From contig NC_088708.1 in the NCBI RefSeq assembly GCF_963576615.1, positions 57,895,196-57,959,195 of the forward strand: a stretch of DNA of 64,000 nt, given 5' to 3'. A program made the position numbers and the translations under genes. Positions 1-64,000 of this stretch are shown in pieces. The notes beneath the pieces were generated by a model, which saw nothing but the letters and a program-made list of their open reading frames with translations, was not told the DNA's origin and ran no database searches. The stretch is from Watersipora subatra. Lineage: Eukaryota > Bryozoa > Gymnolaemata > Cheilostomatida > Watersiporidae. The first letter of the stretch is position 1. Each line of letters opens with the position of its first letter.

Positions 1-640
1 TCGGGTATCAAATAGGTAGAGTAGAATATCCTTCGTTTTTCGTGACGTCTTTCTATCGTTGTCCGCCATCTTTATGGAGAACTTCTATCGTTAAAAAACG
101 CGAAGCTTCTGCAATTAATTATGTTTGTTATGCTTTTGTTTGCAAACTTTTTATTGTAGTATCAAAACAACATCAAAAATACTATTATTCATGTAAACAT
201 CAACGATACTTACACAGTCAGATGATACAGGCCATATTATAGTCATCAAATTATTAATAACAATTAATCTTGCCACAATCAATACTCATACAAGACCTAT
301 TCTTCAAACCTGAACTCTTGTATATAGTATCAATCAATTTATTTTTGTAAAAGTTATCTTGCATTACTTATTTGAAGTCATCATCTCATGTAAATTTTAT
401 TTTAATTTTCACACTAATTATCTCAAACTAAACATGATTTGTTCACTACTATCTTGCATTCAGGATACTTTCACAAGTTTCATTTTATTTGATAATATGC
501 CTGAAAATAGAGGCTTTTTGTTATCAGCAAAATTAAACATTACTAACTAACATATTATTAATCAAGAGAATGACGATAGTTTTCTAAGAAGATGGCGGCT
601 TGTTCGTGGACGAGCGCGTCTGCAAACAATGCGATGACGT
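1..640. other. No gene recognised
   Basis: AT-rich sequence with only short frames and no motif. Confidence 0.6.
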
Positions 641-792
641 CAAAAAACCGATGGATCTATGTTATCGTCGATATCGTCCAATATCGACGGTATCCGATAT
701 TTCGATATGGGCAAAAAAGCACTCGGTACGGTCGGTATCAGAAAGTGATATCGACAATATACCGAAATATCGTAATATCGTCCCAGCACTAC
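640..792. mobile_element. Fragment of a hAT-like MITE end
   Basis: The right edge reads CGTCCCAGCACTA, the complement of a TAGTGCTGGGACG terminus, preceded by CGATAT-rich subterminal repeats. No matching left end was found, so it is truncated or misjudged. Confidence 0.35.
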
Positions 793-1259
793 GATTAACT
801 CGCACAAAAAAAGAGGCGTGGCCTAAACGCTCCTTGTTGGCACCGGAAACACTAGTGTTGTTATTACTCTAGGGGAAGATAACTCTATGGGGTCACTATC
901 AGCAAAGCATAACCAGAATATGTGTAGGGAAAACCCGTTACAGTTTATGAGGGAACCCAATGTGCTTATTCCAAGCGCGATTACATTAGAGTAAGGGACA
1001 AGCTAGCAATAGCATCATTTGTGTTCTCCTAGTAATTCTGCTCCGATATATACAGTAGTAGTTGGATAAGCAAAGAAGGTATTTGCTTTTACATGTTTAC
1101 ATGTTTAGCATCAAGGACTTTGTTGGGCACTGTTTTGTTCCTTCATTGCTATACTCTAAAAATACTCAATTTTTGACAGCCAAATTATCCATCTGTACAT
1201 CCAGCACACTTTATCAGCAGAACAAACCATCAACTCATAAACATTGGTAGATATTACCT

Positions 1260-1358
1260 GTTGTATTTGTAATGTTGTATTTGTAATGTCGTATTTGTAA
1301 TGTCGTATTTTTAATGTCGTATTTGTAATGTCGTATTTGTAATGTCGTATTTGTAATG
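1260..1358. repeat. 14-bp minisatellite, about 7 units (copy A)
   Basis: Same unit and same flanks (ATATCTAGCTCTGCAGC on the right) as the 82-unit array in copy B. Confidence 0.95.
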
Positions 1359-1639
1359 TATATCTAGCTCTGCAGCATAGCTGAGTATAGTGGTCATTCA
1401 CAATTTCAGACCAGAAAGTAGAGCTTGTGTCTGGTTCATTACCATAATACATCTGACCCAGGCTGTTGGTCAAGGTTGTGTTCTGTGTGCATGAGTAAAA
1501 GATGTAGTTGCTGAGAGTTGTAGCTCTGTATGATTACCTAGAGATAGTAAACCAGCACAACAATCTTCACAATACATTGATTATAATGGTTTGGCATCTA
1601 CCTTTTAATAGGTAGTTTAGTATGGAAAAGTCTAACCCC

Positions 1640-1990
1640 TTTGCATGACACTAATCCTATAGCATGACACTAATCCTATAGCATGGCGCTAATCCTATAG
1701 CATGAATCTAATCCTATAGTGTGACGCTAATCCTATGGCAAGTCACTAATCCTATACCATGAAATTAATTCTTTAGCATGTCACTAATCTTATATCATGT
1801 CACTAATCCTAATCTGCACAACACTAATCTTTTGGCATGACACTAATCTTTTACCATGACATTAGTTCTTTAGCATGAAACTAATCCACTTGCATGACAT
1901 TAATGTTATAGCACGACACTATTCCTATAGCACGTTACTAATCCTATCACGTGACACTAATCCTTTAGCATGACACTAATCTAAATTGTG
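1640..1990. repeat. Diverged about 19-bp tandem array (copy A)
   Basis: Unit close to TAGCATGACACTAATCCTA, heavily mutated, about 18 units. Confidence 0.9.
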
Positions 1991-2078
1991 CAGTTAGTAC
2001 ATCTATATATGTAAAAAATTGTTTCCTCACCCCGGATACCCCCGTATGGGTGGTAAATTCTGCTCCAACTCGGGTCTC

Positions 2079-3358
2079 CTACCAGAGACCTGGGAGTTTG
2101 AGCACTCGCCTCAAGATCTTAGCTGTTCCCAATAACGCACTTTTCTGCAACTCACCTGAGTTGATTGTTGTTGGTATTTGGGCAAGCCACATTTTATGCA
2201 CTGGTGTTATTGCGCCCAGTGCTCCAATGACTACTGGGATTACAGTTGTTCTTACATTCCAGCATTTTTCAATTTCTTCTCCAAGAGGGAGATATTTCTC
2301 TACCTTTTCTTTTTCTTTGCTGGCTATATTGTAGTCATTGGGTACTGCTATATCTATTATAGTAGCCCTCTTGTTCTCCTTGTCTACCACCACTATATCT
2401 GGTTGGTTTGCTAGGACATGCTTGTCAGTTTGGATGTAGAAGTCCCAGAGGATCTTAGCGCGGTCATTTTCATTCACCTTACCAGGAGCTTCCCACCAGT
2501 GTTGTGGTTTATTAAGGCCATACTCATCACATAGACTTCTATACACAATACCTGCGACATGATTATGCCGCTCAGTGTATGCGTTGCCTGCTAGCTGCCT
2601 GCATCCACTGATGATGTGTTGGATGGTCTCAGGTGCATCTTTGCACAGTCTGCATCTAGGATCGTCTCTAGTGTGATAGATTTTCGTTTGGAGTTGCCTT
2701 GTTGGGAGCACTTGCTCCTGGGCTGCCATGATTAGCGACTCTGTATTGGCCGTTAGGTTTCCTTTGTTCAGCCACATATATGTCTGGTGAAGATCGCCAA
2801 CCTTAGATATTTGTTGGTGGTAAGCACCATGAAGAGGTTTCGTGTGCCAGTCAATTTCCTCATCATCAGGGCGAAGGTCCGTTGTAAGAGCAGCTGATTG
2901 AAATTCAGCTAGCAACTTATCTGAGATGGCCATGGAGGCTGCATATGCTTTGATGCTTTGCTCCTCCTCTTTCACTGTCTGCTGTACACGTTTGAGTCCC
3001 CTACTGCCATCTTTCCTATCAAGATACAATCTAGTAGTATCAGATTTTGGGTGGAGTGCTCCATGCATGGTCAGCAGTTTACGAGTTGCTATATCTGTTT
3101 CTTTGATGGCTTCCTCAGTCCACTTTATTATGCCTGCTGGATATCTTATTACTGGCAGTGCGTAGGTATTTATTGCCATGATTTGGTTCTTGGCATTGAG
3201 CTGGCTCTGTAAGACCTGCCGAAGGCGTTTCTTGTATTCGGTAATGGCTTTGTGACGTACCTCGGCTTCGTGGTTGATGTTGCTTTGCATAATCCCCAAG
3301 TACTTGTACCCTTCTTCTATATCTTTGATGGTACCATTTGGCATTCTTAGGCCAAATA
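2079..3358 (-). pseudogene. 5'-truncated R2-like non-LTR retrotransposon ORF (end of RT, zinc knuckle, restriction-like endonuclease)
   Basis: An uninterrupted frame of about 425 codons ending in TAG at 2081-2079. In order: RT thumb motif EGYKYLGI, a helical region, a CCHC knuckle (CRLC, then QHIISGC) and a PD-(D/E)XK-like endonuclease segment (PDIVVVD, then TIIDIAVP). This order is that of R2-clade elements with a restriction-like endonuclease. The polymerase core and N-terminus are missing; the frame runs upstream into a TA tract at about 3358-3585, so the copy is dead. The 3' UTR continues to about 2004 (minus strand) and ends in an AT-rich tail. The lack of stops suggests recent arrival. 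Confidence 0.85.
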
Positions 3359-3493
3359 TATAGAATATATATGTAGAATATATATGTATATATTTTACAT
3401 ATATATACATATATATATTTATTTATATATATTTATTATTTATTACTTATTATTATTATTACTTATTTATATATATACATATATCTTAGAATA

Positions 3494-3585
<92 letters not shown>
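3354..3585. repeat. (TA)n-rich microsatellite
   Basis: Imperfect then pure TA dinucleotides abutting the truncated 5' end of the R2-like fragment. A second short TA tract is at 3708-3739. Open frames here are artefacts. Confidence 0.95.
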
Positions 3586-3586
<1 letters not shown>

Positions 3587-3656
3587 CCTGGTTGTTTCAT
3601 GGCAGGAAGTCAACTCTCATTGGTAATGGGATTTGTGTCCCTTGCCTAAGCTCTGA

Positions 3657-3702
3657 GCTGCACTGATGAGGCTTCAATAGCCGAAACAGTACTGTCTGTA
3701 GC
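3657..3702 (+). ncRNA. Type I hammerhead ribozyme (retrozyme / Penelope-like type)
   Basis: All catalytic core elements are present in order. Stem I GCTGCA (3657-3662) pairs with TGTAGC (3697-3702) with one G-U pair. CTGATGA lies at 3663-3669. Stem II is GGCT/AGCC (3670-3673, 3679-3682) with loop TCAAT. GAAA lies at 3683-3686. Stem III is ACAG/CTGT (3686-3689, 3692-3695) with a 2-nt loop, and the cleavage-site C is 3696, giving GUC as the triplet. A very short, self-complementary stem III is typical of hammerheads in metazoan retrozymes and Penelope-like elements, which may act as dimers. It lies on the strand opposite to the neighbouring retrotransposon ORF, flanked by TA tracts. Confidence 0.88.
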
Positions 3703-3706
3703 ATGA

Positions 3707-3739
<33 letters not shown>

Positions 3740-3740
<1 letters not shown>

Positions 3741-3935
3741 AAATGTTTGTCAATCTATACTTCGGTATTTCCGTCTGTCCCGCTATAGCGATAAAGTTTC
3801 AAGCATGAGATATCCTCTGCAAACTGGATTTGAACTAACAACCTCTAGTTCTGCTAACATTTATTTATCCAAGACACTAGTGGCCACTAGTAGCACTGTC
3901 CAACTTGCTATACCATGGAATAACTTTGGCACATG
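3740..3935 (-). mobile_element. tRNA-derived SINE, copy 1
   Basis: On the minus strand an A-box-like AGTGGCCACTAGTG is followed about 50 bases later by a B-box-like AGTTCAAATCC, then a body with CTTTATCGCTATAGCGGGAC. Two other copies in the window share the same order. Probable Pol III SINE; the family name is unknown to me. Confidence 0.65.
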
Positions 3936-5189
3936 CTTAAAATACATGCCAATCTTTCATGGCTTCACGTTAAACACAACAGCCAATGCTATGCATAAAG
4001 CCATACCAGAAGAAAGATTCGTGAAGCCATACCAGAAGAAAAATGCATGCCCATAAGTGAAGAAAAACTCATATGGCCAACAAGACTATTGCAATCAGTA
4101 TAAATCTGTAGTAGGCACTGCAGCTGGCACGATATGAATTACACAGAAATAAACACAGTACACAGAATTAAACAGAATAGACAAAACGCTTCATGTGAAA
4201 GTTAGAATGGTAAATGTTGTATAATATGTTGATTGAAACTAAATTTTTTGTGCAAAAATCTTTTTATTACCAATGTCAAACATTCAGCTAATCTATATAG
4301 ATATTTCTCAAAGTATGTTTTATGTCTGTATGTCATATGTCTGTCTGCATTCCGGCTCTAGCTATTATTAGAATAGCCTAGCTGGGCAACAATGCTGACG
4401 CAATGTCATTGCCTACCGGCATTTGAAGCTTACTAACTAGGTTAGTGGAATTTTCCATTAGCAATGTGCCAGGCCACTTGGCAATGGCCTGCCACTTGCT
4501 GGAGAGTTGCCTGCCAGCAAATGGTAAGCAAATCTCATCACCTCTCATTGTTTATAAGCTGATTTTTAATACACGGGCAACGCACAGCTAGTATTTTTAT
4601 AGTTATAGGTTTAAAAAGTGTAGAGTAAGTCTGTATATTTGAGACGATTTGAAAAGAAGATTTCACAAAGCTATGTAAATATTTAAATTAACGTTCTATC
4701 AAAATATGGAGTTAACTATACATGCAAAAATAAAATAACCTTTAATAAAAATTTGATCATTTGCAGTTTCATGTTTTTATCACGAACTTGTTTGATTACA
4801 CTCGAACTTTTATATTTTACATTTTGAAAGTTTTGCAATTGTTTGAAGTGTTATGAATTCTCATTTTCCAGTGCTATTTGCCAGAGTTTGATTTTGCAAG
4901 AACATTTACTTTTAAACAAAGTACAGCATTCAATTATATTAATGGTAGTAAATGTAATTAAAAAAGTTTCAGATCTATTAAGATGCTGCCAATGCATTTT
5001 ACTAAAAAGAAAGTTTAACCACTGAACTATGATGTTTTGTACTTCACATGATAACCACGTGGTATCTACACCGTAGCTATACGGTAACCATAGTAACTAC
5101 ACGATAGACACATGGTAATCACACAGCTTCAACAGACATGTCTGCCAGTAACTTCAGCAACCCCTTATAATAAGCATTTCTTTCTGGAG

Positions 5190-5815
5190 ATGATATTGAT
5201 GATATTAATGACATTGATCCTATTGATGACATTGATGATATTGATGACATTGATGATATTAATGACATCGATCCTATTGATGACATTGATGATATTGATG
5301 ACATTGATGATATTGATGACATTGATCTTATTGATGACATTGATGATATTGATGACATTGATGATATTAATGACATTGATCCTATTGATGACATTGATGA
5401 TATTGATGACATTGATGATACCAATGACATTGATCCTATTGATGACATTGATGATGTTGATGATATTGATGATATTGATGACATTGATGACATTGATGAT
5501 ATTGATGAGATTGATCCTATTGATAACATTGATGGTATTGACTATATTGATGATATTGAAGATATTGATGACATTGATGGTATTGATGACATTGATCCTA
5601 TTGATGACATTGATGATATCAATGATATTGATGATATTTATGATATTGATGATACTGATGGTATTAATGACATTGATCCTATTGAGGATATTCATGATAT
5701 TGATGATATTCATCATATTGATGACATTGATGATATTGATGATGTTGATGATGTTACGATATTGATGATTTTAATGACATTAATGATATTCATGATATTG
5801 ATGCCAAATAAAATT
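5190..5815. repeat. 9-bp (GATGAYATT) array with a 54-bp higher-order period
   Basis: The GATCCTATT variant recurs at 5216, 5270, 5378 and 5432 (with GATCTTATT at 5324), giving a 54-bp period. Open frames on both strands are by-products of the 9-bp unit; not coding. Confidence 0.93.
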
Positions 5816-7172
5816 TTAAAAAGTCTAAAAGTTACTAATTATTCAACATCAGTTCAGTTATTGACTATTCCTTGACTAACCGTATCCCTAAAAATGATGG
5901 AAGGTTCACAAAGATTAGGTTACTTCTGAGGTAAAGGTTTTTACATTTCAAATTATACCAGATAACCTAATAACCAATTTTAATTGAACTCATCTTAATG
6001 GTCCTAAATTCAAAGTGGAGCTATATCTCCTAGCAACATAGCTTTTGATTCATGAAACTTATATATGGCAGTCTATCCGTGTGTTTGTCAGAATCAGAAT
6101 ATTTCCTGTATGTGGCTTGTTATGTTGAAATATGTCGTATGACTCGAAATGATCACACAGTGTTTTAGGATGTGTTCTATTAATTTAACACATGACAATG
6201 CATTGACCACCTAGGAATTATGGGTGAATGCATCATAATGCCTATATACCTTTACTACAACATGGTTCATGAAGCACATTATAGATAGGGTTAACATCTC
6301 AGCAGGCACAATGAAGGTCAAACAATCACGTGACTCACTATGATTAGATGTACCTGCAGGTTCCATGGGACACCATACACAAAGCAAACAGAAGCTTATC
6401 ACGCTATGTTTATTGATCTTTAACTAATGAAAAACATAGATCAATGGTCATAATAGAATATCGCTCAGCAACCAAGGCATAACAAGATTCAGGAACCTTT
6501 TCATAAATGATCAATAAGGAATCTTACTTGATATGCAGTCATGTGTAAAGGAATGGAGGCACACCATAATTTGCATAATTTTCATTCACTTGAACTTTAG
6601 TAATAAGCCAAATACAGTCAACATTAATATAATAAAGTTACATATTACTTTAATCTTTATATATTAGCTATTTAAAATACTCAAATCGTATCTCTAATAT
6701 GCTTGACGATTCATTATATTTCTACATGCTTCAAAAACCACTACACCTTATACCAGCCACCATGTAAAAAGAGCTTTCCTTTCAACACACATAAGTTAAT
6801 TCATAACACACTTAAGCTATTTTTTTGTTTTTGTCTCAGTCTATTTTGCTCTAAACTGCATTGATCAATGATAATAGAGTTACCATCTATCTTAAATATG
6901 TTCTCTGTTCTGTGATGCTGTTGTATTGTTTTTGAGTTTAAATTAGTATATGCTCTTCTCTGTACTATTGTACATGTACTATATGTTTTTCAACTATATT
7001 GAGAGGTCATCATTCAATCCCAACAGCTCTTTATATGTGTATGGATCTCCCTATATTACTGTAGAGCTAAACCCAATAACAATGTGGTATATCATCTGTG
7101 TATGAAAGGAAGGTGCCTTATGTGCTTACTCTTGCAATCACAAGACACTAACTTGAAAATAATCATGCTCCA
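5816..7172. other. Intergenic, nothing recognised
   Basis: Downstream of the IFI27-like gene; no exon, repeat array or RNA gene seen. Confidence 0.6.
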
Positions 7173-7178
7173 TTTATT
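7173..7178 (-). terminator. Candidate polyadenylation signal of the IFI27-like gene
   Basis: AATAAA on the minus strand about 160 bases past the stop codon. Confidence 0.4.
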
Positions 7179-7339
7179 AGTATTATTTATAAATTATTAT
7201 ATACAAGACGTGTGGTATGCTGCCATAAAAGCAATATTGCAGCAATTATATTGCTCAACCAAAGTAGCTTGAAAACATTTCAAAATAGCAGGGAGGAGAT
7301 TATGCTGGCTAAACACTATATACATTCATGCAGAAGGTA

Positions 7340-7452
7340 TTACACCTCAAAGCAAGAAAGACCCAGCAGCATCTCCACTTCTTTAGAGATACCAGATGTT
7401 GCAGCCCAGGTAGCTATGCTGGATGCGGTTTTCAGGTTCGCTCCCGTCGCTC
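7340..7452 (-). CDS. IFI27-like gene, exon 3 and stop
   Basis: Acceptor GATTCTTGCAG; the upstream AG (GAGTCACAG) would give an immediate stop, so this one is used. Residues 95-131, GATGANLKTASSIATW to the end, then TAA at 7342-7340. Confidence 0.83.
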
Positions 7453-9261
7453 CTGCAAGAATCAGCATACTGTGACTCGAAGATTGATGTTTAAAATTAA
7501 CTAATAAGATATAGTAAGTTACTAGTCGAATGCCGGGCGCTGCATGAGTATATAAACAATTTATAGATTGTGGCAGGTAAATTTGTAGTTGACAATGGCT
7601 AATTTGGGTAAGTTAGTATATGTATTGCTAAACTTATTAATAAGAGCCATGAGAGCAAGCTTTAGCGATATTGCGCGTAATAAAGAGTCGATATGCATCA
7701 CAGGTGTCCTTTAGCAGGATATTGCTGAGGCCGGGCCGTAGTCTACACACACAAAAAACAACAAAGGTCCACGTAGTTATGAGCAAAAACAAAAGTATCC
7801 ATCCAAATATCTCACCAATCCGATAAGCAGCACACACAAAAACTAAACCAATCGACAGAGCCACCTATCATGTCAAAATATTCCAAGTTTCATGTCATGT
7901 CCTGCACAACTCACCTTATGGTTTCTCAAAACATGTCCCAGAGTGCCTATTAATTTGAGACTGTCCGATTGCTTTTTTAGAAATGGTCGCTGCTAGCCTA
8001 ACCTAACGTCCTGATTCTACATCTCACTAACTATCGGAGCATTGCTAAAAGAGGAAATCAAAAAGTTCGAGAGCACTAAGCATTGCCCCGATAGTTACTG
8101 AGATGTTGAATTAGGACGTTAGGCTAGGCTAGCGGCGACTTTTTCTAAAACAGCAATCGGACAGTCTCAAATTAATAGGGACCTTGAGACAAGTTTTGAG
8201 AAACCATAAGGTGAGTTGTGCAAGACATGACTTGAAACTTGGAATATTTTGACATGATGAGTGGCTCTGTCGATTGGTTTAGTTTTTGTGTGTGCTGCTC
8301 ATGAGATTGGTGAGATATATTTGGGTGGATACTTTTGTTTTTGCTCATAACTACGTGGACCTTTGTTGTTTTTTTGGTGTGTGTAGACTGCGGCCCGGCC
8401 TCGGCAATATCCCGCTAAAGGACACCTGAGATATGCATATTTTAACCTAGATAATTATTATCTGCCCAATGAATCTATTGCATCCCGTGTCGCTCGATAT
8501 GTTAGCTTGCCGCCTTGTCAACGAGATGTACCGAGATCAAATCTTCTGCGACACGGATTTTTCCTTGCTAGATTTTAATGGCTATAACTAGAAATAGGGT
8601 GTACAAAAAATAAACACTGAAATTTATACAGATAGATTGTTGAAGCTTGAGAGGTTTGAGATTTCCAAATACGGATATATTTGCAACAAGCATGTATGAA
8701 GCCAACACATGACCTCGAAAATTTACAAAAATACATACCAAGGCTTGTTAGTTTGGCAAATAAGGAGTTGGCAGCAACATTGCCAAGGTAGGACTGCCAC
8801 AATGCTGCTGCACTTCCACCTATTACTCCGAGAGGTCCAAAACCTATGACTCCTTCAGCGTGTGAAAAAAAGGAGAAATATAAATAACTCAAACTGACCA
8901 ATAAAGGTGATGGTAGAATGACTAGGATGAACAGCAATAGTATTTCAAATCTTTGTCTTTTGTATGTAATTTACTAACAAGACCTATTGTAAAAATCAAA
9001 CCAACTTTGTTCTAATAAATGAATATATTAGTTGTTGATTGGTTACTGATTCCAGCACCAGAAGACCTCTTATTAAAAGTGGTTATTCATACCCAACACA
9101 ATTGGTGCAGCAGCATAAGTAACTCCTAAGGTTGCAGCAAATACTCCTCCTTTGACTAGAAGTTCAGTTTGAAGAGATGATTCGCAGCGCCTCTCACCAT
9201 TCACATTGGGGATCAATAAGAGAATCACCAGACTGCAAGCTATATACTGGCTCCTCAACAT
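7340..9261 (-). CDS. IFI6/IFI27 (ISG12)-like small membrane protein, three exons (whole gene span)
   Basis: Exons 9261-9093, 8852-8739 and 7452-7340 join in phases 1 and 1 to 396 nt, 131 residues plus TAA. Seen: a hydrophobic N-terminus (6-20), then a Gly/Ala-rich hydrophobic block with GGVFAATLGVTYAAAPIVLG, GFGPLGVIGGSAAALWQS and NVAANSLFAKLTSLGATG, the signature of the Ifi-6-16 family (human IFI27, IFI6). Known for the family: interferon- or stress-induced membrane proteins of mitochondria or ER that influence apoptosis and antiviral responses; invertebrate members exist. Length is typical. The gene sits between two direct copies of a repeat segment and its second intron holds a foldback element. 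Start ATG has G at -3. Confidence 0.88.
7699..8429. mobile_element. 731-bp foldback (long-TIR) element in intron 2 of the IFI27-like gene
   Basis: Two arms of about 345 bp (7699 to about 8047 and about 8088 to 8429) are reverse complements with small mismatches; the unique loop is about 40 bp. Ends read CAGGTGTCCTTTAGC and its complement. A 9-bp direct repeat GATATGCAT lies at 7690-7698 and 8430-8438 and fits a target-site duplication. Nine-bp duplications with long TIRs are known from Mutator-like elements; that assignment is inference. No transposase is present. Confidence 0.8.
8739..8852 (-). CDS. IFI27-like gene, exon 2
   Basis: Acceptor ACGCTGAAG, donor GTATGT; phase 1-1. Residues 57-95, the most conserved part of the family (GVIGGSAAALWQS, GNVAANSLFAKL). 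Confidence 0.9.
9093..9261 (-). CDS. IFI27-like gene, exon 1
   Basis: ATG at 9261; residues 1-57. Signal-anchor-like leader, then LLVKGGVFAATLGV and APIVLG. Donor GTATGA, phase 1. Confidence 0.88.
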
Positions 9262-9813
9262 GGCTTACTTTTCGACTGTCAAAATAATTTCATAAAAGAT
9301 TATATATTAGTATTTAATCAGAAAATTTTTCATAAACTAAACATTGTTTCTACAGAACTGTATTAGCATGGCACCGTTCAGGCAAATATTCCTCAATGCA
9401 CCGCTGTCTGATGCAACTCATGGTACGATATCGTTAAGTCGTACACTATTGGTACCTCAGCACAAACAGTTGGTAAAGTTGAACAAATAGGCAGTAGCTC
9501 ACCTTCCTTACGCTATGCAGAGCTCTTTTCAAACACAACTGCCTTAATGTGAGCAAGAGACTCAAATGAGATATGTTTGCCGACCTACCGGCCCATTCAA
9601 AAGGGGGACTCCCCTTTGTGTAAACTCTGCCACCAGATTTCCCCTATTCTTATTGACAACACATGCCTGGGCAGCCAGGCACAGCTGAAGTTACCATCTG
9701 CAAGCAATACCCTGGATGTTTGCAGGGATTCCAATTGGTATTTTCGTCTGAACAAAACTATGTTATCACTCCTATGTCAGAGAGTACATGATTGTAGCTT
9801 AAACGCTGGTTAG
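9262..9813. promoter_or_regulatory. Presumed promoter region of the IFI27-like gene
   Basis: Inferred only from position. A TATA-like TAATATATA lies about 40-50 bases upstream of the ATG on the minus strand (about 9300-9310). No interferon-response element was convincingly seen. Confidence 0.25.
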
Positions 9814-10175
9814 GGCCGCTATCAGCAAAGCATCACCAGAATATGTGTAGGGGAAACCCGTGACAGCTTATGAGGGGAAACCCAACGTGCTTATTCCAAG
9901 CGGGAATACAATAGAGTAAGGGACAAGCTGGCATCAGCATCATTTGTGTTCTCTTAGTAATCCCGCTCCGATATATACAGTAGTAGTTGGATAAGCAAAG
10001 AAGGTATTTGTTTCCACAAGTTTACATGTTTAGCATCAAGGACATTGTTGTGCAGTGTCCTTCATCGCTATACTTTAAAAATACTCAATTTCTGACAGCC
10101 ATATTATCTATCTTTACATCCAGCACACTTTATCAGCAGAACTAACCATCAACTCATAAACATCGGTAGCTATTA

Positions 10176-11328
10176 AATGTCGTATTTGTAATGTCGTATT
10201 TGCAATGTCGTATTTGCAATGTCGTATTTGCAATGTCGTATTTGCAATGTCGTATTTGCAATGTCGTATTTGCAATGTCGTATTTGCAATGTCGTATTTG
10301 CAATGTCGTATTTGCAATGTCGTATTTGCAATGTCGTATTTGCAATGTCGTATTTGCAATGTCGTATTTGCAATGTCGTATTTGCAATGTCGTATTTGCA
10401 ATGTCGTATTTGCAATGTCGTATTTGCAATGTCGTATTTGCAATGTCGTATTTGTAATGTCGTATTTGCATTGTCGTATTTGCAATGTCGTATTTGCAAT
10501 GTCGTATTTGCAATGTCGTATTTGCAATGTCGTATTTGTAATGTCGTATTTGTAATGTCGTATTTGTAATGTCGTATTTGTAATGTCGTATTTGCAATGT
10601 CGTATTTGCAATGTCGTATTTGTAATGTCGTATTTGCAACGTCGTATTTGCAACATCGTATTTGCAACGTCGTATTTGCAACGTCGTATTTGCAACGTCG
10701 TATTTGCAACGTCGTATTTGCCACGTCGTATTTGCAATGTCGTATTTGCAATGTCGTATTTGTAATGTCGTATTTGCAATGTCGTATTTGCAATGTCGTA
10801 TTTGCAATGTCGAATTTGCAATGACGTATTTGCAATGTCGTATTTGCATTGTCGTATTTGTAATGTCGTATTTGCAATGTCGTATTTGCAATGTCGTATT
10901 TGCAATGTCGTATTTGCAATGTCGTATTTGCAATGTCGTATTTGTAATGTCGTATTTGCAATGTCGTATTTGTAATGTCGTATTTGCAATGTCGTATTTG
11001 TAATGTCGTATTTGTAATGTCGTATTTGCAATGTCGTATTTGCAATGTCGTATTTGCAATGTCGTATTTGTAATGTCGTATTTGCAATGTCGTATTTGTA
11101 ATGTCGTATTTGCAATGTCGTATTTGCAATGTCGTATTTGCAATGTCGTATTTGCAATGTCGTATTTGTAATGTCGTATTTGCAATGTCGTATTTGTAAT
11201 GTCGTATTTGCAATGTCGTATTTGTAATGTCGTATTTGTAATGTCGTATTTGTAATGTCGTATTTGTAATGTCGTATTTGCAATGTCGTATTTGTAATGT
11301 CGTATTTGTAATGTCGTATTTGTAATGT
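10176..11328. repeat. 14-bp minisatellite, about 82 units
   Basis: Unit AATGTCGTATTTGC with C/T variation at the last position and a central block (about 10635-10735) where ATGTCG becomes ACGTCG. Because 14 is not a multiple of 3 and the unit lacks stops, all frames stay open on both strands and give spurious 14-residue repeat proteins; not coding. Confidence 0.97.
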
Positions 11329-11611
11329 ATATCTAGCTCTGCAGCATAGCTGAGTATAGTGGTCATTTACAATTTCAGACCAGAAAGTAGAGCTTGTGTT
11401 TGGTTCATTACCATAATACTATCTGGCTCAGGCTGTTGGTCAATGTTGTGTTTTGTGTGCATGAGTGAAAGATGTAGTTGCTGAGAGTTGTAGCTCTGTA
11501 TGGTTACCCAGAGATAGTGAACCAGCACAACAATCTTCACAATACATTGATTATAATGGTTTGGCATCCACCTTTTATAAGTAGTTTAGTATGGAAAAGT
11601 CCAACCCCTTT

Positions 11612-12036
11612 GCATGACACTGATACTATAGCATGGCACTAATCCCTTACCTTGACACTAATCCTTTATCATGACACTTTTCCTTGAGCATAGCACTAAT
11701 CCTATAGCATGACGCTAATCCTATAGTGTGACGCTAATTCTATAGCATGACTCTAATCCTATAGTGTGATGCTAAGCCTATGGCATGTCACTAATCTTAT
11801 ATTATGACTCTAATCCTATATCATGGCATTAATTCTTTAGCATGTCATGAATTTTACAGCATGCCACTAATCCTGTAGCACAGCACTAATTCTTTGACAT
11901 GAACACTAATCCTTTCCCATGACATTAGTTCTTTAGCATGACACTAATCCATTTGCATGACACTAATGTTATAGCACGACACTAGTCCTATAGCATGATG
12001 CTAATCTTTTAGCATGACACTAATCCTAATTGTGCA
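11612..12036. repeat. Diverged about 19-bp tandem array (copy B)
   Basis: Same unit as the array at 1640-1990, with about 22 units. Confidence 0.9.
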
Positions 12037-12049
12037 GTTACTACATGTA

Positions 12050-12215
12050 AATCTCAATGTTTGTCCATCTGTAGTTCTTTACTTCCGTCTGTCTAGCTAT
12101 AACGATAAAGTTTTAAGCATGAGACAGATGTTCATGCAATACACTACGCTGTCCAATTGGCCATACTATGGAATAAATTGGGCACATACTTATTGCACAT
12201 CCCAATCTTTCATGA
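12050..12215 (-). mobile_element. tRNA-derived SINE, copy 2 (internally deleted)
   Basis: Matches copy 1 at both ends (GTTTGTCCATCTGTAG body, CCATACTATGGAATAA), but the B-box region is lost. Orthologous to copy 1 within the duplication. Confidence 0.6.
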
Positions 12216-12340
12216 CTTCACCTGTAGCTAGCTTATGTGTGTAGCCATACCAGAAGAAAAATGCATGCCCTTATAGAAAAAATGCAACTTACTTGCATGT
12301 AACTTGCATGTTACTTGCATGAAACTTACTTGCATGGTTT

Positions 12341-13244
12341 ACTTGCAACAAAATTCAAATAACAGTTACATGTATTTGATATCAAAAGATTCACCATGTC
12401 TTGCTCTGCTGTGTTGTAAGTGCAAAATATGTGGAAATGTGATTACAAGCTCTGAAAAGCTCGAAAATGAACAGTTAATAGCAGCTATCATGAAAATTCC
12501 GTAGATTGGAATCTCTCTCCAAAACGACTCAAATGGGACATAGTCAAACACGATGCGCTTCTGTTTACACTTTCATGCAACCTCATTCATCGAAATATTT
12601 TCACAAACATACTTCACGCATTCAATAAAACCATGTTTATTGTCCTTGCGCATTTATTTCATCATCATTGTAATGCTGTCACTTTGAACGCTGATATCTC
12701 CAAACCTAGCCTAAAAATTTAATTTTTTAACCTTAGCTCGAAGGAGTGCATATCATGTTCTGTTAAACGTGAGGAGCCTGTTGGTCTTCTGTGATAGTCG
12801 GAAAATGCTGCAGAAATTGTTCGCGGCATTTGGCAGGAAATATGGGTCACATGATCAGATTACGACTAGATGATTAGACCAAGGTGAAACGAAACTGTGA
12901 AGTAGCGAGCATCTATATTTGGTACGGGCTTTCCGGTAGAACCCGAAGTGTTTGTCATAAACTAGTGCTACGAGACGTTTTGTATTGAGCCTTTTATTGG
13001 CCTTTTAATTCACGTGAGAACATCATGTGTCAAAACAATAATCACATCGAGTTGAATACGTCTTCGAAATAAAGGGATTCCAATCTACGGCGTTTTCGTG
13101 ATAGCTGCGATTAACTGTTCGTTTTTTTTAGCTTTTAAGAGCTTGCAATCACATTTCCACATATTTGGCACCTACAACACAACAGAGTAAGACATGGTGA
13201 ATCTTTTGATACCAAATAACTGTAATGTGAATTTTGTTGCAAGT
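12341..13244. mobile_element. Long-TIR DNA element, about 904 bp, in copy B only
   Basis: Left arm 12341-12512 and right arm 13075-13244 are inverted copies (about 170 bp each; outer ends ACTTGCAAC and GTTGCAAGT), with about 560 bp of non-coding sequence between. Copy A lacks it around 4055, so it inserted after the duplication. No clear target duplication; a local ACTTGCATG repeat sits at the left edge. Confidence 0.7.
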
Positions 13245-13642
13245 CAACCTTTAAACTCCCATGGCCAGCAAGGCTATTGCAATCAATATACATGCACTTG
13301 GATCTGCAGTAGGCTCTGCAGCTGGTACAGTATGAATTACACAGAAATAAACACAGTATGCCGAAATAAACAGAACACCTTCATTTGAAAGTTAGAATGG
13401 TAAATGTTGATTAAAACTAAATTTTATCAACCTTTTTATTACCTGGGCACCCCTGGGTATTCAGCTAGTATTTTTATATTTATATGTTAAAAAAGTGTGG
13501 AGTAAGTTTCTATACTTGAGAACACGTTAAAAGGAGATTTCACAAAGCACTGTGAATATTTAAATTAATTCTCTATCAGAATATGGAGTTAACTATACCG
13601 CAAAAATAAAATATCTTGCAATGAAAATTTGATCATTTTCAA

Positions 13643-15689
13643 TTTTGACCAATTGATTAATTTATGCTAATGAATTTCAAAAGCAAGATTGACTTTGTTT
13701 ATCGTAGGCCTATGTAATAATTCATAAAAGCTGACATTCATATTTTTATAGATTGATTGGTCATTCACATATTCGTGGATCACCTAATTAACTTTTTCAT
13801 TTTATAAATTTTAGTTATAGCACTATTGGTTGTTTAGCTGTTTTTTTCAAGTTGCAAGAATAGCACTAACGTTTTACCAAGCTTATAAGTTTTTCAATCA
13901 GAAAACAACCCTTCCATTTCACTCAACATAATGTGAGTGGAGTTGTCCCACTATTACTAGAGTGCAGTAAAACTAACAGATTATTTCTAGAGAATCAATC
14001 AATCAGTACTTTGCTTTACACAGGTTATAAATGCACATTAATTATTTTTTTTGTTGCTCATCAATATGGGATATAATAGGATAAGTTTATATGATGTACT
14101 CTTAGGCCAATCCTATGGCCACAGGCTAGCAATGGACGAATGTAACCTCACTAATTACACTAAAATAATTAGAGTGCTTAATAGCCGTATGCTGTGATGA
14201 GAGCCAGCTGACTCCTAGCCCCCACCAGCTTAAATAGGTGGTGCGACCGAACGACGAACCAGCCAGTAGACTGAACGATCAATGATTGACACGTCTTCCA
14301 GCTTTCAGATTCAAGAGGGCAGAGCTTAGCAAGCCTGTTGCTATGAAAGAACAAGGCTCGCCAGCAAGTAATAGAAGCGTTTGCACCTTCTTATACACTA
14401 CCTGTATTGCAGTGAGCAATTATCTACAAATATATTATTGGAAGCTTTCACTACGAGTTATTCTGGAACATTGGTGTGTCTAGTTGAAGAGTCGTGTTGT
14501 CTTCCTTTACAATACAGTGTTAAACAGAGAACCTATATTCTAGTCTAAACGCCTCTGCTTGATTATCAGTAGCTAATTTATATATGCAATAAGCAACTAG
14601 TCTCTTGTTATAATTGTTTTGGTATAATATACCAAAAATCTACATATTATGTAGATTGTAGATACGCGACTACACTTACTAGCCCACAAAAAAGAACAGA
14701 TTTTTAAAATGTCAAGGCTAGTTTTCAGCCAACAAGATATATTATTATTATTGATATTTTGATTAAATCGTATAGCATAATAAAATTGCAATCAATCATA
14801 ACAATATTTGAAAAAACAAAACGATAGACTGGATTATTATGATACAAAATTCTTTACACAATTACGCTAAAAAGGCACTTGAAAATGACTAATATAAATT
14901 GTATTGCTGATATGTCTACATTTGGTTAAGCTAAACTCTATTCTCTAAACAAAATGCACTAAAAATTTTACAAATAATTTCCGACTAAGAGGATGTAAAT
15001 AAAAGTAAATAGAACATTGCGAGAGACAGTCGAGCCGCTAACGACAGTCTCTGCCAAGGACATTTATTGTTTAGAGCTGTGACAAGAGAAATTGTACCGT
15101 TATGTTTCCTAAAACATAAAACTTGGCCAAATCAGTATAGCAGCCTGACCTCATTGTCACAACTCTCTACAATATACAACATCGGTCTTCACTGGACAGC
15201 CAATCAGAAGCACCCATAAGATAGCATAGACGTATAGAAAATATTAAAAGAGCACCTTTTGGAGTGACAGTATAGTTTATCTGTACAGTTAAAAACTTTA
15301 ATTAAAAAAATGCTGGTTTGGTGAAGATTTGAGCAGATGGGTGATCTCCTTGCCAGACTTTGGAGTTATGTTACTATTGTGTGAGAACCTGTCAGACGAG
15401 GTCTCCTCTCGTAATATCTGCAAATACATCTCATTGTTTTATTGAAAATGTTTCTTCAAATAATATAAAGAGTGAGTATTTCTGATAAAAGTGAATCATT
15501 CTTAAAAATTAACCTTCTGTTACAAATTTAAACTCTATGAGAAGCTTTAAACGGACTCAATAATTTAGCATAATATATCTAACGCAAACATCTATGATTG
15601 GGAGCATGTATTACACAAAAGGTTTACAGTGGAGTTCAAGCGTATCTTTGTAGGAAGTCAGCAACACTTTCCAAAATAACAATAGTTGA
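13643..15689. other. Intergenic, nothing coding recognised
   Basis: Between copy B and the 3' end of the nephrin-like gene. Two adjacent short dyads occur at 14619-14661 (TTGGTATAATATACCAA and ATCTACATATTATGTAGAT). Confidence 0.6.
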
Positions 15690-15855
15690 AACTATACTTG
15701 ATACATATGTAGTATGCACTTGATGTGTACACTATGTGTACTTAATATATACTTGATATGTACTTGATATGTACTTGATATGTACCTAATAAGTATGTGA
15801 CATGTACTTGATGTGTACTTAATATATACTTGATATGTACTTGATATGCACCTAT
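15690..15855. repeat. 11-bp tandem array (ACTTGATATGT)
   Basis: About 14 imperfect units, intergenic, downstream of the nephrin-like gene. Confidence 0.85.
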
Positions 15856-16094
15856 GTGGCCATTTGGTGAAGTGTCTCAAGCCAAGAAACCTGAAGAGTC
15901 TATGACCAAATAAAAGTTTTTATTTCGAGTTAAATTTATGCCAATTGTTTTGATTCTATTTCTCTCCAACCCCAATAGACGTCATTCAACACCAGGAAAC
16001 TATAAACTGTCTGTCATGAATTTAATATGAGGCTCATTCACACTTGCAGAGTTCTGCTTTCAAGGTAATGAGAAAGTTTAGATTACTCTGTTCA

Positions 16095-16100
16095 TTTATT
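16095..16100 (-). terminator. Candidate polyadenylation signal of the nephrin-like gene
   Basis: AATAAA on the minus strand, about 170 bases past the stop codon. The position is right for a 3' UTR signal but such hexamers are frequent in AT-rich DNA. Confidence 0.4.
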
Positions 16101-16266
16101 AAGTTTGTTTCCAAATGTTACCTGCTTGTAAACACATTAATTTCATTCAGTTTTTCATGAAACAATTTTCTTGAAGAAACTATATATTACTGTGAAACTT
16201 GAACAGCATAACAAGTAGAAGAAACTTTCTGCTGCTGCCCATGCTAGGCTCAATAAAAAGACACTA

Positions 16267-16422
16267 TTACATATCGAGGAGTTGCCCACCTTGTACAGGG
16301 GAGTAGCTGACAATGGGGGAGTAATTCCTGTCTGGTGTTAGAGGATTTCCAAGACCATTGGGAATGTTTGATATTTTTCCTGGAGCTTTGGGAGCACTTG
16401 GACGCCCTCTTACAAACGCCGG
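16267..16422 (-). CDS. Nephrin-like gene, coding exon 21 (C-terminus and stop)
   Basis: Acceptor TTTATGTAG; phase 0 in. Residues 1246-1296 are Pro/Ser/Asn-rich and end QLLDM followed by TAA at 16269-16267. No classical class I PDZ ligand is visible. Confidence 0.9.
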   Translation of the reverse strand, partial: PAFVRGRPSAPKAPGKISNIPNGLGNPLTPDRNYSPIVSYSPVQGGQLLDM

Positions 16423-19400
16423 CTACATAAATATGACAACTCTAAACATACATTCATTAACTGCAGGTTTAGGTGACTTAAAACTAAGACATTTTTAAAG
16501 TCTCCAGCTCAATATAGGTTACATTTATCTACAGCACATATGTTTACCAGAGCAGTATAACCTGGAGGTTTATAACAAACATATAGCCATCTTCCATAGT
16601 GATTATAAAAGGCGTGCCATGAGATTTCCATTAATTGATATAATCAAAACTGTGCCTACTTGTAGATGTGCCTCCCTCGATCTATCCTTCAATGGTTTCG
16701 AGTTTTAACAGCTGCCTAAGCAATACCTAATGTAAGTATACTCAGAAAAAGCTAGAAAAATTGGAGTGTTTTCATATTCCTAGAGAAATAAAATATGAAA
16801 ATTCTGTATTTGTTATTTTTTGTTAGGTTTAAACAAGTTTGACAAAACAAAACCAACGTTCATGTAATATTCAACGTACAATGGCAAAATAATATTACTT
16901 GTATCGGTAGACAGCAACAAGCAATAAATTTATGTCCATTAGCAATGTTTAACCAAAAATGTAGATATGATAACAATCAACCCATATTTATTTTGTTAGC
17001 AATCTTTGGCTTTCTTAATCGAGTTTCTACAAAAGTTCTATAGGGCAACAATATGGCACAATAATAATATCGCATTGTCCACAGCCATAGAACTATTAAC
17101 TATACTATATACTATATTAAAGTATGGTTAATAAGTCTATGGTCCACAGTATTGAGTGTTGATTTACTAGGCTAAATAGATGGGTGACTGCATTACGATT
17201 ATAGCAGATAACTCACATTTATTATTGACCTGCGTGACTTCTCACACACTAACATAATGACATTTTATAAACTGATTCATAAAAAATACTTCTGATTGAA
17301 ATAAATTGTTTTGTCTTGTAATAAATTTAGTGATTATACTTGGTCACTGTCACATCTTCAGTAAATGTATAAAAGATATAGAACCAGGAGGATCCTACAG
17401 AATCACAACGTGAACCATGGCACCTAAGTGACTCACTGCTACTCAGTTGAGTAGTCCAGTACGTCCCAGACATGAATAAACAGACAATTAAATAGAAAAT
17501 TTACAAAAAAAGTAAACAGTTTATACAGACCCTTTCTACAGGCTGAGCGGTATAGCGCAGTGACCTATCAACATTTCTCACAAGTTGTGCGTACTGCTGG
17601 TCCGTACTGGCGGTAGGAAGACTGGCTATGCTTTGATGTAGTCGACCGTATGTCCCGGAATTCCCCAAGGGATCTATGTATAAAAGTGAATATCAAAGTG
17701 ATCAATCCCGAGTTACCAATAACCAGCTATGCTGACAGACTTGTTCTATATTTGTTCCTGAGCACTGATCAGTACCTATGGAAGTATCTAGTGGTATATA
17801 TATATATACAGTGAAACATGGATAACTCGCCCTCGAATATAGCGAACACATGGTTAACTCGACTGGATTTGCTTGGTCCGTTCCTACGCAATGATAAATG
17901 GCTCTATATAACTCGAACTCAACACTGTTAATTCGAACTGTTTTTTGCCCAATGGCTACCGAAATGGTTGCTATCGCTTTAGAAAATCACTTTATTCCAA
18001 GCCATAGAGGTAAACCTCAACTTTTCGTAATTCATAAGCGTCGTTACTACCTCCATCGGCAAAATATTTTTGTCAACGACTGTTCTAAAGGTTTGGTGAA
18101 ATTTGATTTATACTGTTATACGATGAATAGCACGGGCTAGCGGGGTCACGGGCGCAAGGATTTTTGCCACGCACATACAAAACAAAAACAGCATGTTGTT
18201 TTTGTTTTGTATTTGCGTGGCGAAAATCCTTGAGTGCGTGACCCGGCTAGCCCGTGATGAATAGTTTTCCGACGTGGATTCCGTGTTGAATCAACGTCGG
18301 AATGTTGAATGTTTAAAACGTTTTAAAAATTGTGGTAATTAAACGTATACGTTGTCTTAGCTAAAAAAACTATTCATCGTTTGACCTAAACACAGAATAC
18401 GTGTGTACATTCAATAAGTATCCATTCAAAAAACGTTAGTGATATACAATGTACCGTAAAACCTCTTAAAACTTTTAATTGAACTGCCTCGGAGTGTTGC
18501 TCTTAACGAATGCCAGGTAAAGTAAGTTAATCTTTGCATAAACTTCAAGAAAAATCGGCAAAATTGATCGTGGGTAAAACGCTCAAAAGAAAAAGATGTC
18601 TTTTCTTTTGAGCATTTCAGCAACGATCAAGTTTTGCCAATGTCAATCTAAAAAAACGTCCTGGCAATAACATCACCTCAAACAACAAACCAATCTCAAG
18701 TGATAGAAAAATCTCTATACTTTTTGATAAAAACGTTTTAAACTTTACATTAGAAGCATTTAATTTGAAACAAGCCATTTGTGCTTTTGATTTATATTAT
18801 AGTTTGTATATGTTCATGTATTTACTAATAAATAAGTAAATACATGGACTTGTGACAGTGCTCTGATAACTTGAACACTCTGATAATTCGAACACTTTTG
18901 CTCGGTCCCTTGAAGTTTGAGTTATCCGAGTTTCACTGTATATATATATAATATGTCTATTATAATATATAATATATATATATAATTCTACTTATAATTC
19001 TATAATTCAGCATATGTATGTATCTATTGTTTATGTAATTTCAGCTGGGTGCCTTCCACTATTCAACAAACACTCCCGGAAAGGATTTCTCGAACTGTGT
19101 TTTATCTATGCCCTAATTCATTGCCGGCCTTATTTTCAAAGGTTCATAACTGAGCATTTTTACTTTAATAACAACAAACCTTCCGATCTGGTCCAGGGAG
19201 GAGGTTGATTGTTTGGAGGAACTGACCGAGGACTAATGTATGTAGCATCGTCTGTTACATCTCGTATATGATTGTTAGAGTTGTCTCCCTCGTAGTGCTT
19301 AGAATAATCATCATCCAGGCCCTTATCATAAGTGCTATAGCTCTTTACATCATCATTGTAATAGGAACCATCATGGTTGGTGCCGAACAACTCTACTGTG

Positions 19401-22400
19401 TTGGTTTGACTCACTGAGTCTGTACCTGTAATGTGTTTACATCATAACTTCATTCTGCCCTGCAGATGTTTATGTATATTTGTCATTCTATGGCACCTTG
19501 CTTTTTGTGTAGATCCTAGGGCTATGGAAATGCGAGTAACACTCATACAGTTTATAATTACTTGTTTTACAAGTTCATGGCTAATAAATAACACACTCTA
19601 ACTCTATGGCAACAAACACTGTTTTTACACAGATCCTTAGGCTAATGAGATAATTAATGATACACTCCAGTTCTATGATACTGTTGCTTGTTACACAGAA
19701 CCTCAGGCTAGCACACTCTCATATCATGACTTACATGTATATATCTGGAGTATTTCAAATTTGGCAAGTCATCAAGGCCCAGATCTTTCTTTAGTAATTC
19801 CCTAAAGTTGTGGTACTCAGTCTAATGTAAGTTGCAGCAGGTTGAATAATCAAATGTTCACATTTGTTACAGTTACAATGCATGATCACTCAACTGCCCT
19901 GTTGTTGATGAACCAAACATGGTTGAAAATATATAAAGTTTGATAAGTACATTGTATAGTATAGTGATAAGTACATTGCATAGTGAGGTATGTAGTACAT
20001 AGTATAAGTACATTGTATAGTACAGTGTATAGTATAGTGATAAGTACATTGTATAGTGAGGTTAAAACATGTTTTCATTGAAGGAACAACGACTACATTT
20101 CAGGTAGCGTAACTGATATATTCGATGCTTGCATCTGATGATAGACTTTAAACTTCTTAGACATAGAACCATAGCCTAAGTTTGTTAGACAACTATGAAT
20201 ACTAACCTTCACTGGACTTCCTCCGACGTCTCCTCCTTACGAATACACAAATGAGAACAGTTGTAACTATAAGCAGAAGTCCACCGACAACAGCCAGGAC
20301 CATGATTATTATAAACATGGGTTCTTCAGGCCTCGGCGCTGGAGTTGTAGATGAAGGAGTTACTGTAATATAACAAAACTCGACATGAAATTCTGCAGAC
20401 TGAAGTTATACTGCTGTGATCTGGATTACATGAAACTTATAAGATGTTTGTTAGGAAAGAACTCTGTAGCAGTGGAGTGTTGAAATGCTGTGAGTTTTTG
20501 ACACAAGCCAACAGTAAAGGTGAGAGCAGTGAGTTATTGTAAGTATTGTAGCTTTTGAGAATAAGTAAGTAATAACAAGAGAGCGCTAGTTTTAGCTACA
20601 TGACACTTTCATGCACGCTCATTTTAATGACAGTTAAACTTGCGGCTCAGATAAAAAGGAAGTACGGTGCATGATTATAAATATATATGCAGATAAATTA
20701 CAACCATTATGTTGTGAACTCCATATTAGGAAAATCCATCTAGAGAATGAGTTGATATTTATAAGCGTCAAACAGTATTTGCCAGGCCTTTCACAGACCT
20801 GTATTTTTAGTGAAATCGTTTATGGTACTGTATCCGTAAATATAGAGCACAAAGACCTATGCGTACATATAACGGCAAACAGCTAAATTTAATTTTTTAA
20901 TAATACCTCTTTTTGGGTTGATGAGAAGCCAAAAGTATAAGCCACTTTAGTCAGGATGAAAGGGTTTACTTCCCATGCGAACAGAGCAGGCATCAACTGC
21001 ACTCCTATGAACTGACGTTAGCCATGCTATTATCTGTACACCACTTGCTATTTTGTGTTTAATTGTGGCCAAACATCAAATAAAAAGTTTGTAAGTGTAT
21101 TTTTTAGAATTAATCTACTTATGTTGTTTGTTAAAAATACAACTTGCTAAGTTGCTAGCAATCTTGCTACAGTTTCTACCACTTTTTTAAGTTTTTATGA
21201 TAATGATATAATAACAAACTAAAAATATTTATGTGTTTGATTCTTATTACAATATAACAGAAATGTAAGGGAGTCGAATTGAGATTCCCCAATGAGGGAC
21301 TATGGGATAAAAAAGTCAGTTGAAGCGCCGATCGCAACTGAGGAAACCATCTCATCAATCCCAACCAAAATTTCCGACATAAACAGTTTTGGTTAGAAGA
21401 AACAGCTGATGCTTAAATGCCTAAGTTAGCTGAATTTGGACCAGATGCAACCAAAATTGCTGAATTTGGACCAGGTGCGATGAAACTCGCATTTGGTGGA
21501 CGACTTGTTCTTAAGGAAAACAGCATTTACTTAATTTTATAAACGGCTGCTTCACTTCTGGTTCACAACCCAACAAATGAAATGGAGCGGCCATAAGACA
21601 CGAGGTAACTAACGTAATGTTACTTGTCTGAGTGCCCAGTTTTTACAAACTTCAGTTACGTGTACTATGCTTAAGAAAGGCTCAATTTGTAAGCTGAAGA
21701 TACTATATTCCTTACAACCGATCCGATGCACTAGCATTGATTACTGCCCTCTGCCTAGAAGGGTCACATGTTTGCAAATGAAAGTGACAGCGGAGTGCAT
21801 AAGTCAAAGGGTGAAAGCCAGCCTCACCAAGGTCACATAGTTGTTATGAATTTAATATCTTTGTTTACAAAATATATGACCTTTTGGTCGATATTATTAG
21901 AGCTTGTGAAAACTATCAGATCTTTTAAAAAAGATGTTTAAATGAGTTTGTGTCGAGTGAATTTATGACATGATGTCAATTGTTACTGATATTTCCACTG
22001 TAGTCCAATGTTCAAGCCAAATTTTACATGTATTTAAAATGACAAACATTCACATAAATTCAGAAAACATGGATACATGTATAATAAAATTCTGCTACAC
22101 CAAGATTGATTTGCTCTTTTAGATTTTGATGAAGATGAAAAAGAAACATTTTTTATTTCTTAGATACTAGCAGACAATAAATTATATGGTACACATTCAC
22201 TGAATTGATATCTAAATTCACTTAAAATACTGTCTGCTGAGCATCCGGTGAAAAGATCATGAAATTAACAAACGTATATGTGCATGGATTAGCAGCTGTG
22301 CTGAGGAAATCTCAAAGGCGTGGAAGTGAGAGAACAATCTCGAAATATTTTATAACAACAAGCTTGTAAGCGAAAACTATTATGGTGACACAGACCAAAC

Positions 22401-25132
22401 CAGCTAGACCACAATATGTAAGTTACCTGGCGGATATGCTAAACAAACAAAGTCTTGTGTTAACATACATTTAACTGTCTAGTATACATCAGAGAATACT
22501 AAAAGAAAATTATTAAAAATCTGTAATCTGGTCCTTTGGCTAACAAACAATGATTTTGTCAGAGCTAGGTAAATGGAAGTAACAAAACGTTTCTTAAACT
22601 TTCGCAAATAAACAAAATTAAATAGCGGATGATATAATTAATTTTAACTGTTGACATATAGCTTCAAAGGAAAGTCAGATCTTTACTGTAATAAGAGTCA
22701 TGTTCGTTTGTCTGTCTGTCAAAAGCCACCCTAGCAGCGTTAGTAAAAAAGATAGAGCCGCGCAGGTAAAAAGAAAGATAGAGCCGCGCAGGTAAAAAGG
22801 AAAAAGATGGAGCCGCGCAGGTACAAAGGAAGAAGATAGCACCGTCAGGTATTATACTCAAATTTAAAGCTAAACTCGCTACCATCGGCACCACTCGACC
22901 ACCTGTAAATATCTACGAATAACTGTGCACATAGTTATTACACATAGAATAATTTCATGTTTAACCTAAATTCTTCGATCTGTTGAGGTACTGTCAAGTT
23001 GGGAGGCATACTATGGTTTACTTAATAACTTTCATTATTGCTAAAATACTCTACCTCCTGTTGTGACAGAGACTGGCGGCTCCAGAAATGCACTACTTCC
23101 CAATTCATTTGTCGCTTGGACAGTAATCTTGTAGGAGGACTTAGCCTGGAGACCTGTATAGAGTATGTTTGATTTTGAGCACAAAATAACAAAAATAACA
23201 CAAAGTAGGAATACAAAAATAACTGAACAAAAAGCTTTCATCAGAAAAAAAGGTGTTGAATGTGCTGTAAGATGAATTCTGTCATGTGCTGCCATTACGT
23301 CATCTGCAATGGGAACCAAGCCTAAGTTATTGCCACGGCAAACATTGTAGGCGGAGGTTCCAATGCTATCGGATATCATATGACGCTCATTACTTCCGGC
23401 TGTTTAATAAAATAAGTTTGTCATATATCAATCACCCTATTATTGCTCATAATGTTGAAATACTCCGAGTTCACACCAGAAGCGCTGAAGGAAAAGCTTG
23501 GCACCAGAGGAGTGAACAGGCAGGTGGAAAACAAGAGCTTATCGCAAGGTTCCCACATAATAACAAGGCTATGGGAACATCATTTTACTATCAGTGGCTA
23601 TAGCAATAGTCCAATGACATTTAGGTCAAGTAATGCAAATATTTACTGTAATAAATAGACCATGATAATTTTGGAAACTTCTAAGAAAAATTTCAAAGCA
23701 CTTGACTGATAATTGAAAAACTGGTTATAGCACAACCTGTAAGCAGTGCGCTGTCAGGGAGATAACTCCACCAGATCTTTATTGGTTTGCATGACTCCTA
23801 AGTATTAACCAACAACTGAAAAAGCTAGTAGAGCAGTTTAATCAGTACTAATGAAAAATTGTAGCTTCTACTTGCTGGTGAAAAATCTAATCAAGAACTT
23901 ATAGTTTGCAATTCTGTTAGTGTTTATGTTTAAATTCTGGGTTGCTCTAAAAAAGATAGGAAACTGTAAGCCAAAAGGTTTTCTTAAAATTTTGTACAAT
24001 AGCCTAAAGAAAATTTAAGAATAGACTGAGATTTTATAAACTTAATGTAACCGACACCATAGTGAGTCAGAATCGGCTCTAAGATTGTTGCAGCATCCAA
24101 TAAACAGAGAGGTTTTGGCAGTCACCAGCTCTGCTGTGTGGAACAAGATCTAAACTAACATTTCTGGTAAAGCTGTAAGTCGTATCTATTTGTTCATATA
24201 TTCAGTGATGAACTTGGTTGCTTACCAGTAAGTGTAAAGGGGGGAGCATTTACATCAGCGTACAAGCGGACTGGAGCCTCGGGTCCTGGTATAAAATACA
24301 TTACTGTGAAAAATTGGTCAAGCCCGCCATTAAAGCCAGGTACCCAGGTGAGAATAGCAGAATCATAAGTCATGTTGAGCACTTCAAGGTCTGTTGGAGG
24401 ATCTGGTATGCCTGCAAAACACGAGCAAGCAGAAATTATTGTTTTTGTTAGATGTCTTCTTTGTTATTACATATGGTCGCTGTGACTAGAGCGATGTTTC
24501 ATGCAGCAAAGTATTAAAAATACTATCTTTGCCGTACTGAAAGAGTGTTCATCTGTCCATCTGTACAAACCCATGGTTAGAGATTAAAATAAAGAATTAC
24601 TCACACAGGATTTGAGCTTTAGACACCCAATTTGGTAGACCGGCGCTTTAGCAAATGCATCAATCAACTGCCCATTGACATCATAGAATGATTGTATGAA
24701 TAGTTATTACACCTGATGATCTCTCACAGCACTCTAGACTATCAGAGTACCAAGGCGAGTTAAAGATAATTTGAATTGAAATGATTTTAGGCATCTGAGA
24801 TGAACAATCTCAACAGAGTTGAAAATTTTTAAAAAAGTTTCATCATGAACTTACTACTGACACAGTAATGCGATACGATATTTATTGCTGCTACATTGTT
24901 TTCATAAATAAAAAATTTAATGCATCAATTCACACAACAACAAATACAGAGGACATCTCTATGACAACAATCGGTTGACATTATGTCAATGCGAAGCTTT
25001 ACTAATGGTTTTTCTTCACAATTGAGCAATTGCTAATTATGCTTACTCTAGTTCAGATCAATACCAACACTACTAGTTTGGGAGAAAACAACTTCAATAT
25101 GCATGAGGAAGTGAAATGACTATGTTCGGTGG

Positions 25133-25176
<44 letters not shown>

Positions 25177-28100
25177 TTAAGAGTACTTTTATAACTACTA
25201 CCACTGTTATCACTACTATCACTTTTATTACTACTATCACTGTTATCACTACTATCACTGTTATTACTACTATCACTTTTATAACTACTACCACTGTTAT
25301 CACTACTATCACTGTTATTACTACTATCACTGTTATTACTACTATCACTGTTATTACCATTATCACTTTTATAACTACTATCACTGTTATCACTACTATC
25401 ACTGCTATCACTACTATCACTGTTATCACTGCTATCACTGTTATTACTACTATCACTGTACTGAAACTACTAGTACTTACTGGTTCCTGAGAGAATATAG
25501 TCATGGGTTTCTGACCCTCTGTCATTAGTAGCCAAACAAGTGTATGTCCCATAATCCTCTTCACCTACACTGACGACTGTGAGAACGAAACTAAAGTGAA
25601 TTTGACCTTCTGTTTCTGTGCTCTGTTGGTATTTCTCCCCAGCCAGTTCTGTACCTCCTCTGCTCCACACAACTGATGGTTGAGGGTAGGCATCCAAAGT
25701 GCACTTGATTACCCCATTTTCCCGAGTTTGGGCTGCTGACTTCGAAACACTCGGGCTTTTATCGATAACTGGCTGAACTGTGAAGCAATCACACCAGTGT
25801 AAGACGAATATTCATGCAATCTATAGCGTATTATCTGTGAAGAAGAGGTAAAATGGTAACAACATTTCGATAATCCTTATAATTTATTTCTTAACTTCTA
25901 AGCAAATGCCAAAGAGTGTCATTTGTTGTTAGCTCATGACGAATAATGATTAATCTTTAATAAGCTGTACATGAAACTTTTAGATTTAATTATAAAAAAG
26001 TTTAGACAACTAACATCAATAGGTCTTCTGATTGAAAGCCACAAATTATTCAGAGGAAAACAACCCTCAAAATTCAAATTATCCATGCTGTCACATTTCT
26101 TACATGGAACTGGGGTGACTGTGTATTCCTTAGTAACGATGCCAAATGCATTCTCAGCCTCACAGGTGAAGGTACCTACATCCTCTCTCACCACGCCAGA
26201 TATGGTTAATGTTATTGTTCGCTCCGTCCCTTCGCCATCAATGCTAGGAGTAGCCCTGGCCATGTCATAGTCTAGACGGGTCCATTTCGCTTGGCTCAAC
26301 GTTACTGGAGGATTGGAGTCAATTGTGCAATGAAGCTTCAGTACCCCATCGTTGTATTCTTGAGTAGGAGAGTTGGGTATTCCAGCACCATCTATCAAAT
26401 TATTAAATGATTTAACTAAAATTTAATAAAATCATTTTGAAAGATTAGTTGGTTAAAAATTGGTTGAAGATTTAAACATGATTTTCTATAATCTTGTTAC
26501 TTTTGGCTGAGTGACTTTTCAAATCTAATAAGTAATTGTTTAAAGAGACGAACAATTTTTTAATCGTGTAAAGGTTTCATGGCGCAAAGAAAGACATGTA
26601 GCCTGACATCCATTTTTAATAAGTCAAAGGTTACGATTAAAGTTTAATACCTACCTGCAAAGTTACGACAACAACAGCATAGTCTGCAAACTTCACAAAA
26701 TCATTTTTAAGATGCACGACGCTATTTGTAAATCATCGTAAGTTTTTATTCGAATAATTTTTATTGGTTCGAGATGCTTGTAGATAATCGGTGGTGAGGA
26801 TCAATAACAAACACAAACTATTATCATTATTACACTATATCAACTTGAAGGTGAAAACATCACCCTATTTTTATATCCACAAATTTTGAGAGTCATTGTT
26901 TAAGATAGCCTAATATTAGTTAATAAAGTGAATTTTTCTGCAGAGATGATTAGGTGGACATTACTAAAAAACCTAGCTCTATTATGAACATTGTCTACAA
27001 GTGTGAGCTATATCATATCACTTTATAAAGCGCTTTAGCAATGTCTACCCAATCAGTTTACCACTTTTAGCAAATTGAACCTGTTATGAGACGATACTGT
27101 GTCGAAGGTTTGAGACGGTTTGATTCGTAGACACGAAGGAATGAGTGAGCACTTAAGGGAATGAGTCTGTTGAGCTAAACTAAACTAATTAATTAATGCA
27201 TAACAGAGAATTGCATGGTCTCCGTATTAAATTACATGGCTGCAAAATCTCATCCAACTCTTACTGATTTAAAGCATAGAAAGAATGCCGTGTGGGAAAT
27301 TTTAAAATAAATTCTGCCAATAATAGTGATTCATCACTTTTAGCTCAGGCTTGGTATTGCGGCACTTGCTCCAAGTTCTAGAGCATATAAAATCAAAAGT
27401 GTTAGTTTAGTACAGTTGTATTCCGTTAATGCTTTTTAAAACCAAAATTTATTAGAACTGTGTAAAATTTGGTAAGTGAATTGATACAAAGAACGATTTT
27501 CCAATAAAGCTTTGCGACATCCCTGACACCCAGATCATTACGGAAAAATGGCTAGGTATTCCTTTATTGCATATCAACTGAGAAGTGATCATGGAAATTT
27601 GCTGCGCTGTGTGCAGCAAATGTTCATGCTCCATTTAAGAACCCTCACACATTGCTCATCAATGTACAGTGGAGATTTATCCATAACAAACTTGATCAAA
27701 TTAACATTTTTGTAAGTAAATACAAAAGCTGATCAGTGATTGGCTGCTGGAAAGCACCGCTGGCAGACTGCGACTGCCAGCAGAAGTATAAGCCTTTCGC
27801 TTACATTGAACATTGATCTCAAAATCATGAGAAGTTGTGCCCTCTGTGTTAGTAGCCTTGACTCTATAGGCTCCAGATCTCGCCCTGGCAACGTTGTGGA
27901 GGTTCAAAACACCACCCTCCACCTTCATCTCGCTCAACGCTCCATCTCTCTTAGCTTCCAGAGTAAGCTCTGTCTCTGTACCATCAGCAGCTACCTGGGA
28001 AGGCAAGATGGTATGTGTGACCCCTTTCCAACTGCCACTGACTGATGAGAACGACACTTCCTGAATGCTGCCAACAAGTAACCTTTTAAAATTCTATAGT

Positions 28101-31100
28101 TTCTGATCTTTAAATATCACTACAACAGTACTTCAGTATTTAATGAAGCCTGTAAATGTCAAATGTAATGAATCACCAAAGACCAACATAAAATGTAGTA
28201 GTGTTTTAATCTCTGCTGGACAAAACTATAGCCTTTGTATCCAGTAGATGTATCAGATAATACAGAGGCAACTATAAAACATCTGGCTAGTGTACTGGTT
28301 GGTCGGTCATCACAGGGTCATTACTGTGACTTTTCCATCAGCTCCTATGAATGTACCAAACCTTACCATGTATAAAAAAGACTTTTGATTGTTTTGTTAA
28401 TCAGTTCAACAATTACTTAGTGAGGGAAGAGTCACTGTAAGTATCCTTTTTGTGAAGACAGGCTACACTTTCTAGGCATTTTAGATTAAAGATGAATTTA
28501 TAATAATAGCCTCAGTACTTCAGTAGCGCTATTGACCAGATAAAACTTGTAAGAAAGAGTATAAGTAGCAACCCCAAACGTAAATATCTACTCAGTAATT
28601 ACTACTATATAGACCACACATATTAACATCAGTTTGTTTTATTAGCAACAATAATGGCTGCTTAGAACTAAATAATCTATTTGCCCTTGAGAGGTCACGT
28701 AATAATTACCTTTCATCTACCCTCTATCTATGGTGAGGCTGATGACTAGAGCTACATGTAAATACACATCTGCCATCATTTACTAAACGATGATCATAGT
28801 TCATAACAAGTCTGCTTAGAAAGTCTGCATAACAAGCCCATAACAAGTCTGCTACATTAAATTTCGAGCTGTGGTTATAGAATTACAGTAATCAGCTTGC
28901 GTGTACATCTGAAGGAGTCTGCTTACAAGAAATTCTTCCTTTTCACAAATAAAAAATTTATTGTTCATAAAAATTAAGTAATCTCGGAAGAGATTAGTTT
29001 AAAACCTATCAAGAGGTGCTCTGCTTTTGAGAATAAGAATTTTGAATTGACAGTTTTTAAGTAATCTAGTTTGAAAAACGAGTGATTTTAATATAATTAT
29101 ATGGCATCACGGCTGTTTATGAGTGATATTCTATAAAGATTGGAAATATTTCTTTTTATTTTCACAACTAAAAAATGTTGATAAAGCTTGTATTTAGTCA
29201 AAATCACACAAAAATATTATTCAAACACCAATCTGTAATGTTAGCCTCTATTATTAATGCAATAAAAATTTGAGTCAAATCAGGTAACCTTTAGCCTCAG
29301 AGCTGATTGAACTTTTGGCAAGTTCTTCCACAGTCGACTCGCAAAACTTGCTCAATTTTTGAACTTATCAACTTGACATGCAACTATGTGATAACAAAGT
29401 GGCTGGCATTCCGCTATTTAATACTTAATGAAGAAAAGCGTTTCATCATTTCAGAGGTCACGTTCTATGTCACTTTTATAATAAACTATGTTTTAGCTGG
29501 TCATGAGATTTGCCAAAAGCATTATCTTCCTGGTTATCGGTGTTGCAACTCTATATGCCAAATCACAGCCAGTCAAAGCATGGCAAAGACCTTATTGTAC
29601 TTACCTGAAACCATGCGTATGTTATATCTGCTGGGTTTCCTTGAGCAGAAAAATCGGTTCCTGTTAGATTCTTTCCTTCCTGAACGTCTATGACAGCCAC
29701 AGCTCCAGAGAATATAGGTTTATCTATGGAAGATGAAAGAGCATGTTCAGGGACAATTTTATACTTTTTCACTCCTAGTACACTAGGTTTATACGCATTT
29801 ATAGTTTTTATTGTTTTGTTTTTAAAAAGTTAAAATACTTTGTCAATGGCAGACTACCAGTTGAGGGAATCCCGCCATGTTTATTGTGTAAAACCAGCAG
29901 GAAACGTTTATCAGGTCTTGCTGCCAATTGGAGTGTGTATGCGCTGACCGTATCAGTTCTGCCATGTTGTTCCATTTGGTAAAAAGCTAACTTGGTACAG
30001 GCACAGCGTATTCACAGCGTGTACATGCATAGCATGTGTGACAATGACCCTCTCAATCTGATTCTTCAAATACCCTATCCTTTATACAAGCATAGATTGC
30101 AGTTAGTTCACCTCACTGTATCATGTAAGTCAGGGATACTAGTAGTTCTGTGAAGAATAGTTCAAAACTTTGGTCGTGAGCAGTTGACGCTAGAGGTTAA
30201 GCAAATATTATTATAGATGGTAAAGCGATGCTGTCGATGCTGCTGATGCTGCCCATGCCAGAGTTTGACAAAGGTCGGCGAGCAATAATTAAACGTTGCC
30301 CTAAGGTATCAAATGGCATACTCTGTCTCCAGCAATCACCCTCTGATGTTTTTATGACGGTTTTGGGCTAATTGATGTGTAAATAGAGGAGCCAACACGT
30401 CTGACTGGCAATAGCATAGCCTGTGAAACTAACAGGCAACAAATCCATGAGAAAAAGGCAGCATCAGTAGCCTGTAAGAGATAGGCAACAATAGAGTCGC
30501 CTATGAGACTTACAGGCCAAGATAACATAGCCTGTGAGTTTTGCAAACTAGAGTGTAGCTCATAAATTGGATAGCAACTTACGCAGCACATTCAGAGGCA
30601 AGGACATGGTTCGTGAGATTTCTCCGCTTGTAGCTCGGCACGCAACGGTCAAACCATTGTCACTAGATGTCGGTATGAATGTATATCTGTAAGTTGAAGT
30701 AATTTCAAATGGTCAACTAAAGCATGATCTACTGAATGTTTTGGACATAGCCGCATTCCAAAGAACGATGTAGGACAGGTTATTATATGCGCACTTATGT
30801 AAATGGTAAGGTCTGATGCCTTATCATTTGTTGAATCTCTAGAAATTTTGGAAAATAAATCAGCTGTTCTATGAACAGAATCAATACAAAAAGTTGGCGA
30901 CCACCCAGTAGTACAGGATTGAAAGTTTAAATCAGAAAGTCATCCGATATAGTGATCAGAAGAACGATTGCACTGCTCAGGCCATTAAGGCCCTGCTAGA
31001 CCGAGTCTAAACTTCAAAATAACATGTTCAATTAAAACAATCTATTTATAACCTTAAGATAAACTATAGTTAAATAGTAGTAGCCAGATAAAAATAACAC

Positions 31101-34100
31101 ATTATTGGCAGTCAGTAGTATTCATATGCTATTAAATAACAAACATATTCAGTAGCATAGGCCTTATTTTTTTAAAAATAATTGATAAAAGTTTCAGAGA
31201 TGTATTCATAGAGTTGAACTGAAAAATTAGACCTGGCAATATCTGTTAATCTGCTATCAATCTAGTCCATGCACCAATGGAATATCTAAAATTTTAAAGT
31301 TTTATAGTCACAAAATGTTATAGGCATCTCTGGTAATAATAGTAATTCACTAGCTGTTGTTCCAAAAACTTATTTAATTTGTTTATCTATTCTTACTGAA
31401 GGTCGTACGCAGCAGCCAAACATTTTCTCGTTATGTTTCGGAGTTGTCAAACATTTCATTGGCTAGCTCAACGCAGGGCTGGTGGGTCTAAACCTTCACT
31501 CGCTAATTGCAGTTCACAAGTGATTCTCATCCATAGCTTTTTATAATTATGCAACAAAATTTTATGTCTACCATTTTTGCTAAATTAAAACTAAAATACA
31601 AATGTAATTTATTAATAATGTACTAACAAGAAACTCGATGCAACCTAGATAGCTTAGAACGCACTTTATTTTCCTTTGTTGAGACTGAATAAGATTTCAG
31701 TTAGATACCAAAAGTGAAAAACTAAATTTTTATAATTGTTTTTGTTACCAATGACAGGAATGACTTCAACAAACACCATGAATCTGATTTTGGGTGTCAA
31801 ACAGAAAAAAACTAAGCAAAGGATCAATTTTCAGCATATCTAATAGCAAGCTTGAGGATATGACCTCTGATGCCTGCGCATAATCACACCAGTTTATTAC
31901 AGGATGAACTTTGATTCATGTGTGGGCTGAAGGAATTTAGATGACCTTCTAATTACAGTGACTTAGCCAGCTAGCACAACAGTACACAACTAGTCAAATA
32001 TCTCTACTAGCCTATAATAATCTCTACTCAAAACTCCAAACATTCTAAGATCAGTGAACATAACAATTAGTTAGAATTCAGCTTCCATACAGGGTAGCGT
32101 AACGCCACACCCCATATGGCCCCCCCCCCCCCCCCGTGTTACTCTCATTCTATTATGATTCAGAGTCGATGTTTGGAAGCGAAACACTCATGTGATGCAC
32201 CATTTTTGTTGTGTCATGGAAACGACCTTAGCAACCAACAGCGTCGCACTCGTGCGTGTGCATAGGTCTTGCTTTTCTTTTGTTTCATATGCATCCCATA
32301 ATTATCACTCTACTATAGTGCCCTATGGAAACATCTGCTTGTGGGCCAAGCGTAGCTTTGGCGCTGGTTCACCCAGGTGCCGCTACCCCATCGCTGTATG
32401 GAAACTTTCTCTAAGTGTATTTATTAAAGAAGTGACAAGTTACATAAGTTAGCGTGTAACTCTCCTTTTTTCAAAGGATATTATTGATGTTACTGGCCTA
32501 TGTAACTCATAAGAACAGTCAATAACGGATAAAAGCTGATACTCTGTGTATCTGTTTTATTAAAATTAATATGAAATCAGAGCGAGTGAATGAAAACAGT
32601 GTTTTATTAACACTAGTAAATATCAAGTGTACATTTACTAAGAAACTATCATAATCTGCCACTGACCATAACTGGAAAGGTTGCTCAATAGAGAGTTTGT
32701 TAGCAGTTATTACAAGACCCACTGCTTACATGAAATGTATTACCAGACGTGTTAACGCTCTTGTCATTGGATTCATTTCAAGGTCAAAAACTCTTACTGT
32801 CATCAGCCCAAATCAGTGACAACGCACATAAAATACTTCACATTAACCTTTCAACAGTTATTTGTAATCATAATAAATTAAAAGCCTTTACAGACGTGTG
32901 ATTCAAAGATGTTCAATGATTCAAAGATTTGAGATGTTCGTAAACATCTCAAAGTACGTTTTAGAACATATTCGCTTTGTAATGTTAGCATTCTAATAGC
33001 ATTTGGCCAAATGAAATCATACGTCTCTTTTTTTAAGGAGGTTCTATTATATGCACGAAATATGATAACGCTACACTTAAAACAACCCGAAAACCTCATC
33101 AAATGAATTTTATTAAGTTTGAAACATATCTATTTAAAATAAAATTCTTGAGTGAGATAATATGTTTATAATTGTAATAAATATAAAAATAAACTTTTAT
33201 TACTACATTCGTATTCTGACTTCGACCAAAATTATTTTCATTTATTAATTTTATTATTATTATTATTTTCTATTTTTATTTATTATATTTGGTTTCAAGA
33301 AGCTGCCCAAGTAATTTGATGAAATCTTTAGCTTGCCATTTAAGTCAGCAAAACTGTAAATCTTGTGACAGCGTGGCAAAAGATACAACTGACCTTTAGC
33401 AGCACAAAATTAAGATTTCAAAATTGATAATGAAATGGTAATGCTAACGAAGTTGTCTAGTAATATTTTCATATTCCTCTCAGACATTTCGGTCATTCTT
33501 TTAAATAAAACACCATCAACATAGTTACATGTGCCTTGACACGCCTTCAACTGACATATCAGAAACTCAGCTCTTTTGCCTGAACAGCCAGTTAGAAAAG
33601 TTGTTGAAAGACGAGCTGAACAATCCACAAGAGCAAACTACAATATGCTCTTATTGACAGATGAAGCAAGCCATATGGAAATATTGCTGAAAGATTGCTA
33701 GCAATATAAAAATAGCTGCTGACAGAAAGGCCAGTAGAGCTCTCTGCAACCATCTAGAATGACAGACAAATAGATAAACACATCAATCACAGAAATACAT
33801 GTAATGAAACTACATATACCAGACTTTGTAGACAATTCTAAAGATCGGACAATTCCTGTCCAATATTGTTGCGAAATATTTCAATGATTACCTGCTGCTT
33901 GTAACCTTTCCCCCGTATAAACCGTCTGCAACACTAAATCCACTGATACCCACGAAGACTTGGGAATCATTCTTGTACCAGGCTATGCTGGCTTGAGGAA
34001 AGCTAGACCCGCTGCTGCAGGTCAAGGTCTGACTCATGTCTGCCTTTAAATCAGTTTTAGGAGTTATGGTCACATTTAAGGGAGGAACTATAAAAGAAAC

Positions 34101-37100
34101 ATCAGTCAGTTCGTCAATAGCCCTTTGTACAAATTAAAGAAGGACACAGAGAAGTAAGAAATAAAAACGGAACAAAAGTAAAACTAGACAGGTGTCTACA
34201 GGTGTCTACAGGTGTCTGACATGTGAGTAAATAGTGTTTTGAAGATTAGCCATTTAATGGCCATTGGCCCAGCATGATTCCTAAGCGTTGCTTAGCTTAG
34301 AAAAACAAATGGTAAAACTTTTTGGCTTCCCTAAACTAACACATTTGGAGTACTAACTAGAATGGATGTTACACTTATTACAGTTCAATTTGATACAGCG
34401 TAGAAACATTAATAAACGAAGTCAAATCTGTTCGATTAAACTGCAGTTTTTTGTCTTGAACATCATTTAGCTTTAGCCAATGTCAGAAGCACAACTAATT
34501 ACAGAGCCAATATTATTATTAAGGTTTTCACTCAAAACTGAGATTATAAGGTATAACCATGAGTTACCAATGTACTGTAGGTTTATACAACTGCACTTGA
34601 GACGCTTGCTATTGCAGAAAAAGTTGTTTTGAGGCTTTTTGGTATTCAAAATCATGATACCGACAGAGGACATCATTATTTTACTACTTAGTACTATTCT
34701 ACTGAAACTGGCTGACATACTTCTTTTCGTTGCTTATAGCATAATCTTTGCTCATAAACATAACATTGCTCATAACATTGCTTATAAGCTCTACACGCGT
34801 GCATTTCTCAACCAGGGAAGAGGATAACTTGAGAACATTGCCTGATGTCTTGAAGCACACGATTATCTTTTAATATATTACCTTCAATACTCAAACACGC
34901 AGCAATAATACTATTATAGCAGTTCCATTATGGTGATGTTATACTGTACCATAGCACATGTATACCATACACATATGGTATTATATCACAGTATTAATTG
35001 TGATATGATATCATAGCAGTGTTAAAAGACTGTTATGGTATAAATAACCTGTAGCATTAATATTAATATTATAACAATTAGTATCATATAATATTACCAA
35101 TTATTAATACATATTTCACAGCATTGTTCAAAGGATAAAGAATGGCCACACAGCAATTGAACTGCTGTTTCCCATAATTTTTGTTGAAAAATAGGTCATC
35201 ACAACTTAAGCTAAAAATCATCGCTCAGCTTGATCCAAAGTGAAAAGCAATCAAACTTCAAGCTAAATAGTCACTTTATTTGTTCTTTTAAATTTTCCGT
35301 TTTATTTATTAAATTGCACAAATAATAGTCGTGTGAAAGTAAAAAAAGACCCACAGGAGCTATGCTATTTTCATGTGATAACAATGCTTTTCATCCAACT
35401 AGATTTGACAGTTTATTACTAGGGCAAACCATTTTATTCCAACTTTGCGCTCTTGCTACCTACTTGTGAAAAATACTAATTGATTTGGATTTGTGTTACT
35501 TTTACTTCTTTTTGCTCCTAGTAAAATAAAGATTACTCAAAAGTCCTTTGGATACCAGAAGTACTGCCAACTGCTCACAATAAACCACTGTAACACGCCA
35601 ACTCCTTACAATATGCTACTGTAACATCCCAACTATGTACTATTGTAACATCCCAATTATTTACAATTTACTATTGTAACACTCAATTACTTACATTATA
35701 TTACTGTAACACCTTAACTCTTTACAATATACTACAGTAATATCTAACTACTAACAATATATTATTGTGACACCACAACTACTGTACTTACAGTATACTG
35801 CTGTAACACTCCAGCTACTTGCAATACATGTGCTACTGCAACACTCCGACTACTTACAGTATACTGCTGTAACATTCCAGCTACTTGCAATACATGTGCT
35901 ACTGTAACACCCCGACTACTTACAGTATACTGCTGTAACACTCCAACTACATGCAATACATGTGCTACTGTACCACACCGACTACTTACAGTATACTGCT
36001 GTAACACTCCAACTACATGCAATACATGTGCTACTGTAACACCCCGACTACTTACAGTATACTGCTGTAACACTCCAACTACTTGCAATACATGTGCTAC
36101 TGTACCACACCGACTACTTACAGTATACTGCTGTAACACTCCAACTACATGCAATACATGTGCTACTGTAACACCCCAACTACTTACAGTATACTGCTGT
36201 AACAGCTGATGTTTCCTTTGGTGTAGCTGAAGCAGAACTTTCCGCTGAGCACTTGTATGTTGCACCATTGTCCTCAGGCTTAGCTATGAACTCTAGCTCA
36301 AGGATCTTAGTCTTGTTACGGGTGACAGCCTCCCCCACACGATCAATGACCGTGTCTCCTAAAAAGAACCACGACAAGTAAAGACGAGTGGCTGAAAGTG
36401 ATATGTTGATACCATATTACTACTTCACTAACTTGATATAAAGCAGTAACTGTAATTTTATTTAGCTAGCGCTAGCTAGAGTATTAGATAATCAGTTATT
36501 AGATTATCTATCTAACTAGATGAATGCACCGCGTTGCATAAGTAATAAAAAAAATCTCTCGTGCAATCATGATCTTAAAGCACGCTAACTGAAGCGTGAT
36601 GCGGGCAGCGTGCTATTTTAACCAATCGGCATAAAAAGATTGACAGTTGTGATATGTATGACCACAATTATTCCATTGCATAGCATTCTAGCCAATTGGC
36701 CTAGTGGATAGACTTGCCTGTCTGCAGATCTGGAGGTTCTGAATTTAAAACGTGTGTGAAGCTGATTTTTGGTTCTTATAACTTTATCATTATAACTGGA
36801 AATACGAACAACAGATATACACTGTGATTTATATTTATAGATGTACTTGTGATTAGGAATTACAATAGGGTTATTCAGTAGCATAGACCTCATTTTGTAA
36901 AAACAATTAATTACAATTTCAGAGATGTATTCATAGAGTTACTCATATTCACCGGTTATCATGGTGCAATAGGCTTCACTTCTACATAGCCCAAAGCTAA
37001 AGGGCCCTATTTAATGCTTCATTGACTACATAGTCTAAACGCAATTAGCTTAATCAGCCAATCAGATGTGGCGATGGAAACAACATTTAAGCCAACACCA

Positions 37101-40100
37101 AACTGCTAGACGACATGCCGGCGGGGTAGGAAGCATATGCTGAGTGTGCCTGTGTAATGCTGTTTTAGGGAGACCTTAATGAGAAGGGTATGCGTTTGTT
37201 CTTACCTTTGTACCAGACAAGTTTAGGCAAGGGGTTGCCATCTATTGAGGTACAAGTAGCAGTTACAACTTCACCTTCATTTACCGGGTGAGAAGGATCA
37301 ATTCCTAGAATGCGAATTGTGTCAGGAGGATCTAAAAACACAGGGAAATGTGATAAGCCTTGAAATCTGGAGATCATCACAACATCTAGCTTCATGGCAT
37401 TACTAACAAAACCATACTTTTCATAAGTAAATTCGAGCTCGAAAATAAAAACTCATTCTACACATTCGAAAACCAGGCAGACATTACTGAATGACTGCAA
37501 AATTCTGAGGTTAACACAATCTTCTTGCTATTATGGTGGACGGCAGTAAACTACAAATTGTTTCCAGATGAACCATTTACAATAACCTGGTTCTAATAGT
37601 AAGCCTAACAAAGACTTGAAACCCCAACATAAAGACATATCCAAACTAAATCTGAAATTGGAACCCCAGCAGCGAGACATACATGTACTCAACTTAGATC
37701 TGCAATATGTTTCGTGTGACCAGACAAACGCATTTTGTTTAGAGTCACTTTTTGTGCATCATATTTCAGACTCGATTAAAATAATATAAGTAATGCAAGC
37801 TATCAAAGTACCATTTTTAGTATAAATTGCTATTTTGGCATGACTTTCAGATCCAAACTCAACATATGGTGAATTATAATAAGCAAATATCCACTATTGG
37901 TGAAGATCAAATTCCTACCAAAAACATAGTCCCTCATGATGGTACTTTTATTTGGAAAACTAAGATGTTACTTCCTGGATATATTTACAAACAGAGCCAC
38001 ATGAATTACAATACAATCTAGCTAGCTTTTCAGTTCAGAAATAACACTAATATAATAATAAATAATATAATAACATAATATGATAAACTGAGATAATGGA
38101 AGAACATTTTCTTTTTAAAAATCTTTTATTGACTTACTAGCAAAAATAACGCTGCTGGCGTTTTAAAAATTTCCTAGCACTGATCGAATACTTCATTCAT
38201 TTGTACTATGAAAGTTATGGGTCACTTGAGCATCATTCACTGGTAAACAAGAAGAAGAACAGACAAGAGACTTACAAAGCACGTCCAGAGTTACCGTTTT
38301 GACAGCATCTTGAAATGGAACATCATTCGCAGCTCTGCAAGTGTAATCTCCGTTGTGGTTTTGCCTCTCAGCTGTGATGGTGATATTGGTCTGAGTGATG
38401 TAACCAGCAGAAGATTCCGTATACTACAAACCATCAACACAAATCTTAACTAACACCCCCTTATTACCAAAACAACATCCTTTTGCGATAACTAGTAGAA
38501 TAATTTGGAATGTGGAGCAGACATGGTAAGGTTTTTATAAACTATAGTAAAAACTCCCATACCGTAAACCTTTTATGTAAATTCTGTAAAGTATTTATGG
38601 ATTGCTTTTGTTCATGTTATGTAAGAAATTTCATATAATTTAAAGCGTCAAGTCGGTGAAAATTTCCAAATTGAAGAATGAGAGTCTCGTAGTTAACTTT
38701 GAAAGTACGGTTCTCTCTCTTGCCATACTTGGGCAGAGAAAACAACGCAAGATGGTATAGGCCCCTATCTATTAACTTTTCATTTTTATTTTAGGCATAT
38801 AAATTTTTAGCAGCATAGACCTCACAGTGGATAAAAGAGAAAAGGATTGATTTACAATATTGAAGGTATGCACTTCTCTTAACTTGACGTAAAACTACTG
38901 TAATCATGGACTTTAAACCAAGTGTAACTGATGATAAAAAAGAAAGTTACCAATACAAACCAATAATACCCCAATTACTATTATTAGAGTCTTTAAATTA
39001 AGAAGTTGAGGTCATTTTTTTCCTTTTCTTATGGCCAAAGGGGTGAGCTTAGAAAGATCTTGGAATGGGTTAGACAGCTCACATATATTTTATGCTTCGT
39101 ATAACGTAAAATCCCTACAACCTGAACGTTCTTGGAACAGATTATTTACAAGGTAGGAGCATCTACTGTATTTCTCACAAGTTAAGTTTGTTCAGAAGAG
39201 AGTTGACTACAATATAAGCGTGTCTCCGTTACCTTGTTATTTATACTGGTTGATGTTTAATGTCTCAGAGTGACGCTTCAATCACTACATACAATATGAG
39301 AATGCTAACGGACTCATAAGGTGTATGCAACAGTAGTGTTTAGTTGTTTAGTCTGTTCGTTATACCATCCGACATTTACTCCTGAGGATTTCTTTGCAGA
39401 AGTCTGCCAGGACTGAATACTATCAATACTGCTACACAATGTTTCTGCTAGAATATCCATCAGAAAGCTTGTGTTTACGTATTATACTGGTCTCCTATGG
39501 GGCTAATATAGAAGTAACTAAACCTGTATTGTTTTGTATTATTGATTTGTTAGAGACAGCTTTCCTTGAAAGACTATGAAATGTTTAAAACGTGTAAGTG
39601 TGTGTAGCCAGCATACATTAGCCTGCGTATACCTAACCTATCACTGCTGACAGAGTTGCAACCCCAGCAGCGTATAAGCTAAGTATATCTTCAATTCTTG
39701 GTTAGAGTTTACCCCATACGAAGCTTGACATAAGCCCAATACTTCTGCGTCACAATTTTTAATCTTATTTCACCATTATGTAAGTTGCATGAAATCTCTT
39801 AATGGAAACGACTTGTACAACAAAAATGTTATCAGAAGACTCATTTCTCTACCGACATGATTTGGCACACGTATACACACCCTCCTTTTTAAGTAAGAGG
39901 TCTGAGTCTATTTCAAACTCTGCTTAATACAATTAAAACAATGTACATGTTTGCATGTGTCAGAAAGCCGACAACCTGAGAATTTTAATGGCATGTTATG
40001 TGAAATAATAAGGAACATATTTATACTTGAAATAGCCTGTTGAAGACAATTAAATTCTTGGTACAAACCGTCTAGCACTGAACGTGTTATTCAATTTTCG

Positions 40101-43100
40101 AGAAAAAATTTAAAAACCTTCTCAAGCTCACCATATGGCAAATTTATAGCTCATTAATTGATATAGGTGACTGAGTGGCAGGACAGCTAATGATTCAAAA
40201 TTTAAAAACAAGAAATTTTTTAATAAAATAATAATAAAAAATAAGCAATTAAAACATACTCATGTTTCAATTGTTTATAATAGAATAGTGTAGAAGAATA
40301 ACAGTAATCACCTTACATATAAAATTTATATCATCTTTCTTGGTCTGCAAGGATTGATAGTAAAATAATCGAACGTTGTTTAAAGTCGAATTTATTTTTA
40401 TTACATTATCATAAAGCAAAGTATTCTCCGCTATAAAACTCTAAAAATGGACAATCAAACCACAATGCAAGAATTTTCATAAGCTTGGGCAAAACTCGGG
40501 GAGATTGTGGTCAAAACTTGACATGTTATCAAAATAATATTTTAGTTATAGAGCAGACTTGACCTTCTGGTGACATTTACAGGACAAATTTGTTGACTAA
40601 TTTTAAATTGAGCTAAGTTACGAATACAGTCTATTTTGAGCAGTCAAGTTTTTTCTAAAATGTTTGTATGCATAAATACTTTGCATGATATTGAATTCGA
40701 TGTACATATTTCAAAATTATAAATTTTTAAAACTTTAATATGATATGATACTGGCATGATAACTATATTGTTTGTAATCATAAACTGTAGCAGAAAAATA
40801 AAACCAGTGTTTTTTACAAGTATTTAAAAATTTTAATATTTAATATTTTACGTATCGAATACATAATAAAAATTTATATGCCAACTTATAACCAATGCTA
40901 TTGGCTATGAGTAAGCTATTTACACATATAATCTTTACGATTATTCTTCTTATATGCGCGTTTCATTGTCACATCAAGTAAACTGTAACACTGATGACCT
41001 ATAGTCTGGAAAGAGACCACATGTATTTCAATGATGATAAACCCTGTCATTCTTTGACTGTCTTCATCCTTGAAGCGTTTCCACTTGTAAAATGCTCGCT
41101 GTTTCATTTCAACTAGCCAAACTCTGACATTATCTTCAACAGGTTTTCCAGCTGTGGTTTTTTAGAGTCTAGCTGCTCTAGATTTTAGAACAATGCTCGA
41201 AAATCTAGAGCATGGCCAATGTAATGAGAGGAACCTACCTTCGTCACCTGATCATCAGCAGGCAGCGATGAGCCCAGATGCAACCAAGTAATGGATGATT
41301 TGGGGTTGCTGTCAGATGTGGTGCAAGAGAGTACAGTAGCCTCCCCAATCTTCACCTGCTCATTTCCGGTAATCGTTACCTCTGCTGGAGGAACTGCAAA
41401 CAGGAATATGTCAAATAATGTCATTTTTGAGATTAAATTCATGGAACTTACAATATTTGCTACATAAAACACCAGAATGATTTGTTGTGCGTAAGAAAAG
41501 TGACGGCAAATATCAACATCCCAGGCCGGTTTTGCTTACAGCCAGGCCTTCAAAGTCTCATAAAACCAATACCTAGCTCATCTTATAGGTCTCTAAAGAC
41601 TGGCCTCACTTATTCCTCATTTTTAGTGTCATGTGAGAGATCTAGCATTTACTATTACTATGTTTCCATGACACGGTTTACCCATAAATTTGCCTCACCC
41701 GCGAGTCATATAGTGATATGAGTAATATAGTGTACATACACTATATTATAGTGTAGGCCTATATACACTATAATATGGTGTATAAACACTATATTATAGT
41801 GTATATACACTATAATATAGTGTATATATACCATATTACAGTGTATATATACTATAATATAGTGTTTATACACTATATTATAGTGTATAAACACTATAAT
41901 ATGGTGTATAAACACTATATTATAGTGTATATACACTATAATATAGTGTATATATACCATATTACAGTGTATATATACTATAATATAGTGTTTATACACT
42001 ATATTATAGTGTATAAACACTATAATATGGTGTATAAACACTATATTATAGTGTATATACACTATAATATAGTGTATATATACCATATTACAGTGTATAT
42101 ATACTATAATATAGTGTTTATGCACTATAATATAGTGTATAAACACTATAATATAGTGTATATACAATATATTATAGTGTAAACTGGGTCATATACACTA
42201 TAATATAGTGTATATGACCCAGCAATAGATGGAGTTGATGAGCAAATTCCTGGCATGTGTTTCACTCATGTATCCATGTCAGGTGATTCTGCTGTGCTGA
42301 AATAAAGCTATAGCGTACGAACAAAAATAAACAAATTTTTATGGTTGCTCTTGCCAGAAGAGATTGTGCCAAGAATATTAGGTTATCTCTATGGAAGTAA
42401 CAGAGTTAAGTAAAATGTAACTGAAAAACCATAGTTTATAGAGCTTACTGTTGCATGCAAGCTTTCACTCTTTAAGCAATTTTTTCTCTGCTAAACTCTA
42501 TGCATCTCTCTATTAACGCTATAAAGCAATGCATAGTTAATAAATATTTATATACAGAGTTATCTTCCCACATAAAATATCCATAAAGCTCACAATGAAG
42601 GTGAAGACGAAACATTATACCACGGTACTATAAAGAATGTTACGCAGATTATACATACATTGCACGCTGAACGTTACGTCTTCACTCCTTGGCTGTTCTA
42701 ATGCAGGGTTGTTGGCATCACATCTGTACACGGCATTATTGTCAGATGGCTGTATATACACAAGGTGTTCGCTCACAACTGTCTTCGATCCTTCATTTGT
42801 GTCATACTGTACAGATAGCTGTTCGTCATTGCGGTACCAAGTGAGGGACGGTAAAGGGTTACCTCCGATCACCGTGCACTTGAGTGTGATGTCAAGGCCA
42901 GCTTGGATAACCTGGCCATCTCGGTAACCACTGATAATTGGTTCGCTGGGAGGAACTAAAATGACCATATAGGGTTTAATCTAAAAGGCAACATTTCTAC
43001 ATAAGATATTGAAACAATCGATGGGTCTGATCAAACAAAATAAAGATACATATTATTATATATATTAAGGGCATTGCTGATTGGCTGATTTATTAGCTAA

Positions 43101-46100
43101 AAGCCAACAGACGCTGAAGCAGTCTAATAAATAATATAAGATTTCTTTGTGAGGTCTGCTGTCGGTGAAACATTATTTGCACTAGCTTATCAAAGTAGAA
43201 TAAATCGCACAAATGGGACAACCAAATTTTCAAGCGCTGATTCATAGTACGGAAATCACAAAATTCTTATTGCCCCATCTTGGCAGTGAATTTACGAGTG
43301 TTAACACTTTGGTTGACACAATACTAAGTCGCAATATAATGGTTTAAAGGTTTACATATTTGTCTCTCTCCTGATTGGTTCAGTTATTATCAACTGTTGC
43401 ACTTCATCAATAAAACTCAACCATACTAAAAAAATAGTGCGATTTAAAATAAAAACTAAATTATGTATAATAAAATAATAGTTTAAAATGATTTTAAAAA
43501 ATTATATTCCAGTTTTATTACATGTTGCTAAACAGAAATGTGTAGGTTTGAATGTCAAGACCTCATACTGCACTTCACAGCGCAATCCTTAGAAAATTGG
43601 TGATAGACAGTTCTGCTTGGTACAGCCTCACATTCTACTGCTTATCTGCTCCCACCAGAACTCATCAATAATACTGTACAGCCACAAGCTATTTTACGGG
43701 TTTGGGTAATGATAATGCTCGGGAAAACATTTCTAGAGCCGTTAAGAAAAGGGCAATGTCTGCTGACTTGGGAACGTCAGACAAGGCTTCTCTTCGAGCT
43801 AACCGCCATGATGTAATATATATTCGATCTACCCAAGTGAGTCTGACAGTCGGTCAGCTATGGTGTCCTCTGTGGAACACATAGACAGATTATAAGTTAA
43901 TAGCCAGTCCTCTTCCAGCACTCCAATCACTATGTTTCCAAGACACAAGTGGTAATTCGCACGTTTGCGTTTTCTTCAAGATGGAAACGGCAAATGGGTC
44001 AAGTGAGTTTTTTACTCACAAATTTTTAACGAATGTCTCAAGCTTGCGGAAATGGAAACGGCACTTGCGAATGATAAATGAGAAAATGCCACGCAAGCAA
44101 TTCCATTTTATACATTTTCTACATTTCAGTCATTCCTATTTTGAAGGCGCGCTGCTAAGCCAGACAAGAGTGCACCGCTATGACCTCTAGGGTAAAATTC
44201 TGTATCTTTTTAACAAAGCGCCTGCATTAATCCGCAACACGGGAATGAGCATCAAAGCATGTGTCATGGCGTGACTCATCGTGGACAAAATTCCAAATCC
44301 AAGTCATCCGCACAATGGAAACAACCAAGTTCATAGATGTTGTTTTGACACACAACTTCCCAGTTAGATATACCACGTTACAATAGACAACATAGACATA
44401 AACATGTTACAATAGACAACATTCAGCGTCACACTAATTTTAAAAAACCTGGAGTTAGTCATAGAATTGCGATGAGCTCATAGGTACGTTTATTGAGATG
44501 TACTAGTTGGCAGCAGGAGGATATTTAAAGCGTGAATCGATGCTGTCTGTAATTTGAAACATAAGGAGAAACATAAGGAGAAACTAATACCGCACCTAAC
44601 TCAATTTGCTAAGGATACAGCTGCTTTGCAGTGTGATACACCTTTAGCCCGTCGACCTCAATAGCTGCAATGCTCACTGTTGTTCCATTTTAACACTTTC
44701 ACCTTAGTGCTGTTAAGGCCAATGTAAAATTTTAGCTTTTGGACATGAAGGATGGAACATGAAGAACATGATTTCTTACTTTTTGTTGAAGTGCAATTGA
44801 GCCATCCACCACTCTTGCAATATGTACTTATGGATAGAAATGTGCAGTAATTAATAATTGTTATTATCAAAAACCCCTACTTATGGAACACACCTGCAGC
44901 TTGGATACTTTTCACAATTGGCATGAACAAGTTAGTAGGAATTTGTTATTAATGAAATATTGGCAGGCCTGCTCTTTAGACAGCACTTGACTATATCTTG
45001 GGCCTACTAGAAAGGACACCATTTTATCCAATTTCTGTTAATTTAAATCGAACTTACAAACCAGAATCTTTGGGTGTTCTACAAAAATGCTTCAAAATTT
45101 GAGTTGAAAGTCTTGATTTTCAATTGATTTTACTTGTTAATTTGGATATCTAAAAAAATAATGTAATTTATCTACATAATTTTTAAAAAATGCCAGTAAT
45201 AAAAGTCAAAAAGATTTATACAAGATACGCTAAAAATTGATAGAACTTAGATGCTATCGCAGCTTCTTCTCACACTTTCAACACTCTAAAATGACTTCTT
45301 TTATCAATTAAAGAACAAACCCTGACTCATCCATGTCTTGCTCTATGTAACATGTAGAATACGTTTATCATAATATTTTATAATTTAAACATAATAATCT
45401 CTGGAATGCAAGGATGTTTTAGCTGCAGATCTATATTGGCTAATCTTTAAATTTCTTTAATCTGAATGTTAATCTTTAGAGCCTACTATTCTTCTTTACT
45501 GTCACTAAAGACATGAACAAGGACTAGGCAGCCATACTTTTATTCACGTTTTAATACTTCTAGATATATATCAGGGAGGAGTCAAGGAAAACCCAGGCCG
45601 AGAGACAAAGATGCAGATAAGCTTTGAAGTTGAGGGAACTAAACCCAAACAGATGACAAAAGAAAGAAGAAAACAGCTGCACGAAAGTCAATGATAAAGC
45701 CTACATCACAAGACAGTCATTGTCAAAACGACCGACTACAAGAGAGAAAGAACACTTCTAACTTGGAATATCAGAAGGGACACTTGTGGATGTTACACCA
45801 TAAGCGTCCACAAACTTTAGCTTTGTAGCAGTTTTTATGAATTTAGACAGATGAGGTCATAGTTTAACACTAACCGAAGTCATCTAAATCCAGAGGCCTC
45901 CTAAGATTTCCATTAATAAAAACCTTTGTTAAAATTAGCCTGTGGTTTGAGCGAACATTAAGGGTATTAAGCCGTGTCCCCAAAAGGTAATTAAATTTTG
46001 AATTTACTAGTTGAAATGAGAAGCCGACTGTTAGCGAAGCAGCTACTTAAAATGTATTCCAGGATAATAAATCATTGTCGCTTTGTATGCCTGCCACTTT

Positions 46101-49100
46101 TCCAGGCTAATTAAACCTCTTTTCAACAGGCCGTTGAATGAAACTCTGTCCGCAGGTGGTATATACAAATATAAACAAATAAGCTGAAACAAATCAAAGT
46201 TTAAATTACATGTCTTGTTAGAGTGTAAACAATCAGCAGAATGTCATTATAAAATGGAGGCATAGTCGGCGATCTGATTTGGGTTGCTTATACAGGTATG
46301 ATCTCGGTGACCTTATTATCACGGGAGGGCAAGTCTGTTTTAACTACAAGGCAGCTTTCCTCTTGCGCCATAAGCTAACCACTATGTGCGTTGCATTTGC
46401 CTGCGCTGGTGAAAACGGCTGAAAGCAGGAGTTTAACATTTACTGCGGTCCATACATATAGAATACACCCAGCAGAATATGAAGTTTTAGCCTCACTTTA
46501 GGCCAAATATTTCAAGATTAACGCAGATACTAGCTTACAATATAGCTAACACGACTGATCCACATTAACATGCTCTTTTCTAACTCTAATTACAACATTA
46601 AAGATGAACTCCAGATGTGTCTTTTAGAATCATAGATATCCACTCTTGCCACAGGACATTTAAGAGGAAAATTTGAGTTGAAGAATAAAAAGTATGCTGA
46701 TAGTAAAATAATAAATAACAATAATAAGTAATACAAAACTTTAAAAATGAACTTTTGAACAAAATTTTTGAAAATTTTATCAGAATTTATCGGGATTTTT
46801 CTATCAGTTGTGATTGTTTTTGATGTTTGAGGTGATCTGAACTTGATTGTGATTAAAACGCTCAAATCCATCGAAAGTGGGATTATAACACCTATAACTG
46901 CAAAGAGACCTACAGAATAGAGATTTGTCATGTTTCAACTTGAACACAATAGCTGATATCAACTATAGCAACGATAACAACTAGTGACGTCATTTCGCAC
47001 GTAATTTTTTTTAACGTTTTATTGGCGATAAGGTTTTAGCGATTTCAATCTAGAAACATACCGGTAATCATTACATCTCAAACATAAAAACAATCGCAAA
47101 TGATAGAAAAATACTGATACTTTCTGATAAAATCTATAAAAAATTTGTGTAAACTCATCATTAATTTACATGAAACAGTTTTTTTTGAAAATTGTAATCA
47201 ATTAAACACTCCCAATTTCTGCATCAGTGCACTTTTCAGTGAGTAATTTTTAAAAGTCTATAGTGATCTCAGCCATTGCATTCCGAGTAGTGCTGGGCAC
47301 GAGTAATAAAACTCGTGAACTCGCGGGTTTATCTTCTCTCGAGTCTCGGGTAATAGAAACTTTGAGCATTTCGATCTTGCGTGTTCGGGTTTTGACTTGC
47401 GAGTTCGGGTTTTAGTACACGAATCCGTCGAATAGAGTGGCCAAAAACTCGGTCTATTGCGCCGTGCGCAATGACCACTGTTTAACAGCCTGCCTGTTAA
47501 CGCCTGTTTAACAGCCCGCCTGTTAACGCCTGTTTAACAGCCCGCCTGTTAACGCCTGTTTAACAGCCCGCCTGTTAACGCCTGTTTAACAGCCCGCCTG
47601 TTAACGCCTGTTTAACAGCCCGCCTGTTAACGCCTGTTTAACAGCCCGCCTGTTAACGCCTGTTTAACAGCCCGCCTGTTAACGCCTGTTTAACAGCCCG
47701 CCTGTTAACGCCTGTTTAACAGCCCGCCTGTTAACGCCTGTTTAACAGCCCGCCTGTTAACGCCTGTTTAACAGCCCGCCTGTTAACGCCTGTTTAACAG
47801 CCCGCCTGTTAACGCCTGTTTAACAGCCCGCCTGTTAACGCCTGTTTAACAGCCCGCCTGTTAACGCCTGTTTAACAGCCCGCCTGTTAACGCCTGTTTA
47901 ACAACCCGCCTGTTAACGCCTGTTTAACAGCCCGCCTGTTAACGCCTATTTAACAGCCCACCTGTTAACGCTGATAGAAAATAGTAAAAAATAATAACTA
48001 AATTGAATAGAATTATAACTGTAAATTTTAATGTCTGATGTTTAGAAATTTTAGACATAAAACTTGTCTCAACAAACCTGATACCCTAAAAACCTGTGGG
48101 ACAAAAAGTACTCGTGCCAAGCACTACCAGCTACCCGATACTCGAAAAACTCGAACGGAAGGGGGCGAGTCTAAACCTGTTGGCCAAGAAGTACTTGTGC
48201 CCAACACTAGTTCCAAGGGAAATGCTCTTCTGGATGCTGAACCACTGACAGGACATTTCAGATAAGTTGTTAAATGATAGTTATTAGTAGTCTTTCAGCT
48301 AAATAAGGAATCCTGCAGGCTAACCCACCATGTACACTGAGATTGAAGAGCTGCTGTGGAGAGTCACCGCTGTTGTAGGGACTCGGCAACTCGCTCAAAT
48401 CAGCCACACACTTGTAAATATCTCCGGTCATGTGTTCGGTGATGTCGGGAATTGTTAAAATACTCGATGTAGTCTCGAGCTTCTCCTCATTTTCAGACGC
48501 CGCCAGAGAGGAAATACCAGTGGTTATTTCTTCTTCATCTTTAAACCTGTAAGAAGGCAGACAGCAGGTGACACATCTATGTAATTAGTAATGTAAACAG
48601 AAAGTCACTTTGTGACAGCGGATTGATATGATAAGGGTATAGATGCTAAGACAAACACACGAACAAAACCTCTAGAAATAAAATTAGTGAAATACGTATC
48701 ACATTTACAACTGTACAGGTAAAAATGAAATTTACGGAAAAATAGAAAATTATTTATTATAAGGCTGTCTCAGACCGCCAGCGATTGAATTATCTCTCAT
48801 GTGAGCTCATCATAATTCGTTATCACGCTCATGAGTAAAGACTAAAATGCTATAAAACACTATTCACACCTCGGTGTATTTTGCTATTCCTGTTGAAATT
48901 TTTTGAAGCGTCATGAGAGACATAAATCTCTTTCAACAGGCAAGAAATTTATGCCTATAATATCTCCATGCTCAACCATAACGAACCAATGAGAGTATTA
49001 GTTAGTACAAACCAATGAGAGTATTAGTTAGAACAGACCACTGAGAGTATTAGTTAGTACAAACCAATGAGAGTATTAGTTAGTACAAACCAATGAGAGT

Positions 49101-50777
49101 ATTAGTTAGAACAGACCACTGAGAGTATTAGTTAGTACAAACCAATGAGAGTATTAGTTAGAACAGACCAATGAGAGTATTAGTTAGAACAGACCAATGA
49201 GAGTATTAGTTAGTACAGACCAATGAGAGTATTAGTTAGAACAGACCAATGAGAGTATTAGTTAGTACAGACCAATGAGAGTATTAGTTAGTACAGACCA
49301 ATGAGAGTATTAGTTAGTACAGACCAATGAGAGTATTAGTTAGTACAGACCAATGAGAGTATTAGTTAGAACAAACAAGAGTATCAACTGCGTAAATTAG
49401 ATGAAAGTAGCATTAAAATAGGAGGAATTGCAGCAACTGTGCAACTAGAAGGAGTGCAAGCTCTACTGTCAAAGCATAGTTGGCATCACATACTGAAGTC
49501 TACTCTGTTCATTTACTGCTAGTAAATGTTTATACAGTATTGTAGAAACGTTAGAGTCTGACAGCGTTGCGTAATATAATCATATCCTCCTTGTTGATTT
49601 GCAAAAGACATTTTAACTAGACTGAGATGTCACTTGATGCCAAAAATGCCGCATTCGTATCAGATGTCTGTCGTAGAGACTATCTCAGTATTTCTATGAG
49701 GTGGCCGTAATTGGATATTGACCATTGCTTCCATTACTGTTGGAATGTTCTTAAAACAAATTTCTTGCCTTGTTGAAGTGTGCTTATTTGTATCGCTTGA
49801 GGACAGCCAGTATTTCACACTGATGCAGGCTGAGGGTAGACACTAATATGTTTTGTACATATTTCTGACAGCCTACCAACCAGGTCAAGTATGTTAGTGT
49901 ATGTACAGAGCACATTTACACTGCTCAAGCGCCATTGGCTTATTTGTTAACAATGAGCACACTTTTGGCATTTTGGAAAGTTACCAGAGATGGTATGCAT
50001 GCCATTGCGGTCACTCCTATGCCTATAAAGCGTTACCATACAATAAGAGATTTACCATTTTTAGTTTTTCATCAAACAAGGCGTAAGATGGTTGGTAATA
50101 AAATTAGCCAATAAGAATTAGGTGATGAAAAAGCCATCCGAACAAGCTTCAACACACTAGGCCTAGTACCAATGTGACTTAAAACAGGAAATGAGCAAAC
50201 TAATGCCTGCAATGGCATAGCCCAGCCTTTGACCGTGATTATGGCAATCACAGCTAAAAAGACACGGAGGTCTGGTCTGCATGTTTGCAATTGGCTGAAA
50301 CTCAGTGAGACGCAGCACCCTCTTTCTTTCGATCATTTCATATAAACTGTTAATATTTGATCCGTGCCGGCTTATTCACAATCTAATAATGACAGCAAAA
50401 CTTTCTGTCTCTCAAAGCATGCTTTAAAGAACCTGTGACAATGGCGCAGAGACTATGCACTTTGCAAAAACAAACAATTATACTCATTTTTTAATCCGGA
50501 GATTTACTTTTTTGCGGTATAATTTGTAATAATTTGGCATGCCTACCCGTAAATAATAGTTCAGGTTGTTATGTACCAAATGCCTATTTGAAACACTATG
50601 AAGGCAAAGCAAAATAAATATTTAGTAGTATTTGAGTGTAAGGACAGAAAGGACAGACTGAAATTGTATATTCGGTTTTACCCAAATTCTAAATATGGAA
50701 AATTGTTACTGTACTGAGTTTGGTAAGTTCTTATGTCTCACCTTCCTTAAGATTCTACACTGACCTACTGTTCTCTA

Positions 50778-50825
<48 letters not shown>

Positions 50826-53800
50826 TTATATATCTCTCTGTATATCTCTATTGTACAACTGACTGTTACAATACGTGATCTGTAAACATATAGTAGCAAA
50901 CTGACGTATCAGCAGAGGTCGACAAGAATAGAATCGATACAATTGCTGTAACACAATTTTAAAGAACACCCTTGTTCAAGAAAATATAGCTCATGGAAGA
51001 AAGTTTGGCCAAGGTTTCAGTTGAGTGCCAAAAAGTAGTTTCGATGTCACAAAACAACAAATATGGCAGCAAGAAATTTTAGGTAAATAAATTATTGACA
51101 ACTGATGAAACTAAAATATCAGAAAATAAAAAAACGCAATTTTTAAACTTATTAGTTCGTGCCAGCAGCCTTGATACCGCTCAAAGATGTCTGCTACTGT
51201 TTTGACAATCTCGCTACAAGATTTTGCCAACAAATCAATTTTGTTAGTGCTCTGTTTTGACAATCTTCAATATGTAGAGAATGATGCAGGAAGCTGAGTA
51301 GAAGAGGTCAACTTTGTACAAATGTTTTAGCGAGATAATCTTTTAGATCAACCCAACAGGTTATTGAAGGAGAGTTGGAGGTGTCCAAATAGCAACCGAA
51401 TTTAACATCCCTTAATATTTAATAGTAATATATTATATATTAATAATATATTATATATTAAACCATAACTGCCACGAACAACTTTTATCGTATTTACTAG
51501 GTAAATCAGACATGCTGATTCCGATTTTGTAATCAAAATAAAGATTAGGCCACTAACTTTCAGAGTAATGAAGGATTTTTTATAGCGTTTTAATATCGGT
51601 CTTGAAAACAACATGATCGGCATAACAAGCTCCGCCCATAAATACGTGACGTAACCTAGCTTTTTAGGAACAGAAGTTACGTAGGGATGTTTAGACCGAT
51701 TTAGAATAATAGAGATGGGTGTTTTAAAATCCATTAATATCTAAATTGAGCCTTAAAAATAATATCAGTCTTTTCTGAAAGGTAGATAAGCTATTTAGCA
51801 TTGCATATTTAAAAAGCGCGATAACAACGCTAGCTTGCGATAAAACCGCGCTTTTTGAGCTAACTTTTCTCGACGTCCAGCCCATTTAAACGTCATGTAA
51901 CAAGCTGCAAGCAATTTTAAATAGTTTATATCCCTTTCATAAAAAACTGAAATTATTTTACAGGCTGGATTTAGATAATAATGGGTTTTAAGACACCCAT
52001 CTCTATTATTCTAAATCGGACTAAACATTCCTAACTTCCGTTTCTGAAAAAGCTAGGTTTCGTCGCATATTTATGGGCGGAGCTTGTAATGCCGATTGTG
52101 TTGTTTTCGAAACGGATATTAAAATGCTTTAAAAAAGCCTAAATGACTTTGAAGGTTAGTGGACTAATCTTTATTTTGAGTACAAAATCGGAATCAGCGT
52201 GTCTGATTTACCTAGTAAAAACGATAAAAGTTGTTCGTGACAGTTATGGTTTAATATTAAATACATTCAATATTTTCAATCAGTCATAGCTGATGCCATA
52301 CATTGTGATTGGTACAAATCAATTTCATTCTTTAGTTGCGTCCCGTCCATAACAATTAACTAAAATCTTGTTCTAAAATAATTATGAAGCAGTCAGATAT
52401 CTCAATATATAGAATAAAATGGCACTTTGCAGTTAGAATAACTAGTTCAAATTACTTAATATTGGAAAAATGTTGCAGAGTACAAACCATTTTATGTTAA
52501 TAGCCGGCTTTGCTGGACCCACGATGCATTTCACTTGAGCTTCCTTCAATTCATAAGGGACATTGAGAGTTTTTATGGCTTGTCCCGAAGGGCTTGGCTC
52601 TATGCTGGTTCCTCCTGAGCCTGATATTTTAGGGATTCCTGGTTTTACTGAAAGAGGATTTAAAAGATGTATAACAGACACTGTATGATAATATTTTGAA
52701 TGATAATATAATAACACCAAAAGTTTGTGTAAACAACTTGGTAAATTTTTTAAAAATATTTTTAACCTTGAAAGACTACAATTCTGATGAGCGGGCTGAG
52801 TGTAAGATGGTGCAGACAAACATATATACAGACAAACATGAACTAGTGAAGATGATGAAAATATTTGTGTATATTCCAACTATAAGCAATGTTTACCTGT
52901 CTAGACGAGGATCACATTTAGAACTACACGTATGTTAACCTTGGTGCATGACAGTTTGGTAGATGCTCTGTAAGTAGCCGAATGCCACTGCATGAAGTTA
53001 GACATAAACCATGATAATATGGAGCATGTTGACTGCCACTTAGACGATATTACTAGAAAATATAACTCAACTAAATACAACATGTCAGCAATAAATATAA
53101 TCGGCCATCATCCTAGGAAATGACACTAGTTTGAATGTTTGTCAAGTCAACTTCATAGAAGATTTTCATAGAACTCTTTCCTCCCAAACACAAGTCACTA
53201 GCAACGCCATTCAGCGAGCCTAACAGCGGAATTCCCCAGTGATTTATTCAGTTTCAGGAGTTGGTAAGTTGGTATAGAAATGTATAAGTCATATTGTATT
53301 ACTCACCGACGACATGAAGAGTATAAAACACGGACGCGGATTGGCTTGCATCGTCCACTTGAGCTCCCCAGCACCTGTAGACCCCATCATCTGTTGGCTG
53401 CACATTAGGAATGGACAGCCTGATTATATTATTTTGAGTAAACTCAAACTTTATGTCGGTTTCCGCTATAGAGCCATCAGAGTTAAGCCTACTCATAACT
53501 ACAAATAAATTTATACCATACAGTCAGATAAACTCTTTAGCCAACATATCATCTCTTTGAGGTTAAACTTCCCCTACATTTTTGTTTGGAATTCCATGGG
53601 CATGTTTTCTTATGTCAATATACGTAATGCCAACTGCATTTAATTGGTTAGTATTACAGTTAAAACTTAGAGACTAACTCTATGGATATGATGTATGCCT
53701 AGATGATGAGGATAAAGTATACCGGCACCTTTAGGCATAGACATGCAAAAAATTTAAAGGCATTTTTCCTGACAAACTCCAGATACGCTGGTTGAATGTC

Positions 53801-56685
53801 TTATTGCTGTTTTACTTCATGGTCACAGCACTGTTACACACATTGTATTGGCAATAATCAACTGTAGAACACGAGATCAAAAATGGAGAAAGAGAGAAAT
53901 ATTTAACAGAATACAGCCACAGTCTTGATCTCAGACTGCCGTTGTCACACCCTATAACAAGTCACATTTCAAAAGCGATGAGGTTAAAATGCTCGCTGAG
54001 GCTTTACGTGTTATATACATTGTCTATGCCTTGAGAAACGCTCGACTTGTTTTGTTATTTGAGTCACTCGCTATTGATAGGTCGGCGGGTTTTGTGAAAG
54101 ATCATCCCTAGGATGAAATTGTATAATATAACTAAATTGGAAATCGTTACACTCCACGTGCAAACAGACAGAGCTAAAATCAATGAATAACAAACCGAGA
54201 ACAAAGGTATTGTTTGTGTACCCTCTAGAGAAAGTCATCGTGATGCTGCCGCTAAACGCTACTTATTGGGAACGTCAGTGTCTGCTGACAACTTCCTCCC
54301 ACTTCGCTCACAAGTGTAATGAGATACACGCTGCCACAAAGCAGCTTAACAGAACTTAAATTCTCTGTTTTACATAAAATTCATTAAAATGCAAACTATA
54401 ATATTTAACAATGTAAAGCTGTTAGGAGAGCTGAAGCAAAGGTTACAACAGGAAGTAATAGATATGCCATCAAATATCAAAACATTTGCATGGATGCTAC
54501 GTCAGTTGTTATGCCTCATTATAATGACAGTTCATTGTCTGAGACTAGTTCAAATGTGGCCTGTCGGCTACCCACTAGCATTAACCGCAGTGGCGGCGCT
54601 GTCAAAGGCATGAATGTTTGTCTGCTTAAATTACATTTCAATATTAATTTATATGAAAAGGTTAAAAATGAATGTTGTTACAGAATCGTATGACAAATCA
54701 CAGTGTCACCTGTGACTAGCTCTACTAACAGATCTGGGATCCAGTAAGAGAAGATCGCAGTAAAAGATGACACGGATAGTGTCTAATCTTCTTTTCACTA
54801 TAATCGGACAAGAAAAAGCGGAGGTTGTGTTTGCTTTTTGTGTGATGCAGATGTACACAATACAAAAAGGTGCTATATCAATACAGAAGTTTAAGATGAG
54901 TGGAGATAGCGCATACACCTGTCTCACATAGGTCTCTAGTTCTCTCATTAGAAAACTACTCGTGATCTGATTAGCAACACGATTTTCAGATTATACTCAG
55001 CAAGAAACAATGCCTTTCAAATATTTCTGAGAAGTTCAGTCCATACGTGTGATCGGGCTGCGGGTAAGTTTGGTCCATACGTGTGATTAGACTGCAGCGT
55101 ATGACCATCTGATCATGCTTAAATTCCTTCGAAATGAATCTCAAGTCAAAGTACTGCCAATGGACGGACACATCTTGAAATCATTAGATCTATAGCAGAT
55201 GCGCTCGTGCTAACCGCTGTTGGTGCTAATACTTGGCACCAACAATGGTTAGCATAAGTTATTGGGGAGTTATTGCACCAGTTAACAGTTAGACATTGCT
55301 GTTTCAAATCTAGTACTGCGTCTGCTACCTGACACCAACACCATGCTTGCCGGATGAATCACACTAACTTCAGTAGAGTTTGTGTGTAGAATTGAATAGT
55401 CCCCAAACTTGGCAAATGTTTGCTTTTTTGAACACCATTTGTTGGCCAAGAATAATGGAGCGATTGTAAAGTTGTAAGAGAATTTAGACAAAGCTTTAGG
55501 CTGTTATTATTATCAAAGTGAGTGTATATTTTGGTAGGTGGAGTAACACAATAAACAGGCCATGTCATGGAACAAATGTATACTTGCTTAACAAGTTCTT
55601 GCACCGTAACCGCACAGCTAGTTCTTGCACCGTAACCACATGGCAGCACAGCTGAGTCATGGCAGGTAATGTTTGGGGTAAAAATAATTGGTTCGTTTAC
55701 CATCTGACCAGCGGCTTAGCCAGACACTCGAGACTAATTGACCAACAAGATGTGACAGGGCAGCCAGTTGCAGAGGAACTGCTCTGAGGTAGCCCGCAGT
55801 ACCAAAATCCATATAGGGTGTTTTAGCATGAGCACCAACAAAAAATAAACCTCAAGATTTTGCAATAATCTAAATCCAGGTTTCTTTAAAATTATCAAGT
55901 AATTTGCCAATGAATGAAATATACTCTAAGTATTTGCTTTATTTACAATAAAGCATGTTACTTTGTTTACAATATTTCATGCATTATAAATTGAAACAAG
56001 ATATATTTAAAAGAGCATGGTTGAACCAGCTATTTTGAAGAAATTAATTTTAAAAAATCACAAAAGCGGAGAGACATGGTGACACACTGCTGTAATAGAT
56101 AAATGGTACAGAAAGAGCAAAATGAGTAAAAAGTGCCTGAACATGGCACATGCCATAGTTTAGCAGTTTCCATGTAAAACTACGATGAGAGAGAGAGAGT
56201 TTAATCAAACAGTTGCTGATGTCAGAGTGTTTGAACTGTTGACGAAAAACATGTACAAGTCTCCTTTTTATGACCATATAACGTATATACAGGAAGTATG
56301 TTATTTTAAGTATAATAAGCAGAGAGTTTGAATGCAATCCCTAAGCCATGATAACCAACCAGATCGTATTGCATTTTGCATTGCTATTGGTACAAGCATG
56401 AAACTAATAGTTACATGCCCTGTATAGCCTCACATGTTTTTGCTAACGCTAATAACAGATACTCAGATATGGTATGGCTATAGCAGATGCAAAGCTAATA
56501 TACTCACAATATGTGATTCCATTCGGCAGCGTCCATTTCAGGTCAATATTTCCAAAGAACTGACAGTCCAGCACTGCACTTTTATTTTTTAGAGCATAAA
56601 CTTCCGATTCTATAGCATTCAAAGACACCTGAGCGGAGACGGAACGGAAGCACACAAAAAACACAGCTATTAACAGATAGTACAT
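16267..56685 (-). CDS. Nephrin / Sticks-and-stones-like Ig-superfamily receptor, 21 coding exons (whole gene span)
   Basis: Joining the 21 exons listed separately gives 3891 nt, 1296 residues plus TAA, with all intron phases consistent. Seen: signal peptide 1-18; Ig domains with Cys pairs 41/102, 164/223, 276/328, 372/429, 476/528 and 572/630; an Ig-like fold without Cys at about 649-773; Ig pairs 795/850 and 895/950; FN3 at about 969-1063; transmembrane helix 1079-1105; RRRRRRK stop-transfer; a 185-residue tail. Eight disulfide Ig domains with a cysteine-free spacer after the sixth, then one FN3, is the layout of nephrin, Sns and Hibris, and the length is close to that family. Known family role: heterophilic adhesion with Neph/Kirre partners in filtration slits, myoblast fusion and axon targeting; inferred here. 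Alternatives are another Ig-FN3 adhesion receptor. Exact orthology would need a phylogeny. Confidence 0.9.
17531..17673 (-). CDS. Nephrin-like gene, coding exon 20 (cytoplasmic tail)
   Basis: Acceptor TTATACATAG; phase 1 in, phase 0 out. The donor AGG|GTCTGT is weak; an alternative GT 9 bases earlier (CCT|GTAGAA) also keeps the frame and would drop three residues. Residues 1198-1245 include Tyr1206, Tyr1225 (YAQL) and Tyr1238. Confidence 0.82.
17809..18938. mobile_element. pogo/Tigger-like non-autonomous element in intron 19 of the nephrin-like gene
   Basis: Terminal inverted repeats start CAGTGAAAC and share GGATAACTCG / GAGTTATCC and TTGCTTGGTCC / TTTGCTCGGTCC. TA flanks both ends (inside TA-rich DNA). 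1130 bp without a transposase. A separate hairpin element is nested at 18131-18256. Confidence 0.75.
18131..18256. mobile_element. 126-bp near-perfect palindromic element nested in the pogo-like element
   Basis: Arms of about 60 bp starting CACGGGCTAGC and ending GCTAGCCCGTG. An 8-bp direct repeat ATGAATAG flanks it (18123-18130 and 18257-18264), a clear target-site duplication. Would fold into a tight hairpin in the pre-mRNA. Confidence 0.85.
19180..19425 (-). CDS. Nephrin-like gene, coding exon 19 (cytoplasmic tail, tyrosine-rich)
   Basis: Acceptor CACATTACAG, donor GTTTGT; phase 1-1. Residues 1116-1197 hold eight Tyr, most in Asp-rich context (1137, 1138, 1145, 1148, 1156, 1160, 1178), followed by the Pro-rich stretch VPPNNQPPPW, a candidate SH3 ligand. 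Confidence 0.9.
19925..20062. repeat. Small tandem repeat in intron 18
   Basis: Repeats of GATAAGTACATTG and TATAGTGAGGT in a TATAGTA-rich stretch. Confidence 0.7.
20207..20362 (-). CDS. Nephrin-like gene, coding exon 18 (stalk and transmembrane helix)
   Basis: Acceptor ATATTACAG, donor GTTAGT; phase 1-1. Residues 1064-1115: a Thr/Pro-rich stalk, a 27-residue hydrophobic helix 1079-1105, then six Arg and a Lys, which set the N-out, C-in topology. Confidence 0.93.
21418..21480. repeat. Two-copy 33-bp direct repeat in intron 17
   Basis: GCTGAATTTGGACCAG recurs once, 33 bases on, with diverged flanks. Confidence 0.6.
22738..22850. repeat. GC-rich short tandem repeat in intron 17
   Basis: Four units around AGATAGAGCCGCGCAGG of about 26-29 bp, the fourth diverged; unusually GC-rich for its surroundings. 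Confidence 0.8.
23055..23153 (-). CDS. Nephrin-like gene, coding exon 17 (end of FN3)
   Basis: Acceptor TCTATACAG, donor GTAGAG; phase 1-1. Residues 1031-1063 carry the FN3 strand motif GLQAKSSYKITVQATNE. Confidence 0.92.
24226..24411 (-). CDS. Nephrin-like gene, coding exon 16 (first part of FN3)
   Basis: Acceptor TTTTGCAG, donor GTAAGC; phase 1-1. Residues 969-1030 start with the FN3 signature IPDPPTDLEV and SAILTW. Confidence 0.93.
25133..25462. repeat. (ACT)n and 15-bp satellite starting beside the exon 15 donor
   Basis: (ACT)n at 25133-25175, then repeats of CACTACTATCACTGTTAT to 25462. On the gene strand the repeat begins about 18 bases inside intron 15. Open frames are artefacts. Confidence 0.93.
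25481..25777 (-). CDS. Nephrin-like gene, coding exon 15 (complete Ig9)
   Basis: A phase 1-1 single-exon Ig domain. Acceptor GCTTCACAG, donor GTAAGT. Residues 870-968 with Cys895, PQPSVVWSR and YGTYTC (Cys950). A trinucleotide-type satellite begins a few bases inside the following intron. Confidence 0.93.
26104..26391 (-). CDS. Nephrin-like gene, coding exon 14 (complete Ig8)
   Basis: A phase 1-1 single-exon Ig domain. Acceptor TTTGATAG, donor GTAAGA. Residues 774-869 with Cys795, Trp810 and VGTFTC (Cys850). Confidence 0.93.
27805..28060 (-). CDS. Nephrin-like gene, coding exon 13 (second half of cysteine-free Ig7)
   Basis: The acceptor chosen is GCATTCAG, because it alone gives phase 0; a nearby TTGGCAG, 7 nt upstream, would break the frame. 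Donor GTAAGC, phase 1 out. Residues 689-773 contain the F-strand motif SGAYRV, with Val755 where Cys is expected. Confidence 0.85.
29605..29723 (-). CDS. Nephrin-like gene, coding exon 12 (first half of cysteine-free Ig7)
   Basis: Acceptor CTTCCATAG, donor GTAAGT after CAG; phase 1 in, phase 0 out. Residues 649-688. The B-strand position where Cys is expected reads FSAQGNP (Phe673). The Trp686 core residue is kept. Confidence 0.9.
30583..30686 (-). CDS. Nephrin-like gene, coding exon 11 (second half of Ig6)
   Basis: Acceptor CAACTTACAG, donor GTAAGT; phase 2 in, phase 1 out. Residues 614-648 include DNGLTVAC with Cys630. Too short to appear as an open reading frame of note; found by phase and the Ig motif. 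Confidence 0.88.
31140..31216 (+). repeat. Dispersed repeat fragment also found at 36871-36940
   Basis: Shared motifs ATTCAGTAGCATAG and TTTCAGAGATGTATTCATAG in the same order and spacing as the sequence after SINE copy 3, probably a common 3' tail or a linked element. Confidence 0.5.
32083..32403. mobile_element. Possible MITE in intron 10 with TTCCATACAG ends
   Basis: Left end TTCCATACAGGGTAGCG and right end, reversed, TTCCATACAGCGATGGGG, share about 28 bp with small gaps, including GGTAGCG. No target duplication identified. Confidence 0.4.
32120..32135. repeat. Homopolymer C16
   Basis: Sixteen C in a row in AT-rich DNA (G-run on the transcribed strand); may form an i-motif or G-quadruplex, or be length-variable. 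Confidence 0.9.
33892..34087 (-). CDS. Nephrin-like gene, coding exon 10 (first half of Ig6)
   Basis: Acceptor CTTTTATAG, donor GTAATC (a weak +5 position); phase 1 in, phase 2 out. Residues 549-614: linker FPPLNVTIT, Cys572, and QASIAWYKND. Confidence 0.9.
35570..36195. repeat. 33/66-bp minisatellite spanning the exon 9 to intron 9 boundary
   Basis: ACTTACAGTATACTG recurs every 66 bp at 35786, 35852, 35918, 35984, 36050, 36116 and 36182; the last is the genuine exon end and donor. Each 66-bp unit is two diverged 33-bp halves; left of 35780 only degenerate 33-bp units remain. Confidence 0.95.
36188..36358 (-). CDS. Nephrin-like gene, coding exon 9 (second half of Ig5), donor lies in a minisatellite
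   Basis: Acceptor TCTTTTTAG, donor GTAAGT; phase 1 in, phase 1 out. Residues 492-548 with NGATYKC (Cys528). Odd: the last 20 or so coding bases (VTAVY) and the donor are the first unit of the 66-bp minisatellite that fills the adjoining intron, so further copies of the same exon end plus donor lie just downstream. Reading through the true donor hits TAG three codons later. Confidence 0.93.
36640..36860 (+). mobile_element. tRNA-derived SINE, copy 3, in intron 8 of the nephrin-like gene
   Basis: A-box-like TTGGCCTAGTGG and a degenerate B-box GGTTCTGAATTT on the plus strand, followed by the family body (ACTTTATCATTATAACTGG). Antisense to the host gene. Confidence 0.6.
37206..37331 (-). CDS. 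Nephrin-like gene, coding exon 8 (first half of Ig5)
   Basis: Acceptor GTTTTTAG, donor GTAAGA; phase 1 in, phase 1 out. Residues 450-491: linker YPPDTIRILG, Cys476, and GNPLPKLVWYK. Confidence 0.93.
38276..38423 (-). CDS. Nephrin-like gene, coding exon 7 (second half of Ig4)
   Basis: Acceptor GGTTTGTAG, donor GTAAGT; phase 0 in, phase 1 out. Residues 401-449 include the F-strand motif NGDYTC with Cys429 and the G-strand KTVTLDVL. Confidence 0.93.
38424..41238. other. Intron 6 of the nephrin-like gene, nothing recognised
   Basis: 2.8 kb of AT-rich sequence without arrays, TIRs or exon-like segments that fit the phase. Confidence 0.55.
41239..41393 (-). CDS. Nephrin-like gene, coding exon 6 (first half of Ig4)
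   Basis: Acceptor TTTGCAG, donor GTAGGT; phase 1 in, phase 0 out. Residues 349-400: linker FPPAEVTITG, Cys372, and the SNPKSSITW motif. Confidence 0.93.
41712..42182. repeat. Array of 21-bp palindromes with a 126-bp higher-order period, intron 5
   Basis: Monomers such as ACACTATAATATGGTGTAT are dyad-symmetric. The TAATATGGTG variant occurs at 41771, 41897 and 42023, exactly 126 bp (six monomers) apart. Open frames on both strands are artefacts. Confidence 0.93.
42184..42222. repeat. Perfect 39-nt palindrome at the edge of the array
   Basis: 19-bp arms, CTGGGTCATATACACTATA and its exact complement, around a single A. The centre is one array monomer, so the arms extend the monomer with GGGTC. 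Confidence 0.95.
42659..42955 (-). CDS. Nephrin-like gene, coding exon 5 (complete Ig3)
   Basis: A whole Ig domain in one exon with phase 1 at both ends. Acceptor CATTTTAG, donor GTATGT. Residues 250-348: linker VPPSEPIISG, Cys276, the GGNPLPSLTWYR C-strand motif, and NAVYRC with Cys328. Confidence 0.94.
42956..46949. other. Intron 4 of the nephrin-like gene, left part, nothing recognised
   Basis: No element ends or exons were supported; ATGGAAAC-type motifs near 43940-44060 hint at transposon remains without clear boundaries. Confidence 0.45.
46950..47200. repeat. Dispersed repeat related to the interior of the pogo-like element
   Basis: About 85 bp around CAATCTAGAAACATACC to CTGATAAAA aligns with 18648-18728 in the pogo-like element, same orientation, by eye about three quarters identical. 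Probably an old relic. Confidence 0.5.
47288..48209. mobile_element. hAT-like MITE in intron 4 carrying a minisatellite
   Basis: Ends TAGTGCTGGGCACGAGTA and, reversed, TAGTGTTGGGCACAAGTA. Flanks ATTCCGAG (47280-47287) and GTTCCAAG (48210-48217) agree at 6 of 8 bases, fitting an aged 8-bp duplication as in hAT elements. A second inward copy of the right end (CTCGTGCCAAGCACTA) lies near 48110-48126. No transposase. Confidence 0.7.
47478..47972. repeat. 26-bp minisatellite inside the hAT-like element, about 19 units
   Basis: Unit CGCCTGTTTAACAG plus CCCGCCTGTTAA, itself two related 13-bp halves. Units are nearly identical, so expansion is recent. GTTTAAC/GTTAAC make local dyads. Confidence 0.96.
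48329..48546 (-). CDS. Nephrin-like gene, coding exon 4 (second half of Ig2)
   Basis: Acceptor TTCTTACAG, donor GTGGGT; phase 2 in, phase 1 out. Residues 177-249 include the acidic run KDEEE after Trp177 and the F-strand motif GDIYKC with Cys223. The intron 5' of it (3.9 kb) carries a foldback element. Confidence 0.92.
48983..49374. repeat. 26-bp minisatellite, about 15 units, intron 3
   Basis: Unit ACCAATGAGAGTATTAGTTA plus GTACAA, with G/A and A/T variants forming a patterned array. Confidence 0.95.
50776..50820. repeat. (TA)n microsatellite in intron 3
   Basis: Pure TA run followed by CTCTGTATATCTC repeats. Confidence 0.9.
51458..52254. mobile_element. 797-bp foldback element in intron 3 of the nephrin-like gene
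   Basis: Arms of about 290 bp (51458 to about 51750 and about 51961 to 52254) are inverted copies; ends TTAAACCATAACTG and CAGTTATGGTTTAA. The arms share GCTCCGCCCATAAATA. A TTAA duplication is possible but the TTAA is part of the palindrome. No transposase; superfamily not assigned. Confidence 0.8.
52488..52647 (-). CDS. Nephrin-like gene, coding exon 3 (first half of Ig2)
   Basis: Acceptor CTCTTTCAG, donor GTTTGT; phase 1 in, phase 2 out. Residues 124-177 run from KPGIPKISG to the Ig2 Trp177, whose codon is split by the intron. Cys164 is the B-strand cysteine. Confidence 0.9.
53307..53498 (-). CDS. Nephrin-like gene, coding exon 2 (second half of Ig1)
   Basis: Acceptor TTATTTGTAG, donor GTGAGT; phase 1 in, phase 1 out. 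Residues 60-124 complete a V-like Ig1, with the F-strand motif DDGVYRC giving Cys102. Confidence 0.93.
53499..56507. other. Intron 1 of the nephrin-like gene
   Basis: Contains the hairpin at 55212-55258 and two small local duplications (near 55030-55090 and 55595-55635). No exon supported. Confidence 0.55.
55212..55258. repeat. Hairpin-forming inverted repeat in intron 1
   Basis: GCTAACC-GCTGTTGGTGC and GGCACCAACAATGGTTAGC pair over about 18 bp with a loop of about 8. Confidence 0.75.
56508..56685 (-). CDS. Nephrin-like gene, coding exon 1 (signal peptide, first half of Ig1)
   Basis: Starts at the ATG at 56685-56683 (context AAAATG, A at -3). It encodes a hydrophobic leader (residues 1-18, cut after SVSA) and the Ig1 B-strand Cys41 and Trp51 in the motif KWTLPNG. 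The open frame continues upstream only from a TTG, so this is the first ATG. Ends in phase 1 at donor GTGAGTA (56507-56501). Confidence 0.93.
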
Positions 56686-59600
56686 TTTGTCTGAATAAGC
56701 TGGTCTCCTTCTACATTTGCAAGTTGTATAAACCTTTGGATTCGACAAAGGCTCAGCAGACAAGAGCACATGAGCAAACAATGCAAGACGAATGAGGCAG
56801 AGGAATAGTTACACATTCAGCGTAATGCGAGGTAAAGGCTAACAATTGACCTTACATTTGATTGGTTGATCCAGCGACACACAATACATCCTAATACAAT
56901 AGATACTCTGTCCCATGATGAACAATACACTGAGCAAATCCTCTGGATTAATCCATACGATGTTAAATCTCTGTTTTAAGACTGCCTAGACTATAATTAG
57001 TGTAGACAATAGCATGCCTTCCTGAAAGTAGGAAAATTTTTGTAATAATCTCAGTTTATAGTAGCTCTAGTTGTCAGACAAGTAAATAGAATAAAAATGA
57101 ACTTTTAGTTACTACAGATAAAAGCAAACATTTAATCTTTTGGCTCTGAGTGGTAGAAAAGTGCACAAGCAAAAATTTAATGATTTCTCATATCAGTTCT
57201 TACAAATTATCAACTTTTAGGCAGTAATGTAGAAAGCAATTATGTGTTTGTGGTGAGGAACTTCAGTCTGTAAGATATTTTGGCAAACTCAGAAACGGAA
57301 CTCTGTGTTTGTAGCCTTCTAATAGGGGATTAGCCAGCACTTTATGACCCTTTTTAGAGACAATTAAAGATGACGCATTCGAAATTGTGTCAGCATAATT
57401 CATGTTTAATATTAATTTATGAATGAGTACAAACTAGAATTTGCTTGAAGGCAGTCTTCTGAATGGAATGTGAGTATTTATGATCCATTTGGATAAGGTA
57501 AGCTTATTAAAAGAATGTATTTCATATGTAATGAGAGCTTTGTGTGTAAAAATCAGATATAACTGACTATTCTTTCATGTGAAGGTAATAAAAACAGTGT
57601 CTATTGCCACGTCATGCTGTGCATGGGTCATATGTAAACCCTGTCTGTAGTAGATAACAAAAACAATTACCAACGTAATTTTTCTCATAAACGTAATTAT
57701 TTTCACAATGAATACTTTCAATTGAATGTAATTTATGCATGTTTGCGCCGTCGGAAAGACAATGAAAATAACGGTCTATCAAACAATACAAGATATAATA
57801 GCCTAGCCCCGCTCTTTGCGTTAGCCAATGCAGGCCTAACGCTCTTATAATAAGCATTAATAAGGGTGCTTGCGGATTCCTTACATGCAAAGGATACATG
57901 ACGGAGTACAGGCGAAGCAACTGTACTCTAGATGTGTACCTTTCACAATTGTAGAATTTGAGTTTTTTTTTGTGTACAGCATGGTACATGTATGCTACAA
58001 CTATGTCGGATAGATTCCATTGATAAGTGCATGCATGCATGCCGATATGGCTCGGGATTGTTGTTAAACATTTAATGGTTTTAGGCTGCAATAACTGACC
58101 ACTACCCTCCAACAAACTCGACTGGTGTAACGAAAATATTTTGTTGGATTAATTCATGGTTCATCGACAGAGTAATAATTACTGTGTTGATGACATCTCC
58201 CTGAAAGCCTCATGTAGAGGATAACTTCAAGTAGGACTGAATGGATGCTTGATTGGTGATCTAAACCAGTGAGGTCTGCTGACAGTGGATGTGCACATGT
58301 GTCTATACAACTTTCAAGGCTCTAAGTCGGCCCTTTTTTACAAATAGATTATGGTCTGTATGCTCTGATACTAAATGTTTGCCTTATAACAAACAAAACA
58401 CACAGTATGCAAAAAAATCTTTAGAACATTCATGCACGTTATTCAGTAGGGTGATTAATGTGTCCACAGCAAATCAAGGAAGGCAGCATGTAGAGGACAA
58501 CTCCATGTTTATGTATATACATAGGACTGAAGGAGTCTTATAGTGTACTCCATTATAGCCTATTGATATTTTACTCCTCTAAGGTATATTTCGGGAATCC
58601 AAAACCATCCTCTGCTACAAGTGGGATTTGATAAACTAACAAATGATAGAAAAATGGAATCAAGCCAAGAAAGCCAGATTTGGTCCGGGATATAGTGTAA
58701 CTCAAGATCATGCCCTAGCAGACATCACAGTCCTATAAATAATTGTATTTCAATGTAAACAGGCCCATCAGAATAGATTGTCAGTCTTCGTGTAAAAATA
58801 TTTAAAATATTGTGGTATTTAAATGACATTATGCCTGCCAACTTAAGCGTTGGTAAATCATATAAACTTGTTTACTGAAAACCAGCCAATACAAAGAAGA
58901 TAATGGAGACGAGCATTGTTGGATCGTGTGCGAGGACCAATAAATGCATGAAGCATGGTATATGTCTGGCCTTTGTGACAAGATCTGTGTGTACTCAGTG
59001 TAACAAATAATTGTAATAACAGTTTTAGTGGACGAGACATTCTGTATGTCAGCCGCATGATTGTCAGCGGTGTGATGACTTAATGGAGGATACAAATGGA
59101 GAGTAGGAGAAACCTGATTGGAAGATAGAGAATGGTGATCGAGACATCACAGTGGTGACGCTATAGCTAACTTAAAATTGAGAGACAAAAACTTAGGTTA
59201 AAGGCCCTACAATGTCACCCAGCTATATCAACCAAGGTTTTGAGTAAATTTAAGGTGAAACATTTCAGTCACGTATGAACCTTGGAGTACACAAGTTTGA
59301 TGTCACAAGTTTGTCACTATTTGTAAGCTTTAATATTGGCATGGTTATTGTATTTCTTTATTCGTAGAGAACTAGGAATATACTGGATGTAATTGGGATG
59401 CTACAAATGAGCATCACAGCTCATTACATAGCCTTACTCCTAGGAATAGTAATATAGTGATTGTTTAAGTGCTAAAGATATATGTAATGTGAAATTTTGT
59501 GGGACACGGGTAGAGCTGAGCTTATAGCTTACCAGTTAAAGCTAGCAGATTAAGAACACCAGAAGTAGTACAGGTCAAGCTCATTCTCTGGCAGCGATCA

Positions 59601-62600
59601 CGAGAAAAGATTTGGTTAATTTAAATTACTTCTCCAAAAAGAGTTCTTGTTGTAGCGTGAACAATAGGTGCGACAACATTCATTTATGCAACAAAACTGT
59701 AGCAGAATCGTGCTTATAACACAGCTAACCAAAAGCTTTGTTAGACATAACAAATGCCTCTCATAGTAAAAAAGTGACTGCTTGTCAATGATGCTTTTAC
59801 ATTACCTAGAGGGGTATGGGTGGCAGAATGCCAAGCAAAGACCTCTTTGGGAATTTGATACACGATAAACATCCTTTACTCATACATGTATTCATTACCC
59901 TGAAGCCATCTCTTACACGCCACTTTCAGTGATACGGTCTGTAGCGATTGTCTGTTGTCACAGAAACACTGCATTAATATAGCAGCCAGCAGATTTCTCT
60001 GACCAGATACCAGAGCTTACAAGGCCTGTATAAAAACTGTCTGGGTGACATGCACAAACCGGTCTTATTAAAAGATGGAATGTGAAGCTGCAAAATAACT
60101 AAAAAGCTAAGGGTTAAATAGTATGTACATACTGTGTATGAATAATGCAGGCTAAACAGATGCAAAAAGCTTTATAGAAAATGCATTCTACGCCTAATGT
60201 TTCGATTTAGCAAGCCACAGCCTGACATAAATTTGTCAATAAGATTGGTTGCGATACATTAGAAAATTACTAAAATGTAGCCATAGCCGAACACGGGACA
60301 AGCAAAGATTGATAGAAATTGTGTCGACACAATTTAAAACACCGATCACATAGAGAAAATATTGTTCAAGCAACCAAGTCAATCCTGAAAGATCTATTAG
60401 ATGGTTTCGAAACGTAGCTTTAACATCACAAAACTACAACTATGATGGACGATTGTCGGACATAAGGAAATATTTCTCATAGTAATATGTTTTTACACAT
60501 GATGAAACAGAAAAAGCAAGAAAACAAAAGCATGCATTTCTGAAAGTTGTATGTACTCTATGTTACCAATCTTCACAGAGCTTTTGCATGGCATCCATAG
60601 ATAAAATGAGACATGGATTCCACTAACAACATGTTGATCTTATGGAGCGACATGGACAAGCTGACAAGAATCGACACTTTAAATTTCACCAAAAGTAAGG
60701 TTTAAATCTATGAATTTTGGTCAAGAACAGCTGCTGATACGTACATTCCTCCTGATACACTGGTGCCATAGATACGATTACTAATTGATGATAATGTAAT
60801 ACATGGCCTTTGAGATAATAAACATGTATTAAATTTTGTAAAACATGAATCAGCTGGTATGATTGCCTTCTGTAGCTAGTACTGACTATGACAAGTTTAA
60901 CGACACTGTTAGCAGTTTAACGACACTGTTAACATGCTGATAGCTGTTTAGTGCATTGTGACTCAATTGTTGCACAGCAGTCAGTGTTCCGGTGCTGTTT
61001 GTTTTACTGTCTCACCGCTGACAAAACAACTGAATGGCTCCATTATTCAAACCGGAGTGGATATCAGCTGCTTTAATTACGTAGATGGATAACTTGACAA
61101 AATTTGTTTATGGCTGACAAATAATTGTATTACACGGCCAGTCTGTGCGAGCAACATTAGCACGAAAAGCATGGTAGAAAATCAATGATTAGATTACGGT
61201 GGGTTGCCTTGATTTGATGATCTCTCTGTAAATTTTAACTCATCCAAGCCTACACAATCAATAGTTGAAGATATTCAATGGCTGCTGTAGACAAACATGG
61301 CTCATCAGGCGCAGTTTACTCAGAAGGCTTTCATGGCTTGCTGATACATAAACGGTTTAAAATGGTAGACATTGTTCAACTAACCTTACCTAAACAAATC
61401 TCTATATTTTTCCTGGCATGCACTCAAGTGTATTTAGGCATTTTATCAGTGCTATTTTTAACAATTGTATTCTTACTAAATAAGGCTCGCTGCCTTCTAG
61501 CCAATAGTGTAGTAACAGGTGCAATGGTGAGTGAACAGCATTACAGCTGACTGGCAGATTGCTACATAGTTGCTAGAGAGAACTTGCTAACAACTTATCT
61601 AAAAGTCATTTTTTACTGAAACCCCAAAATTTTGGCTAGTTTCAAAGGAATACTTTTATGAGGATCGATATTAAAAACCATTTCTTTACACCAGAATGAA
61701 AATTGTTATCCTCAAGCACACTGGGTTGAGTTTAAAAGCAGCAATAATACTGAACAATTCCTGTATTCAGTGTTATATTCCTATATAGGCAATACAAAAA
61801 AGCATAAAGCATGTTCAAGGAATGAATGCATTTAATGCATTTCCAACAAATGTATCTAAAATATGGTCATTAGTTTTGGTCATAGACTCCTAATGACTTA
61901 TGCCTGCAAGGTTGAGCTAACAAGTCCATAGGTGCAGCACTGACCTTACAAATAATTTTTCACGGCATTTTATTTCCCATACATCGATACAAAATTTAAT
62001 ATCTAATTACAGCACACTAGTTCTTAGAAACAAAAAGTAGACGACTCCTACTCAGAATAGGAGGAGCACTGGTTGCTTCTTGCTAAGGGTACTGCACACC
62101 ACAGCGACATATGTAGGTAATACACACCTCTTGCCACTTTCTCACTGCATTTGAATCCAGTTTGTCAATAATTTGCAACTCTTCAATGCGCCTGAAATTC
62201 TTTATTTTTGCTTTCTACTCATCTAGGAGTTTTCAGAACATCTACTGTAGCTTATGCCCCGGTAACGTGTTTAGATGACTTCAAAAACTAAGAAAATTAA
62301 TATTTAGAATTCTACACAATCTACTGCTTGACAACAAGCGTATTTATATGCCCTGTAATCAAGGATTAAGATATTTTAAACACTCCTGACCAACCAAGGT
62401 CAATTCTGTAAAGGGTTCGCATAAAGCTACATACATACAGCTGTTGTAAGGACATGGTGCACACAAGCTGGATTAAAAGGCTATCAGCCTTTTTAATTCT
62501 CTGGCTACGGAAAGCATTTGTAACGGCACGCCTTAGTACTTATATCAAAACCTTGAACACGAATTAGAGCTAACGGATGAACCCAAAATTTTGCCACAAT

Positions 62601-64000
62601 AAATTCAGGATATTGGGTTATCATTTTGCAAAAAAAATGAACCAGTTAGTTTTCTTTTCACACAGAATTCACAGCATAATTTCATGGCTTCCATTTTTTA
62701 ATTTTCGGTTTAGCATGGAGAAAAAGAAAAATTGGAAACAGTGACCTAAACGTATTTCTGCTAGTGGAAATTTTCAACATTGGGCCTCCGAGATTTCTGA
62801 TGACAATATTTTTCATATTAGAGAATGGGGGTCTGCGTTTTGGTCAAGCTGCGAAATGGCAGCATTTTTATTTGGCAGCTGGCTACGGTAAAATAAAAAC
62901 AAATTAAAAACAGCCCTTGTTTGACGAATGCATTAATTTTTTAACAGAATTTTCTTTTTATTCTAAAAAAAACTTTAGATTAAAGTTCCTTGACAGAAAC
63001 TCTAGCTTCTACAACAAAAAAACGGATGCAGGTCAGCAAAAATTTTGTGGCGTGACTTAATTCAGTCAGAATGAGCATAAAATTCCACAGTGAAAGTGTC
63101 AAACTTGAACAGGCCTCTAGGAAATCGTAAGTAATCCTCAAATGCTCTAGATGACCAAATATGGCAATGATGACCAAATATGGCAGCAATTGTCCAGCAC
63201 AAAATATGGCAGCAACCTCGTCAGCAATTGGCTCCTGTCTGCATTGTATATCACTTCCCGTAATGTACTAGTACATTTATTTAACAGATAAAGATGGCCG
63301 TAGCGATAGCCTTAGGACCTATGTTTAATTACATGTGCTTCGATATAACAAAATATTCAGATCCCAACTTGTAGTACAATAAAGCCCAGTATTTATAATA
63401 TCCAAGCAATTATATTAACGTCGATGTACCAGAAACTGGGACAAAACTGATAAGTGCGTTTAGGATCAGATCGTAAACTTGGTATCATCCGCCGTGATAC
63501 GTGGTACATTCTGCACAGAAAGATGGTGTGGGTAGACAAATACTGAAACAGTAACTCTTAGCTGTACACGTATATACATGGAATAAAAACATGAAGACGA
63601 CCTATGAGTAACATGACCTCTCATGCTGCCACTCCCTTTTTATTGGCACCCGCTTTCAGTTCCTCACTACATTCTCTCAAGTATATGGCTGGTTTCATCT
63701 TTGCCTGGTTATACCCTTCGTGGCCCTGCATAACACACATAAGACATTCTAAAAATATTTTCCATGATGAGCGCGATGTTTCTAGGAAAATAATATGCCC
63801 ACATCTAGAAAGTATAGTGCGCTAAATAGGTCGATCCACCGGATACCAAGCATGGTTGTTTTCAGGTAAACTGAGCTGTCCTGCCACACACTGAGAAAAC
63901 CATTTTCTCAGCTCTTTAAATAACAAATGATGGGAATGGCAGTTAGATCTACAGTCATACTACTACTTACGATCAGATCCACATACAAAGTTTTAATACG
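56686..64000. other. 5' flank of the nephrin-like gene, no gene supported
   Basis: Presumed 5' UTR and promoter near 56686-57000 by position only. Beyond that only short unrecognised frames; an untranslated first exon could lie here and would not be visible. Confidence 0.5.
57612..58115 (-). other. Unrecognised 167-codon open frame upstream of the nephrin-like gene
   Basis: The longest non-repeat frame outside the assembled genes. The translation has no family motif I recognise, and no clear splice partners were found. Its length is near the upper end of chance in 64 kb of such DNA, so it is reported as an open frame and not as a gene. Confidence 0.12.

Follow-up and report, generated by a model that had tools for sequence, protein, structure and literature searches.

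A truncated retrozyme copy in Watersipora subatra and its family of 259-bp repeats, most insertions of which end in TA repeats just past the hammerhead cleavage site

The window, i.e. the whole stretch of DNA analyzed here, covers 64,000 nucleotides of the genome of Watersipora subatra. It contains a hammerhead ribozyme within a short insertion, next to the remains of a LINE (Table 1). The earlier note on this sequence had placed the ribozyme inside a retroelement insertion, with retrozymes as one parallel. This is borne out, since the ribozyme sits in a truncated copy of a 259-bp repeat, and the feature is almost certainly a copy of an animal retrozyme. The copy retains 112 of the 259 unit positions upstream of the cut, followed by 15 downstream, and is 99.1% identical to the unit across 112 bp (BLAST). 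Three other places in the genome match 128 of the 129 bases of 3584-3712 at 100%.

Table 1. Position of the retrozyme copy, its ribozyme, and the neighboring features in the window
Feature	Position	Strand	Remarks
Type I hammerhead ribozyme	3657..3702	+	core boxes and stems located in sequence; predicted cleavage 3696/3697
Stem I	CTGCA 3658-3662 with TGTAG 3697-3701		one G-U pair; plus G3657-C3702
Hammerhead core box CTGATGA	3663-3669		
Stem II	GGC 3670-3672 with GCC 3680-3682		loop TTCAATA
Hammerhead core box GAAA	3683-3686		
Stem III	A3686-C3687-A3688 with T3693-G3694-T3695		
C17 of hammerhead	3696		predicted cleavage between 3696 and 3697
5'-truncated retrozyme copy, 127 bp	3585..3711	+	unit positions 148-259, then 1-15 past the cleavage site
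TATAT, putative reverse transcription start	3708..3712	+	merged here with flanking (TA)n
(AT)n-rich tract, 5' side of retrozyme	3356..3585	.	
(TA)n tract, 3' side of retrozyme	3708..3738	.	
5'-truncated R2-type LINE	2013..3358	-	separate insertion, candidate helper family; limits approximate, by eye
Matching place in local duplicate	12042..12052	.	without window 2009-3727

The region belongs to a diverged local duplication, in which 890-4769 resembles 9813-13645. The second duplicate lacks about 2009-3727, that is the LINE fragment, the AT tract, the retrozyme, and part of the TA tract, hence the LINE fragment and the retrozyme are insertions. The two insertion events are not told apart by comparing the duplicates. 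Both duplicates also carry two satellites, one of 14 bp (AATGTCGTATTTGC type) and, after it, one of 19 bp (GCATGACACTAATCCTATA); the 14-bp one is strongly expanded in 9813-13645. A tRNA-like SINE to the right of the (TA)n tract was considered and rejected, because much of that stretch is common to the duplicate copy.

The reverse-transcriptase frame of the LINE (2079-3410, minus strand) is in the opposite direction to the retrozyme and runs on into the AT tract. When compared with an R2 protein in PDB, the LINE protein gave an E-value of 9e-4 over the whole sequence, with only 0.4 bits for the endonuclease stretch alone, and its zf-RVT match reached 23.3 bits, below the cut-off of 27.5. The element may be affiliated with R4/Dong. 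Of 9,748 candidate places for the LINE in the genome, 95 were scored; all have an identity of 94% or more, and open frames of 1,123 amino acids are present in 12. The R2-type family is abundant and young. Its 3' tail has 2,147 exact occurrences in the genome, and TATATATA follows within 14 nt in 914 of 1,061 cases (forward strand only, as the reverse count repeats places). Since the tails end at (TA)n, the LINE and the retrozyme share their target.

All core boxes and stems of a complete type I hammerhead fit at 3657-3702, in agreement with the earlier note. The pattern CTGATGAG-N4-30-CGAAAC has one match in the window and none in 100 dinucleotide-shuffled windows (expected number 0.00). The cleavage site previously proposed, between 3696 and 3697, agrees with the predicted position of C17. 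Stem III had been drawn with 4 bp and a 2-nt loop, which the energy model refuses, so that 3 bp with a GUAC tetraloop is a better rendering. Its self-complementarity holds: ACAGUACUGU of this stem is identical to its own reverse complement, and the idea of a ribozyme acting as a dimer therefore stands. On the other hand, the Rfam covariance models that had been proposed as a check, with a sub-threshold score named as a refutation, gave 0 matches at the gathering score over the whole window. In permissive mode, on 181 bases, RF02275 (Hammerhead_HH9) scored 23.5 bits (E-value of 6e-4) for a gathering score of 52. The minimum-free-energy fold of 3650-3708 (-17.3 kcal/mol) is not a hammerhead, which drawn without the outer part of stem I has -8.7 kcal/mol, and the hammerhead stretch folds no better than shuffled sequences (z -0.83). 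Folding energies leave out the non-canonical hammerhead core. A score under the Rfam gathering score and an energy fold that does not favor the hammerhead are what a chance or long-dead match might give. However, the 34-base core has 1,091 exact occurrences in the 784-Mb genome (0 for the reversed-pattern control), one per 259-bp unit, and the pattern is unexpected by chance, which makes this explanation extremely improbable. Because of these exact copies, which carry more weight, the sub-threshold Rfam score is, on sequence grounds, not decisive against the hammerhead.

Self-cleavage of a read-through transcript from the window copy is plausible. Yet this would be a dead-end copy, which might cut a transcript once: release of a 259-nt monomer takes two cleavage sites at a distance of 259 nt, so no 259-nt circle would be obtainable from it. 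The suggestion that the locus itself could yield the element's circular RNA is thus not upheld, and with one ribozyme in 127 bp the window copy is ruled out as a lone source of circles. Pairs of cleavage sites 259 nt apart are present in tandem arrays elsewhere in the genome.

The stretch 3584-3712 has 1,327 candidate places in the genome, and the 40 scored ones are 98-100% identical. Tandem units are spaced by 259 bp (260 in a few arrays), in arrays of up to about 7 units. Among the matches listed, the 12 arrays with at least 3 copies each have, by eye, a single spacing, which is 260 in one of them and 259 in the others. The unit, which we number from the first base past the cleavage site, is non-coding, has a GC content of 47.1%, and showed no LTR, primer-binding site, or polypurine tract by eye. 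Folded as a circle, it has a predicted energy of -97.2 kcal/mol, compared with a mean of -72.6 (sd 4.7, z -5.3) and a minimum of -88.7 kcal/mol for 200 dinucleotide shuffles. The pair probabilities in this predicted circle are 0.05-0.11 for stem I, 0.59-0.73 for stem II, and at most 0.006 for stem III, i.e. the hammerhead is mostly unformed in the model fold. Blocking of the hammerhead in the circle is attributed to plant and some mussel retrozymes, and not to most animal ones, in the accessible sections of PMC7229834. A pattern excluding the main ribozyme form matched 18 places (reversed control 7), of which 13 are clear variants of the family, one is doubtful (L037), and 4 are apparently unrelated. 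Hence, no second large family of the variant form was seen among these 18 places genome-wide.

These characteristics place the element among the animal non-LTR retrozymes. As far as the available text of PMC7229834 describes them in coral, mussel, and axolotl, they are non-coding, with a type I hammerhead and a short helix III, and occur as tandem repeats of 150-450 bp at high copy number with a GC content under 50%. The hammerhead boxes, repeat length, copy number, and GC content found here all fall within this description. The class is thus published, and the Watersipora subatra family looks like a new member of it, an abundant element that is non-autonomous. Circular RNA was shown for the published animal retrozymes in the same text, whereas here it is predicted from the sequence. 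The insertions also differ: most of those studied here lie in TA repeats and share one 3' end past the cut, and the part of PMC7229834 available to us describes no such target. Plant LTR retrozymes, in the excerpts of PMC7229834 and PMC7761336, are likewise non-autonomous, with a hammerhead-bounded unit and circular RNA (here putative), but have a type III hammerhead, LTRs, a tRNA primer site, and circles of 600-800 nt.

To characterize the ends of the arrays, we used 78 loci, of which 30 were selected for their resemblance to the window copy, 18 for the variant ribozyme pattern, and 30 for the exact core. They merged into 63 stretches with 67 arrays, 66 of which are complete. Among the latter, 63 extend to the cleavage site and stop just beyond it. 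One of these 63 (L037) is a doubtful, degraded match of 46 bp at 83%, and without it 62 of the 66 arrays stop 4-16 nt past the cleavage site, inside TGTAGCATGAGTATAT. The stops adjoin the internal TATAT, mostly joined to (TA)n. All 15 bases of TGTAGCATGAGTATA are exact in 41 of the 62 ends, 7 ends keep 11-14 of them, and the others are shorter or substituted. Shorter ends include GCATG joined to TATA (L056, L064), GCAT joined to ATAT (L032-L034), and TGTA joined to TATA (L044, L045); ends with fewer kept bases are what slipped pairing would give. The arrays ending elsewhere are in L007 and in the near-duplicate pair L044/L045. TATATATA is found within 45 nt of the end in 56 of 63 arrays and is absent in 7, while TATATA occurs within 40 nt on the 5' side in 59 of 66. 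In the whole genome, TGTAGCATGAGTATAT followed by ATATAT has 679 exact matches and TGTAGCATGAGTATAT followed by the unit's own GCTCCC has 511, with 0 for each reversed control.

The 5' ends are scattered across unit positions 1-229 (63 arrays, Kolmogorov-Smirnov against uniform p 0.06). After collapsing three suspected duplicates, 33 of 60 arrays have at most one unit, 19 have one to two, 6 have two to three, and 2 have six to seven, i.e. 27 are longer than one unit. A fixed 3' end with variable 5' truncation, the pattern looked for in target-primed reverse transcription, is thus found in 62 of 66 arrays, and any target-site duplication is hidden by the TA repeats on both sides. The junction pattern is well supported, and the mechanism drawn from it is likely. 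In the open-licence literature, which is no proof of absence, we found no description of TA-repeat targeting or of a fixed reverse transcription start for retrozymes.

Several observations concern the flanks of these arrays. TA-centered palindromes as marks of the 5' flanks were rejected, since an inverted repeat occurs in 9 of 63 left flanks and 5 of 63 right flanks. The longest palindromes were found at L030 (102-bp arms), L048 (49), L019 (47), and L013 (41). The first of these surrounds a TA tract in the left flank of L030/L027 (C1:61810180), upstream of a 6.7-unit array. By eye, the 5' junction of L013 (left of C8:35560588) holds a short stretch of retrozyme in inverted orientation, such as a template switch would leave. 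Among the matches listed, the retrozyme 3' junction recurs in ten close copies at G000:C2:36461438-36461772, with distances of 23-97 bp; the junction itself may have expanded secondarily there. Finally, CAGTGAAACTCGGATAACTCAAACTT follows TATATATA at about 18913 (minus strand) in the window and also occurs near several retrozyme arrays; this sequence is presumably similar to the terminus of a DNA transposon that targets TA.

A further sample was chosen without the ribozyme, using unit positions 30-150 as a query. The 40 scored matches gave 28 arrays, 3 of which were already in the first sample; from the remaining 25 we examined the first 20, at one place per array and over the 151 bases that follow it. 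The ribozyme region is present in 19 of the 20. Its core is exact in 15 of these 19, two have a C-to-T change that keeps a G-U pair, one has a loop change, and only L085 is clearly broken, at a core base. The standard end point is seen in 11 of the 12 array ends covered, the exception being L095, and 8 arrays continue into a further unit. Departures from the majority letter are found at 6 of 646 bases in the core and at 32 of 1,288 in the rest (p 0.02). Without the common variant columns, the non-core departures drop to 17 of 1,167, so that selection on the core has modest support; compared with the remainder of the unit, the core would be modestly conserved.

RNA circles of animal retrozymes are abundant, and their route back into DNA is an open step in the portion of PMC7229834 consulted, which leaves open whether the primer is the DNA target or a small cellular RNA. 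According to the accessible part of PMC7761336, there is no conserved motif from which the helper might be deduced. For the family described here, we propose a cycle of transposition via circular RNA and (TA)n-primed reverse transcription, to which we give a probability of about two thirds. Tandem arrays would be transcribed, the hammerhead of each unit would cut the transcript into 259-nt monomers, and a host ligase would close these into circles, with CTGTC/TGTAGCATGAG as ligated junction. A TA microsatellite would be nicked by an endonuclease coming with a reverse transcriptase, and its TATA-3' end would pair with the UAUAU at nt 12-16 beyond the ligated cleavage site. The circle would then be copied from UAUAU through the ligated junction, sometimes beyond a full lap, and copying might stop anywhere. 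The outcome would be insertions of about 0.2 to 7 units, with the 3' end fixed in (TA)n and the 5' end scattered; in the window copy, reverse transcription would have stopped after 127 nt. Most insertions would end in a complete hammerhead because the putative start lies just past stem I. A start at TATAT, primed by (TA)n, is very probable. UAUAU (unit positions 12-16) comes after the kept end in the RNA and the target is TATATA, and pairing of the nicked (TA)n with UAUAU followed by extension would be the simplest reading.

The ends carry bases from both sides of the cut, hence a cleaved linear monomer cannot be the template. The copied RNA must have been joined there, either as a ligated circle or as an uncleaved multimer. 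Variants are common to the units of an array: the mean distance between units is 1.5% within arrays (62 pairs) and 5.0% between arrays (3,173 pairs). At 14 common variant columns, picked after the data were seen, units of the same array agree in 782 of 812 comparisons, compared with 69.3% for shuffled labels (0 of 500 shuffles reach the observed value), and in 313 of 338 compared with 71.6% without the two 7-unit arrays. One 6.7-unit array is 100% identical throughout. Across 29 multi-unit arrays, private differences (178, of which 74 come from two diverged arrays) outnumber shared ones (65). Unequal crossing-over can likewise make uniform arrays. Together with the tandem units and the TA on both sides, this uniformity would suit an ordinary satellite spreading by DNA recombination, with TA tracts as recombination sites. 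However, hundreds of scattered places share the 3' end and differ in the 5' end, many with less than one unit, which is the mark of reverse transcription and makes a satellite very unlikely. An uncleaved read-through transcript of an array is a better contender. Its flanking (UA)n tail would pair with the (TA)n target and the 3' end would be inherited from the founder, no circle being needed. This reading explains, from the same data, why the 3' end is fixed, why 5' ends are truncated, and how whole arrays are copied, and hammerhead mutants of the Anolis Penelope-like element insert unaffected in vitro (PMC11167929). Yet this RNA must escape cleavage at every complete hammerhead and ribozyme-dead families should win, whereas cores in the mid-unit sample are mostly exact, with a single one clearly broken. 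Moreover, a long source array, itself uniform, would be required for each of the uniform arrays that differ in variant type. We thus regard a linear template as rather unlikely and a circular one as probable.

The identity of the helper is less clear-cut. A Penelope-like context had been suggested in the earlier note. The neighboring frame is not of that kind: its closest relative with a solved structure is an R2 protein, and it belongs to a separate truncated LINE of opposite direction. The 259-bp unit is short and has no frame joining a reverse transcriptase to a GIY-YIG endonuclease. The genome gave a single GIY-YIG match, with a model whose power for Penelope-like enzymes is unchecked. This match looks SLX1-like, which argues against a Penelope-like helper. 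The 3' end of the LINE shows no similarity to the retrozyme (score 15, reached by 213 of 300 shuffles), hence tail sharing is rejected, and the LINE tail lies within 250 nt of an array in 4 of 63 cases on the right and 9 of 63 on the left. Because the tails share no sequence, the R2-type LINE is only weakly favored over a Penelope-like enzyme, and stands an even chance of being the helper. LINEs with a restriction-like endonuclease, in the excerpt of PMC4640811 available, insert into microsatellites with 5' truncation, as seen here, and the window LINE ends at (TA)n like those that target simple repeats; unlike them, the retrozyme is non-coding and has no tail in common with the window LINE. 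The same circular route served by a Penelope-like enzyme, which the accessible text of PMC7229834 suggests for animal retrozymes, is on the unlikely side, though the missing tail similarity speaks in its favor. It stays a serious rival because in the Anolis element Poseidon, reverse transcription begins at an internal point of the RNA, beyond the hammerhead cut, at AT-rich targets, and with tandem copies, as here (PMC11167929). However, the start used by Poseidon is some 85-90 nt from the cut and has no match to the target, whereas the putative retrozyme start does match its target, and Penelope-like elements encode a reverse transcriptase and GIY-YIG while the 259-bp unit is non-coding (PMC11167929).

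The most specific version of the proposed cycle, in which a circle with its own primer-binding UAUAU uses the TA-targeting LINE for rolling target-primed reverse transcription into the chromosome, is tentative, with somewhat less than even odds. If true, UAUAU and the LINE would fill both missing steps of the animal retrozyme cycle, the primer and the helper. Hundreds of insertions with a common start and a simple target make both steps testable with a single protein, an RNA circle, and duplex DNA of (TA)n.

The rest of the window has other repeats. Pfam scans of 10 other frames found little. Long palindromes of about 0.75-0.83 kb occur at 7691-8440 and 51445-52267 (88% and 80% self-complementary, respectively). 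Several tandem arrays are well preserved, their units measuring 18 to 132 bp; they are found at 41723-42181, 47478-47971, and 48985-49373, as well as at 35568-36204, 25185-25459, and 5189-5803. Two frames on the minus strand, at 42615-42968 and 8575-8937, match an immunoglobulin domain and the interferon-induced 6-16 family, respectively, and are probable host exons.
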